Assembly: GCA_902728285.1 (NCBI GenBank)
Contig: CACVBU010000739.1
Span: forward strand, 109,116-173,115
Reading direction: 5' to 3'
Source of the DNA: Clytia hemisphaerica
Lineage: Eukaryota > Cnidaria > Hydrozoa > Leptothecata > Clytiidae
Length of the DNA: 64,000 nucleotides
The position numbers and the translations under genes were made by a program. The notes under the pieces were generated by a model, which did not search any database, was not told the origin of the DNA, and saw only the letters and a program-made list of their open reading frames with translations. Shown here in pieces: positions 1 to 64,000 of the stretch (positions within the stretch are counted from its first letter, which is position 1; each line of letters begins with the position of its first letter).

Positions 1-319
1 TACTATACCAAGAACCTGATTCACACAAGCTCTAGTGCAATTATTGTTAAGTGCCTATGTCTTCAATTTCTCACACAACACATTATCAATTTGATCCTCG
101 TCATCATGTGACCATCACCTATCAACTCAAAGTCAACTTCTGGGGGATCAGGGATATCAGGGAGTATCATCTGGCAGACCACCACCATCATCGGGGCCAA
201 CACTCATAGTAATATCACCACTGTATGCCAAATCCATATCACAAGATGAATCCGAATCATCTTCATTAGCATTTAAAATATACTGTACTTCTCTTCTTCT
301 ATTTCTCCATGACTTCAAC
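1..319 (-). pseudogene. Exon-like fragment of an EnSpm/CACTA-like transposase gene, running off the left edge
   Basis: On the minus strand a plausible acceptor (TTTTAAG) lies just before base 319. The following stretch reads as an acidic, transposase-like N-terminus, including EDDSDSSCDMDLAYSG and then GLPDDTP, where the frame meets a TGA. Coding-like sequence continues in a shifted frame (IPDPPEVDFELIGDG) and then in another frame (DDEDQIDNVLCEKLKT), ending at the edge with NNNCTRACVNQVLGIV. The last part resembles the short helical N-terminal segment that precedes the Tnp2 core in animal CACTA proteins. That is inference from pattern; no catalytic region is present. At least two frame breaks and a TAG make it a pseudogene unless the sequence has errors. 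Confidence 0.33.
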
Positions 320-381
320 CTTAAAATTTAAAAAAGTATTTCTCAGAGTTCTAAATTAAGCATAAAACTATAAATACTGTT

Positions 382-1032
382 ATGAGAAATAATGATAATA
401 ATAACAATAATACACTAGAGCTCCTTGATGAAAGTCTTGTAAAAGCTCGTGGAATCTTGAAAAATAATCAATACCCATCAAAGTTCTATGAGCCAATAAT
501 TCGAAAAACGCTTGAAAAGTTACGTAATCCACCACAAGAAAACGCTAATACCGAAGAAGAGGTTGAGAGTAACATAATTGAAGATACCAAAATCTTCATT
601 GAATATCGGGGAAGAGAGTCCGACGTCTTTTATCGTTCATTGAGAAATGCAGGTGCACCTGTAAAAGTAGTGTTTAGACTCCGTAAAATCAAAACCATCT
701 TGCCATCGTTGAAAACCGAAATCGAAAAATGTTACAAAAGCGGTGTAGTTTACCAAATTCTATGTCCATGTTGTAAAGCATGCTATGTCGGGCAAACAAA
801 CCGACACACTCTGCAGCGCATTAAAGAACATCAACGATCAAGCAGTCCAGTCGGCCGACACCTACAAGCATGCAATACAACAATAACAATGGATGACGTC
901 ACGATACTAGCTCAAACTAACAAATCTGAAGACTATCTAATGACATTGGAAGCTTTGTTCATTAATGAATTGAAACCAACTTTAAATAAAAAAGATGAAT
1001 ACAAAAGTAGGGCCTTGACAATCAAAGTTTAA
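382..1032 (+). CDS. GIY-YIG endonuclease fragment of a Penelope-like retroelement
   Basis: The 216-residue frame ends in a GIY-YIG nuclease domain. The GIY half is GVVYQILCPCC (about residues 121-131) and the YIG half is ACYVGQTNR (133-141). They are followed by an expected Arg/His pair (R146, H150) and a Glu at 190 in TLEALFINELKPTLN, the usual metal-binding position. Penelope-like elements carry such a domain after their reverse transcriptase, where it nicks target DNA. No reverse transcriptase is seen upstream, so this is a 5'-truncated copy. The N-terminal 110 residues are low-complexity and charged. The ATG at 382 is simply the first in frame and probably not a native start. The nuclease residues look intact. 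Confidence 0.7.
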   Translation: MRNNDNNNNNTLELLDESLVKARGILKNNQYPSKFYEPIIRKTLEKLRNPPQENANTEEEVESNIIEDTKIFIEYRGRESDVFYRSLRNAGAPVKVVFRLRKIKTILPSLKTEIEKCYKSGVVYQILCPCCKACYVGQTNRHTLQRIKEHQRSSSPVGRHLQACNTTITMDDVTILAQTNKSEDYLMTLEALFINELKPTLNKKDEYKSRALTIKV

Positions 1033-2898
1033 TTATCTTATTCCCTAGTGAATGCACTACGGAATTCTGATAGTTAAACTTTGATAGTTCATTTTTCAAA
1101 CGTAATTTTGTAGAGAGGAGCTTGTATGTGTTTTGATATGAGTGTGTATGAAATGTTTTGAGTGTAGATATGGATTTTAACTGTTTTTAATGTTTTTATA
1201 TATTATTTCTTTTAGACCTGAAATTCCGAAATATATAGTCAAAAATAAAATAATATTAATTGTTGGCTCAACTTTACTTGAAAAATGTAATGGTTCTAAG
1301 CTATGACCAACTGATATAGCGTCGGTAAACAGCCCGTTTTGGAGCGTAGATCTACAGCTTCCGCCGTCTAAGGGTTAATACCAATGTCCGTCATAATGCA
1401 TGGTTTAATGTCAGTAGAATTTATTTTTATAGCCTTACTTCTAAGAATCGCTGGAACAGCCAACCTTTTCTTGAATTTCTCGAGCTGTACTTAATATTTT
1501 TTCATGAAATTTTTTGTGCCCGCTAACGCAAAATGGAAATACTTAAAATGTGACAGAACCTACGGATTTTTCCAAAACATATGACATGATTCCCAAGTGT
1601 ATATTAAAGTTTATTCGCTTTAACTGTGCACTCATTTTTCCTACCATGTGGAAACCACTCTCAAGGGAATTTCTCTGATTAAGCTGACATGACTTCTACA
1701 TAGTAGCAAAAAACAGTGCACACTTAAAGCAAATTGACTATAGTAATCACTAAACTGTCAATTATAGTAGTGATATTTTTGGAGTTGTGTTTGAAATGAC
1801 GGGAACTGCATTATCAACTTTGACTTGGTTCAAGATCTTATTTTTTAAGTTGATGTACGATGAATGAAATTGCGATTTGTCATCACAGCGAACAATATGT
1901 GAGCTGTGATTTTTATGATAGAAAATATGCTGGAAAAATCGGTTTTTAGACAATTTCTAAAGACTTCATCATTAGTTTTTCATGATATTTTGCTCAAAAA
2001 GGTGTGTTATCAATGCTCATATGACCTAGTAAATTGACTCCGTCCGAAAAAAAGAAAATTTGCCGCAAATCGCTATTTTCCGGTTTTTATTTTTCACATA
2101 AAATACTGTTGATAGCTCAGTCTTTTCTAAAAATTCCCGAAACAACCGATTGTCAACCCGGAAAAGCGGGCTTCCTTCAATTTGTCGATATTGCTCTTTC
2201 ATTCGCTTTTTCGTTCGTTCGATAGTTCGTTCGTTTTCAGTGCCATTAATGTCTATATTTTCTTTCAATTGACTAACTTTCATTATCAGATAGGTCAAAT
2301 CGGCATCCAGCTTGTTTATCAAATGTTTCATATTTCTTGGCCTTAAATCACTCAAAAATACTGAAAAAAAAATACTGAAAAGTTTGATACTAAACAGTAC
2401 AAACTTGGTGAAACACACACACAAGAACATTTCTACTTATGGAAGTGGTTCGACTCGATACTTTTTTCCCGGACACCTTGTACTGTTCAAAAAAGATAAC
2501 ATATCATAACCCCCGTTTTTATTAAAAATTTGGAGAAAAGTGCTACCAAGGGGTATTTCGGGTCCCATATATACTGAAGGACTTTTCCGTTTGCTTTGAA
2601 ATTTGACAACCTTCTTAACTTAAGGTTGAAATACCACTGGTGTAAAAATGAACGGTATAGCATGAGTAAAAAACAAGCTCAATTTGTTTAATCGCAAATT
2701 TAACCTCTAAAAATCGCGAATTTTCCAACCAAAAATACATTCAAATGTAGCGCTTTTGATTCTCTAAGACAAGCAAAAAAAAATTTTCTGACTATCAACA
2801 GTTACAGACATTCTTGTTTCCACTGCCAATTATATCCGAATACACTTTAGGAAAGATTTCTTTATTTTTTATTTTTAGTGTGTCAAATTGAATACACC
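1033..2898. other. Non-coding stretch, no gene recognised
   Basis: I see no supported gene here; short open frames look like chance. Roughly 1470-2035 contains diverged units related to the repeat at 23755-24170: a phrase like GCAAAATGG followed by AAAATGTGACAGA, then TTAGTTTTT and GCTCAAA. The stretch 2200-2240 carries short TTCG-rich repeats. Confidence 0.4.
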
Positions 2899-3294
2899 TG
2901 AGAGTGTGCGATTCGAAGTACTGATGACAGATATTCAGGAGAAGATATTGTCCTTGCCTGGACCATTTCACAGTCGAAAAATAATTTACAATTCCTATTC
3001 CTCTGTAAACGGACCCCTGATCAAACCCAACAGGCAATAGAGAATTTACAAAGCCTCAAACTTGGATTCGTAAAAAAGATCGGAAAATCATATGTCTTTT
3101 ACAAGCAATTACCATCAAAATTTATCGATTTTAAGTCCAGTAAAATGACAGAAGAGGCGTACAAAATGGTTTTTGTATCAAAGGACCCTGTCCCTATCAA
3201 AAAGTTTTACAAGAAGATGATCGATGAACACCCTCAAAAGGACCTTCTCCTAGTAAAAGATGGATTTCATCAGAATGATGATGAAGAAGACTAG
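2899..3294 (+). pseudogene. Unidentified coding relic with two overlapping coding-like frames
   Basis: Frame one, open from about 2899 to the TAG at 3294, ends in lysine-rich, protein-like sequence: GFVKKIGKSYVFYKQLPSKF, then TEEAYKMVFVSKDPVPIKKF, and an acidic tail before TAG. Another frame from about 2879 reads LNTPESVRFEVLMTDIQEKI and SLPGPFHSRKIIYNS, then stops at about 3038. Both halves look like real protein, which suggests one ancestral exon broken by a frameshift near 3000-3040. A polypyrimidine tract and TTTAG just before 2879 could be its acceptor. I do not recognise the family. It may belong to the GIY-YIG element upstream or to an unrelated transposon. Confidence 0.35.
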
Positions 3295-3368
3295 AAGATG
3301 GATTTCATCAGAGTGATGATGAAGCAGATTAATAATTTATTTCTCTTATTACTAGGGTTGCGAGCTGA

Positions 3369-3667
3369 CGGGGGGGGGGGGGGTGCCACCCGACTTTCGA
3401 ACTTTGGACCCTTACCGGGACTAAAAAGGAGAAAACAAAGGAAAATTTTTGGAATTTTACGACCCTTAGCGGGACAAATTTGACCAAATTTCGATCTTTC
3501 AGGGGGTAAAAAGTTGAAATTTTCCTATTTTTCCGACCCTTAGTGGGACTGAAATTAGATTTTCTGATTTTTCCGACCCTTAGCGGGACTTTGGAAGTCC
3601 AAAAAAGGTACCCTTAAGGGCGGCACATACCGTACCCTTCATTTGCCTAAGTACCCCCCCCCCCGGG
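3369..3667. mobile_element. Poly-G-terminated MITE-like element, short copy
   Basis: A run of fourteen G at 3370-3383 opens the element and a C run ending CCCGGG closes it at 3667. Read inward from the right end it gives CCCGGGG...TACTTAGGCAAA, then TACGGTATGTGCCGCCC and AAGGGTACCTTTTTT, the same end as the copy at 24351. Inside are several direct subterminal repeats of the form GACCCTTAGCGGGAC. The left end is diverged and no target duplication is clear. It has no coding capacity and belongs with the copies at 24351, 24979 and 56949. Confidence 0.6.
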
Positions 3668-4262
3668 CTTTCAAAACACTTTACACTTACAATCGCCATT
3701 GGTTTTGTTTAGATTAACAAAACGATTTCTGAGCTGTGTTCTTCTTTTGAAACATAAGGAGAATTGTGCTTTTTATTCCCGGATATTCTTACGTTTTTAG
3801 TCTCGTGTAGGTTTAAGAGATTGGCTCTATTTAGACCATAAAGTTTAAGTAAGTGCAGTGTACCTTAATGTAGTTGATTTTATACCATCTCGTCAGACAA
3901 AAACCCAAGTTATGTAACAACTAGCAATTGTTATAACAAAGGATTTTTATCACTTTTGAAAGGATTACTAACAATGGCGCTATTCTTTTTTCGGTTTCTA
4001 GGGATTTTTCTATAGAGAACGATTCCCAAATTGATACATTTAATGTCGCGCTGCGATGTACAGTGAAGGAACATCAATTAAGTCTCTTTTTTGTTCCTTA
4101 TGGAACAATCTAAGAAATTCTACTCTTGAGAATTCCATTTTATTCCCTTTTGTTCTCTTTGCAGAGAATGTATTGTTTTTTTTGAATAGAACAAATCGGG
4201 TCACAACAATAATCCTTTTTTGTTCTTTTCTTGTGGACTCAAAGATGTTCCATTATATGAAA
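3668..4262. other. Intergenic stretch, nothing recognised
   Basis: No gene, repeat or RNA feature stands out. The second half is rich in the words GAACA and TGTTC, and these prefigure the tandem array that follows. Confidence 0.4.
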
Positions 4263-4454
4263 GAACAATTTTAATAAGCTGCGGGGAACGACTTGCTCTT
4301 TGATATAATGGAACAAACTTAATATACCGCGGGGAATTATTTATTCCTTCATTTATAGGAACAATTTCGATATACCGCGGGGAATTATTTGTTCCTTTAT
4401 ATGAAGGAACAATTTCAATATACCGCGAAAAATAATTTGTTCCATTCATTGGAG
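4263..4454. repeat. 48-bp tandem repeat, four units
   Basis: Units start near 4263, 4311, 4359 and 4407. Each has GGAACAATTT, then ATATACCGCGGGGAA and TTATTTGTTCC; the outer two are more diverged. The unit length is a multiple of three, so the reverse strand stays open as a 16-residue peptide repeat, which I take to be a by-product. Confidence 0.75.
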
Positions 4455-4639
4455 GAATATTCTATTCCCTTGTGATATGGGAACAATATAGATACTCATT
4501 TAATTATTCAAACAAACGAAAAAAATGTTCTCTTATCACTAAGAACAGTAAAATCAGTTTTCAAGGGAACAATTAATCTTTGTCATAATAGTGCTGATTA
4601 TTGTTCACTTTCTCATAATTGATAAGAAGAATCTGTACC

Positions 4640-5000
4640 TGTCAAATGGCCAAAAAAGGTCATAACATTTATGATATGTTATAATATGGTAGTATAGTAT
4701 AGATACCTTATTAACCATATTATGATATATTCATGATAATATGATAGATATAAATATAATATTATGATTATATTATCATATTATTCAAAACTATCATAAA
4801 TATTATACTATATTTTGATTTTAATAGGTTATGATAAAACAATCATAATATTTTGACCATATTATTATTATAAGTTTCTGATAACATATAAAACAAATCC
4901 TATCATAAATATCATATATAATATAAAATAATATGATATGATTGCATGTTATAATAAAACAAGTAAATCATTATAATATTTAAATCATATTATTTATAAT
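4640..5000. repeat. TA-rich, locally palindromic tract
   Basis: About 360 bases built almost only from A and T, with many repeats of ATGATA, TTATAAT and CATATTAT in both orientations. It could be a decayed satellite or simple sequence next to the Crypton relic. No coding sense. Confidence 0.55.
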
Positions 5001-5004
5001 AAAC

Positions 5005-6202
5005 AGTAAAAATGACAGAGAAGCTAAACAAGTCGCTAAACGAGCTTTGAAGTATTTGATGAGCAGTACTGGGGATAACGAATCTCAAACACCCTTAACT
5101 TATGAACTGATTGATTGTTGTTTAGGGTCTACAACAATAAAATTGACATTTTTGACTGTTTTAGACGAACAATGGAAACTGGAAAATCTTCTTCAGGGGC
5201 ACTTAATTATGTTAAAGCTATTTCTGATTTAATGGATTATAGAAAATCATTCGGAATCAATGATAATAAATTGAGGTGTTTTACAATCACAGAAGTTTAA
5301 TTGAGGAGAGCAAAGGAAAATCTGAGAAAGAAGAAACGCCTTGACGGCACGAGAAACTTTGACCTAGAAACTCTCATTGGTCGAGACAGCTGGGCCACTT
5401 TAGAAGGAATGGAGGGAGTCATTCCTTATCATATCTTCAAATTCAAAGAAATCGTTAACAAGTGCAAAGTACTCGTTTCATCACAACCTTTTTATTTTTA
5501 CGTGTAAAGTGCAGTAGACCAATGACATTTCAATACTTGACTCTAACAATGATCGAAAAAGCAAAGCAGGCTGATGGTTTCATTGACCAGAGGGAGTTCA
5601 AAACGACAGGTAAATATCTTTTTGATACTCTCATCTTAACTGAAGAAGTATTGGACACATACACAGACTTTGTTAGACCTCTTATGAAACCAAGTTGTGA
5701 CTATCTGTTAGTATCGACAACAGGGAATCAATATCAATCTTTAACAATTGCAATGACTTTAATTGTACATCAAGCCATAGGAAAGTATATTCATCCAACA
5801 AGATATCGACAAATAGTTGAAACAGCAAGTGCAGATAGATTATCTCGATCCGAACAGGAGATAATATCAGAGGATCAAAAACATAGCTCTGATGTTGCAA
5901 AGGTTCACTACAAAAAGAAACAATCGAGAATAGTCGCCACACAAGGTCGTCAATGCATGGAGAAAATACTTGGTACTTCACGAAAGGATCACCAAGAAGC
6001 ATGTTCAGGCGTGCTCAGAGATTTAGCTGCCCTGTCAAGAAATACAATTGAATCACAACCAAGTCAAGACGCAGTTGCTAGTTCATCTTCTTCTTCAACC
6101 TCAACAAACAATCTGATTCCAATGATAGTAGATTCAGACGATGACGCATTTGAACCAAGTAATATCGAGGCTCAATGCACTGAAGTGAACAACATCATGT
6201 AA
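5005..6202 (+). pseudogene. Crypton-type tyrosine recombinase, frameshifted N-terminus, catalytic half intact
   Basis: The open frame at 5462-6202 (246 residues) carries the tyrosine-recombinase set in order: Arg19 in SRPMTFQYLT, His111-x-x-Arg114 in IHPTRYRQ, His141 in DQKHSSDVAK and Tyr150 in KVHYKKKQSR. That R, HxxR, H, Y series is the catalytic signature. The compact domain without a reverse transcriptase points to Crypton DNA transposons rather than DIRS elements. The N-terminal arm is spread over three other frames between 5005 and 5507 (for example ALNYVKAISDLMDYRKSFG, FTITEV, and LRRAKENLRKKKR), so at least three frameshifts have accumulated. Ser-rich and acidic C-terminal sequence leads to a TAA at 6200-6202, after which the same frame continues into a Myb domain. 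Family placement within Cryptons is uncertain. Confidence 0.72.
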
Positions 6203-6586
6203 CGTGTACAATCAATGTGTTCGACTTCACCTATCTCAAATCAAAATCTAAACGAGTCAAGAGACGTACAAATGGAAGTCGTAAGGTCAACTGTATCCTC
6301 TACATCAAAACGTCCTCAAAACGCTAAGAGTTACGACAAAAGAAGAATAACTGAAAGTGTAGAGGTGAAAAAGGAATTTGCCATTAAAGAGACAAGAAAA
6401 TCTAGAAATATCAAATTTTCACAAGAGGAAGATGGGGAGCTTTTAAAAGGGATACAAAAACATGGTGAGAAGAATTGGGCAGCCATTATAAAAGACAGAA
6501 CATTTGAATTTCACCCCTCAAGGACAAGAGACTCGTTGAGGGTACGAGCAGATTCAGCAAAATTTAAAAAGCTTTTGAAAATGTAA
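6203..6586 (+). pseudogene. Myb/SANT DNA-binding domain continuing the Crypton frame
   Basis: This segment is in exactly the same frame as the recombinase upstream and is separated only by the TAA at 6200-6202. Its C-terminal half (6400-6580) is a Myb repeat: KFSQEEDGELLKGIQKHG, then EKNWAAIIKD and TRDSLRVRADS. The first Trp of the usual repeat is Phe, and the central Trp is kept. The TRDSLRVR segment at the third helix recalls telobox-type Myb repeats. The likely ancestral product was a recombinase with a C-terminal Myb domain for DNA targeting; the stop would now separate them. It could also be a downstream second ORF. Confidence 0.65.
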
Positions 6587-7345
6587 ATTGACTATGAATT
6601 TTAAAGTGTTATTTAAACAGTCAATTAAATATTTGACAGAAATTTCTATAGGCCAGTGTCATTTAAGATAATTATATTGTTCTGCTATGCAATTCTCTAC
6701 TTGTATAGTAGTAATACATTCCCATTCATTTCAAATTTTGAAATTTTGAATTTATTTCCTCAAAAGGACTACTCTAACTACAGACCACTGGTAGCAAATA
6801 GAAAGTCTCTCGATTTTAGTCTACAATTTACATGATAGCCAAGTAACCAAATGATTTTTGGAAGAATAAGAAAGTTATTTCTATAAATGACGTAACTGAA
6901 AATAGAAAAGGACATGCGCACTCAATAAGAAGTAAAACTTTGTCATTTTTAATTCTTTTTGATCGATAAACTATTTCGAATGTAGACCACTAGTAGAAAA
7001 TAAATAGCCTGCCAATTTTCCTTTTAACTTGCTTTGATAACCCAGTAGCCAATCAATTTATGGTAGTTCCAGCCATTTTGAATGATATTGTTGACAATTC
7101 AATAGGGTATTGGACAGAGATAGGAATTTCCAAATAACGAAATAAAGCTTCAAATGACTATTTTTGTCCAATTTTCTATCACATTGTCAGTGATGTCATT
7201 AAAAAACATAGTACTACTTTAAATCAACTGGCTATTTGGCTATAAAAGCAATTCCATTCACTGCATGAAATATGTTTCTAACGGAAAACGAAATTCCGGT
7301 TATTTATAGTTTTCAGCAAAACGAATTGGGATATCTCAGAAAAGT
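6587..7345. other. Non-coding stretch after the Crypton relic
   Basis: AT-rich sequence without a coding frame I can support. Phrases such as GACCACTGGTAGCAAATA and GACCACTAGTAGAAAATA recur about 180 bases apart, hinting at an old tandem duplication. Confidence 0.35.
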
Positions 7346-7590
7346 AAAGTTTGTAAAAACGTACTTTCGATTTAAGAAATGTGAAATATCCAAAAGTACG
7401 TTAATGTTATCTTTTTGGAAAAACGAAAAAGAACGTAAAGTTTGTAAAATCGTACTTTCGATTTGAGAAATGTGAAATATCCAAAAGTACGTTAATGTTA
7501 TTATTTTGGAAAAACGAAAAAGAACGTAAAGTTTGTAAAAACGTTCTTCCAATTTTCAGAAATGTTAAATATCTAATAACATGCTGCGTT
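7346..7590. repeat. 91-bp tandem repeat, about 2.7 units
   Basis: Units begin with AAAGTTTGTAAAA at 7346, 7437 and 7528. Each contains CGTACTTTCGATTT, AAATATCCAAAAGTACG and GGAAAAACGAAAAAGAACG, and the third is cut short. The spacing is exactly 91 bases both times. Confidence 0.85.
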
Positions 7591-8047
7591 AATATGGTGC
7601 GTTTTTGGAAAAAAACAGAAATGTATGTAATGTCTGTAAATAAATTTAAAAATTCTTGACACCAATTAATGATTACTGAAAAGTTTGACTATTTTATTTC
7701 AGAAGGAACTAATATTATTTAAAATCTTTTCGAACTACTAAATAAATTTCAAAATTAAAACTATACATGTTTTTTTTTTATAAGCATACAAAAATCTGAA
7801 AACAGGCTCAGAGATGCTTAGTTCGAAAGCTTAATAAGGCTGAAAAATGCTTCAGGGGATGCTTAAATCTAAAGCATAAATTTAGGGAAATACTGAAAAT
7901 CCGTGAAATTCCAGCCAAAAAAAGCCAAAATCAGGGAAAAAATGTTTTTTGTAGGCTCAAGCAAGGCTTTGCAATATGCTTAATTTTTCCCCATATCTGA
8001 GCCTAGATATGCTTATAAGTGCAATGCTTATATAAAAAAACAACATG

Positions 8048-8300
8048 TATGACACCCCTATTTCACAGATCCACACCCGTATGAAAAAACCATCCCGACA
8101 AAAAAATTAGCATAGAATTTCGTTTCCATATTCAAAAAAGGAACATCTATATTTAAAAATGAACTGGATTAGTTGAAGACTAAATCAAAACAATATTTGG
8201 AAAAGATTCCTTACTCTATATCTGATCTCTTACTGTTTTCATCCCCACTAACAAAAAATTTCCACCAAGTCACTGATCTGATACAAAGGTGTCGTTTAAT
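8048..8300. mobile_element. TA-flanked MITE, ACACCCCT family, diverged copy
   Basis: Left end TATGACACCCCTATTTCACA. The right end, read in reverse, is GACACCTTTGTATCAGATCA, a diverged terminal inverted repeat. It abuts another copy of the same family at 8307. Non-coding; a TA target duplication is suggested at the left but degraded at the right. Confidence 0.5.
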
Positions 8301-8306
8301 GTAACA

Positions 8307-8586
8307 TATGACACCCCTGTCTCAGTGCCCCGGTGGATCTTTTTCCCTTAGTGGGGATGAAAATTTCTATCAAAATGCCAATGGGGATAGAAAATCTATT
8401 GTTTCCAGCTCGAAAATTCCAGTGGGAATGGTTTTGGAGTGCAATTTTTTACATTCAGTTTTCAATGGGGATAAAATCATTTCGCAGTGGGGTTAGGGTA
8501 GATATTTTTTCCACCGGGGACGATTTTTTGGCCTATTTTTCCAACGGGGTGGGGGTCTATCGGGTCTGTGACACAGGGGTGTCATA
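8307..8586. mobile_element. TA-flanked MITE, ACACCCCT family, better preserved copy
   Basis: The ends are TATGACACCCCTGTCTCAG at 8307 and, in reverse, TATGACACCCCTGTGTCACA ending at 8586. A TA at each edge is consistent with a mariner-type target duplication. Inside are repeats of the words GGGGAT and AATGGGGAT. It lies just beyond the 3' end of the CACTA gene. Confidence 0.6.
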
Positions 8587-9224
8587 TGCAAAATGTAAAG
8601 AAATATAATTCATAATACTCAAAAAATAATAATACTCCTGCTCCATCTTTTGACAGTAGAAAGTGAATAGAATAACAAAATATCCAAGGTGATATGTAAG
8701 CAAAAGCAATTGATTGACATTGTCCCAAACTTCCACTGGTTTGCCAAAGATATCACGTTTATCACTTTCAAGAAACCAACTAATTTTAGCGAATACGTGG
8801 GGATAGTGCTCGTCACCAAAGAAAACATTATGCTTGATGAAGTAAATTATTTGAGCAGGAACTGGTTTAAGATACATTTCACCAGGAGCTTGAATTGATC
8901 CATCTGAAGATGCCCAAAACCCAGAGACGTAGCTAGATTTATGGCTTCTGGATTTTACTGATCCGAGCAAATTTTCGCCATAGACCAATTCTGTGGTTTT
9001 CCAACTTGTTTGAGGAACCAAAAGGTTATGGTAATCGGTAGGATATAGACTGGAGTATGTCATTTTTAGCATACGAAACTCTTCTTCACTAAGAGTGTAG
9101 GGTTGAAGTTTTCTCGAGAATCGGAAGTAATCAAGTTCCATCCAACACTTTTGATTTTGAAAATCAAAATTACGAGATCTGTGCATCATATGTGGAATGT
9201 AATCAGACGACAACTGCGGCAGCG

Positions 9225-9620
9225 GTAGGGCCGGTCGGTTTTTTCACTTTTTTTCAGAGTAAAGAATTTTTTTTGAAGTAAAAAATTAATTTTTCAAATG
9301 TTTTGAAAAGTCAGTTAGAAAAATAAATTGAACGTTCACGCCTAAATCTAATCTAATTGTTTATATTTCTCTCTTTGTTTGTATTTCTATTTTCTTTTTT
9401 TCCATTTTTTGCTTTCTTGCAAGATAAAAACATTACCTTGCGCATGATATTCAAGCGCTTTATGAGCTTTATCTTTTTCAAGAAAAGGGGCTGTTTTAGC
9501 TAATCGAGAGGAGTGAAATTCCCAAAATTTTCTAGCCCGTCGGCGCCAACCATGGTGGAGCCGCCTTAGACACTATATTATGTGGTCCCACCACTTAAAA
9601 TGTCGACCCGCGGCGCCTGG
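9225..9620 (-). mobile_element. Insertion between CACTA exons 4 and 5
   Basis: Exon 4 coding sense fades at about 9620 into GC-rich sequence and exon 5 starts at about 9213. The interval contains GTCTAAGGCGGCTCCACCAT (reverse strand) and GACGGGCTAGAAAATTTT. These match the phrases at 11930-11975, so both are copies of one dispersed repeat. The two edges carry loosely inverted GC-rich words (GGCGCCGCGGGTCGAC and GGTAGGGCCGGTCGG). The class is unresolved. Confidence 0.45.
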
Positions 9621-11222
9621 ATCATTGAGAGTTCTACGATTCGTGTTGCGATTCATCAAGTCACAAGACAAACGCTTTAACTCGTGAAAGTCATTGTCGA
9701 CTTGATTTTGGTCATGGAAGTTCATTACCTGATAAAGAAAAATAATTAACCTGCTGGTAAAATTGTAAATGTATTGAAAACATTAACATTAAGACATTTT
9801 TGACATAATCTTTGTAAAGTATAATAATCTTGTGAGTGACCCATGGCCTAAGAATTGACACACAAGTATTTAGGCTACTATTCATCAGGGAATTTTTCAA
9901 GCACAAAACTCAATTCAAAGTTGAGTTCTTAAAACTCGATTTTGTGAGGTTAAATAGTTCAGAAAAGCATTTACGAACATCCAGAAAATCCATAAGAATA
10001 TCTAGCCTCGAATGAATCTTGGGTGTTCTAATAAAAAAATCGTATAATTTACCTGATGGTCTCTAAGAAAGCGCTTCATTATCTGACATTCGATGTTTTT
10101 CTTGTTGTTTGGCAAATCACCCAACAGACCGTTATACCTTTCAAATGAAAACAGCCAAAACGAATAAACTGGACCAAACTCTTGCAAACATTCTTTTAAG
10201 TGTCCGTGAAGGTGGATGTTTGGCGTCACTCGATCAGATGTGTACAACCGCTGGAATCTTCTACAAAACCTTAGAAGGAACGTGTCTGCCAGTTCAATAT
10301 CTTCGAGTGTTATTACTCTTGCACAAAGATAGGTGCATGCAATTACGAACAATCTCCAGCATTCTAAATCAGCTTCAGGGATTATACCTTTTAGTGCATA
10401 TATGGAGTAGATAAGTGTACAATTCTTCAATTCATCGGCTGTAAATCCATCAAAACCACTTTCCAATTTTGTTGGAAGTTTTCCGACGTCTGATGACACA
10501 ACAGCTGAATCTACACGTGATTGAAGAACTGGGAACGTATGATGATCCAGGTAACCATTTTCTTTCCAAATCTTGATCATGAGTTTAGAAGTTCCTAGAT
10601 AAAAAATCGTAAGTCTTAAGAAATTAGTGCATCGACATTACCTTTACTCATGAGTGGCAAAGGTATGGTTTCGACGATTGGCCCTAATGAAAGAAATCCA
10701 GATTTTTGCACTGGTAACAAATAACTACTGTCGTATACAGTGAACAGTGAAAATAAAGAAGTAAACATTTATAAAAATATCCAATATTAACTTTCTGACT
10801 TAATATAAATCAGAAATATTAGTTAAACTTTTTTCTATCGAAATTCGAGCTTCCGAGCTGCCTTCCGATTTATGGAGAATAACAAAATTTTAAATCGAGC
10901 AAATACATACCTAAGAATAAGTTATGCATCGGATCAACTACTGACATCTTGATTAGGTCCACATAAGGGAGTTCAGTGAGGACTGAGTATCTTGTACCAT
11001 ACAAGGATTCGAGTCTTTGCTTTTCACCTATCGTTTCTGCTCTCTTGATTTCCTCCATCTGCCTCCGATGTCCTTCATTTGTTCTACTTCTCCATAAATT
11101 TCTATCAAAACCACCACAATTTCGTCCTGGAAATTCTTTTTCACATTTTGAGCATCCTTTGACTGCAGCATGACCTAAAATAGTCAAGTTGTATACAAAT
11201 ACTTATGAGTCTAAAGCGTGCA

Positions 11223-11658
11223 TACACCCCTAAATCAGTGACCTAGTCAGATCCGCCCCTATAAAAAAAATCCTCTTAAATACTAAAATAGCCTAAACTT
11301 AAGCCCAGTGAAGATGCAACTTTCCCTAAGCAATGGTGATCCCAACCCAAGTGAGAAATTGAAATAAAAGCTGTGTCCACCCCGGTGTAATATTATAGAA
11401 CCCAGGCTACCCCGGTGAAAAAGCACATTTGCACTTGGCAAGAACAGGTAAAAGAAGTGTACTGTAGCAAGAGAATCCCAAATAAACTAGTGTCACAAAA
11501 ATGCATACTTTTACTAGGTCTGTAGAAATAGAATCCCTTAAAACATAATCCAAAATTCACATAAATGAAAAAAGAGGCTCAAATTTCAACACCAGTGGAT
11601 ATTTTTCCTCCTCCCACGACCGGTTTTCATTTTTTCCAGAACTGAGACAGGGTGTGTA
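11223..11658. mobile_element. TA-flanked MITE, ACACCCCT family, in CACTA intron 1
   Basis: Left end TACACCCCTAAATCAGTGAC. The right end in reverse is TACACACCCTGTCTCAGTTC. TA sits at both edges. It lies about 50 bases upstream of the acceptor of CACTA exon 2, so it landed in that intron. Internal words such as CCCCGGTG recur. Confidence 0.55.
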
Positions 11659-11849
11659 CATGTACGTTTTTCATTTTTTCAATTGGCCGCTTACTATTTT
11701 CAGGACGCTCATCGGCCTTACTTTCAAATTATTTATAATTTGGCAAGGAGAGTTTGTAATATAATCATATGTTTATAAACTAAGGAAGGGGAGTTGGAAT
11801 AAAAATGTACTGATGGTAGGCTGAAAAATATCGAAAAGTTAAAAAGTCA

Positions 11850-14646
11850 GGGGCGTATCTAGGATTTTTAGGATACCCTGCAAAAAAGATTCAGCTATAT
11901 ATAGTGATTCAGCTATATATAGTGTCTAAGGAGGGCCCACCATGGTTGGGCCCGACGGGCCAGAAAATTTTTGAATTTCGACCCTCTAGATTGGCTAAAA
12001 CAGCCACCTTTTTATGCCAAATGTACCATGAACCAGAGATAAAGAATTAAAATTCATTTCATTTAAACACAAAATGAAGCTGGTAAAACTAAGATAGTTT
12101 TTTGGGTTAAATTGTTTTAAGAACCAAAAAAGAGTGGCCTCTAAAATATGGAATAAATGAAGGAAAGAGAAAGGAGGTGTAAAAAAAATAAATAACTATC
12201 ATGAATTTTTTAAAGAACTTTTTGAACTTTATATACAGAAAAAAGTGAAAAATGATAGCAAAATAATACAATAGCACACAAAAGATTATAAATTATACAA
12301 AAATCTTTATCTGATCGTGATGATTGCAATAACAATAATAATAATATTTACCAAACTGTCTAACATTTTTTATTATGATTTTGATTCTTATTGTGTCAAA
12401 TTTATTTATCTTATTGCTGCCAAAAGGTGACTTAAATTATTTCAAGCAGATTAATAATAAAAGCCTTTTGCCATTTCAAATGAAAATTTAGAGAAAAAGA
12501 GCAAAACTATTTTATTCAGACTGGTCAAGAAAAGAGTATTTCATTAGAAAATTGATTAATGTGATGCATTAAAGTATCCAAAACTAGAATTTGTACTGAA
12601 GCTGAAATCTCTATAGTTGGTTCATCTTGAAATTGTAGTCTAGCCCCATTCTGGTGTCTCGTTTGGAACTGTTTGCCAAATCAAGCAGAGAATCCTGTAC
12701 CAGGGGTAAAAAGCCCCCACTCCGAATTGAAAACAAACCATATGTCATCAGAAACTCATTTATTCATTATGTACATAATGCAGCATGTTTTATGTTTGGT
12801 ATCAAAATTCAGTTGTTGTGTTTATAAATTTTATACATTATGCATCCAAATTCATTTGCATTGGCAATTACATATCAAAATCAAATCAAGATGTACTTTC
12901 CATTACATGACAAGTATTGATATCCAGTTTACAGGGAAAATTTTGAATCCAAAAACTTCCAAGAAACTAAATGTTAGGTACACATCATCATTTTGATTGA
13001 ATTATTCCAATCTGTTGTTTCCTTTAAGTTAAATATGGTTTCACTGATCTTATTAGCAGACTTTGTCAGTGTTTACAAAGATTTCGTACCAACCACGTGA
13101 AGGTGCAAAATAATCCATTGATCTAGGGGCTACTGGACAGTATGATGGCAACGGCAACTAACCTGAAAGTATATAATGAAGAGGGAATTAGGATCTTTGC
13201 AAGCTACACCTACATATTTAACAAACACAAAACAACAAAATTTAAGTCAAACGACAACTGGATAACCAATGAAATTAATCTTATATAATAACCGGCTGAC
13301 TGTGGGTAACCGCCAACCGCAATGCTTCATGACTGAGCCAATCTACTAAACTTATTGGATGGGTTTTTTTGGTTCTGAGAATAATACTTACCATCAAAGA
13401 ATTGTTGCCCACAAGATGGAGAGAAATGGAACTGTACAGGCAATTTCCATTTAGAAGAGAACTAAAACAAAATAGAGAAATCATTTTTAAGATTGTCATG
13501 CAGTTTTTATGACCAGTACTTGACTGGCAGGTGCTGGCCCGCAAACTAAACATAGTCAAATACAATATGTTTGTGTACCTCAAAATAGTGTGCGAAAGAC
13601 CCACACAGATCTTTTTCTCTCCCCAGAAAAATTTTTTAACCGGCCAAAACATATTAAAAACATTAGGGTGTCAAGGTCAGAATCACAAAATTTTCAATGT
13701 TATTTTTTTTCTCTTATTTCAAAATAAAACCACAATAGGTTGGTTGTCCCTTTGCCTCTTAAATTGCCACATATTCATCTCCTGTCCTGTCGTCAACCTT
13801 TTCTTAGCCAGAGTGATTGGCCAAACAAACAGTAAGTACGTACCCCAATTGATCAAATATCTTATAAATATTTCATGATTGGCCACTCACTCACCACTCA
13901 CTCACCACACACAACAAGTGGTTTTGTTGATTACCAAAAATTATGACAAGTCATAGGCCATAGGCAGATAAGTAGAGAAAAGAGGGGAAGGGAAGCAGTT
14001 TTTCCTGCACTTATGCTTATCAGATTATAATTGATAACATGCAGGCATGAAAAATAATAGAAAAAAATACCACATACCTTACAGACTTGACTTTCCTTGT
14101 TGCAATGGATTTCAGAAGATAACCATAAGAAGAAAAAGAAACATTGAGATGACCTTGATGGCAGCCCTCAGATGACGAATTTGGATAAGATCGAAAATGT
14201 GCAGGCTTCAAATTCTTCAGAATTTGCGACAAAATAGATAAAACCAGGACTGTCTATTCTGTTTTTTCTTCTCCAAGCATCTAAAGCCATTTGACGAGTC
14301 TTGACTTTTAACGTTTTGACACTAACAGCCATCAAATCCCGGGCAAACCCTGCATTTTGACCTCATCCAGGTCTTCTGCAAAATTTTGCAGGGTGCAGGC
14401 CTGCAAAACGCTTTTGTACACAAAATCTAAAATACAGACTCGAATTCACGCTTCCTGTAACGCGACTTGATAAACAGTTTTCTTATATTTACCGCGGACT
14501 TTAAGTCAGTAAAATAAATCTATTGACACTAACGAATGATCCGGAAAAACAACTCCGGGTAGGCTAAAAACAAGCTGCGACAAAAAAGACTCCGGAGCAT
14601 ACCCTGCGAGTGCATGTTTTGCAGGGGTGTCGCACCGCCCCTGAAA
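11850..14646. other. CACTA intron 1 interior, including repeat sequence with CAGGGGCG ends
   Basis: At 11850 the sequence reads CAGGGGCGTATCTAGGATTT, and at 14646 the reverse strand reads CAGGGGCGGTGCGACACCCC. Both are followed by ACCCTGCAAAA or CCCCTGCAAAAC. Such CAGGGGCG ends are typical of hAT-like elements, but the flanking octamers do not match. Positions 11930-12075 repeat the phrase found at 9540 (CCACCATGGTTGG, GACGGGC.AGAAAATTTT). The rest of 12080-14640 shows no coding sense I trust. Confidence 0.35.
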
Positions 14647-15970
14647 GTGTCCCTCACCCGTCTATTAGAATAGAATAATGAGGTGTTTTTAGCTTACCTA
14701 AAAATCCACAAAGCTTGCGACATGCAGGAATATCACATCCAATACATAAAAGTGCCAATCCAAACGTTTTAAAAGCATTGCCAAGTTTTAGGATGAAACC
14801 ATCAGTCCAAGCCTCCTTTAATTCACAAACCAGAAGGCTCCAAAAACGAATTTATATTAGCTGGTTCTTTTGCCATCGATGGGATGAGGTCGACTAGAAT
14901 AATGTTTTTTGGTTTAAACGTTCACTTCTTGGCAAATTCATTATCACGAGATATATAGCTCCTATACTGTACTTAACGTGTTTGTAGGGGTTGAACCAGA
15001 CAACATTCAGCATGAGCCCATAATTTCCTTTCTTGGTGAAAAAGTTATGTTCATCACGGTCAGAAAATCGTTTCCACATTTCACCGTCATAAACATCAGC
15101 CATTGCATTCTCCTTAGTAGTTCTTTCTCTCCACTTCTCACATTCTTCTTCAAATCCTTTTCTTTCTAAGAGACTCTTTATACTTTTCTTTATCGGTCTG
15201 TAGCAATAAGTTTTGAACGGAATGAATTTAGTTTCTCCCGATGGAGATGATACCTTTGATAGTAGAAGCTGACCACATTGCTTCCTATGTTGTCTCTGAA
15301 GATGGTTAGGGAATGCAACATGTTTACATTTCTTTGAAACTGTTTCTCCTTGGAATATTTTAATGCAGTCTTTGTAATTGTAAAGTTTGTAGCATTTTGT
15401 ACAAACAACGTATTTGACAAAGTCGTCTTCTGAATTACGACTTATCAGTTTTTGAAACTTATACAAACTCGAAGGAAAGTCTTCAACTAAATAACTAAGA
15501 CCTGGTACACATGAGACAAGAGTGGTGATCAAAACAAACAAAAAGGTAATCAAACTTTTTAACGCACAGTCAGTAATTCCGAAAGTGTACTGCCAAATTG
15601 CCAAAAACCGACACACATATTTGGTAAAAAGAGTGGCTTCGTTTTAGTCAGCATCGATTTCAATATCGGCTATTTCGTTCTCGAAATCTCTAACCATTTC
15701 AATAAATGCTTCACGATCATGAACAAGCTCTTCATCGGCTTCAGCTTAAATTGATTCCTCAATCTCATTCTCGTTTTCGTTTTGATCGTGATTGCTTGTT
15801 GAATTATCAACGGGTTGCTCATCAACATACTCCATTTGAGCTTCACAATCGTTAACTTCTGTTCTGATATCATTCTCTACAAAACCATTGCTATATTTGA
15901 TGGAATGTCGTTCAAAATATTTCGTTGTAAATGTTTGTTTGCATACTTGACACAAAATATCGTCGTCCAT

Positions 15971-16739
15971 AACGTATCTATAAATAAGATTTTAAAAAAG
16001 TCCCGTTCATCTCTATTAGCGAGGTTAAGCAAGTGTTTATTTACACCATTTAATGCGATATTGTTGGCCTGTACATAAGATTTCACTTACATGGCTTGCT
16101 TTGGCAAGTTATGTAGAGGCCTACGGTATCGCACTTTACGGTCAAAACAAACCCGTGCTTAACCTCGCTATTATTACGTTGTGATATCGTGATACCCTTA
16201 AGTATGCTGGTCAAATTTATACTTGCTCTCATGTTTTGCATTTTGCTAATAAATTCAAATATAAATAAATTTTCGCGGATTTTGCCTCTATCTGCGAAAA
16301 TCTGAAAAGGGCCGTCCGCGAAAATAAATCCCTGCAACAATTTTGAAAAACGGCTCACAAACGTTATTTACTTAGCAAATAAAAATTCAAAATCCAGTCA
16401 TCCGCGAAATATACATACAAAAATACCTCATCCGCGAAAATCAGTCCACGCGAAATGTTCAAATTTCGCGGATGGCCTCACTTGTGTATGGTGGCCCATC
16501 AGTTTCAAAGAAAAAAAAGTTTTTTTTCACTCGTCTTTTTTTTTTCTTTTACTTTTACTATTAATGATGATTTTAATTTGTTTTATTTTATTTTTAATTT
16601 TATATTTTATTATTTTATTGTTTTGTTTGCAAAATAGAAAATTATGATATTATGGCCGCAATGGCTTGCCATCGTTTTACAAAACTACAATAAAAAAAGA
16701 AAACGGGTCCGTGGCCCATTAGACTCAATAAACTTCGGC
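15971..16739. repeat. Non-coding stretch with CGCGAAA-rich repeat (16270-16480)
   Basis: Between 16270 and 16480 the words TTCGCGGAT, TCCGCGAAAAT and CGCGAAAT recur at least six times in both orientations, giving a loose palindromic structure. The MITE at 44558 uses the same CGCGAAA vocabulary. Beyond 16480 is T-rich simple sequence. No gene seen. Confidence 0.45.
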
Positions 16740-17114
16740 TCCAGTCTTCTCTATGGACTTCTTGCTGAATAATTTTGAAATTGGTAGCGACATCAAGGAC
16801 TACGAGGTTCAAGCAACTGTATCGTGAAAAACCAATGCCCGCTGAATGGAGAATGTCTCGCCGAAAACACAATTTATGAAGCCACGATATCGATCGATGA
16901 CGATACTAATGACGATACCGTTCCAATGAAGTACATCGGTCTCGCTGAAACTACATTCAAAAAACGGTTCAGCAACCACAAGAAGTCGTTTAATCACGAG
17001 CGGTATGAAACAGAACTTTTCAAACGTCAAAACAAGAACCCAACCGTATCGTGGAAAATCGTTAGACGAACTGGTGGATTCCAACGAGCCTCGATGAAAT
17101 GCAAAATTCGGTGA
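16740..17114 (+). pseudogene. Second GIY-YIG fragment, Penelope-like element 3' part
   Basis: The frame from 16824 reads NQCPLNGECLAENTIYEATI, then MKYIGLAETTFKKRFSNH and SFNHERYETELFKRQ, ending with SWKIVR. The split GIY (TIYEA) and YIG (KYIGL) strands, the Arg in KKRF, the His after it and a Cys pair before the domain are the GIY-YIG plan with an N-terminal Cys motif. It is a different lineage from the copy at 382. Sequence after VSWKIVRR loses sense, so the copy is truncated before the usual Glu helix. No reverse transcriptase is present. Confidence 0.6.
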
Positions 17115-17299
17115 AATCATGAACTCAAAATCTGAACTGATATCAAAATGTAGACATGTCAACAAGCACACCCTCGGCTTGTTTGACAGCAAAGACTGAA
17201 ATGACTTCAATATTGACAAATGAAGACACTAAACTGTATAATTGAAGATTGACATTGCGAATGTCGTTTTTGTAATTTTTTAAAATCTGACTGAAGACT

Positions 17300-17365
17300 G
17301 CCTGAAATAACCTGAGATCAGATTGTGGATGTTTTCTACACACCACGCTGAAGCTCTAAAGGGAT
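17300..17365. repeat. Dispersed repeat, paired with 33685-33750
   Basis: AACCTGAGATCAGATTGTGG followed by CACGCTGAAGCTCTAAAG here matches AACCTGATATCAGCTGTGG and CACGCTGAAGCCCTAAAG near 33693-33745. It is probably the tail of an interspersed element. It lies downstream of the GIY-YIG fragment and may be that element's 3' end. Confidence 0.5.
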
Positions 17366-17729
17366 GTGTGAAAACAAACAATCTGACGAATATGCAATCT
17401 CGAAATCGCAAGGACCGCGTTTGTCTAAAAGGACTGGGAATGACAACATAGTTGCGCGATCGTGTTTATGAATAGGGTGCCGTATCAGTTTTTATTTTTC
17501 CGGCGCACAACAAGATTCTTGTTGTAGAATTTTCTGTGGGGGGACTATTTTCCTCAGATGTATAATTTTCCAGCGCCTTTAGAGGTTTACCGTGAACATA
17601 AGAAAATTATGAACATCTGTCATCAGGTTAGCCTGAAACGGTACGAAACTCCGAGTATCGGAAAATAAACTAGTCTCTATTATTGACTGAGATATTGTCT
17701 TTACCGTAGGGCCACTCTACATACAAAAA

Positions 17730-18372
17730 GGGGCTTGTTAATATCGCTACGCGGAAACTCTATGGTATGGGGAAACCAAAGTAAAAGATCAATTATGTTT
17801 ACACAAGATTTTTCTTCCTTTTATTTTGAAAAGTAAATAAAAGCCTCGATTGATTACGAAATATAAAGGCCTATCTACACGTATATTTATACATGTTTTA
17901 TTCCCCTCTTTCGATGTAATACATTAACCAAGGTATGAATTATTGATATCAGAAGGGTGTGATTTATTTTGCATCGTGTTCGTACGCTATTCTGTAATGC
18001 GGAAACCCTCATTCTAAGTGCTTGTATGCCATTCTGTAATGCGGAAACCTTCATTCCAAGTATTTGTATGCTATTTTGTAATGCAGAAACTTTCATTCGA
18101 ATTAGAGAGAGACCATAGATACTAAGAATCATTCGGATTCGAATTAGAAAGATAAAGTACACGTTTTTTTTATAAAAACATCCAAAACTTTTGAAGCAAA
18201 TAAAAAGTTCATATAGCAAAAGTGGCAAGTGTGAAAAGAGCTCACACCATACGCGTTTAAAAAGACAGAGAGAAAAAAGAAAGAAAAAGTATCAGACGAT
18301 CATGTTTACCATGAATATTTTAGTGGTTTCCACATTCCATAGAGTTTCCGCATAGTGATATTAACAGGGCTC
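17730..18372. mobile_element. Non-autonomous DNA element with 48-bp terminal inverted repeats
   Basis: The left arm (17730-17777) and right arm (18325-18372) are inverted copies of each other. Shared core words are TGTTAATATC, GCGGAAACTCTATGG and GGAAACC, with only a few mismatches over 48 bases. The interior holds a 42-bp tandem array whose unit repeats the TIR word TGCGGAAAC. No convincing coding region and no clear target duplication. The superfamily is unknown. Confidence 0.75.
17989..18102. repeat. 42-bp tandem repeat inside the 48-bp-TIR element
   Basis: Units start ATTCTGTAATGCGGAAACC at 17989 and 18031 and ATTTTGTAATGCAGAAAC at 18073. Spacing is exactly 42 twice; the third is partial. 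The word TGCGGAAAC is also in both terminal arms, so the units could be extra binding sites for the mobilising transposase. On the reverse strand they give an in-frame 14-residue repeat, probably incidental. Confidence 0.8.
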
Positions 18373-18914
18373 AACCTGCAAATTTTGAAAGCACCCAGGA
18401 AAATGCAATGCTCCAAGCTGGAACTGTGTACTAAATAATTTTTCTTTCAGTCATTTTAGAGGAAATCAGAGTTTTATGTTGCTTTCCCAGCTTGGTTCAT
18501 CTTATTTTTACTATGGCATTACTATCAGAATTTTTGTAGCTTTGGCAAGTTAGGCCTAATTTTTGCAAGTAGAGCAGTTCTACAAGTAGTTTTAAAAAGA
18601 GAATATTTTGTACAGATATGATTTATAATTTAAATATAATCTATAATAAATATGTTCTAAATGTGACATGTGACGCGAAGCGCTAAGTTTTAGTCAGCTG
18701 GGGGTTAGGGGGCGCTTTAAAATATGGTTCTAAAGGTGCTTTTTAGCCCATTAATTGTCGAAAGAATAGGTTCAAACGAGCTCATATATATGGAATACGG
18801 AAAATAATTATATCATAATATATGTATTTTCCTTAAATCATAAATGAAAACATAATATTACAAACACGAGTGTTTAGTTCTCGAATAACAGCAAAAATGA
18901 AAATAAAGTTATTA
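18373..18914. other. Non-coding stretch before the hAT gene
   Basis: No gene or clear repeat. AT-rich; it may contain the 3' untranslated part and end of the hAT element that begins at 18915 on the minus strand. Confidence 0.35.
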
Positions 18915-20836
18915 TCACAGGTCTGTTTCTTTGAAAACACCAAAATCATCCTTTCTAGATGATCTTGCTGCAGTAAAATCATTTGCAATATCGACTAGGG
19001 AGAGAGTATCTAAAATCTCTTTATGTGTGCTCAAAATTGCCAGTGAATTGAATCTTTTCTGGGACATAGTGCTCCGTTGCCAGGTCTTTAATCTACGAGC
19101 CATCGAAAAGGAACGTTCCGGAGTTGCAGATGTGGCGCCATTTGTAAGAATGATCTTGACAATTTTCACAACATTTTTGATCAAAGCTATTTTATTTTTC
19201 ACCGATTTAAGATGTTTCACTATATCATGAAAGCTTTTAACGCAAGAGCCCTTGAACAGGTATGGTAACAAATCTAATTCGGAGCTTAGCAATAAATCAT
19301 CATAATCTCCCTTGTATGTTTCAGCTAAGATTTTCCTTTGCGAAGAATAATCTAATCCTTTAATTGCTTTTATAAGTATATCTTCTATATTCGAAAAGAT
19401 TTTGTATCCTGGCTGGTTGAATCTGTCGTTGATCGAGTTGATAGCGTCGAGTGCATATAATGATCGTATGGTGTTAAAGATGTATAGCTTTCGAATGTAC
19501 TCTTGACGCCGTCCAAGTAAATAAGAATAGTTTGGATTCTTTCTTTTTCTCGGTAAGCTCGGTGCTCCAAGACCTGTAATCTCACTCGCCTCTTTCTTCA
19601 CAGTTTCGCAGAAGCACTGAAACATATCATCTTTTCTCATACCTTCCAAAGTTTCAATGACTAAAGCAGCTTGTTGTTTCCCATCAATGGCTGACATACT
19701 TTCCTTTTGAAGTGTTTTAGAGAGATTATCTGTCATCCCATACAACTTTCTGCCTAGTTGTAATCAAATGAAGAAAGAAAACAATTTCATTTGTTTCTGG
19801 CAACCGACTTTGCGAGCTTTGGTATCCGTATCCAACTTATCTTCCAAACACTCATCACACAGTGTAAGCAGAGGTGGGTAATTATTTATGATTTTTTGGA
19901 AACAGTCTGCACGTATTGTCCAGCGTGTGACACTTAATTTATCAAGCTTTCCAGGGGCAGATCCACTACTTTCTGATAATTCACCTTTGACGTTTTCCGA
20001 TAATTTACCCAAAAGCTGCTCTCGCTTCGGAGAATACTTCACAAGAATGCATATTTCACCGACAGTCCCCATAGTACAACGAAGAACATTACACTCGCTT
20101 GTTAAGGATTTGACGGCAAGGCTAAGACTATGTCTAAAGCAATGCGTTGCTATGGCTTTTGCTTGTTCGGCCAAAATTTGTGTTGCTACTCCCGAGCACT
20201 TCCCCATCCTATTCGAGACTCCATCATACGTTTGTCCCCTACAGTTTTCAAGACTTAAGTTAAATCTCAATAAAATATCTTTAATTGAGTTCACGATCGT
20301 TTCGCTCTTTATTTGGTCAACTCATAAAAACCGAGGAAGTCCTCTTTCACATCGTCATCATGTCGTCATCCACGATGCGGATACAAAACGACAACTGCTA
20401 TTTAAGATTTCATTCTGGCTGTCATGATGGTTGTACTTATAACCACGTTCCCCTTCCAGAGTTTTCAAAATGTTCCGATCTTTAGTTCCGAGTAAATAAA
20501 GCAGCTGGGTAAAATTATCTTCTTCTTTAGCGTAACCTTGAAGAGCAATCCCTTGTCTACCCAAATACTTAACACATCTGATGACGTCTAACAAATACTT
20601 CCGTCTCTCTTCTCTTACTTCTGTCAGCTTGTTGTCAATTCCCCAACATCAGGACATTTCGGGACAATCACATGATATGAGGCTGCGTCTCTATGACATG
20701 CCGTGGCTTGGTGTGTTGCGAAACAGTTTGGTGCTTTGTTCCATGTTGAGAAACCTCTAAAAATATAGGCCGAATCCTTTTTGGTTTGATCTTTCAAATT
20801 CCCCTTGATTTCTTGTGTACGACAGTAGTCAGAACT
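18915..20836 (-). pseudogene. hAT transposase of the TTF-finger/DUF4371 type, frameshifted
   Basis: Read from about 20836 downward, the frame has a TTF-type finger region (YIFRGFSTWNKAPNCFATHQ then ATACHRDAASYH). After a frameshift it has VRCVKYLGRQGIALQGY-like sequence at 20594-20358 (IRCVKYLGRQGIALQGYAKE). After another it has the catalytic-domain segment CRGQTYDGVSNRMGKCSGV, ATHCFRHSLSLAVKS and a KLDKLSVTRWTIR stretch (20294-19764). The last ORF (276 residues) ends with the hAT dimerisation signature ATSATPERSFSMARRLKTW, RFNSLAILSTHKE. Length and order match ZMYM1-like or TTF/DUF4371 hAT proteins, which cut and paste with 8-bp duplications. At least three frame breaks make this copy inactive. 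Element ends were not located. Confidence 0.78.
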
Positions 20837-21485
20837 AAAATGAGAAAAATCAAATTCAAATCAAATATATGTACAGAGAGTATATAGATGAAACTCGCCC
20901 TGTGAAAACATCAAAAAGAATTACCCAGGAAAATTTCGGGCAAAAACGATTAAAACTTGAAACTTTTTGAAAACCAATTCATTTTAAATATAGTCAATCA
21001 AACAGAAATGTGAATAAGTCATTCATGTTTTCTGTGTACCTTAAGGGGGTAATCATCAAACCAATGGGGTTGGCACGAACGATCTCTGGGGCCAATCCTT
21101 TTTTTCCTGAAAGGATACTTTAACAGAAGAGGCCTTCGGGTTCAGTAGCTCGAAAATCTTTCTTCCACTCATGCTTTGAAACTTTAGAAACTGCGCAATA
21201 TTTTTCACTTCACTCTTCCAAAAGAAAGTTACTTAACTCTACTCAATTTACGAAAAAGAAAATTCGTCTTTTTTTCTAGATTCTAATTCAATTTTGATAA
21301 AGGAGTCAGAGCCTGGTTTTTATTTACCACTCTTAAACAAACTACGTTAACCATACGAAGGCGGAAATAACTCTTTGGCAACTTCAATAAACATTTAGCT
21401 TTCTTTTTACTTTCTCTGATAAAACTTTATAAAAAAGAAAATTATTGGGGTTACCATGGCCACCCCGGTGTCGCGGCCCCTGGTA
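20837..21485. other. Non-coding stretch upstream of the hAT gene
   Basis: No supported gene. Near 21446-21485 the sequence GGGGTTACCATGGCCACCCC is nearly palindromic and may mark an element edge. Confidence 0.35.
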
Positions 21486-21865
21486 TGAATTATTCACACA
21501 TAGAATATGGAGATGCCATTAGTGAAGGGCAGATTATTGCAATATATTCAAGGGAAAACGTTAACGACCCATTTTTGTGTGCAAAGTTTTGTCTAAAGCA
21601 CATACAGATAAAAGGATAAGTGATGAAAGTGACCATTACATTCCAGCAGATACGGATTATAATGGTTTGTCAATACCTCGAAAAATCATTTGAAAGTTTT
21701 CGAAAACGTTTCATTCAGTACAAACTTATTGACAAACAAAAAGTCTACACTGCATACAATCATGTTCTTTTTCCTGAAGTCCCTATAGGAAACGACTTAA
21801 AATTAAATATGGAAGATTATCAATGGTTATCTGACGCTGGATTAACCATGGCTGAACGCCATTAG
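21486..21865 (+). pseudogene. Unidentified coding relic in two frames
   Basis: The first frame (21486-21619) reads YSHIEYGDAISEGQIIAIYS, then DPFLCAKFCLKHI, and stops at a TAA. A shifted frame then gives SDESDHYIPADTDYNG, and a third gives YLEKSFESFRKRFIQYKLID and AYNHVLFPEV, ending at 21865. The order (a GDxIxxGQIIAIYS strand, DPF, a short charged loop, then a YLEK helix) looks like the C-terminal region of an element-encoded protein. I cannot name the family. Two or more frameshifts. Confidence 0.35.
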
Positions 21866-22907
21866 TTTCTTTGACATTTAATATGCAATATTTTTAAAGT
21901 TTTTAAAATGTATTCAATGAATTTTCTAGAAGTTTTCAGGCTTTTCACATTTTAGTTTCAATTCAAAATTCATCTTGGTTTCTGTTTCTGCTTCAAGCAA
22001 GTTTACCTTTCAAATCAAAATAAATTTTAACTTTCTTTTTTGTCTGGCTTTGGTTACTTATTAGCCACTTTGTAATTTGTAATTAACGAGATGAAGAAAA
22101 GAGAACAAGAGATCTTCTGAATTCGTACTTTAAATAGCTCAGAAAATCGATAAGATTTGTGACTTTGTTATCCATACTGGAAACAAATGAAAAGATTATA
22201 ATTAATTCTTTTAAAGGAAAACTCATTACTTTGATATTATATTATATAATATTATAGATCGATCTAAAGCATGTGATGGTTATTTCGTGGTTTTATTACT
22301 AAGTTGAAGTTTCGGTTTCTTTGACTGCTGTTATTAAGTTATCTAGATTATGACACTCATAAAATACAACTCCTGAACTTATGCAATATTAATCAATTCT
22401 AAAAATAAAATTGGGACTAAGTTTACAGAACCGTTAATTGCGAAGCGAATATACATGGGCGAAGCAGTTTTGCTATCGTGTATATGTACCTTTAAATCTC
22501 ACCTACGCTGGGGAGCGCAAATGAAAACTTACTATAGATATCCAATCTTTCAAACGCAGAAATGATTGAGAAAGCTGTCCGCCCTTCTTTAGATCAAACC
22601 TAGAATCGCGGCGGAGAGACCTGGAATTCAAATGGTTAAATTCGTTTTTTTTCAAAAAGTGTCGCCTCGTGCGTTTAGATATACCAACTCTTAAAAGCTA
22701 CGGAGATAATACGTGCGGTTATTGGTAATAGATAAGCCTTGTTTTTATCTCCCTTAGGTTAAAATTAGGAAATATAAAGAGATCTGAAAATCAGTGCGGG
22801 CTGGAAGCGTTCAAAACCACAAATAGCGCTCATTTTTCAAGAAGTCATTGCATTGACTCGATCAAAGATTTCCGAACTTTTCCAAATTCGAATGTTGACC
22901 ACAGGAA
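21866..22907. other. Non-coding stretch, nothing recognised
   Basis: No coding frame, TIR or array stands out. Short AT repeats (ATATTATATAATATTATAG) occur near 22240. Confidence 0.35.
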
Positions 22908-23691
22908 AGAATTTTCGATTTCCAAGGTTGGAAATTCAATATTTTTGGGTTGGAAATTTTGGTTTTATAATTGAAGGTTGGGAATTTGAGCGATTACCTT
23001 AAGCTGATTTGGAAAATGTAAATTATACATAGGTTTTGCAGAATAAACTAATGCCCTTGAAAAATCAAGGAATAAAAACCCATGTAGAAGTGACAATTTT
23101 TTAAGGCTGGTTGGAAAACATGACTTTTTTGGTGGGAAATTTTTATTTTCCAAACAGTTTGGAAATTGACAAAAAGATCAAAAATCGATGTGAAAATACA
23201 TATTTTTGTAAATTTGATACCTCGGGTTGAAAAACTAGACTTTTTGGGTCGGAAATTTGTGTTTCTCCCAAACAGTTTGGAAAACGTTAAAAATCCATGC
23301 GGAAATCACATTTTTTAACCCTTTTCTGCGCATGTCCTTTGAGAAAACCACAAGCGATTTTTCGCACAAAACTGTTTTGATATATAGCTAACCTACATAT
23401 TAGGCTATAATGTGAGCAGTCAAGCTGTAAGTTTCCGTCAGGTGAGGCGTCCCTTCGGAGCAGCCTCGGTCAATCGCAGTGAGTTCGCACAGTGAAGCAC
23501 ATAGGGTACTTGTGTCATAGTTTCAAATAGTGCCCTGCTGAGCTGTGTGAGTGATCTAAGATCAACCACGTATCTGTGCAAACAATAACGAAAGATTGAC
23601 CGGGAGCCATCGAGCCTAGGCTAGCGAGTGACTGTTCATAAAAACAAAAACCATCTCTGCCATCACTTTTTGGATTTTGGCTTTTTGGACC

Positions 23692-24170
23692 TACCTGGAG
23701 GTCCTATAAATTAATTTTTGTTCGTCCGTCCGTCCGTCTGTAACCAGCTTTTCTCGAGATTGGCTCATTAGTTTTTTCTGATTTTTGGCTCAAAGATGCA
23801 AAATGGCAATGCCCAAAATATGACCGAGCCCGATTTTCAAAAAATGAAATATGCCGGAAAAACCGGTTTTTTGACATTTTCTCGAATTTTCATCCTTAGT
23901 TTTTTCTGATTTTTTTGCAGAAAGATGCGTATTCGCAATGCTCAAAACATGACAGAGTTCGATTTTTTGAGAAAACTTTTTTTCCGGCCGAAAATGCCGA
24001 AAATGCCGGAAATCGCCGTTTTTGCAGATTTTCATTGGGCTTTTTCCTAACATTTCTTTGTTTTTTCTCATAAAAAAAACATGATTGATAGCAATTCCCA
24101 CAATCAATCATGATTCGATTGTCAATAAAACTGATTTTTTTTTTCTCAAAGAAGAAAATGTCACGGTAGA
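23692..24170. repeat. Inserted repeat block with GTCC microsatellite and 128-bp units
   Basis: It starts GGACCTACCTGGAGGTCC, a near palindrome, then TTCGTCCGTCCGTCCGTCTG. Two units begin TTAGTTTTTTCTGATTTTT at about 23768 and 23896, 128 bases apart. Relatives are at about 1470-2035 and at 44285-44400 (TTCGTTCATTCGTTACC, TCTCGAAATTGGCTCATTA). Function unknown. Confidence 0.5.
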
Positions 24171-24350
24171 GCTCCATGGTTGAGGGTTTTTTAGAAACCT
24201 TATTTATTAAGCTGTGTATTTTTCTGAAAGTGGATTGTTTTTATAAAGAAAAGCGTTTATAATAATTTATTTTAGCTTTTTCAATAGGGTTGATGATTTC
24301 TCCCAATAGACATGCTTTCATTATATATTTTTTATTTTGTCTAGTTATGT

Positions 24351-24588
24351 CCCGGGGGGGGGTACTTAGGCAAAATGGGTGCTGGGTATGTGCGAGCCAT
24401 AAGGGTACCTTTTCTCATTCCTCAAAAGTCTCTCAAAGGGGTACAAATTCAAAAGTTAGTCTCTGAAAGGGTCCCAAAATCACAAAAATCAAAAATTTCT
24501 CTCTCAAAGGGTCACGATTTCCAAGAATTTTGACCAAAATTTGGTGAAAATCAAACCAAAATTTAGGAAAAAGTCTCTCAAAGGACCT
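24351..24588. mobile_element. Poly-G-terminated element, 5' part only
   Basis: It begins CCCGGGGGGGGG then TACTTAGGCAAAA and GGGTATGTGCGAGCC, AAGGGTACCTTTT. This is the same end as the copies at 3369 (reverse) and 24979. Subterminal repeats are TCTCTCAAAGGG or TCTCTGAAAGGG. The other end is missing; copy A sequence resumes at about 24590. Confidence 0.6.
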
Positions 24589-24978
24589 TGTTTAGCTTGG
24601 ATTTTGGCTTTTTTCCAACTGAATTTTAGAAAATCCCAAGTTTGTCTTTGGTTTGTGGCTTTTTTCAACCTGGATTTACGAAAATTCCAACCTTGTTTAG
24701 CTTGGATTATGGCTTTTTTCAACCTGGATTTTTGAAAATTCCAAGCCATGGAAAATACAAAATTTCTAACCTTGGAGAATGTCCCACATTCCCAGATTGG
24801 ATTTTCAATTGGATTTTATCTTTTTTCCAACTAAGAAAACTTGAAATTTCCGACCTTGGAAATCGAAAATTTTTTCCTCTGGACACTGTCTGTGAAAAAA
24901 AATTCAAAACAACAAACAATATGTAACAATTGTTGTTTTGAAAAGAGACATTGGTGTTTTGAAAAGAGACATTGGTGT

Positions 24979-26989
24979 CCCGGGGGGGGCACTTAGGCAA
25001 AAATAGGTACGGGGACGTGCCGCTGGTCAGGGTACCTTTTTTAGTGTTGCAGAATTACTGACAGGGTATCTAAAATTGCAAAATCCTGATCTGACAGGGG
25101 CGCAATTTCATGATGTGTGTCTGACAGGGTCTGTTTTTGCCGTTTTTGCATGTAGAGTTCTTTTGCAAATCGTTTTGACGCGGCGGTGAGCAGACCCTTG
25201 CGAGGGGCAAACAGCTTTTTGCAAATACTTATCGCACGGCCAACACAGGCGCTTTGCTGCTGTTGTCTCGCACCACACGCCCGCCATTGCGCCCTCTTAA
25301 AGGGATCGAGGCTAATTTTAAAGATACCTCTATTGAACTATTTAGAATAAATGTTCAGCTGAATAGCGGTACTAACAACATTGTTTCCAGATTTTGATTC
25401 AGATTTTTTATTTCAACTGTTATGTTTTGTTTCTTCCCATATCGTTGAGACATTCCGCTGAAGGCTTAGAACAGCTGTAGAACAGAACAATACTCTCGAC
25501 TCTTCTGTATTAGTCTCATTGACATCCTCTCGTCCTCTTTGTAAAAGCGTCGTTTTAAAGCTTATACTTGCAAAATAGTCCTTTCAAACCTAGACTACAT
25601 CAGTTCTGATTTTGAGAACCTTACCGTAGGATCACATAAGATTCCGATTCCTGCTATAACATTCCACTTGCCACTTGAAAACAGATGATAGTTAGTTCCG
25701 ACTAGTTGAAAACAATGAAACAAGTTGGCCGATTATAAAAATAATCAAAACATTACTTCTTTTTTGCGTTTTATGATTTGTCAGCTTGGATTAGTTCACT
25801 TTTTTCTGCCGGTATGCCCGGGAAAACTAGCGGAATGATCCCGGAAAAGCGCCAGTAATGCTAGAGCGGGAATCGGAATCTTATGTGATCCTTCGGTAAT
25901 CCTGGAAACGGATATGTGAAATTTATCTACGTTCATTATAACGTTTTTTGAAACTTTAGCGCTCTATTTGTTCTTGTACATCTATAATATTGTATGACCT
26001 TTCTAGCTACCGTGAAAAGCACAGCTCAAAATCATATATTTACGCTGTGCCGACGAATCGAGATTCTATTCATCGCGCAATCAGCGAAGACAAAAGTAAC
26101 CATGACGACCATCCAAGATCTTGGATGAGCGTCATAGTCGATATTTTTATTCCCGTCGTTGAAAACACAACTTACAAAAAGTCATCAATGCTTTTTAAAA
26201 AGAGTCAGCGATAGAGAATCATAAAATAAAGTCTGTCTATTATTTCGATTCAATTAAAGTGACATTTCCATAATTAAAAGTTTAGTAATTACTGTTATAC
26301 ATTTGGGGATCATGTAAAAGATTTCTTTCGAAATAAACTCATTTCAACTACACTTGGAGGTTTCTGGGGAATTCGTAAATAGTAAACTGCATACTGATAC
26401 AGTCTGCTAGACATTAATATGGTAATATTTGCTCTTCATCTTTGATTTTTTCTACAGTGATTAGATTGACACATGCGCGATAAAATTTCTATTATTTGTC
26501 TTCAGAGGTTACTATTTTCTTTGAAAACTTAACCTCTGATACTCAGGGTACTTTCTAGCTTTAAAACACATTTTGTGGAAGTAGAGAAAGATGATTTTGA
26601 ATAATATTAAAGATATGTTGACTTTGTAATTTCATAACTCTCGTCGTCGATTCTTTTGGTCGGTTTTCCAGGTATTGAGGTTTAATGTTTATGCAATGCT
26701 GTAGTTTTTTAGCCTGGAAATGTTGATATCACGTTATACTTTACGAAAAACGCGAAAAACGTGTATAAAGAGTAGGTTTTTAACATTAAGTCTGACAGGG
26801 TAGGTTTTTCAGGGTAGAATCTGACAGGGTATAGGTTTTTCACAGTAGAATCTGACAGGGTAGGTTTTTCATCGAATTTTTCATCCGACAGGGTCTATTT
26901 TTCATCAAATTTCATTTCTGACAGGATCGACTTTTGAAACTCCAGCGGCACGTCCCCGTCGGTCGTCAAGGTCAGTGCCCCCCCCCGGG
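24979..26989. mobile_element. Poly-G-terminated non-autonomous element, complete, 2,011 bp
   Basis: Left end CCCGGGGGGGGCACTTAGG. The right end in reverse is CCCGGGGGGGGGCACTGACC. Further in, both arms share GGGGACGTGCCGCTGG. The octamer ATTGGTGT stands directly before 24979 and directly after 26989, an 8-bp target duplication. The flank itself is a tandem repeat containing that octamer, which weakens the point slightly. Both subterminal regions carry direct repeats of TCTGACAGGGT. No coding capacity apart from short chance frames. An 8-bp duplication would suit hAT or related superfamilies. Confidence 0.75.
25622..25898. mobile_element. Mariner-type MITE nested in the 2-kb poly-G element
   Basis: Left end TACCGTAGGATCACATAAGA. 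The right end in reverse is TACCGAAGGATCACATAAGA, then GATTCCGATTCC on both sides, giving about 35 bases of inverted repeat. A TA sits at each edge, as Tc1/mariner-type elements leave. 277 bp, non-coding. Confidence 0.7.
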
Positions 26990-26997
26990 ATTGGTGT

Positions 26998-27748
26998 TTT
27001 GAAAAGAGGTCGTGCTGATTGTTGAAAAGAAACGAAGAAAACATCTGAACTTGCGGAATGAGAAGAAAGAAGATGGAATTTTTATTTTTTCATCAACAGG
27101 CAAGGCTCAACAGAGTTGTATCTTCATTGCAAGAAGAGGATCCAAGCTGAAAAAATGTTGAAAGAGAATTGGAGTGGAAGGAGCTTGACCGACCCTCGAT
27201 GATGTGGACTCTCCGTGGTTGCTGTTTGTTGTTTATGAATACGCATTGGTGGTCAGAAAAATAGAACATTGAAATGTGATTGTATTATAAAGGATTTTAT
27301 TGTTGGTAATGGTAATGGTAATGACTTACGAATATAGCGACAAAACTTGACATTATTTTTATAATAGTGCATCCTGTGCTACAGCCGAGAAAAAAGTCAC
27401 AGATTTTTTACTTTTTGTGTGAAGAGTTTGCTCCTGTTTGTCAACAACTTAAGATAAGAGATAAGAGCCTTTAGATTTCCCAACTTTGAAAAAATCCAGC
27501 CTGTAAAATTTAGAGGTTTTACTATCGTTGAAGAATTCTTTCTAATTCTCAGTTTTTTTATCTGATTTTTCTCTATTTTCTTCTCAGGATTTTACAGCGC
27601 TAATAGTTTTGATATAATTTTAGAACTTTGTTAAATATTTCAGAATTTATGATGCAATGATACAATATTCCTAATTAATATGGTTATTGAATTTTGAAAT
27701 TGCATAAGTCAACTAATTTCTATTAAATTCTAGTCTTGAAATCCTCTG
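26998..27748. other. Non-coding stretch, nothing recognised
   Basis: No gene. A short (GGTAAT)n run lies near 27305-27325. The remainder is plain AT-rich sequence. Confidence 0.4.
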
Positions 27749-27924
27749 TATTTCACATCCTTGTCTCAATAAACCGGGTGATGTTTAAAGTTTGTTTAAT
27801 TCTGTTTTTGATTCTCTGGGCTCTTTGCAAGGGAGACCTTTTGAAGAGACTAGAGGGATATTTTCCCTCCGGGGACGAAATTTATGCCAAGTTTTTCAGC
27901 GGGTCTGTGACACAAGGGTGTTTA
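27749..27924. mobile_element. Degraded ACACCCCT-family MITE
   Basis: The right end in reverse reads TAAACACCCTTGTGTCACAG, as in the copies at 8307 and 11223. The left end is only faintly similar (TTTCACATCCTTGTCTCA). Confidence 0.4.
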
Positions 27925-27959
27925 TGTTAGTTAGGTGTTTTAAGGGCATACAGGAAAAG

Positions 27960-28126
27960 TGGGAGCCGGGAGGCTGAACCGGGAGTCGGGAGGCTGAAAT
28001 CGAAAGTGTAAGGCAGGAGGCTGAACCGGGAGGCGGGAGGCTGAAAACGAAAGTGGGAGGCGGGAGGCTGAAAACGAAAGCTGGGAGGCGGGAGTCGGGA
28101 AAGGTGGGAGGCTGAAAACGAATAGA
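27960..28126. repeat. Purine-rich tandem repeat (GGGAGGCTGAA)n
   Basis: About 165 bases of GGGAGGCTGAA, GGGAGGCGGGAGGCTGAA and AACGAAAGTGGGAGG in irregular tandem order. Nearly pure A/G on the plus strand with periodic CT. All three reverse frames stay open across it, which explains three overlapping open frames there; none looks real. Confidence 0.75.
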
Positions 28127-28561
28127 CCAAAGGCCGAAAGCAAGCACTAAGTTGCAAAGATAAACAAAATCTTGTGAAGATAAACAAAGACAAATATTTA
28201 AAAAGCACTCTCACGAGTTCCGTATCGTTTGTTAGTATACGCTTTTTCAATATAATAAGGAACCTTAACTTGGCTCCGAACCTGGAGTTTCTTCTCAAAG
28301 AAGTAAGTTCACTCTCAAAGTTCCTTATATACTTACTACTTACTTTATTTAGTTAGCTGTTGAAGGGGGGGGAGGTGGTCGATGAAAAATTGAAGCATGT
28401 TGCCTTAGTCATTCAGACTAAATTGCACGGATTTGCCTTGGTGTTACGTGCATGTTTTTGAGTAATCTATGTAATTGATCTAAACAGTTAGCCTAGCCCG
28501 TGAGGTTTGATCACCCGTATATGTAGTAGTGTCTTTTATAAATATTTTCAAATTTCGTATC

Positions 28562-28650
28562 GGCTCGATAGCACATTGCTAGCGTGCCGGACTCAGAATC
28601 AGTGACAAGAAACTTTGGTGGTATGAGCCGGGGTCAAATCTACAGTTTTG
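28562..28650 (+). mobile_element. tRNA-derived SINE head, degenerate
   Basis: CTCGATAGCACATTGCTAGC then GTGCCGGACTCAGAATC resembles a tRNA A box and anticodon stem. GGGGTCAAATCTAC about 50 bases later fits a B box. The aminoacyl stem does not pair convincingly and there is no anticodon loop I trust, so a SINE remnant is more likely than a tRNA gene. Confidence 0.4.
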
Positions 28651-28888
28651 AAAAAAATTCTAAGTCGCAAGGCGTTCTAAGCATTTAGCTACATTTCACT
28701 CTTGGTGTTTTCAAGTTAGTCCTTAATTATTGGAAATATTAATTAAAAAAGAAAATACTTTCATTTGTCTTTTTTTCTACGTCCAATGTCAATTTCCAAG
28801 AGAGGACTCGAGGTTTGTTTACATCAGAGGAAACCCCGTTCTATTTGATTGTTAAAAAAATTGCATGGCACAGCATTCGAAAAAGTAG

Positions 28889-29095
28889 AATAATTGGGCT
28901 TTCCACAAATATAGGCATCTTCGCGATATGTGGGTGACCGAAATCGTCGGTTTCATCAATGTACGTCACACCCAACATTACGGGTTTAAAATCAACGGCA
29001 CTTCATACACTGTTATTTTACGTAGATCTACTTTACGTAAGACTACACCTGCGTCAATAAAAGCCCTACGGCCTAAACGCTATTTAGACTTTTAG
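28889..29095 (+). pseudogene. C-terminal coding fragment of unknown protein
   Basis: A 68-codon frame open between two stops reads WAFHKYRHLRDMWVTEIVGF, VRHTQHYGFKINGTSY and RRSTLRKTTPASIKALRPKR before a TAG. Its composition is protein-like, basic at the end, and unlike the surrounding AT-rich sequence. I do not recognise it, and upstream sequence shows no continuation. It may be the tail of a lost transposon ORF. Confidence 0.3.
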
Positions 29096-29109
29096 ATAGT
29101 TTTCTTTTC

Positions 29110-29899
29110 AGTTTTCATCGCTGGTCACGCTAAAAATTCTCAACTGTACACCCCATGTACCCTGTAAATTTCTCCTATAGTTGTCATCACTGGTCACGCT
29201 AAAATTCTCAATTGTACACCCCATGTACCCTGTAAATTTCTCCTATAGTTGTCATCACTGGTCGCGCAAATATTCTCAACTGTACATTGCTGGTCACGCT
29301 AACATTCTCAACTGTACACCCCATGTACCCTGTAAATTTCTCCTATAGTTGTCATCGCTGGTCACGCTAAAAATTCTTAACTGTAGACACCCCATGTACC
29401 CTGTAAATTTCTCTCATAGTTGTCATCACTGGTCACGCTAATATTCTCAACTGTACACCCCATGTACCCTGTAAATTTCTCTGATAGTTGTCATCACTGG
29501 TCTCGCTAATATTCCCAACTGTACACCCCATGTACCTTGTAAATTTATCCTTATAGTTGTCATCACTGGTCGCGCTAAAATTCTCAATTGTACACCCCAT
29601 GTACCCTGTAAATTTCTCCTATAGTTGTCATCGCTGGTCACGGTAATATTCTCAACTGTACACCACATGTACCCTGTGAATTTCTCCTATAGTTGTCATC
29701 GCTGGTCACGCTAACATTCTCAACTGTACACCCCATGAACCCTGTAAATTTCTCCTATAGTTGTCATCGCTGGTCACGCTAAAAATTCTCAACTGTAGAC
29801 ACCCCATGTACCCTGTAAATTTATCCTTATAGTTGTCATCACTGGTCACTCTAATATTCTCAATTGTACACCCCATGTACCCTGTAAATTTCTCTTATA
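29110..29899. repeat. 68-bp minisatellite, about 11.5 units
   Basis: The unit contains GTTGTCATCACTGGTCACGC, TAAAATTCTCAACTGTACAC and CCCATGTACCCTGTAAATTT. Most units are 68 bases; one near 29270 is internally shortened. Units differ by a few substitutions (GGTCACGCT, GGTCGCGCT, GGTCTCGCT). Array edges are 29110 and 29899. No flanking cas-like genes and no unique spacers, so it is not a CRISPR. Confidence 0.92.
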
Positions 29900-30987
29900 C
29901 TCTCGGGTACCTAATAGCCGTCCCCCCCCCCCCGCTAATTAATTTTTCGAAAAATTTCCACCCAGGATATTCTTATTCCAACCCCCCCCCCCCCGCTTAA
30001 AAATATTCTTTAAGTGTATTTCGTGCTCACTTGCTGTTCAATTCATTGCCTAAATTTACCTTAGATTAATGATTTAAGTTATTAAAAGGTTAAGGGTGTT
30101 TTCTCTTCCTTGTACGTTATTCAATAACAAAATATGCTATCGGACAAGTCATATCCTTTTGCGCTAGATTATAGAGTATAATTGTACGTTAAAGAAAAGA
30201 TATAGTAAAGTGTGGCGATTACTATTGTTTGGCGAAGGAAAGTCATGCATGTACAAATTTTGAATATTATTTTAAACCAGATGTAACTATTTCTTTTAAC
30301 CTTTGGTTGCATATGAAGCAAATTATAATGATTAACCAAACAGATGATAGATGAAACAGCGTGTTGAAATAGAAATGTCCACGATATATATGTTTATGTT
30401 TTTTTAATATCAATGTCGTGTCTACAGTAAATCAATAAATTTTATAGATAAACCAGATCTATATTTACAGTTTAAAAAATAATTAATATGAAGATGCCCT
30501 AAAAATATTCTACAAGTTTGTTAACTCTCTTAAAAAAGCCAAAAACTAAATGGGGGGATTATAGTTGGAAAATAAACTGTTATGCTCAAAAATATTAGTT
30601 TATATTACGTTAATCGAAGAAACTTTAGCAATTTAGCGTGTCATTTTTATTAAAAATTTATTTGCTAAAACATGTCAAATCGACAACGGTACCCTGAAAC
30701 CCGAAATGCTTAGGCAAATGTGTCCAAAAGGAATTCATGTAAAAATTTTCAAAAACGCGATTCACAAAAGTAAATTCAAATATAGTTTTCCGATTCGCTA
30801 ATTAGCGCTAAAAATTCTCCGACAAAAGTAGTCCATAATGTTTTCTTTTTTAAATAAAAATCTGAAGAGGGTATTTCCAAAAAAATCCTCAAAATATTAG
30901 TCTATATTTAAAATAATCCTAAGAGATAGTCCTATGTACATTTTACTGATGAAGTGTCGATCTTGAACATCTGCTGACCATCACATT
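29900..30987. other. Non-coding stretch with two C runs
   Basis: Runs of twelve to fourteen C, each followed by GCT, lie at about 29924-29936 and 29982-29995. They recall the poly-C ends of the poly-G element family but lack its CACT/TACT continuation. The rest, to 30987, has no coding sense. Confidence 0.35.
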
Positions 30988-31122
30988 TTACAACTGTATA
31001 AGACCGCTTCGAAAAATGGCTTCTGTTGAAGAAAACGCCTGTAGTAAAAGACAAACAGCAGATAAGTACCTAAACTCGCAAAAAAGGCTCTTGTTCTAGA
31101 AATTCTGAAGTAACTTCTAAGC

Positions 31123-31585
31123 TAGCCTGTACCAAACCCGCACAGCAAGACGACCTTTAAAAAAATCTTGCCGTGTGTGGGTTTGTAAGGTTTAGACATT
31201 TTTTTTGTGTTGTATAACTCCAGATTTGGGGTTATTAAAAACAATGGAGTGTTTGAAAAATTCATCACGCATTTGAAAGATTTTCTTTGTTAATGAAATG
31301 TCATTTCTTATATGTATTTTTGTGAAAACAATTTACGTGAGAATCAACTTTTTTATCATGCAATTATGTCATAAAAAGTTCTAAAATAAATAGTTTTACG
31401 ATATACCCTTGTATATACTTTTTATAAAACAATGTCTCAAGAGAATTGAACTTGGCTTTCAATTCCATGTGACAATAGAGTAGAGAAAGAGTCTTTTTGA
31501 AAACACGCTTACACACAAAATCTCTCTAAACGTAACAAACCCTTCTATCGTCAGCTACATAAAGAAGTAAGGTTTGGTACAGGCT
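31123..31585. mobile_element. MITE with TAGCCTGTACCAAACC ends
   Basis: TAGCCTGTACCAAACCCGCA at the left and, in reverse, TAGCCTGTACCAAACCTTAC at the right. CTTCTAA occurs two bases before the left end and directly after the right end, so a duplication of about 7 bp is possible. It lies in the last intron of the 14-exon gene. Confidence 0.65.
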
Positions 31586-32057
31586 ACTTCTAATTTTACG
31601 AAATTTTCAAACCCACCCGGACCCCCATTAATTTAAAAAATATTTTGATTGTCAAGGAAAAGCTTCCTCACGTCAGCTATTTTGCCCTTTTCCCAGTGTT
31701 TCTGAAAAAAAGTTTCTAATCCAAAACTCAGAAAAATAATAGGTACGGTGGGGGTGTTTCAAATAGAATTTACCTGCTGATATATTCTTTTTTCACCGAC
31801 CGAAGCCAAACTTTGGTACTCATGTTCTATTGCAGGAGTTAGAGTCATATTATCAACGACTCTAAATGTTGGTGGCAGAATAATCCCTGAAATAAAAGCA
31901 TTGATGTCATCAACTAGAATTATTCAAACGTTTTATCTGCGCTGATATTTTTGGAGAATGTATCAAAATAAAAAAAAATAAGATTAAATTGTGTTTAAAA
32001 AATACTATTAGTTAATTAAGAAAAAAAATATTACTATGTCGATTTTCGAAATAGTAG

Positions 32058-32365
32058 CACTGCATGAAAAACTGGGATTTCCCAATTCTGCACTGTACGT
32101 AAATTTGATTTATTTTGGCATTTCCCAGTAGAAATATCATTTCTTGGAAATATGATATTTCTTTTGTAGTAAATATAAAATAAACACATGTTCATTCATA
32201 TTTTCACATGCCGAAATTTCACATTCAGACATTTCCTCAAAATAAATATCATATTTACTACAAAAGTAAACGCGACAGAAATTTCACATTCAGACGTTTT
32301 CTGACCTTTCTCAAACGGATTTCTACAGATTTAAGAAAACCGAAATCCCAGTTTTTCATGCAGTG
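32058..32365. mobile_element. CACTA-type MITE, 308 bp, TAG target duplication
   Basis: Ends are CACTGCATGAAAAACTGGGA at the left and the same twenty bases in reverse at the right, followed by TTTC on both sides. TAG flanks both edges. CACTG termini with a 3-bp duplication are the mark of EnSpm/CACTA elements. Inside, the words ATATTTACTACAAAAG and CTTTTGTAGTAAATAT form a second inverted pair, and TTTCACATTCAGAC occurs twice. Confidence 0.75.
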
Positions 32366-32993
32366 TAGCGCATTGACGCATACACTTCTTCTATATTTGC
32401 ATAATCGAAGTCTTGAGCTCGAAGATTTGGAAACTCTTGTAGCTGACAGACTAAAAAATAAATTTAATCACCAGATTAAACACTGTTGATGGTTATTTTA
32501 GAAACACAGTCTCTTAAAATTTTTTTTTACCCCCTTGTAGTTTAAGAAAAAACTTGGATAGTTTTATTTTATTTTTGTTGTCAATGTTTTGATATTTTGT
32601 TCCTAGAATAAAGCGTCTATGTGGGTTTAGTCCCAGGAACAACCAGACTAAAATAGATGACTTTAAAGGGGGATGAGTGGTTTTAAGGGTATATCCCCCC
32701 TGAAAATCATACCTAGTGTCATAACATGCATTAACTTTGACGTAGAATCATCGTTACATCTTCGTATTATCTTGTTATTGTTTATCGCCATGCCTGTTTA
32801 TCAGAACATTTTAAAGAGAAATTCCTTTCGACATTGGATGAGAATGACGACAAACAGATGGTCTTCACCATTCTTCTTGAAAAAGTGCATTATTTTTAAA
32901 AAAACCTTTTTTATTGCAAAGAAATTCCATCCCCTGCAAACAGGCTAATCTACATAAAACTCAATTTGGAGCATCCAAAATAGAGATTAGTAC
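32366..32993. other. Intron sequence, nothing recognised
   Basis: This lies in the intron between exons 12 and 13 of the 14-exon gene. Short open frames here do not look like protein. Confidence 0.4.
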
Positions 32994-34483
32994 CTGTTGC
33001 AATTCTTGTTGCTGCTTCTTCGGGTATGTTAATCCACGGAAACTTGCAACCTAAGAGAGCAACACATATTACATTCTAACTTTAATGGTATGTTTTATGA
33101 AACGAAGCATAAAGAAAAATGCTTTTTCATAAATTTTGACATTTTGATCAAAATAAAATAAAAGTAAAATCAAGTAAAAGTTTTGACATAGGTAGACAAC
33201 AGTCCAGCAGTTAAAAACTGCTAAAATTTCTTTCCTTAAGGTAATTGCCAGATTCAGTCAGATACTTACATTTTCGAGAACTTGTTTTCTTGGTGTTAGT
33301 TAAGTCTCTCAAAGTTGCTGTTGACTCGAAACAAAATTTTGCATTGACATCATAAGTCTTGGTTCCAAATTGCTGAACATCTTAATAACCTAAATGTTAA
33401 AAACCAAGTATGAATTCTAAACGATTATTTTTGAACATGAAAGAAAGAGAAGAAATTTTGGCGAATTTGGAAAAAACTGCCCAAATTCACTAATATTTCT
33501 TCTCGCCAAAGTTAAATTTTTAGGTCAATCGCTCGCCAAAATTTCTTCTCTTAAGGTATTTATTCAAAAAATGACAAATGAAAAACAAGAATGTGAAGTC
33601 GTAAAAACAACTTTTGATTTTAGTACTTTGGTTAGTGCACAGAGTAGCCACACTCTTTTAATGAGAAAAATATTTTTCCAGTTGTTGAGAGATAACCTGA
33701 TATCAGCTGTGGAGTTTTCTTAACACGACACGCTGAAGCCCTAAAGATACTGTCAGAGCCATAAAATAACTGATTGCTTTTAGCTCTAAAAAGGTACTTT
33801 TTTCCATTTTACCCAGCCCTATATCTGAAAATAACTATTTTTCTGTCTCTGTGACCACCCTGTAATGAGATATTGGTTTTTGGACCACCTCAAGAATATC
33901 TCTTTAAAGTGTTGAACTTTCATTTCAAGATATTAAATAGGTTTCTTTTAGAAATCTGCGGGCTGAAATGATCGTGAATGTTCTTACTTGGAATCTGATA
34001 TCTGGTAAACTTCTTAATTTAGGTATGCGAATTGCTAGACATTGTACATTTTCTGGACCAAATGTGATATTAGGATTCAGTCAAGTTGCCACCTAATAAA
34101 AGAAAAAGTCAATCAATCGTAATTTTTTACTGTTCTCAAGTTTTTTTTGACAAAACTTTTGTAAAATGGAAAGGGAACTTCCAAAAGATTTTCAAAATAT
34201 ACTGGCAGAAATTCAAAGAGATTATCCTTCCTGGTAAACAAATTTCAAACCTGTGGATCACTTTCTGCCAGTGCTGCAATTTCATTGAACATTCGGTATA
34301 TTTCTGTTGAGTTTTAAGTGAACACGTTGCCAGGCGGTACAAATAATTGTTTGAATATGTTCGCTGGGTCAACTACTATGTTTTCCCAGATCATCATCTG
34401 AATTTCAAAAACAAAGAAACTTCATGATTAAATAAAATAGCTGTTCAAAAAAGATTGTTTTCCCAATATTGAAGTGAGCTAAA

Positions 34484-34654
34484 GGGGCCATCCATATAGT
34501 ACGTACGCAAAGATTTTCCAAATATTTGACTCCCCCTCCCCCCTTGTACGCAGAGAACAATAGAAATGACTTTATATATATAAACAATAGATGTACGCTT
34601 TTGCTAAACCCCCCTCTCCCCCCTTCACTGCATACGTACTATATGGATGGCCCC
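34484..34654. mobile_element. Short MITE with GGGGCCATCCATATAGTACG ends
   Basis: GGGGCCATCCATATAGTACG then TACGC at the left, and the same twenty bases in reverse then TATGC at the right. 171 bp. AAA flanks both sides, a possible 3-bp duplication. The interior carries CT-rich tracts (CCCCCTCCCCCCTT). It lies within the intron between exons 8 and 9 of the 14-exon gene. Confidence 0.7.
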
Positions 34655-37156
34655 AAACCCCTGGATTATGGCCAAAAGACTGGACTTTCTAAAGTTAAAG
34701 TTTCGCTATTTTTCAATACATTCCCAGTATTTTCTACTTAAAAAAAACCCTATGAATTTATCTCAACTTTATTTGAAAAAATCTCACAACCTTTTAACTT
34801 TCCATTACAGGGTTCCAACCACTCTGGAAAGATTTTCCCTGACTTTTTGCTACCTTAAGGGAAGAAATTCGCAGAATTTAATTTTGCAGTTCAGGGTTTG
34901 AAAATGGAAATTTAATTTTGCTGTCAATAGGATTTTGCCGTAAATTTACATACTTTAATTTAAATACTGATACATTTTACTATTAAAAAGAGTAACATAC
35001 CACAAAAATTGTGATTATGTTGGAGGCAATTGCTGAAACCACCCTTGAATTCAGTGTACTATCTTTCCGTTTGACTTCTTTGGAAATTATTTCCATGTGG
35101 AATGCCATTAATTCGGAAACAAGTTGATGGTTGTGGCATGCCCAAGTTATGAGGAACCCCTGTAAGTCAAGAAAAAAAGAAAACATACCGGTATGCATTT
35201 TAATCAGCTAAGCCATATCAAAAGTACAAAAAGATACTAATGAAAAAGCTGTGTTATTTATTTATCATTTTATTTGAAAATTTTGAGACGAGAGGAATGT
35301 AATGCTAATGAAATACATGTGAGAGAGGCTGTGAATAGCGAATGACTCTGAATAATGGAGTTTCTTTTTTTGAAGGATATAATTTCTTTTAAGAAATTTT
35401 TAAGGTCACTATACCTTGTTTTCTAAAGCAAAATCTGGCAATTCGATATCAATGACATTCTTCTCCTCTTCTGTCAAGGCATCGCTACGCCCTCTGAATG
35501 TGACCATTCGTGTTTTCAGTCTGTATAAAAAAATATTAAAATTTCTATGAAGCAGTAAAATTGACTGGCAGATCGACCCTCCTCCAAAAGGTAGGGTTTG
35601 GTACCACAAACCAACAAGATTAGCCTCATATACTTTAAAATTGATTGCTTCTTTATGGAAAAATAATTAGACTATAGTATAGTATAGCCATATATTTAAA
35701 ATTTTAGACAATGTCATTATATATAAAGTACCGCTCGTGTGGTTCTGTGTCATTGCTTGTAACAAAGACACATGCTTCAGGGTGCATCAATCCTCTTGTC
35801 ACTGATCCACAAGCAAATCCATCATGGGTCTGTTGGAGGTTGCTGGCAATGATGGGGGATGTTATCTTGAGTTCGTTGATAAGAACAACCAGGTTCGTTT
35901 TGGACAGAACTTCAAGCTGTTTATTACTAAAAAATAAATTGTTTAAACATCAACACTTGATCTTTGAGCAAAAAATCATTAAAAAAAACATAGAGATAAT
36001 TAGAGTTAATTTTAATTTCTCAGGAGCATTGAATATTATATTGTCTAATTTAATTTGAGACATTTTGGAGAGTGAAATTTTGGCAAGTTGATGGCATTTT
36101 CACTAAAATTAGGGAAAAAATGGCAAATCGAAATTTTCTAAAATTAATCCACGCTCAACTTTTGAAAAACATGAAAGCAAAAAATATTACATGGTTACAA
36201 ACTTAATGTTGTCTTCCCATTTCCCTTCTTTTTGCAAAAATTTATCCACAGTTAATTTTCTGAAATGGCGATTCTAAAAAATATCAACATATTTCTTAAA
36301 TTGCGGTAAAATTTCTACTCCAATTAAAGTAACATCCATCAACGGGCAAATTGTTTTAAAAAGAAGTGAAATTAATAAAAACCATTCTGTTTACTTTGAA
36401 GTTCCAGATCCAAAGCCATCTCCTCCAGCCATCACCAAAGGGTGATTTGTGTTTTCCATTCCTAACCCGCTGGCAATGATACTCATGATTGAAGATTTAC
36501 CAATAGATTGTCCTTGGCTACTTAGTGCTGTATATTTTGATTCAGCTGTAATAAAGATTAAAAGTTGTGGTGGAGTCAGATAGGACAAATAAACACTTGA
36601 AGTTTGCAAAAATATCTTTTCAACTGATATGCATGACTTTTTGTGCACTTTTTATAATTTTGGTGTACTTTTTATATATTTTTGCGAATATACTTTTTTT
36701 TGTGTGTTTTTTCTTTTTAGAAACCGAGTATTGAGAAATAATATTTGTCAGAAGGAGTAAGAATAAGTAATATGGAAATCATGGCTGTATGGGGTTTTGA
36801 AATACAGAAATATTAGGCTACTTTTCTTGGCACATCTGGTATTTTGGACTGTAAACAATCTCAAATGCTAAATTTATTGTAACAATATTTGGTGAAACTA
36901 CTAACAAGCTGGTAATATTGGTCCATTCATGGGCTTGCGTAGTCTGGTCAAAATAAACCCAACACACTGAATGACAACCATATTATTGATTTTGAAATCC
37001 TTAGTGTGAAGTAGAAATCTGTAAAAAAATAACGGAATATTGTATTAGGGTGAACTTCTAATATTTTTGAAATAAATTAATGATTAACAACCCTTTTCAT
37101 ATCTTGTAAAGTAACGGAAGAATCGAATCACAATTGATTGATTGTGTTCAATTCAT

Positions 37157-37290
37157 AGTGCGGAAAGGGGTCTGATCCCTCCTTGCTACCCCCCCCCTTT
37201 TTTAGTGAAAATCTCTGATCCTCCCTTCTTCATCTTTTTGGAAGCTGTCATCCCCCCCCTTAAGAAAGGGGGGGGTCCGAACTATGCAAT
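37157..37290. mobile_element. Possible short MITE with C/G-run interior
   Basis: CATAGTGCGGAAAGGGG at the left and, in reverse, CATAGTTCGGACCCCCCCC at the right give 11 matched bases. Inside, C-runs and CCCCCCTTAAGAAAGGGGGG form a hairpin. The short arms make it uncertain. Confidence 0.35.
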
Positions 37291-38084
37291 TTCTTTCAAT
37301 AGATTTGATTGTTGACTCTGTTCAATTGTCATTGTCTGGCAATGGGAAAGAGTTTTAAAATAATGTATAAAATGTAATGTAGAGATTCAACATTCTCAAT
37401 TGAAATAATCAATTATTTAATCATAGTCAAATGTGCGCACCGCACTGGGCTCAACTTCAGATTTTCCAAGGCTCCAAAAAGCAAAAATTTTGAAAAATAA
37501 AAGAAAACCCCCCAGAATTTCACCCAAGGAACAAGTGTGCAAAATTTCAGCCAAATCGAACAATTTTTGAAGCGTGCAGTCTGCCCTAAAGTTTTCGGAC
37601 GGACATACATTCTCAGATTATAGCTCATCAACTGATGAGAATATGCTCAATAATTCCCTGCTATCATTCAAACAGAATCCTTACCTTGAAAAAAACATAT
37701 TGGAAGAAGCCAACATCATCAATCAATTTGCTATTCAATGATAGAGAGTAGGGTTCAATATCATCAGCCAGAATATATTCAATATTCAGACTGGGCACCA
37801 GTCTACCATCTTTGATTTGAATCTGTAAAAAGATAAAATTGTTGTTTTATGTGACTGAGGAGAGCACAGAGGAAAACTTCTGGATTTTTAAAATGTTGCT
37901 TTGCAGTCACCCACCAAAACCTGTTTATCGACAAGAAATTTTATCGAAATCTTAAGAGAGTAATTTTATTTTATTTTTTCCAACCCGACCGGACCACCTC
38001 CAAAATATTTTTTTTCTCTATTTTCTATGTGGTTGAGTTGCAGGATGCTGAAAAGCCTATTTTCACAACTATAAACACCAAGTT

Positions 38085-38262
38085 AGTGTCCCGTCAACAC
38101 CTTGGACTGACTACCCAATTCCCCTCACATGGCATGGGTTGACCCGTGCGAGGGTTTGCTCACTTGCCAAGTGAGCTGTCGTGAGTGGGAATTGAACCTT
38201 GATCTCCTGTACAGGAATCAAGGTTGATGACAACTGTACCATGGCACCCTGTCAGTTCAGCC
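38085..38262 (-). mobile_element. tRNA-derived SINE, family 2
   Basis: On the minus strand GGGTGCCATGGTACAGTTG resembles an A-box region and AGGTTCAATTCCCAC a B box, with a GTACAGGAGATCAAG stem before it. The body has CTCACTTGGCAAGTGAG. It differs from the SINE at 39019. It lies between exons 3 and 4 of the 14-exon gene. Confidence 0.5.
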
Positions 38263-39018
38263 AGTTGAAGGCAAACCAACATTTTCCAACCATATAATGT
38301 AAACCCCTTTTGAATCCTGCCAACTCAAATAAACTGTGAATTGCAAATTCAACTTACATCATTGGATAAGACCACAGTGTTGCCAATAACGCCCAAATAA
38401 CTTGCATATTTGAATACTCTACCGAATACTGGATCCACCTTCTTGTAAGTATTGGAAATACTGTGAAAGTATTTCACTGGAAACAAATGACTCCACATGG
38501 ATGATCATTGCCTCATCATACAACTTCACTTTAGACCAAAATACATTTCTTTATCCAAAATCTTGGAATTTGAATTTGGCTCGCCTAAAACAAAAAGAAT
38601 ATTAAAAGTTTCTTAAATCTTGAATTTTCCACAGCTTTCTAAAAAAAGAATCATTAGATACTTATCACAGGGACTATATTAATTTTGATTTTGAAAAATT
38701 GGGTTGATTTTTATGGGAAACAAACTTTTGCACCTTTTCACATAGTTTAAGCCTATTAAGACCCCTGGACCAGAATTTTTTACATCATTGTTGGGTGACA
38801 TGTGACTTACTGTCAAACAGTGATACATTGCACTTCACTGCCATACTTTGCACTGTGTATTTTACTGAATAGCGATATGTACATTTCAAAAACAAAAGTG
38901 AATTTTTGTTATGTTTGGATTTGTAATTGATCACACGTTTCAATCTGTAAAAATGAGATTCAATCTGATGACAGAAAGTTTATGAGGAAAACAAAGGAAA
39001 TGAGGTGAGTGCAAAGTA

Positions 39019-39470
39019 TGGCAGAGACAGTGGCCAAGTGGTAGAGCTCACCTCCCGTTTGCAAGGTTGTGGGTTCAACTCCCAGCCAGGTCAGACCAAA
39101 GACTTGAAAACTGGTACTCCTTGTTGTCCTGCTTTGCACTCAGCATTAAAGGATAGACTTGCAGTTAAAGAGGCAGCCATGTTGAATAATTATGTACTCA
39201 TTCATAAAAACAATGATACAGCCATGCATAATTACTGTATCGTGCATATTTTAAAAATTATGCACGGCTGTATCATTGTTTTTATGCTGGAGTACATAAT
39301 TATTCAACATGGCTGCCTCTTTAAAAAAAGGTCTATTAGAGCGAGGAGAAGTGGAGAAATCCACGGAAAGGAGTGGCGCCCTCCCCTACCTTTGGGTAGA
39401 CAACTATCGAAAAGGGTCGCCCTCGACTGCGGTCACAAAACTTACTTTTTACTTATGGCAGAGAAGTGCA
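39019..39470 (+). mobile_element. tRNA-derived SINE, family 1, interrupted by a hairpin MITE
   Basis: The head has an A box TGGCCAAGTGGTAGAGC (from 39031) and a B box GGGTTCAACTCCCAG (from 39071). The body resumes after the insertion with GTGGCGCCCTCCCCTACCTT, GGGTAGACAACTATCGAAAA and GACTGCGGTC. The copy at 46155 (minus) shares head and body with no insertion. Pol III-type promoter boxes drive such elements. Confidence 0.7.
39169..39320. mobile_element. 152-bp hairpin MITE inside the SINE, TTAA duplication
   Basis: AGAGGCAGCCATGTTGAATA on the left repeats exactly in reverse on the right, and pairing continues through ATTATGTACTC and CAGCCATGCATAAT inward. TTAA stands at both edges (39165-39168 and 39321-39324). 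A TTAA duplication suits piggyBac or Kolobok mobilisation. The whole element could fold as one hairpin. Confidence 0.75.
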
Positions 39471-39527
39471 ATGTATCACTGTTTGACAGTACTGATGTAA
39501 ACAAGTGATACTTATGATAGACCTACC

Positions 39528-39572
39528 TGGTTATCAAACTGACAATAATTAAACATTAAACATTTTCAATGT
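39528..39572. repeat. Exact 45-bp direct repeat, left member
   Basis: Starts TGGTTATCAAACTGACAATA and ends CATTTTCAATGT. It is identical to 40335-40379, 807 bases downstream in the same orientation. A related phrase TTATGCTTATG follows both a short way on. Confidence 0.85.
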
Positions 39573-39737
39573 TAAAGGACATTATGCTTATGAAAAGTGT
39601 TTCTTATAAATGATGATGCAAAAGTTGGGTTTATTCATAATCAAACATTTTATAACTCCACATACAAGAGTAAAATATCATGTAAATCAAACCATCTGAA
39701 TCGAAAAACTGGTTTTTTATTGGTGTGCTTAGTATAT

Positions 39738-39888
39738 GTAATCACATGATAACGAGTGCAATTCAAGAATAATTGCACGAGTTATTCTTTTTGTTATTAA
39801 TTTTAATTATTTAATTATTAATTCGAAAATTCGAAACAAAAAAGTCACGAGTGCAATTTTCGAATTGTACGAGTTATTATGTGATTAC
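39738..39888. mobile_element. MITE with GTAATCACAT ends and internal palindromes
   Basis: GTAATCACATGATAACGAGT at the left and, in reverse, GTAATCACATAATAACTCGT at the right, then GTRCAATTCG on both. The interior repeats ACGAGTGCAATT and AATTGCACGAG. Non-coding; target duplication unclear. Confidence 0.6.
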
Positions 39889-40334
39889 GAGCTAATCGCA
39901 CAATGACTTTCACTACTTTTTCCCAGTTAGGAAAGTAAATTACAGAAATTACACTGAGAGTTTTATATTTTTCTCTTCTCTCTGTGTCTTTCTTTTTTTG
40001 TTTTGTTTCTCACAAAATAAATTTCGAATGCAATTAAAACGTTCGATGCAAAAAAATGCAAGAAAAAACATTAAAATCAATTTGTAAACATTGGCGCGCT
40101 TGAAGAGTGTGATTAACGATTAATTGCTCTCTACAGGATGCAAATAACGATTAATTGCTCTCTTTGAGGGCGTGCCAAATAAGAAAAAATAACCCATCGT
40201 GCGATTATAAAAAAAAATCAAATTAGGGTCAGTTTCTTATAAAAAACACTTCAAGTGACCCAATGTTCCAAACCGAAACTCAAAGCCTTTCTTGAAATTC
40301 AATTTCATGACTAAATCATAACAACCAATCATAA

Positions 40335-40379
40335 TGGTTATCAAACTGACAATAATTAAACATTAAACATTTTCAATGT
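40335..40379. repeat. Exact 45-bp direct repeat, right member
   Basis: Identical to 39528-39572. Together they bracket a segment with a MITE (39738-39888) and a doubled word TAACGATTAATTGCTCTCT (about 40111 and 40147). They could be the scars of a segmental duplication or the ends of an insertion. Confidence 0.85.
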
Positions 40380-41494
40380 CACAGTAATAATGAGCAATCA
40401 AGTTAAGAAATGCTCTTATTATGCTTATGTAAAGTGCATAATTTTTTTGAATTACGGGAAAGGTGTATTCTAATCGTTTCATTGCGTTCGCTTAAATTTG
40501 ATTAATTTGGAATTATTTGAAATGATAAAATATGCAACAAAATGGAATAAAACTACTAAAAATACCTTGTTATTAATTGACCGGAAATCACATTTAATGA
40601 CGTTAGAATGCAGATCAGTTGAACTTCTACACCAGCTTCAATGATACCCACTTTTCTTAGGGCAAAACTAAAAATTTTGGCCATCTGCCTTTTCTTTTGT
40701 CCATTCCAATATGTTATGCCTTTCTGATTTACAAATTCTTGGTCATTAGATCCCTAAAAAGAGAGGTTGAGGTGTGAAAATCTAATATCAAAGGCTTTTA
40801 ATTTGACTTAACTGACACCAAAATAATTTTTGAAATATTATAAAATACACCTAGCTGTGTGCAATATCATAACATGCTCTAATGCTAACCCTCATGTTCT
40901 AAATTTGACATGAGCTGAATGTCACGTTTGGTTTTTAAATAAATTTTTCATAATAAAGCCTTTGCATATAATACAATTTTGATCTATACTTAAAAAAAAA
41001 TTAAATTACACGATTTTTTTTTTATAAGAATGGTGTAAATCCATTTCATCATGGATATTCTTAACCTTTTGGTCGAAATCATCATATAACATTCTTAAAA
41101 TATTCTTAAGGTTAATTTTTAGATTTTACCAGTCATAATAGTCTCAAAATCATCGGAAAGTAATGTAGAAATAGAAGACTTTTTTATGTGTATGCATAAA
41201 AAACAAAAGAATAAGTACAATGTAGTACAAGCTAATCCACAAGTAAAAGGTGTGGAAAGGAACAGCTAAATCAGCTAGTAGAGAAGGTTTTAGATGCATT
41301 TGAAAATATTTTTGAAAAAAAAATAAAATTTTTATGATGGCAATATTCTTACGATATTCTTAGTTTTTTGGCTATTTTCATATTATGGACATTCTTATAA
41401 AGTGCATTCTGCAAAAAAGACTGCAGTTAAATGTGTAAAAACTTACATAGTCACTTAGAAAACTTTCATTGCAATCAACATTCCCATTTGCCAT

Positions 41495-41989
41495 GATAGT
41501 GGTAAGGTTGAGTTTCAGCGGTTAGAGCTAATATATGTAAGTGCTGAAAATATGTCTTATATAAAACCGTGCTTTCGTCCACTGTCCACCAAGTTTTTCA
41601 CAGAAAGAATTCAGCAAATGCAAATTATTGTAAATAATTTATAATGGTGCTCACACACACCGTGAATACTTTAAAATTTTCCGAAAACAGCTAGTGTGAC
41701 CATTACAACAAATTTCCCGCGTTTTTAAAACTCTGATAAAAATCTCTACTTCACTCATCTTTCGTTAATAGTAAAGACCAACCAATGTTCAATCATTCTA
41801 GCAATAAAATCAAATTATTACTATCGATAAAATAATAAATAGCACTAAAACAGATTAAATTATAAAAAAGATCACATAAAATTCACATTGTTATCCACAT
41901 GTTCCAAAAAGATAGATCTATAATCCTGAAATTGTACAAGAATTACCTTTTATCAGTGTAAAACCTTCGCGGTCGTTTCAACAGTGGCA
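41495..41989. promoter_or_regulatory. Shared upstream region of two divergent element genes
   Basis: About 500 bases separate the minus-strand start ATG at 41494 and the plus-strand transposase frame that becomes visible near 42000. It contains TATAAAAC-like words near 41556 (TTATATAAAACCG) and AT-rich tracts. I cannot assign promoters; the position alone suggests a bidirectional one. Confidence 0.25.
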
Positions 41990-44900
41990 AAGAAAAAACA
42001 TGACACACGTGAGTCTGTGAGTGTTGGCTAAACCAAATGCTGATAAAATCTACTTGGATAAAGACAATCAAAAAATGTATCGACTTGGCACAGACTCTTG
42101 ATGCCGTCGTTTTACAGCTGGACCCAAAACAAATATGGCACGATGTTGATGATGTATACTCATTTTTTGTCCCACCTGTCCTGGTATGGGATCCTGTTTC
42201 CAACACAAAGAAAAAACATCCAATCATATGCCCTGAACATGGCTGTGAAATATTTTCAACAAATCAATGGACCAACTCAGACACTGATAACTCACGACAC
42301 CCACGAAAGCTTGTCGATTCTACTGGCGGAATGCTGTTGGTTGGCAGAGTTTACAAATGTTTTACAGGAAACCACTTTTTACGTACAACATCGAACAGCA
42401 TTATACAACAGTGGTGATCTTTCCCACAAAACAGCTTTCAAAAGTGAGTTTGTAGACACATTACATCAGTATGTTATGAATGGGTTTTCATTTTCTGAAA
42501 TTGTGAATTTATTGAAAGAGCCAAGTAAAAAATGATTAGCCATCCAAATTCAAAAATACAAACAGGAATGCTTTGTCCACGGAAAAACCCCCGGTATTGG
42601 AAAAATTAAAGAAATTTCTACACTTTGGATGAAACTTTTACCTAAACGGGACTTCCTTGAAGATCTATTTGAAGCTGGTTTCGAAAAAATAAAGAAAATT
42701 TGATCAAAGAAATGTCAGCATTACCAGCATCCATTGTGACTATTGACCATACTTTTAAGGTAAACTTTATTATAACACTTTCCAACAACTTTTATGTGGA
42801 AATACAAAATATTCCGTTGCGTCTAAAAATCTTCTTAAAATTGATGTAAAATTGATGAAAAATTCCGACAATTTTCCGAGTCGTCCGACTAGGAATTTTT
42901 GTCTGCAAGTTAGTCGGTGTGCGGCGGCTGCGAACAAAACATATTTTTGATTGTCACCTTAGTTTTATCTTGTGAAGGGCCTGGTTGGGGAAAATGATTT
43001 TTTTATGGTTAGCTAGCTCGTTTATTAGGTAGACGTCCAACCAAAAAAAGAAGTATTAATGATTTCGCCTCTTTTGGTTGAGTGCTGTGGAGGGAGAGTA
43101 GGCTAATGCATGTGCTAATGCTAGCAAGCACTTCAGATGAGAATCCTCCCTGCCCCCCCCTCATTGAGTGAAGTTTTCTTGAATTCAACTGAATGCTATT
43201 TTTTTATGAAGATAATCTGACTGTCCAGACACTGTTTGTATACCTACACATTTTTTATAAGCAACTCTATTCTATACAAAGTGTATGCAAAAGAGAAGGG
43301 GTTTTTTTAAGCTTGCAAAATGTTTTTCACATAAAAACTATATTTTTGTGCCTCTTTTGAAAAGGAGAATCTGGTGGAGTACTTCAGGAAAAAAAGAATT
43401 TTTAAGCGAACCGTTCATTTTAAGGTACATTAGGAAGGATATTTAGTAGAGATAATCAACATATAGGAAACTTTAATTTTCTTCCTTTCTTAATTTATTA
43501 AAGAATTCTTACTTTGACAAACTAGCTGCTTTACTTGTCTATTTGCTCAAATTGGAGAGTAACACAATGTATATATCTGAAACATAATTTTTGATTTTTT
43601 TAAAACTAATTTTTACCAGGTTACAACAAATGTTGGCATGTTTCGAAGTGGTGACGAGAAGCATTGGGTCAAACTCTACAATTCGTTATTCATTGCATTG
43701 AATGAGAAAAAACAAGTTCTCACTTGGCATTTTACTCAAGGCGAAAAGTTTGAATTTGTTAGAGATGTTCTTACAAAACTCAAAGAGAGAGATAATATAG
43801 TTGTCATTATGTTTCTGGTGGATAACTGCTGTAAGTTGGAGTTACCGTTAAAAGATGTGTTTGGGGATAAGATATTGGTGAAATTAGACCCATTTCATGC
43901 TATTCAAAGAATTACAAGCACCATTAGAAAGAAACACCCATTTCACAAAGAATTATGTAATGATTTAAGAAATTTGCTCCGGGATTATTTGGATCTTCCA
44001 TCAAAGACTAGAACCAAAGCACCCGCATCTTAGGAAATAATCTTGGAGCGGCTAGTCAAAATTGTTGCTCGATGGGAATCATTGGAATATCTTTTGGAAC
44101 ACCGCTCACTCATCACAGTGGAAACACGAGAAGCAATTTGGAATTTAAGGAAGCATATTCAAAAAAGGGTGCCTCTCTGACATCCCTGCCGGCTGCTCAA
44201 CTGGTGCTAATGAAAACTTACACAGGTAATTATAATTCGTACTAGGATTTTATGCATAGAAAAATCTTTTGCGTTGTGGAATTATCCCTTTGTTCGTTCA
44301 TTCGTTACCACCTCTTCTCGAAATTGGCTCATTATTTTTTCTGAATTTTCTGCACAAAGATAGGTACCCTAAAATCCAAAATTCTTAGGCTATTGTTTCC
44401 AAAATGAGGTTATTTAAGGATTCGTTGCAACTGGTTGCAGTCAAAATATTGAATTTTTTTAATTTTTTGTATTTGATTAGGCTAGCATCACAGGTAAAAG
44501 ATGCTCAAAGAAATTTTCTTTGAAAGTTTTTTCCGGCTCAGAAATGGAATTTTTATCTACTTTATTGCATGAAAATTTTGTGGGCATTTTAATTTTGCGG
44601 TTTTTTTGCCTAAAATTGCATTTTGTGGTGATTTAATTTTGCGGTATCCAAGAAAAAAAGTGTATTTTGCTGTGTTTTTTGAAAAATTACTCAAATTTCG
44701 CGATTTTTAGCTAAAACTTGCATTTCGCGGTTGAGCTCAAAATACATTTTTCGCGGCATTTTAATTTCACGGTTTTTCTGACTAGACCGCGAAACTGCAA
44801 AATTTTCATGCAATAAAGTACTCTATAGAATTCTTTTGCTGAGCAGTAAAAGAGAATTCTTTTGCTGGAAAATGATTTTCCAACGTGTGTAGAAAGTTTA

Positions 44901-45745
44901 TGTCATTTCAGAGTTAATGCCATTTTTGCATGTTTTCGCTGAATTTATTTTTGGCGTTGCCTAAAGTCTTCTGATTCTTAGCTGCATCTGCTCTTAAGTG
45001 TAAAGATTTGTTGAAATGGAAAACACCAGACTATAGTTATGATTCTCACTTTTCATTTTGTAGGTATCTGAACAAACTCGTGAAGGGCCAAACAATGGGA
45101 CCAGAACTGGCAGAAGCGGTTTTTACCGTTTTTTTCAACAGATGGAACGCAAAGCGTGAATCCGAAAATGATGGTGATAAAAGCGATCTAAGCGATACAG
45201 ATGATTTTGGGGATCAGCCAAAGACCACTGAAAAATTTGGCTTTGAAGGTTCAGCGGCTCAGAGTCTTTCAAGTTCCAATATCAACCATGAAGGTAAATG
45301 GACCGAATCTAAATCAACACCAGGCTTTCACAAACTGGTCAAAAGGATCACAACCTTTCGTTTATTGTAGGCTTGAAACCCTTGTGCCTCCTACCTGATG
45401 AATGTCGTCAGCCGATCTGATCTTACCGTTCTTTTGAAAGCATGTGGGCAACAGGATAACAACCGTAATAATGCAAATTCTTTTGGCTAATCGGTTACAG
45501 GCAATGGGGGGAATTTGCATGATTTATTGGCACACAAAATCATTAAATTACTCACCTATTCGAGCTACAGTTCTGTTGTCAACCGTTTACAAGCTAAAGG
45601 TATCACTCAGGTGTCTAGTACCAAATCCATTTCTGAAAATCTTGGTGCAGCCTGTGGTGGCGATCTAAAGCGGGCTGCGGATTATTTGGGTATCACTTTG
45701 ATCCTGTTTACAGACTTATCTGATGTATTGTATATTTTCGATTGA
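41990..45745 (+). pseudogene. DDE-type transposase of unassigned superfamily, three exons, damaged
   Basis: Exon 1 has a zinc-binding-like front part (FVPPVLVWDPVS, HPIICPEHGCE, RHPRKLVDSTGGMLLVGRVY, then HRTALYNSGDLSHKTAFKSE in a shifted frame) and ends SIVTIDHTFK (donor AAG/GTAAAC near 42761). Exon 2 starts at 43620 (VTTNVGMFRSGDEKHW) with NIVVIMFLVDNCCK, VKLDPFHAIQRI and, near its end, GCLSDIPAGC followed by GANENLHR. Exon 3 starts at about 45064 (YLNKLVKGQTMGPELAEAVF). D in DHTF, D in VDN and E in NENLH would be the D-D-E triad; this is inference from spacing and conservation. The C-terminus (45480-45745) has NLHDLLAHKIIKLL and ADYLGITLILFTDLS. Damage: TGA near 42532, TAG at 44031, TAA near 45490, a slip at an A run at 44161. 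Phase is kept across both introns. I could not place it in a named superfamily. Confidence 0.62.
44558..44820. mobile_element. Mariner-type MITE in the transposase intron
   Basis: TACTTTATTGCATGAAAATT then TTG at both ends in inverted orientation (23 bases identical). TA sits at each edge. The interior is full of TTTTGCGGT, TTCGCGG and CCGCGAAA words. 263 bp, non-coding, in the intron before exon 3. Confidence 0.8.
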
Positions 45746-46154
45746 GAAGAAATTCTTCATTATTGCGTTTCTCTATCAGATTGATAACACTTTTCGATGT
45801 TTTTGTTTCGATGCATAGATGAGAAAATGCATACTGGTTTAAGCTATGAATGGTCTGAAACAACATTTTTGCAACAAAAAGTAATAATTGGGGCGAATTT
45901 CTCGACCTTCAACTATCTTCAAGCTGTAAACGTGTCGAATTTTCGAAACTTTGACTGAAAAGTCAAAGACACAGTTTTGTGGAGGATTGGGAGAGACACA
46001 AGAGACTTTTTACAAAAATCCCTCGTTACCTGGTTTAATCAAAGACATTGAATTTCCCTCGTTTTGTTATGGAAAATATTCTTCACAAGTATTAAAAAGA
46101 ATTTCAAGTTTTTATGCATACATTGATAAAAAGAACTGTTTGGTTTTCATAGTA
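45746..46154. other. 3' flank of the transposase gene
   Basis: No supported gene. CTTTGACTGAAAAGTCAAAG at about 45949-45968 is a small perfect palindrome that might form a hairpin or mark an element edge. Confidence 0.35.
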
Positions 46155-46415
46155 GTAAGTAAGTCTGCGACCGCAGTCGGAAGCGACCCGAAGGCTCCTC
46201 TTTCGATAGCTATCTACCCGAAGGTAGGGGAGGGCGCCACTCTTTCTCCCTGGATTGCTCCACTTACCCTTGATCCTTCTCTTAGTTGCTGAGCATTCAA
46301 GCAGAGAGGCATCAAGTACCATTTTGGGAATCTTTGGTATGACCCGGCTGGGGGTTGAACCCACAACCTTGCGAACCGTAGCCGGAAGCTCTACCACTGT
46401 ACTACGGTCGCTACG
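46155..46415 (-). mobile_element. tRNA-derived SINE, family 1, uninterrupted copy
   Basis: On the minus strand: AGTACAGTGGTAGAGC (A box), GGGTTCAACCCCCAGCCGGG (B box), then the body GTGGCGCCCTCCCCTACCTT, CGGGTAGATAGCTATCGAAA and GACTGCGGTCGC. It matches the SINE at 39019 at head and body. Its 5' end abuts a (CTACGTA)n run. Confidence 0.75.
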
Positions 46416-46453
46416 TACTACGTACTACGTACTACGGTACTACGTACTACGGT
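46408..46453. repeat. CTACGTA heptamer microsatellite
   Basis: CTACGTACTACGTACTACGT and continuation, slightly broken by CGGTACTACG. It lies at the 5' edge of the SINE. Confidence 0.8.
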
Positions 46454-46739
46454 TTTCATAAAGAAACGAACGAAAGTGCCGAAAGCTGAATTTATTTGCT
46501 TTGGGTCGTGTCACGTGTGTGTCGAGTAGTTTTGTAATAATTTTTATATATTTCATCAGTTTTAATTTCACTGACTTTTTGGAAAGAATGGAGTAAGAGC
46601 TCATCAAAAAATAGTTTTTTTACGTTTTCCCAATATTTATTCCGTGAGTTCAGTTCTTTTCGGCTGTTTTGATTTGATTTTCTCACACCACTTACCCAAA
46701 TGTTAACCAATTTTTATTTAAAGTCGTCTTAAGGCCTCA

Positions 46740-47215
46740 TAACACCCCTCTCTCATTGCATTTTCTATAAATTTTCCGATCCAAAGCGGGGTTAGCCCTT
46801 TCCAAACTCCTTTCCGATCCCATCTTATTCCCCATAAAAGTCCCGATAGAATGAGGGGTCAACGACCTCCCAATTACTTTCCAATCTCGAGTTATCGCAT
46901 TTTTTTGTGTTCACGACGTCATCAGCTGAAAATGGCTAACAATTTAGCCAAATTTTAAAGTCCTACTCAAGCCTTAAAAATCTTCCCATCTCATTCCCCA
47001 TAAAGTTCTCGATCTAATGAGGGGTCAACGACCTCTCAACTCTTCTTCAAACTCGAGATGTCGCATGTTTTCTATTTTGATGACATCAGCTGAAAATGGC
47101 TAAAAATTCAGCCAAATTTGAAAGTCCTACTCAAGCCTTATAAACCCTCTCATCTCATTCCCATAAAATTCCCGATAAAATGAGGGGTCAACGACCTCTC
47201 CACTAATGTTGTCAA
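46740..47215. repeat. About 165-bp tandem repeat, 2.5 units
   Basis: Units contain CCCCATAAA.. then GATCTAATGAGGGGTCAACG, ACGTCATCAGCTGAAAATGG and AAAGTCCTACTCAAGCCTT. The phrase TGAGGGGTCAACGACCTC recurs at about 46852, 47018 and 47180. Non-coding. Confidence 0.75.
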
Positions 47216-47549
47216 CGGTCAATTCGCGAATTTTGAAATTTTTGCGGTTAATAGGTACCTTTTGCCCCAAGGGTCCCAAAATACCAAAAAATGTCAATTT
47301 TTTCCAAGGGAAAGTGGGTTTTTAAATTTGCGAAAGATTGACACTGCAACGACTTCTCTTAAAAACGCAAATTTTCACGAAATTTTCAAAGTTGAAACAT
47401 TCCAGAGGCTAAACATGGTGGAATAGCGGCTAGACGAAAGAAAAAGGTGAAAAAAACTGAATTTCCATTTTTTGGGCCCGCATATCATTGAAATTTTGTA
47501 AATTTTGCATACGCGGATGCGTTTGCCAAAAGAGTCGCACTCCGCTCGC

Positions 47550-47588
47550 TCCGTGCGTAATCAATCGTAAAAGGGGTTACGCACGGGG
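47550..47588. repeat. Small hairpin, CCGTGCGTAA arms
   Basis: CCGTGCGTAATCAATCGTAA followed closely by TTACGCACGG gives ten paired bases with a loop of about 19. It sits just left of repeat copy B. Confidence 0.55.
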
Positions 47589-47604
47589 ACGAGTCTCGTG
47601 TTCG

Positions 47605-48840
47605 CAAAGCGATAAGCAGCTGATTTGGAAAACGTAAATTACCCATAGGTTTTGTAGAATAAACCAATGCCCTTGAAAAATCAAGTGAAAAAAACCCATG
47701 TAGAAATGACAATTTTCCAAGGCTGGTTGGAAAACATGACTTTTTGGGTGGGAAATTTTTATTTTCCAAACAGTTTGGGAATTGAAAAAAAAAGGCCAAA
47801 AATCGATGTGAAAATACATATTTTAGTAAATTTGATACCTCAAGTTGAAAAACTAGACTTTTTGGGTCGGAAATTTGTGTTTCTCCCAAACAGTTTGGAA
47901 AACGTTAAAAATCCATGTGGAAATTACATTTTTCTAAGATTGAGACCCTTTCTTGGAAAACTAGACTTTTTGTGTTCCTCCAAACATTTTGGAAAACGTT
48001 AAAAATCCATGTGGAAATTACATTTTTGTGAAAGACTTTTTGGGTTGGAAATTTATGTTTTTCCAAACAGTTTGGAAAACGTTAAAAATCCATGTGGAAA
48101 TTACGTTTTTCTAACCATTTTCTGCGCATGTCCTTGGGAAAACCACAAGCGATTTTTCGCTCAAAACTGTTTTGATGTATAGCTAACCTAGATATTAGGC
48201 TATAATGTGAGCAATCAAGCTGTAAGTTTCCGTCAGGTGAGGCTTCTCTTCGGAGCGGCCTCGGTCAATCGCAGTGAGTTCGCACAGTGAAGCACATAGG
48301 GTACTTGTGTCATAGTTTCAAATAGTACCCTGCTGAGCTGTGTGAGTGATCTAAGATCAACCACGTATATGTGCGAACAATAACGAGAGATTGTCCGGGA
48401 GCCATCGAGCCTAGGCTAGCGAGTGACTGTTCACAAAAACAAAAACCTTGTTTAAGATCTCTTTTCCACATCTCTGCCATCACTTTTTGGATTTTGGCTT
48501 TCTTCAACCTGAATTTTCGAAAATTCCAACCTTGTTTAAGCTTGGATTTTGGCTTTTTCCCAACTGAATTTTAAAAAATTCCAACCTTGTTAAATTTAGA
48601 TTTTGGCTTTTTTCAACCTGGATTTACGAAAATTCCAACCTTGTTAAATTTGGATTTTTGCTTTTTTCAACCTGGATTTACGAAAATTCCAAGTCATGGA
48701 AAATGCAAAATTTCCAACCTTAGAGAATGTCCCACATTTTCAGTTTGGATTTTCCATTGGATTTTATCTTTTTTCCAACTAAGAAAACTTGAAATTTCCA
48801 ACCTTGGAAATCGAAAATTTTTTTACGATTTTTTTGGTAT
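47605..48840. mobile_element. Dispersed repeat, copy B, uninterrupted
   Basis: It matches copy A (22985-23690 and 24590-24880) along its length. Shared words include AATACATATTTT.GTAAATTT, TTGTGTTTCTCCCAAACAGT, GAGTTCGCACAGTGAAGCAC and TTCCAACCTTGGAAATCGAA at the right end. The left inverted end seen in copy A is missing, so B is truncated on the left. Extra units of AAACAGTTTGGAAAACGTT are present. It gives the empty-site state for the block inserted in A. Confidence 0.7.
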
Positions 48841-49971
48841 TTTTAATTTTAATTTGGTACTTAAAAACCCGAATCCTATGAAATTGTTTCGAAGTCGAAA
48901 AATCCAGTTTAAGCTTAAAGCAACAAATCCTGGTTTGTTTGTTTTAAAAGTGCAATTTCTTGTTCATAAAGTTTTTTTTGTTTGTTCTGTCGGTGTCTTC
49001 GTTGGCAGTTTTTTTCAGTTTTTGCCTCTTTTTTTTCGTCCAATATAAGACGGGCATCATTTTCTGCCAACTCAAGGTCAAAATCCGATCTTTGTAATAC
49101 AATTCGAGCATTTTATTTTTTTTGCTGTAAAAAGAAAGTAACAGTATAGATACAGAAATTAAAGTAATTTAAAATGTCATAACATAGATATGAATTTGAA
49201 GATATCACTTGAGGAAGTCCATCCTGCTTTGTCACCACTCACCCTCTACCACCCCTTCCAACTTTCGTGAAATCTAACTTAATTTGAAACTCCCCTTTTC
49301 TTGGCTACCATTGTTGGTTTTTGACTAGACTGAGTGACACTCCTAGACTTTGGGCTAGGCAACGGTGATTAACCCCCTTCAAGTAATATATATTAGGAGG
49401 TACACAAATAGTACTTTTAGGGAATACTCCCACTAAACTACACATTGTGATTTTTTTGTTGCAGACCCAAACACAGTCCATAAAAATTATTTCAAAACAT
49501 TCAATATAAAATAACAATCAACTACAATCTTTCAAGAAATATATTGAGAATTCCGGTTATTTTGACGTTTTTCGAGATTTAAAGTTCGGGCGAAAAAGCC
49601 GATTTTGGGCTATCCCTTTAATTTAATCGAATATTTCAATTTGAGACGGGTAGGCAGACTTCCATGCTATATTCGGAGCCTTACCGGACCATTTTTTAAC
49701 TTTTGGATCCTAAGGGCGTAAGTCTTAAGTCTAGCATTAAAACTCAGAGTTAAAACGCTACCCTTCGAACCTACTTTAGAGCACTTACAAATCGATTGTG
49801 GTTTCCTGGGGAATTTCCCATTTGTCTCAAATATTTGTTGAAGGATTGTAGAAACGATATAATGGCAAACGTTCAAACTTGTACATCACAACAGTATATT
49901 TATATGAAGAACTTAATAAAACTAAACTGGGAGCTTTTAAACTGGCCATAAAAACTATGTTCAACTATCCT
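48841..49971. other. Non-coding stretch between copy B and the P-like gene
   Basis: No frame here looks like protein. T-rich sequence lies at 48960-49140; the rest is unremarkable. Confidence 0.4.
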
Positions 49972-52664
49972 CTATTCAAATCTATTCCTCATTTGCATCT
50001 TCTCCATTTGCACCAATCTGGTTTGTTCGCCTTTTTTCAGTGATCGGCTGTCAACAACTGTCCAAGACGGCATCCTTTTTTCTCTGTGAACACCTTTGGT
50101 ATTACCAGTTCGAGTGGGTGTTATGAATCTTTGAACACGGAGAGCATTTGCAGTGTACCCAAACTGAAAAACGCTAGGTGTTGTATTGAAGCCAAAAATG
50201 CATCTTTGACGACCAAAATATTCTTCTAAAACATCTTGACAAACCTCTCTGTCAGTACAAATTCACCACCACTTTTAAGTGGAATTTAACTGATTCAACA
50301 AGTGAGCTAACATTTATACATATACCTTCATAGGTTTGATAAGGAATAAACATTCTCTCCTTTTCCTTATCAGTCTTATCTGTTATTGAGTAAACCTTCC
50401 TCTTCCAACTATCAAAATAACCCAAAAAAAACGTTTTGGAGCCAATCAAGTCTCCAGTCATTTTGATCTCAGAATGGTTCTAAAAAGATTTTTCTTTTCA
50501 ATTTTCCTTCCTCCTGAGACCTGATGTTAAAACAATCGAAAAAACAATCCATGTATTGACAGAGGTCAGCTGTGGTTTTGTACTCAGGGTAGTAGCGATA
50601 GATGACACTTGACATTTTTGAGCTCAAAACCTGTGTTGCAAGACTGACAGTCATTGAAGAGTATGAAGTTAGGTTGATGTGTGCCAGAGATAATTTTGGC
50701 AGCAACTTCAAACTGCGATACATGTCATCTTGAACCACATGCACAATTTGATTCCATAAAATTTCCGTTCTACAAATCTCTTGTCCCTATGCCATCCCTG
50801 CGAGAGTGGTAGATAGCATTTCGCATAGTTTTCATAAGATGTGGAGCATCTGAGGAAAAGAAAATGAACCTTCTTTCTGGGGAAAATATATTTATTGTCC
50901 TATAAATTACACTGGAGAAAGACTGAGATAACTCTTTGTGGCATTTAAAAAAAGCCCTGTCAAATGAAGCCCCATCTGACACAGTGACAATTACTCTTAA
51001 CTTGCAAGTCAGCTCTAGTACGGAGACAGCTCTCCAAAAAAGTAACATCAATCTAGAGCCCGTGGGACCAACAGTGGCAAAGTAAGCGAAGCTGAACTTA
51101 AGATCTGTTGATATACCTCGCACATAAAAGACAAGACAATGAGTTGCAATAGTATCTGATTCTTTAAAAGTAGAGTAGTTAATATCAGGGTCCCCAAGAC
51201 CAACAAAACCGATAAGTTCCCCAGTGTGCTTATCAAGAACAAGGTCTTCTTGGACTTTCAATTCATCAAAAGACAATGTGATGTTCTTTTGGTGGCCTTC
51301 AAAATCTTTTGTCAAATCTACCAGTTCTTAAACAACTTCATGATTGGACCCAACGGTTGGTCGAATGGCATTTTTGTAGTCACGGAGAGTTCTTCTGCTT
51401 GGCAAGACTAAAACTTTGGAATCTCGCAGCTCATCGTAAGCCTTGGCTGACTTTGAAGCTAAAGACAGTCAAAAGTGTATCATCATGGGATGGTAAACGT
51501 CTTCCATTGGATTAATCGGATTCAAAATTCCTTGTTTTAGCCAAGTTTTAGGAAATTGACTGAGAAAAAATCATTTCTTTTTCTGTTATCCTTTAGAGAG
51601 TAAATAAAAATACATTCTGTGAAAATTTCAAGTCTGTAGCACTTTCCTATTCGGAATTATCTTGATTCCGATTTAGAGGGATCTGAACCGGGATGAGGAC
51701 GGGATAGAGGGATCTCTCGAAAACGAAAGTGCCCAATAACTAGTGAACAGTTTGATGCGACAAAAAACTTTTTTTCTTACTTTTACACTGCTATAAGGAG
51801 ACTTTATATACCAAATTTAATCTCGTTATGAGCACTACTTAAGAAGATAAAAAGGAAAATTAGCCAAAATAATCCCGATTTTACAAAAGTTCCAATGAAA
51901 GATCACTGTGTTTCATGAAAGGCGAAGAATCTTCACTTTGGTTTTTCATAATGGCATTGATATCATCAGCCATACCAGACGAAACAGCAATACCTTTAGA
52001 CTCCATTTCATTTTTGAGGTGTTCAATATCAATCGTTAGCTTCTTTGTTAGGGCCCTTTCTTGTTGCAGGGCTAAGATGACTTTCTGCGGGTTCCTCTTT
52101 GATAGTGGTGCAAACTTGGAAGCTGGAGTGAGGTTACTTTTGTCTTTTACATCTTTCTTCTTTTCTGAGGAATTACAAATTCTACATATTTCTCTACTGC
52201 CTGCAACTAGAACTTCGCAAACATCACTTCTATAACGAATCTCTGACGGAACTTGAACTTCTTTGTCATATTTAAGAGGGATGGCATGCAATGTTGACTT
52301 TGGAGCAGTGGCAGAAGAAACACCTTTACAAAGTTCTAATTTGCAAAATATCAGAGCAGAAGTCAGTTAATAAGATCTTCCTGATGGACCGGTTATGCTG
52401 TTTGTAAACATTGTGATCATCAGGCAAATACCAACCGTATACCCTCACTGTGAAATCAAGAGATGAGTTTATAATGATTTCAAGTTTTGGTAAGGGAAAC
52501 TTGGAATCCTCAAGCTCATAAGTGAGAAAGCATTGCTCACCAGTGAAAACAACCTTCCAATTAGAATGTTTCCACTTCGAACATTGACTCTTGAAATCCT
52601 CATAAGTTTCAAATACAACAACCTTAACATCAGTTTCTTCTTCAACCGCTGGTACAACTAGCCT
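49972..52664 (-). pseudogene. P-element-like (THAP9-related) transposase, THAP exon missing
   Basis: From 52664 downward: SSLDFTVRVYGWYLPDDHNV, the segment that follows the THAP domain in this family. Then a charged region (52291-51881) with REICRICNSSEKKK and a coiled-coil ILALQQERALTKKL. Then LVLPSRRTLRDYKNAIRPTV, and the catalytic core LSFDELKVQEDLVLDKHTGE, LIGFVGLGDPDINYS, VIVTVSDGASFDRAFF and FFSSDAPHLMKTMRNAIYHS (51315-50770). After a frameshift: LHINLTSYSS-like text (LAHINLTSYSSMTVSLATQV), and after another: YFDSWKRKVYSI, MFIPYQTYEG. The end has DVLEEYFGRQR, TTPSVFQFGYTANALR and stops at 49972. D in FDE and D in SDG fit the RNase-H-like triad. In-frame TAA and TGA near 51330 and 51480, plus two frameshifts, inactivate it. 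Confidence 0.78.
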
Positions 52665-52670
52665 AGAAAT

Positions 52671-52738
52671 CTAAGCTAGTTTGATTCAGTCACTTGGATA
52701 AATCTGATGGTTAAGTTGTGACTGAATAACTAGCTTAG
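52671..52738. repeat. Hairpin with 21-23-base arms beside the P-like gene
   Basis: CTAAGCTAGTT then (TG) ATTCAGTCAC on the left pairs with GTGACTGAATAACTAGCTTA on the right. There is a two-base bulge and a loop of about 24 bases. It lies immediately 5' of the first visible exon of the P-like transposase, so it could be a tiny MITE or a structured intron segment. Confidence 0.7.
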
Positions 52739-52740
52739 GG

Positions 52741-53331
52741 ACAGTAAACTCGGTAGCTTATCAACTGACAACAACGACAATTCAAATTTCGCGGCGAGGG
52801 ATAATATAAACTCACATAATTTGCATAATTATTTGTCGTTGACTTAATTCGCTTCATATCAAAATTATGAAATCACACCGCACACAGAAGATAATATCAA
52901 AACATTATTTAGAATTTTTTTATTTTGTCTTTTTTCTATCTTCTGATTGGCTCTTATTGTAAGATTAGATAAAAAAACTCTCCGTCTTACAGTTTATGCG
53001 CTCCTTTTGTAAAATATTTGCACCATCAATACTTCATACTCTGGTGAGGTGGAAGACAATAATATACAACGTTTGACGCAGAGAATTTCGGTCACTATTT
53101 TTAAGGACACAGTAAATTTTTGATGAATGTAATTTTTAGTTAGGTTTAATATTTAGAGAAATATATCTACTGATCATGCAAGTTTCTGCTGGTCAAATGA
53201 ACAAAGTGAGAAATTAAAGAGACGTGTAAAGGCTAGTTCTTTTTTTTGTCTTCGAGAAATTGGGATAACTGTTTGCTAACTTTTATTCACTATTTACATT
53301 CTTTTTCTTTCATATATGGCAAATTTTGAGA
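52741..53331. other. Non-coding stretch
   Basis: No supported gene. This is where a THAP exon of the P-like gene would be expected; none is readable on the minus strand. Confidence 0.4.
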
Positions 53332-54633
53332 TCAATCCTCTGTTTGATGGTACGCCCTCTTTTGTCGCTCAAATCCACCCTCCTGCAACATCTGTAATCG
53401 CTTCTCGACCCCAAGTAAGTCAACACATGCATCTCTCTTATCGATTTTGGAGTGAAAGAACTTCCTAAATTCATCATTCTTCTTCTCCAACCCTTTAAAA
53501 ACTAAAAGAAAGTCAAGCCTATAGTCTCAATATTGTTTATAATGGTTTTACGAGGAAATTTCATATCAGTCCAAATGCTCCACATACGGTTTTGTGTAAC
53601 TGTTTTTAATGTTTATTTTTTGTGCTTAATCGTTTATGTAGAAGAGGGTACTTACCCTGTCCAGAAAATATCCTGAGAGTCTTGTACTTTCTAAAAACAT
53701 CTGGGACTTGTTTGACCATTATGTGGATATTAGGTGTCACTTGGTAGGACCAGTCGTAACCACATCCATTCATCTTTTTCAGCATGTACACCCATGCAAT
53801 TACCTAAAAAATGTAAATTAATTAATTTTTAGGTTCAAAATCTGGAGTTATTGGACAATTTTGGCACTCAAAATTAGTTGATAGTACAAATTGTATTCAC
53901 ACCTTCAACTCAAAGTCGTCAATTTAGCTGGTGTCAATTCTGGTCGGTTCATGATCATGTACAGCTCTTCAAAAGCCTAAAATGATAAGAAAATATGGCT
54001 CAAAATTTCTTTTTGTGATTTATCAAGACAAACACATTTCTTCTCAGAAAGCTCTGAAGAGGAAAAAATGGAGGACAAAAAATAGCTCAATTAATGGTTC
54101 GGTTAGATCCAAAGCTACCTTTCATAACTGTCTTGTCGGAGCTACTTAGTTTTTGGGCAGGAACTCGGCAAAGTGATCTGGTAACTTGGCTAGCATTCTT
54201 TTCTTATCATTTCCCATTAAAGAGGTCCATTCCACCTTGTTCTTTTTGTTCCTCCAGAATTTGAGGGTGATACCAATTCCTTTCATCGCGGAAACTAGGT
54301 TTGACTGAATTTCTGTGTTTCCATTTTTCTAAAAAAATAATTCTTATATCTAATATGTTCTCACACTACAGAAGCACAATGACATCTCAGATCACACCCT
54401 TTGATGCTACTATTTTTGCTTTACACACCGAACCATGTGAGGGACTAATTAGATTGTTTTTATTATGCAGACTTTGATTTACCTCATCCATATCAAGGAT
54501 TGAATGAAACAACCCATCTTCCAACCGATCAGTTCATCCACACAATAATGCTCGATTGGAACGTTTTCTAGGATAGGGTCGTCTTTGCATTCACGTTGTT
54601 TTGACCATTTAGCGTCTATCTTTCTCTTCTTCC
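53332..54633 (-). pseudogene. Unidentified multi-exon element gene (FSGQG protein), partial
   Basis: Exon at 54633-54483: KKRKIDAKWSKQRECKDDPI, VPIEHYCVDELIGW, then a shifted-frame GLFHSILDMDE. Exon ending at about 54147: NTEIQSNLVSAMKGIGITLK, FWRNKKNKVEW and KLPDHFAEFLPKN. Exon near 53985-53935: AFEELYMIMNRPELTPAKL. Exon at 53807-53665: AWVYMLKKMNGCGYDW, VTPNIHIMVKQVPDVFRKY, LRIFSGQ. Last exon: EKKNDEFRKFFHSKIDKRDA and ERQKRAYHQ before the TGA at 53332. The PNIHIMVKQVP...FSGQG...EKKND order recalls a protein found in many animal transposons, but I cannot name it. GT/AG borders are present. Its 5' part seems to have been removed where the CR1-like element starts at about 54900. Confidence 0.45.
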
Positions 54634-54902
54634 CTGTAAATGTTAGATCTTGTCTGAAATAGAGAGGTAAATGATTTTTTTAATTAAAGCAAACAGCATT
54701 ATTGTATTGAAAATATTGAGCATTTTTCGTATGTGTAGATGGTGTAGAAGCTAGAAAACTCTGAACATGCTTTTACTTTTTCTATGTAGCTTTCTAAGTT
54801 AGAGTAACTTTTTCTTGGAACAGAAAATTTTTCCAACAACATCTTCACCAAAATATCAAATGTTGAAGAAAAAACCTTAATTTTTCTTCTAAACCCGACG
54901 AC

Positions 54903-55937
54903 ATGGCATCCAATCAAAAGAAATCCAGTGCCGAATTGGTCATATGCACACTAACGGACTGCATCTACGACAAAGATCAAGATTGTTTGGTTTGTCTGAA
55001 ATGTAGACGCTTGGTCCATTTTCGCTGTACACAGTTACCACCATACCAAATTCAACTTTTCCTAGACAAGCACAAAAGCACGCACTACAAGTATGTTTGT
55101 CCCAACTGCCTGACTGTAACACCCAAAGTTCTTGAACTTGTTCCTGCAAAACCACGGACCCTACCATCATCTGTTAAAAGGGAAAACGAGACACTCCGCC
55201 GAGAACTTAATGCTTGCTGAGATTGACCGAAAGAAAATAAATGAACAACAACATGAACTGGAAAGTTTAAAGAGTAAACTCAGTACCGATCCTGGCCTTC
55301 ACACTTTCGAATTTGTCGAACAAAAGTTGGAGACCAAGATAGAAAGCAAAATCGAATCCCTCAAGGAAATGCTTGAAGAGACGATTAAAAAAGAATGTAA
55401 GTTTCTGTCACAGACCTATGCCAATGTTACCGGCTCAAAGGAGTCCCCGGATTCAAAAGCCCTGAAAGAAGTGATCAGGGACGCAATACGAGAAGAAGAA
55501 ACCGAAGAATACAATAAACAAAAACGCGCCTCAAATGTCATCGTACATGGCGTTGTTGAGCAAAGTATTAATGATGACTAAACCTGGGCTTCAAACTTGA
55601 TTAAGGATACCCACTCACGCAGTCTTATCAATTGTGTAGCAAGATTGGGTAAGGAGGAAGAAGGAAAGAAACGTCCATTGTTAGTCTCTCTTAACGATGA
55701 GTCTGATAAATGGAATTTACTTGGCAATCTACAGCACTGAAGGATAATGCGACGTACAAAGGTATTAGCGTTACTGAGGATCTCACCCCTGATGAAAGAA
55801 AACAATTCAAGTTACTCTCAACAGAAGCCAAAACAAGAAACTCACAAGAGAAATCAGAAACCTATATCTATCGTGTGAGAGGCAACTCAAAAAACAGCTT
55901 TTACCTGAAGAAGATCAAAGTCGCAAACCACCAATAA
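54903..55937 (+). pseudogene. ORF1 of the CR1-like element: PHD-like finger, coiled coil, RNA-binding part
   Basis: The first frame (105 residues) has a Cys4-His-Cys3 finger: CLVCLKCRRLVHFRCTQL then YKYVCPNCL. After a frameshift near 55200, a coiled-coil segment follows (EQQHELESLKSKLS, KLETKIESKIESLKEMLEET), then KRASNVIVHGVVEQS. An in-frame TAA follows it at about 55579. Beyond that come VARLGKEEEGKKRPLLVSLN and, after another frameshift, DLTPDERKQFKLLSTEAKTR and YIYRVRGN. That C-terminal part is typical of LINE ORF1 nucleic-acid-binding domains. Three breaks, so not translated as one protein. Confidence 0.65.
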
Positions 55938-55984
55938 AAACAAGAGAAACGCATAAACAAGTATCAAAAAACAAAAACGAGAAC

Positions 55985-56948
55985 CAATCAAACACAATTT
56001 CGGAAATAAAAATTATGTATACAAATGCCGACCAGCTAACAACAATGAAAAAACTACAACTAGAAGAACTCATAACAAAGGAATATCCACATTTTATTGC
56101 AATCTGTGAAGTCAAACCAAAGAACGGTGAAAGATGGATACACAGTCGTAAACCACACCAATACTGAGAACAATACAGGACGTGGTATCGTCATCCTAGG
56201 GTATACCAGTGTAGACCACCTTACAGTTGACATTGAATGTCCTGTAGCACTGGAGGAGGCGTGCATCATCGAAGTACGTCTGGCTGGAAAAGATATGCTT
56301 TGCTTTGCATGCGTCTACCGCAGTCCAACGAACCAATCAAACTCGAGAAAATAATGCCAATCTTAACCAGCTTTTACGAATTATATCAGAAGATAAGAGA
56401 TACACGCATCGTTGCATCATTGGCGACTTCAATTTTCCAACTATAAATTGGAAGAACTGGACAAGCCCACATGTAGAGGAAAGTAAAGAAGAGCAATTCC
56501 TGGAAGCATTACGTGATTCATTCCTTTTCCAACATACGAATGAACCTACCAGATGTCGAGGTACTGACGAGCCTTCACTGATTGACCTCATCTTGACAGA
56601 TGAAAGAGATCAGGTTCAAGATCTAAAGTTCCTAAGCCCTTTAGGAAAAAGTGATCATAGCGTTCTCTCTTTTAGCTTTAAATGTTATAAAGCACCAACC
56701 AAAAGATACACCTACCACTTGGCAGACTTTAAGTCGATGAAAAGTCATCTGCAAAGAATCAACTGGACGAGAGAATTCATTGATACCTCACACGGGTCGA
56801 TCGAGGAGCTCTGGTCAAAATTCAAAACAAAACTTCTTCAACTCAGAGATCAATTTGTCCCAAGAAAAGAGTTAGGAGCGCCTCACTGGAAAAAGAAAGG
56901 GAAAATTCCAATTAATGCTGAACTACGTAATGACATCAAAGAAAAGAG
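55985..56948 (+). pseudogene. Endonuclease domain of the CR1-like ORF2
   Basis: Starts IKIMYTNADQLTTMKKLQLE, then HFIAICEVKPKNG (the catalytic E region). After a frameshift near 56110: VVNHTNTENNTGRGIVILGY and ACVYRSPTN. After another near 56330: RCIIGDFNFPTINWKNW (the GDFN box), LIDLILTDERDQV and PLGKSDHSVLSFSF (the SDH box). These are the ordered motifs of the exonuclease-endonuclease-phosphatase fold that nicks the target. It continues through a basic linker to the poly-G insertion at 56949. Confidence 0.72.
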
Positions 56949-57333
56949 CCCGGGGGGGGGGGCACTCAAGATAAATGACCTACCAGACGTTCGGCCCTTA
57001 AGGGTAGGTTTTTCATAGTTCAGCTAGTGCACTGTAAGGGTAGGAAATTACAAAACTGCACTGAACTGCACTGTAAGGGTAGGAAATTGTGATAAAAGGC
57101 CAGTTTTTTGGTAAAATTGGCACAAAATTAGTCAATTTTGGAGGAAAAATTCCACATTTTCTTGGAAAATTGCAAAAATTTTCCCCCTTACGGGCGAGAA
57201 ATTTTGAAAAAGTGCACTGTAAGGGTATGATTTTTCATGGAAATTCACTGCACTGTAAGGGTCCGATTTTAGAAGCCAAATTTTGGGCCGAACGTATGGT
57301 CGTTTTCAGATCGAGTGCCCCCCCCCCCCCCGG
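56949..57333. mobile_element. Poly-G-terminated element, 385 bp, inside the CR1-like ORF2
   Basis: Left CCCGGGGGGGGGGCACTC; right in reverse CCGGGG then a G run and GCACTCGATC. Further in, both arms share ACGTTCGGCCC. GAAAAGAG stands directly before (56941-56948) and after (57334-57341), an exact 8-bp target duplication. Subterminal repeats are GCACTGTAAGGGTA. Non-coding. Confidence 0.82.
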
Positions 57334-58382
57334 GAAAAGAGGTGACTTCACAGGATCTGGTTAAAATCAAAATCATCACCCACAAACAGACGTCAAGCAA
57401 GAATCCGATATGTAATCGCGAGGAACCGTGTCAATCGAAAGATGGCACTTGCAAAAAGGGAACACGATCTAGCCATCGGTGAAAACTCAAAGAGAAACCC
57501 AAAACCGTTCTGGTCACATGTCAGAGGCAAACTTAAATCAAAAAGTGGAGTTTCCCCTCTTCTTGAAACGCCCGATGACAAGACATCCCTAAAGCACGAG
57601 GACCAAGAAAAGGCCAACATCCTGCAGAAACAATTTTGTAGTGTCTTTACTAAAGAACCGGAAGGTGATCTACCTGATTTCGACAACAGAACAGATAAAA
57701 TACTTCAACCACTAAACATTACGAAGGAAATGATAACAGAACAAATCAGGAAGCTCAATGCGAATAAATCAATAGGTCCAGATGAGATTCATGCCTCAAT
57801 GCTTATTGAACTTCGTGACCATATTGCAGAACCACTATCAATCATAACGAATAAAACTCTCGAGGAAGGAAACTTACCTAGTGACTGGAAACTAGCATAT
57901 GTGACACCAATCTATAAAAACAAAGGAGCACACAACCTTGCTATTAACTATCGCCCCGTAAGTCTAACTTCAGTAGTCTGTAAGTTGATGGAAACAATGA
58001 TACGAAAACATATCATGGAACACCTTATCAGCGAAGAACTTCTATCGAACAAGCAATACGGTTTTATCAACAAAAGGTCAACAGTCACACAGCTTATCTC
58101 CTTTATAGATATGTGTTGCAAATCAACTGCAAAAAGTGAAGTGGTTGACTGCATATACTTCGACTTTGCCAAGGCATTTGACACGGTACCCCATCGAAGA
58201 CTTATGATGAAACTAGAACGCTACGGGATAAACGAATTAATTCTGAACTGGATCAAATCTTTTCTATCGAACCGCAAGCAATTAGTGAGTGTTAATGGTG
58301 CAAAATCATCTTTAGATCCAGTGATAAGTGGCATTCCTCAAGGAAGCGTGCTCGGTCCTCTGCTTTTTGTTATTTATATTAA

Positions 58383-61300
58383 CCTTTCCAGCGCGCAAGG
58401 TTTATAAAATTCCGCGCTGTCTGCGCGCAAGGTTTTTTGGGAAAATGAAGGGTTAAACAAAAATTGTAATAACTTCAAAACTAAAAGTCTTTAGGTAAAA
58501 AGTAAATACTTTCTGAAAAGCATAATAAATTGTCTATCAAATAAAAAAAACTAGAACTCAAAAAATCAATCTCAGCTGAAATGGCAGGACTGGAAACTAG
58601 AGTCTTTTTTTTCAACTTTTTCGCTTATGTCACTTTTTCGGTACTTTTTGAATCAATAAAAAAAAAAAATGGGGGAAAGTTAATTATATTTTTTTTCTTT
58701 GATTCTGTATTGTAGATTGGACTTATAAGAATGAGAAAACCAAAGGATATCATCAGAAAAACTCAAAATCAAAAGATATTCAAGTTTGGGCATATGCCAT
58801 TTTCAGCGAAAAAATCTAATAAAATCTCAATTTTAGCAAAAAATTGAAATAATCTATGAAATGATTCATGGAAACTACAAATGGGGAAAAAATATTAGAA
58901 GGAGTCAAAAACCACTATTTATAAAGCTAACAAAAGACTAAAAGTAAAATAATAATCTGAATTGAGGCTGGGTTCAAGTAATACAGGCTAGAGATTTACT
59001 GGTTGACGGTAGCGGTATAAGTCTAAAATTTGGATTTTCAAACAATTTCGGAGTGAAAAGTTAGATTTGATAAAGGACAAAGCCTGGCCTTCAGATTATA
59101 AACAACGTATAATATTTTAGCAAATAAAACTCCTTATCCCTATTTCAAGCCCCTATAGCATGTCTAATGAATAAATTCTACAGCGGAGAACGATAGAGAA
59201 TATCCTTGGACTATCGGTAACGAATATCAACAACAAGTAAAGAATATCAATGACAAGTAGAGATTATCTTATTCCTCTTCAGAGTCTTCAGATTGGCCTT
59301 CCTCTATCTCAATAAGCACATCATCAGTAATATAGTCAAGTTGAGTGTGATAAATTTCAAAACAATTTTCAAAGCATAAGGCAACACCGCAGAACCGACA
59401 CCAAAAACGCACATCTTTTCGGATTCCGTGCTTGTAGCAACGATGGCACTTTCTTTGTGGATTATTTTTTCTCGGTGTTGGAGGAATGGTAGTGATAAAA
59501 TGGCGTTCACTCAATCTCATTAGGTTGGGACCAGCATTGGGGCCGGCTTGAGGAGGATTCATGCCAAAGTGGTGATGTGTGATTATATCCTCGATTATTT
59601 TCATTTTGAATTGAAGATGCGTGGTGATTTTGTCGTCGCATGAAATCTTTGAATAGTAAATAAAACTGTTATACATAGCTATATCCATGAAAAGTTCAGC
59701 AAGCTTTCTGTACCATTTGATCCCTCGATGCTGGGAGGAATAAGGAATAAAAACACGGCTTAGCAGATCCACACACCCCATGGTGCGGTTGTAATCACAA
59801 ATGACGTCGGGCTTGTAGACAGTTTCTTGTGTCGCGTAATTCTTCTTGCCTGAGTCAACAAGAGTACCAAGGTGAATTGTAGAAAGCATGCTTACAATCT
59901 TTTCTTTCTTCGTTTTCGTGGTATCATTCCACCTAAGAACCATGAGGTCATCGTTAAATTTCACTTTTGGACCATCTTCCCGTGTAGGTTTCCACCACCA
60001 AAAGTCCCACGGTAATTCAGCCTTTGCGCGTAATGTCCCATAGCAATCTGTCCTGGCTTTTAGGAGACAGTTTGCAACCTCTGGGGATGTGTAGTAGTTG
60101 TCAAGTGTCACACTGTGGCCTTTTCCCAAAAGATCACCTAACAGACTCAAAACAACTTTAGATTGATTCTTGAGATCCTCAAACTCGGTAGCGAAGTTAA
60201 AAACACCAGTAGGTGGAGTGTAAACTGTTGTCGCACCGGTGTAAATGATGTGAAATGATGATTTCGATAGATAACCACTTCCACTCTCGCAAAGCATGTA
60301 TAGCTTGACACCATATCTTTCACGTTTGTTTGGTATATATACGCGAAAGGACAAACGGCCTTTCCACAATGATAAGTATTCATCTATTGCGACTTCTTTT
60401 TGTGGTGTGTAATTACTTTTGAATTTAGCAAGGAGATAATCCATTGTACTGCGCAGCTTTCTGAGACTGTCGTCTGCTTTTTCATCCTCTGGGGCAGTAA
60501 AATGAATCATTTTTCTGATCTGTTCAAACCTATCCCTCCTCATTAGACGTGGAAAGATGGGTGTGGCAAAGAAGTGATTTTTGCTCCAATAGAGATTATA
60601 TTCAGGTTTCTTTATGACCCCCATTAGCATAGTAACAGCTAAATACATCCACATTTCATCGGTAGTTACAGGCTTCCATAATTTGAAAAGACTTTTTTTT
60701 AGCAGCAATACGCTGTTGAATTTCTGGTGTGTTTATAATAATTTCAGCATACTGGTTGGTTGAATACGCTATATATTCAACAAGGCCATCGGTAACAAAA
60801 ATTTTAAATACACTGAGTGGGTCAAACTCTCCTTCAGGTATATTGTTACAACCAGGAGTTCCTGTAAATCTAAAACCCCCTTTCTCTTGTCGTCCTTGTT
60901 CTGTCCACGGATCCTCTGGATAATCTTGATCGCCTTCGCCTTGATCGCCTTCGCCTTGATCGCCTTCGCCTTGATCGCCTTCTACTTGCCCGTGTCCACG
61001 ACCACGATTTCCACGACCACGATTCCCACGACCACGATTCTCACGACCACGATTCCCACGACCACGATTCCCACGACCTCGTCCCGGTCCATTCCCACGC
61101 ACTGGAGCATTTCCACGACCATGTCCAACAGCAATGTCTCCACCATCTGGCGATTGATTTGCATCTCCATCATTGTCATCTCGTTCTATATCTTGTCCAG
61201 CTGATCTGCCACGTCCAACTACACGGTTCCCACGTCTAACTCCACGATTCTCACGTCCAACTCCACGGTTCCCACGTCTTGGCTTTCTTCCTCGTTTAGA

Positions 61301-62338
61301 TTTTCCCCTTTCATTTGGTGTCGAGTTTGTTTGACAAAGGTCAACGTCACTGTTTGTGCTAGATCCATCCCCATCAGATTCGATTATCTCCTCTTCTGTT
61401 GTTTCCGAAACCTCCCCATTTGACGATAGAGATGACCTTGATCGATCAGAATCAGCAACTGCGCTGCGCCTTGCTGCTTGGGCGCTTTCGCGTTGCGCAT
61501 CAAAACACAGGCCGCGTGTTCGACATCCCCGACCTCTTGAAGCTAGACCCCAACGAGTTCGCGCACGATTTGGGAGAACGCAAGGGGAGATGGTTCCATC
61601 ACTATCTGTTTCATCATTATCAAGCTGAAACTGCTCAAACTGATCTTCAAACTGGTCCTCGTGATTGTCTGAATTTCGGTCATCAAACTGTATCTGATTT
61701 TCCTCCTCTAACTGTTCCTCAGGTATTGGCTCGTCAAGAAATGAATCAAAATTGCCTGCTACGGTACTCATAGTTTCATCTACAACTTCATTGTTAGGGA
61801 CTTCTGTGAAAGAAAACAGAGATAAGACTTCAGTTCTTGCCCATATATCATTTACTTACTTGTCAGTCTATCTACTGGTCTAATATTTGCCTAATTCTGG
61901 GGTCAAAAACACTCAAAACATCAAAAAAATGGAAGTAAAGCAATCTCTCACCATTTTCAGATACAATACTTTCATCAGTGCTTTCATCATCATCAAAATC
62001 TGAGTTAAAATCATCTAAAAATTGATTGATTTCCTCAGCAGTTCTATACTGTGTTTTCTGGGTCGCCATCTTGTAAAAAATGAATTCTTGCGGACTCGGC
62101 AAAAATTTTCGAAAAAGCATGGCATAAATTTGCATAATTATGCGACTGAAACATATGATAATTATATATCGTTGGAAAGCCCTGGGTTTCTAGTTTATGA
62201 TTTTGATAATTTTGAGTACTTTACAGAACCTCAGCAAAGGAGACAAGACCAAATATAGAGACATATGTAAAAACGTATTAGATACGTCTTTCGGAACGTA
62301 TGGCGAACGTATCAGATACGTCTTTCGGGGCCGAAAGG
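58383..62338 (-). mobile_element. Complete piggyBac transposon, 3,956 bp, TTAA duplication
   Basis: TTAA at 58379-58382 and 62339-62342 flanks the element. Ends are CCTTTCCAGCGCGC at the left and CCTTTCGGCCCCGAAAG in reverse at the right; only the first six bases match. The left subterminus repeats GCGCGCAAGGTTT and the right repeats GAAAGACGTATCTGATACGT, so the two ends carry different subterminal motifs. It encodes one transposase on the minus strand. It lies in the CR1-like RT between the IPQGS and FADD boxes. Confidence 0.88.
59269..62069 (-). CDS. piggyBac transposase, two exons, one frameshift
   Basis: Exon 1 (62069-61952) starts MATQKTQYRTAEEINQFLDD. A 148-bp intron (61951-61804, GTGAG...TTTCACAG) keeps phase into exon 2, which begins at 61803. 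An acidic N-terminus is followed by a long Gly/Arg/Asn repeat region (GRGNRGRGNRGRE) and GEGDQ repeats. Then comes the start of the catalytic region (FDPLSVFKIFVTDGLVEYIA). At an A8 run (about 60693-60700) the frame slips by one base; the rest is a 479-residue frame. Catalytic Asp residues are in VAIDEYLSLW, TLDNYYTSPE and MGCVDLLSR. The C-terminus is a Cys-rich domain (KCHRCYKHG, WCRFCGVALC). Such enzymes excise precisely at TTAA. With A7 the protein would be intact, so this is either a recent inactivation or a sequencing slip. Confidence 0.85.
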
Positions 62339-62533
62339 TTAATGACCTACCAGAACATGTTCTATCAAGCATTTTCTTGTTTGCAGACGACACGAAGATT
62401 ATAAAGGAAATCAATTCCATTCTTGACTCCTTAATCGTACAACATGACATCATAGTCAAAAGAAAAGAGATAGTCTGGAAACTGTCATGGCAACGGCGAT
62501 TTCTTTTGTTCGAACTCTTTGCAAGAACTTTTT

Positions 62534-63010
62534 GACTCGGGCCCAGCCCTTTAGGTGCACACATCTTTCAAAATGGTAGACGTTTTGGTGGTACTCTGTG
62601 GGCTTTTTTGTGTTTATCCATGCTTTATGACAGATTTTTGGATTGTTTTGGTTCTTTTACATGCAGATTTTATCTTTATATCCATGTTTTATGATATTTT
62701 GATATGGTGTAGAAGTCTGTTTACGAATTAATGAGCTATTAATGTCTTAAAAACACTATCTGGTGTAAAATTATTTCAAAACAAAATTTAGAATATTATA
62801 AAAGCCTTTTTGTTGTTGATTTATAGCATTATATTTCTGAATTCTTTTCTATTTGGGCTGTATCTGCTTATATCTCTGTACTTTTATGATCCAGTACTCT
62901 TAATAATAAATGTGAAATGTGATATTAAAATGTTTTGATGTTTTTATTCTCTAGATTAAAATTGAAAAAATACGTATATATATTCAACATTCAAGTAGTA
63001 ATATTCAACA
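62534..63010. other. Non-coding stretch before the THAP gene
   Basis: No gene seen. TTTATCCATGCTTTATGAC and TATATCCATGTTTTATGAT recur about 65 bases apart. It may hold the promoter of the gene at 63011; AATAAA-like words are also present. Confidence 0.35.
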
Positions 63011-64000
63011 ATGCCTGGTTCCAACTGTTCCATTTATGGATGTCCAGTATCTAGAAAATCGAAGTATAAGGGCATTGGAATCATGAAAATACCATCTGGC
63101 GATTCACCAGTGGAAATAGAATGGAGGAAAAAGCTTATTGGGATTATCACTAAGGGAAGGGTGATCGATGACAATCTCAAAGAAATGATAGAGAAAAAGA
63201 GACTTTTCATTTGCGAGAGACATTATCAATCTCACCAATTGAACAAAGGAGACCGTACCTATCCAAAACCAGGAGAGCTACCATCACTTTTTTTGGATTT
63301 GGGTAAATCAATCAAAAGCCCACCTGTTACCCCTCGTTCATCTTCAATCATTTCAGCCTCAAAAAGGAACCTGTTCCAACAACAACAACAACAATCATCG
63401 TCAACTAATACTTCTGCAAATTATAAGTCACTGGAGGAATTCCAAAAACGTACGTCCCAGTTAAAATTACCAAGTGGGTGGAAATTGAACTATGAAATCC
63501 CAAATAGAAACTCTATCACTTTTATGGACGAAATTCACATGGTACCAAAATTTGAAATCTTTGTTTCCCAGGATTTACAGTTTATGGTTCGTGTTTTTTT
63601 TGTGGAGATTGCCCAATGACAATGATTTGATATTAAATTCTCGAGGTACACTTGAAAATGTGTTTCTTTCAGACTTGATAAAATCACTGCAATCATTAAA
63701 AGTATGTCCTGGTGTTGATGTATCCATGTTTACTTCGAATCATTCATTTGTTAAACACAACGTACCCAAAATATTTTCTCCATCAAATGTCACGACATCT
63801 CAATTTCCCTTGTTTCAAACCGAGTTCAATCGATCAGAATTATGCAAGGTGCTCATATCAAACAATTCTTCCCTCTGCTCCAGCTGTTTGAACCTTCAAT
63901 CAAAAGAAAATGTTTCATTGAAAAGAAAACACAGTTCTCTCACTCAACCAGCAAAATTGAATGCTCCACTCAAACATACTGCTCCTGAAAAACTTGCAGT
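63011..64000 (+). CDS. THAP-domain P-element-like transposase, N-terminal part, runs off the right edge
   Basis: MPGSNCSIYGCPVSRKSKYK opens a THAP zinc finger: C-x4-C near the start, the central Trp in EIEWRKKL, and FICERHY supplying the last Cys-x2-His (about residues 74-77). GELPSLFLDL stands in the usual hydrophobic end box. Ser/Thr/Gln-rich linker and then FEIFVSQDLQFMVRV match the next family segment. At a T8 run (63594-63601) the annotated frame ends soon after; one T fewer would continue through WRLPNDNDLILNSRGTLENV and DLIKSLQSLKVCPGVDVS to the window edge. It parallels the segment in the P-like relic at 52.6 kb but is a distinct sequence. The ATG at 63011 starts the THAP domain, as in functional members. 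Confidence 0.78.

Follow-up and report, generated by a model that had tools for sequence, protein, structure and literature searches.

The question raised by this locus is whether a series of short, protein-like segments on the minus strand of the window, that is, the whole stretch of 64,000 nucleotides of Clytia hemisphaerica DNA analysed here, is a spliced gene and, if so, whether it belongs to the host or to a mobile element. The original prediction was a spliced gene of 14 exons with the motifs of a P-loop ATPase, perhaps of the SF3 type, and, possibly, an accessory gene of a transposon. Here we argue that this is, quite probably, one of the two genes of an old, repeated DNA transposon of the DDE type that carries an AAA+ accessory ATPase. 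Such genes escape notice: Pfam has no family for the ATPase, and an ORF scan misses exons as short as these.

Exon structure and copies of the gene

An exon scan of the window yielded 15 protein-like segments bounded by AG and GT, which lead, on the minus strand, from the expected ATG at 41494 to the expected stop at 30988; the strand and both ends were found as predicted, the exon count was not. Judging by the segment lengths and frames, the phase is mostly kept, at 12 of the 14 joints (formerly given as 11 of 13), and is broken at the joints of exons 4/5 and 11/12. The segments are as follows:

41447..41494, minus strand: ATPase exon 1, with the ATG at 41494; equivalents in loci C914 and C473, no direct peptide match
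40566..40753, minus strand: ATPase exon 2; peptide match to C281 (84%) and C374 (40%)
38358..38584, minus strand: ATPase exon 3; matches C281 and C374; carries an internal stop and a frame change in the window copy
37685..37822, minus strand: ATPase exon 4; matched in other copies; phase broken at its 3' joint
36906..37018, minus strand: ATPase exon 5; matches C473 (44%, E 0.002)
36395..36545, minus strand: ATPase exon 6; Walker A
35732..35926, minus strand: ATPase exon 7; contains Walker B (NE) as well as the sensor-like Asn
35415..35520, minus strand: ATPase exon 8; L-x-x-R motif, a candidate arginine finger or sensor
35001..35159, minus strand: ATPase exon 9; matched in other copies
34251..34397, minus strand: ATPase exon 10; one in-frame stop; matches C125 (76%), where the frame is open
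33988..34092, minus strand: ATPase exon 11; one in-frame stop; matches C374 and C193
33270..33389, minus strand: ATPase exon 12; matches C374 (E 3e-7); homologous frame out of phase with exon 11
32994..33050, minus strand: ATPase exon 13; matches C663, C374 and C914
31774..31886, minus strand: ATPase exon 14; matches C374
30988..31038, minus strand: ATPase exon 15; contains the stop; assigned by position only

In the 417-Mb genome, each of the exons 2-14 (13 of 15) matched at least one other locus, in the same order, so that a spliced gene whose exon order is kept by its homologs within its own genome was recovered much as anticipated. The weakest matches were those of exons 5, 11 and 14, with best E values of 0.002, 0.008 and 0.004, respectively, and window exons 1 and 15 had no peptide match at other loci of the same genome. 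C914 and C473 possess a short first exon equivalent to window exon 1, and C914 and C663 have a run of 51 bases in common close to where the gene ends on its 3' side. Most of the splice sites that were checked fall at identical residues across copies. Specifically, AG is found immediately 5' of exon 4 in five of five copies, two bases 5' of the point where exon 6 begins in the alignment in nine of ten, and one base 5' of exon 7 in 11 of 17, C125 and C281 being among those without it. Sequence comparison thus confirms the hidden spliced gene as a real, decayed copy of a recurring gene for a predicted ATPase.

This gene forms a repeat family: its own genome holds 39 ATPase loci, spread over many contigs, and most of the copies inspected are partial or broken; the single copy or stable location expected of an ordinary host gene was not what we found. 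The old lineages show strong purifying selection on the ATPase protein; exon 6 of C473 differs from that of C914 at 3, 0 and 30 first, second and third codon positions, respectively, over 49 codons. The recent copies show no such selection; between the window and C281, the differences in exons 2, 4, 7 and 8 (197 codons) number 13, 11 and 6 by codon position, with a divergence of about 5.1% in exons vs 5.3% at non-exon sites. The window and C125 show, over 90 codons, six differences (2.2%), too few to judge, vs 8.0% at non-exon sites. This low exon divergence from C125 disagrees with the C281 result. A repeat near the 5' side of C914 is also seen at C125.

Motifs and fold of the ATPase

The anticipated order of Walker A, Walker B and sensor was confirmed, the motifs being located in exons 6 and 7. 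Walker A reads GEKSVGKSS in C914 and GDKSVGKSS in C473, in agreement with the GxxxxGK[ST] pattern; the first Gly is replaced by Gln in the window copy, and the GK pair is invariant in eight aligned rows. Walker B has the form hhhhNE in seven rows, with ND in C554, so that Asn replaces the first acid of the hhhhDE consensus. The sensor Asn and the L-x-x-R motif are invariant in the aligned rows. Walker A and Walker B are separated by about 50 residues, and Walker B and the sensor by about 40.

Profile comparisons support an AAA+ fold as the probable fold of this protein. The ATPase core profile matched the P4-alpha-type phage primase-helicases with an hhalign score of 34.05, as compared to a maximum of 18.7 among 100 shuffles, over 129 columns in which Walker A, Walker B, the sensor and the Arg are in register; leave-one-out scores ranged from 25.9 to 38.2. 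The score with the T4 clamp loader gp44 was 35.3 (maximum of 100 shuffles, 19.7), and that with MuB 21.2 over 66 columns (shuffle maximum, 19.9). Two other runs gave much weaker results, namely, 13.0 (E 0.015) with near-identical P4 sequences and 25.2 vs a shuffle maximum of 22.6 in an extended run. No family match above the cut-off was obtained in Pfam, NCBIfam, PHROGs or PADLOC, and a sequence search of the PDB gave nothing better than chance.

The P4-type match, attained by none of the shuffles, together with its leave-one-out scores and the motif spacings, speaks for a reading close to the original one, namely, that the ATPase is a superfamily 3 or D5-type replicative helicase and that the element is copied via a replicative step rather than by plain cut-and-paste. 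We consider this possible but, on the whole, unlikely. The clamp loader scores equally, and because of this the SF3/D5 type is not singled out; the N-terminal region encoded by exons 3-5 does not align with the region that precedes the P4 helicase domain, and there is no Pfam match to SF3 or D5. Hence, of the suggested SF3-type assignment, the AAA+ similarity is supported, and the narrower class is no better favoured than a clamp loader. A D5-like N-terminal domain, suggested by a resemblance to P4 seen by eye, was rejected, as the profile of the exon 3-5 region gave no alignment support.

Linkage to a transposase

Remnants of a second gene lie next to the ATPase gene on the opposite strand of the window:

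41495..42036, no strand assigned: putative divergent promoter region, the 542 bp that separate the two inferred ATGs
42037..42759, plus strand: transposase exon, in broken frames; contains the DUF6729-like region and, 3'-terminally, the candidate for the first catalytic Asp (DHTF)
43620..44225, plus strand: transposase exon with the second Asp candidate (VDNCC); frame broken
45064..45736, plus strand: remnants of transposase 3' exons; the CXC-like end of C914 was not recognised in the window

The likely transposase start thus lies 542 bp from the ATPase ATG, head to head. In C914, a transposase with a DUF6729-like region and a cysteine cluster is linked to the ATPase, though the domain matches in a Pfam scan of this locus (DUF6729, E 1.4e-4; MSL2-CXC, E 9.7e-4; AAA, E 0.016) are weak and all below the Pfam cut-offs. 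In clade 1, to which the window belongs, six of the 21 ATPase loci, counting the window and C914, which served as the query, lie no more than 50 kb from a transposase with an identity of 50% or higher, as compared to about 0.05 expected; with three further linked loci (C508, C473 and C374), the count is nine of 21. No transposase was found in the examined DNA of C125, C281 and C663, which are three of the nine loci examined over 20 kb or more.

The transposase has a stop of its own ahead of the ATPase in C914, C473 and C193, and in two of these loci a separate exon with an ATG opens the ATPase, at a distance of about 0.8 kb (C914) and 1.3 kb (C473) beyond the transposase, so that the two genes are separate ORFs. 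The two genes are in tandem in C914, C508, C473, C237 and C193 and head to head in C514, C374, C192 and C76; in C192, C76 and C374, the matched exons of both genes are about 15-34 kb apart. Within subfamilies, the order and strands of the neighbours are consistent.

The recurrence of the ATPase gene beside a cut-and-paste transposase points to a mobile element that brings along an ATP-driven helper, much as the proposal of a transposon accessory rather than a host gene had it. The first gene would encode a transposase with an N-terminal DUF6729-like region, two conserved Asp residues in a candidate catalytic core and CXC-like cysteines at the C-terminus; the second, in about 15 exons, would encode the AAA+ ATPase, which might form an ATP-dependent oligomer on DNA and act with the transposase in transposition. 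Most likely, it would help to assemble the transposition complex or to handle its target, as MuB, TnsC and IstB do, an analogy that concerns the role and implies no common descent; the main alternative would be strand separation as a helicase. A bolder proposal, which we regard as rather doubtful, would make the ATPase a regulator of transposition or target selector of a eukaryotic cut-and-paste family, the counterpart in role of those three proteins, in a two-gene unit that has long been kept and has switched between tandem and head-to-head order.

The transposon reading has to be weighed against the view that the ATPases are a duplicated family of host genes that lie near transposases by chance or because transposases inserted nearby. 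The ATPase loci do outnumber the linked pairs, the gene has many introns, and the same-clade transposase loci C310, C347, C866 and C45 have no ATPase match on their contigs. However, the linkage far exceeds chance, the order of neighbours on conserved strands is consistent within subfamilies, and the copies are decayed and dispersed; we reject this improbable view because of the copy number and the linkage. Another possibility, to which we give no great weight, is that the head-to-head order in the window arose by local inversion in a tandem element, or that two partial elements adjoin there: C193, whose transposase is the closest to that of the window among those compared (about 52%), is tandem, as are C914, C508, C473 and C237. 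Yet C374, with 56% identity to window exon 7, is likewise head to head, as are C192 and C76, and, in the window, the two inferred starts lie side by side.

As to the ends of the presumed transposon, exact and near-exact inverted-repeat scans revealed no convincing terminal inverted repeats or target-site duplications in the flanks of C914, C473, C508 or the window (the scan of C193 was uninformative, the 5' end of its transposase lying beyond the scanned DNA), and the element ends are undefined for this reason. The sole candidate, an AT-rich inverted pair of 20-22 bases in the window (at 30532 and 48613), was not accepted. A viral origin was rejected as well: the ATPase had no relatives among viral contigs, phages and prokaryote contigs, nor the transposase among viral contigs, in scans by short patterns or tblastn, which distant kin may escape.

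Comparison with known systems

In bacteria, elements of the Mu, Tn7 and IS21 types owe their control over the choice of target to the pairing of a DDE transposase with an AAA+ ATPase. The pairs MuA/MuB, TnsB/TnsC and IstA/IstB resemble the present one by role only; the MuB profile score, well below those of the P4 type and gp44, is no evidence of descent. If the Clytia ATPase is a conserved AAA+ partner, regulated target choice or helicase-assisted transposition would become testable in a eukaryotic element. Over about 125 columns, the P4 alpha-type proteins and T4 gp44 show the same succession of Walker A, Walker B, sensor Asn and L-x-x-R as the ATPase family, a similarity below the family level; most copies have NE, not DE, and no primase part was recognised.

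Our literature search returned no paper mentioning DUF6729, none combining an SF3 helicase with a DNA transposon and a transposase, and no matching description. Kyakuja-Dileera-Zisupton (KDZ) transposons have cysteine-rich clusters beside the DDE core, a trait shared with the transposase described here, whereas the pieces scanned had no KDZ match in Pfam. Academ transposases carry a Cys8 zinc finger, and the helicase of AcademH, credited to Kojima in 2020, is reportedly of the superfamily 2 type. Academ transposons, AcademH in particular, are described in part of PMC10045372 as a eukaryotic DDE lineage with a helicase and with target-site duplications of 3-4 or 9-10 bp; the likeness, judged by description only, lies in the association of a eukaryotic DDE transposon with a helicase. 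As far as the available portions of PMC9587614 and PMC10045372 go, the accessory ATPases of eukaryotic DNA transposons described there are helicases of other types. Thus, the Kolobok lineages combine DDE transposons with an accessory protein, a RecQ helicase among others, which in one case is encoded on the complementary strand (PMC9587614, in part). Compared by description, they resemble the Clytia element in having a second, accessory protein; however, no Kolobok match turned up in the general searches with the transposase, and RecQ is not an AAA+ protein.

The spliced ATPase gene and its copies

On the minus strand of the window, between 41494 and 30988, 15 segments with protein-like frames are bounded by AG and GT, with an ATG in the first and a stop in the last. 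Phase is intact at 12 of the 14 exon joints, the breaks being at exons 4/5 and 11/12; exon 3 contains one stop and a frame change, and exons 10 and 11 contain one stop apiece. Thus, the ATPase gene is real, and the window copy is dead. When exons 6-9 were compared at the protein level with the entire genome, a eukaryotic assembly of 417 Mb in 951 contigs, they gave 33 matches, the window's own exons included. With queries from diverged copies added, the total is 39 ATPase loci, 21 in the window's clade (clade 1) and 18 in a more distant clade, a count that includes possible assembly duplicates, such as C554 and C397, which are identical in the compared exons. Each of exons 2-14 is matched at one or more other loci, in preserved order; splice sites agree at exon 4 (5/5 copies), and the acceptors are conserved at exon 6 (9/10) and exon 7 (11/17). 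The original prediction of a spliced gene running from an ATG at 41494 to a stop at 30988, then counted at 14 exons, is borne out by the bounded exon series and by the same-order matches elsewhere in this genome.

Counted separately for first, second and third codon positions, the copies on contigs C473 and C914 differ at 3, 0 and 30 sites in exon 6 (49 codons) and at 8, 7 and 34 in exon 7 (63 codons); the protein is under strong selection between these copies. Within homologous DNA, the window differs from C281, a recent relative, at 13, 11 and 6 sites by codon position in four exons (197 codons), where no sign of constraint was found, and their divergence in exons (5.1%) is about that at non-exon sites (5.3%); the C125 comparison has too few sites for judging constraint. 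The history of the ATPase is that of a mobile element, selected when active and neutral once inserted.

Linkage to a transposase and gene order

Remnants of the partner gene, a transposase, lie on the opposite strand:

42037-42759, plus strand: transposase exon with an inferred ATG at 42037 and DHTFK at its end
43620-44225, plus strand: transposase exon with a second Asp (VDNCC)
45064-45736, plus strand: further transposase remnants

The window's second transposase exon has a weak match to Transposase_mut (E 0.03). In the better copy, C914, the matches are to DUF6729 (E 1.4e-4) and to MSL2-CXC (E 9.7e-4), neither of which reaches Pfam's cut-offs. The transposase core as a query gave 52 matches, from which 41 positions were drawn for the linkage test; 10 transposases have at least 50% identity. 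Such a transposase is present no more than 50 kb away from six of the 21 ATPase loci in clade 1, with about 0.05 expected; the window and the query locus are among these six, and four are left without those two. Linkage was also found at C508 and C473, upon examination of the local DNA, and at C374, with an N-terminal query. No transposase was found within the 20-26 kb of DNA examined at each of C125, C281 and C663, and four loci with a transposase of this clade, C310, C347, C866 and C45, gave no ATPase match. In the distant clade, 3 of 18 ATPase loci (C161, C500 and C788; 20-43 kb between the genes) have a transposase of 31-37% identity at 50 kb or less, with 0.13 expected, a hint that a broader set of transposons may share the pairing.

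In C914, C473 and C193, both genes are on one strand and the transposase, with its own stop, precedes the ATPase; this tandem order is also seen in C508 and C237. The ATPase has its own ATG exon about 0.8 kb (C914) and 1.3 kb (C473) beyond the transposase stop, immediately preceded by an AG acceptor-like site (C914 106711-106740, C473 596680-596699), as might be expected if the transcript had a non-coding 5' exon or if one transcript of both genes were trans-spliced. The order is head-to-head in the window, C374, C192 and C76. Since C374 matches the window at 56% in exon 7, the window's order is unlikely to be a rearrangement peculiar to this copy; the matched exons are 15-34 kb apart in C374, C192 and C76, which makes this conclusion less than certain.

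Other elements in the window

A near-perfect 81-base inverted repeat (39153-39336; 89%, 22 bases between the arms) in ATPase intron 2 resembles a small non-autonomous element. Two inverted copies of a repeat that contains tRNA-like sequence (39052-39412 and 46201-46381; 67 bases at 84%, 45 bases at 91%) flank the 5' halves of the two genes; ARAGORN found no tRNA genes in the window. Other features are:

355-1032, plus strand: GIY-YIG nuclease ORF (E 2.3e-5), a kind borne by Penelope-like elements
10002-10637, minus strand: DUF4218-like ORF (E 1.3e-4, under cut-off), as found in some DNA transposons
18915-20321, minus strand: hAT-type transposase remnants (Dimer_Tnp_hAT, E 3.5e-8)
50770-51327, minus strand: P-element-type transposase domain (TNP-like RNase H, E 1.5e-17)
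57346-58407, plus strand: reverse transcriptase ORF (RVT_1, E 2e-24)
59269-60732, minus strand: piggyBac-type transposase, long open frame (DDE_Tnp_1_7, E 3.9e-68)
60656-61855: ORF with Arg/Gly-rich repeats, upstream of the piggyBac-type transposase
63002-63619, plus strand: THAP-like domain (E 2.7e-4, under cut-off)

Class and possible role of the ATPase

Searches of Pfam, NCBIfam, PHROGs, PADLOC and PDB sequences gave the ATPase no match above chance or cut-off; C914 alone has a weak AAA match (E 0.016, under cut-off). The Walker A GK, the Walker B Asn and the sensor Asn are invariant in 8 aligned rows, one of them a chimera. Compared with nine phage proteins of the P4-alpha type, a cleaned profile of exons 6-8 reaches a score of 34.05 (E 8.2e-5), the maximum in 100 shuffles being 18.7; a poorer earlier profile scored 13.0 and an extended one 25.2. 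The control, the T4 clamp loader gp44, scores 35.3 (shuffle maximum 19.7), and MuB relatives 21.2 (19.9). Membership in AAA+ is supported, without a class singled out: the predicted SF3-type P-loop ATPase stands as a likely AAA+ protein, its profile scoring above all shuffles, but gp44 does as well as the P4-alpha-type proteins.

Beyond the demonstrated gene linkage, coding selection and motif order, we infer that the ATPase would form an ATP-dependent assembly on DNA together with the transposase; helping the transposition complex to assemble or to handle its target appears slightly more likely as its role than acting as a helicase. The NE of Walker B suggests altered metal binding with the catalytic Glu retained. 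The literature searched, with Repbase and the original AcademH description outside its scope, yielded no description of an AAA+ partner of a eukaryotic DDE transposon. Accessory helicases are described for the eukaryotic DDE transposons AcademH and KolobokH (PMC10045372, PMC9587614).
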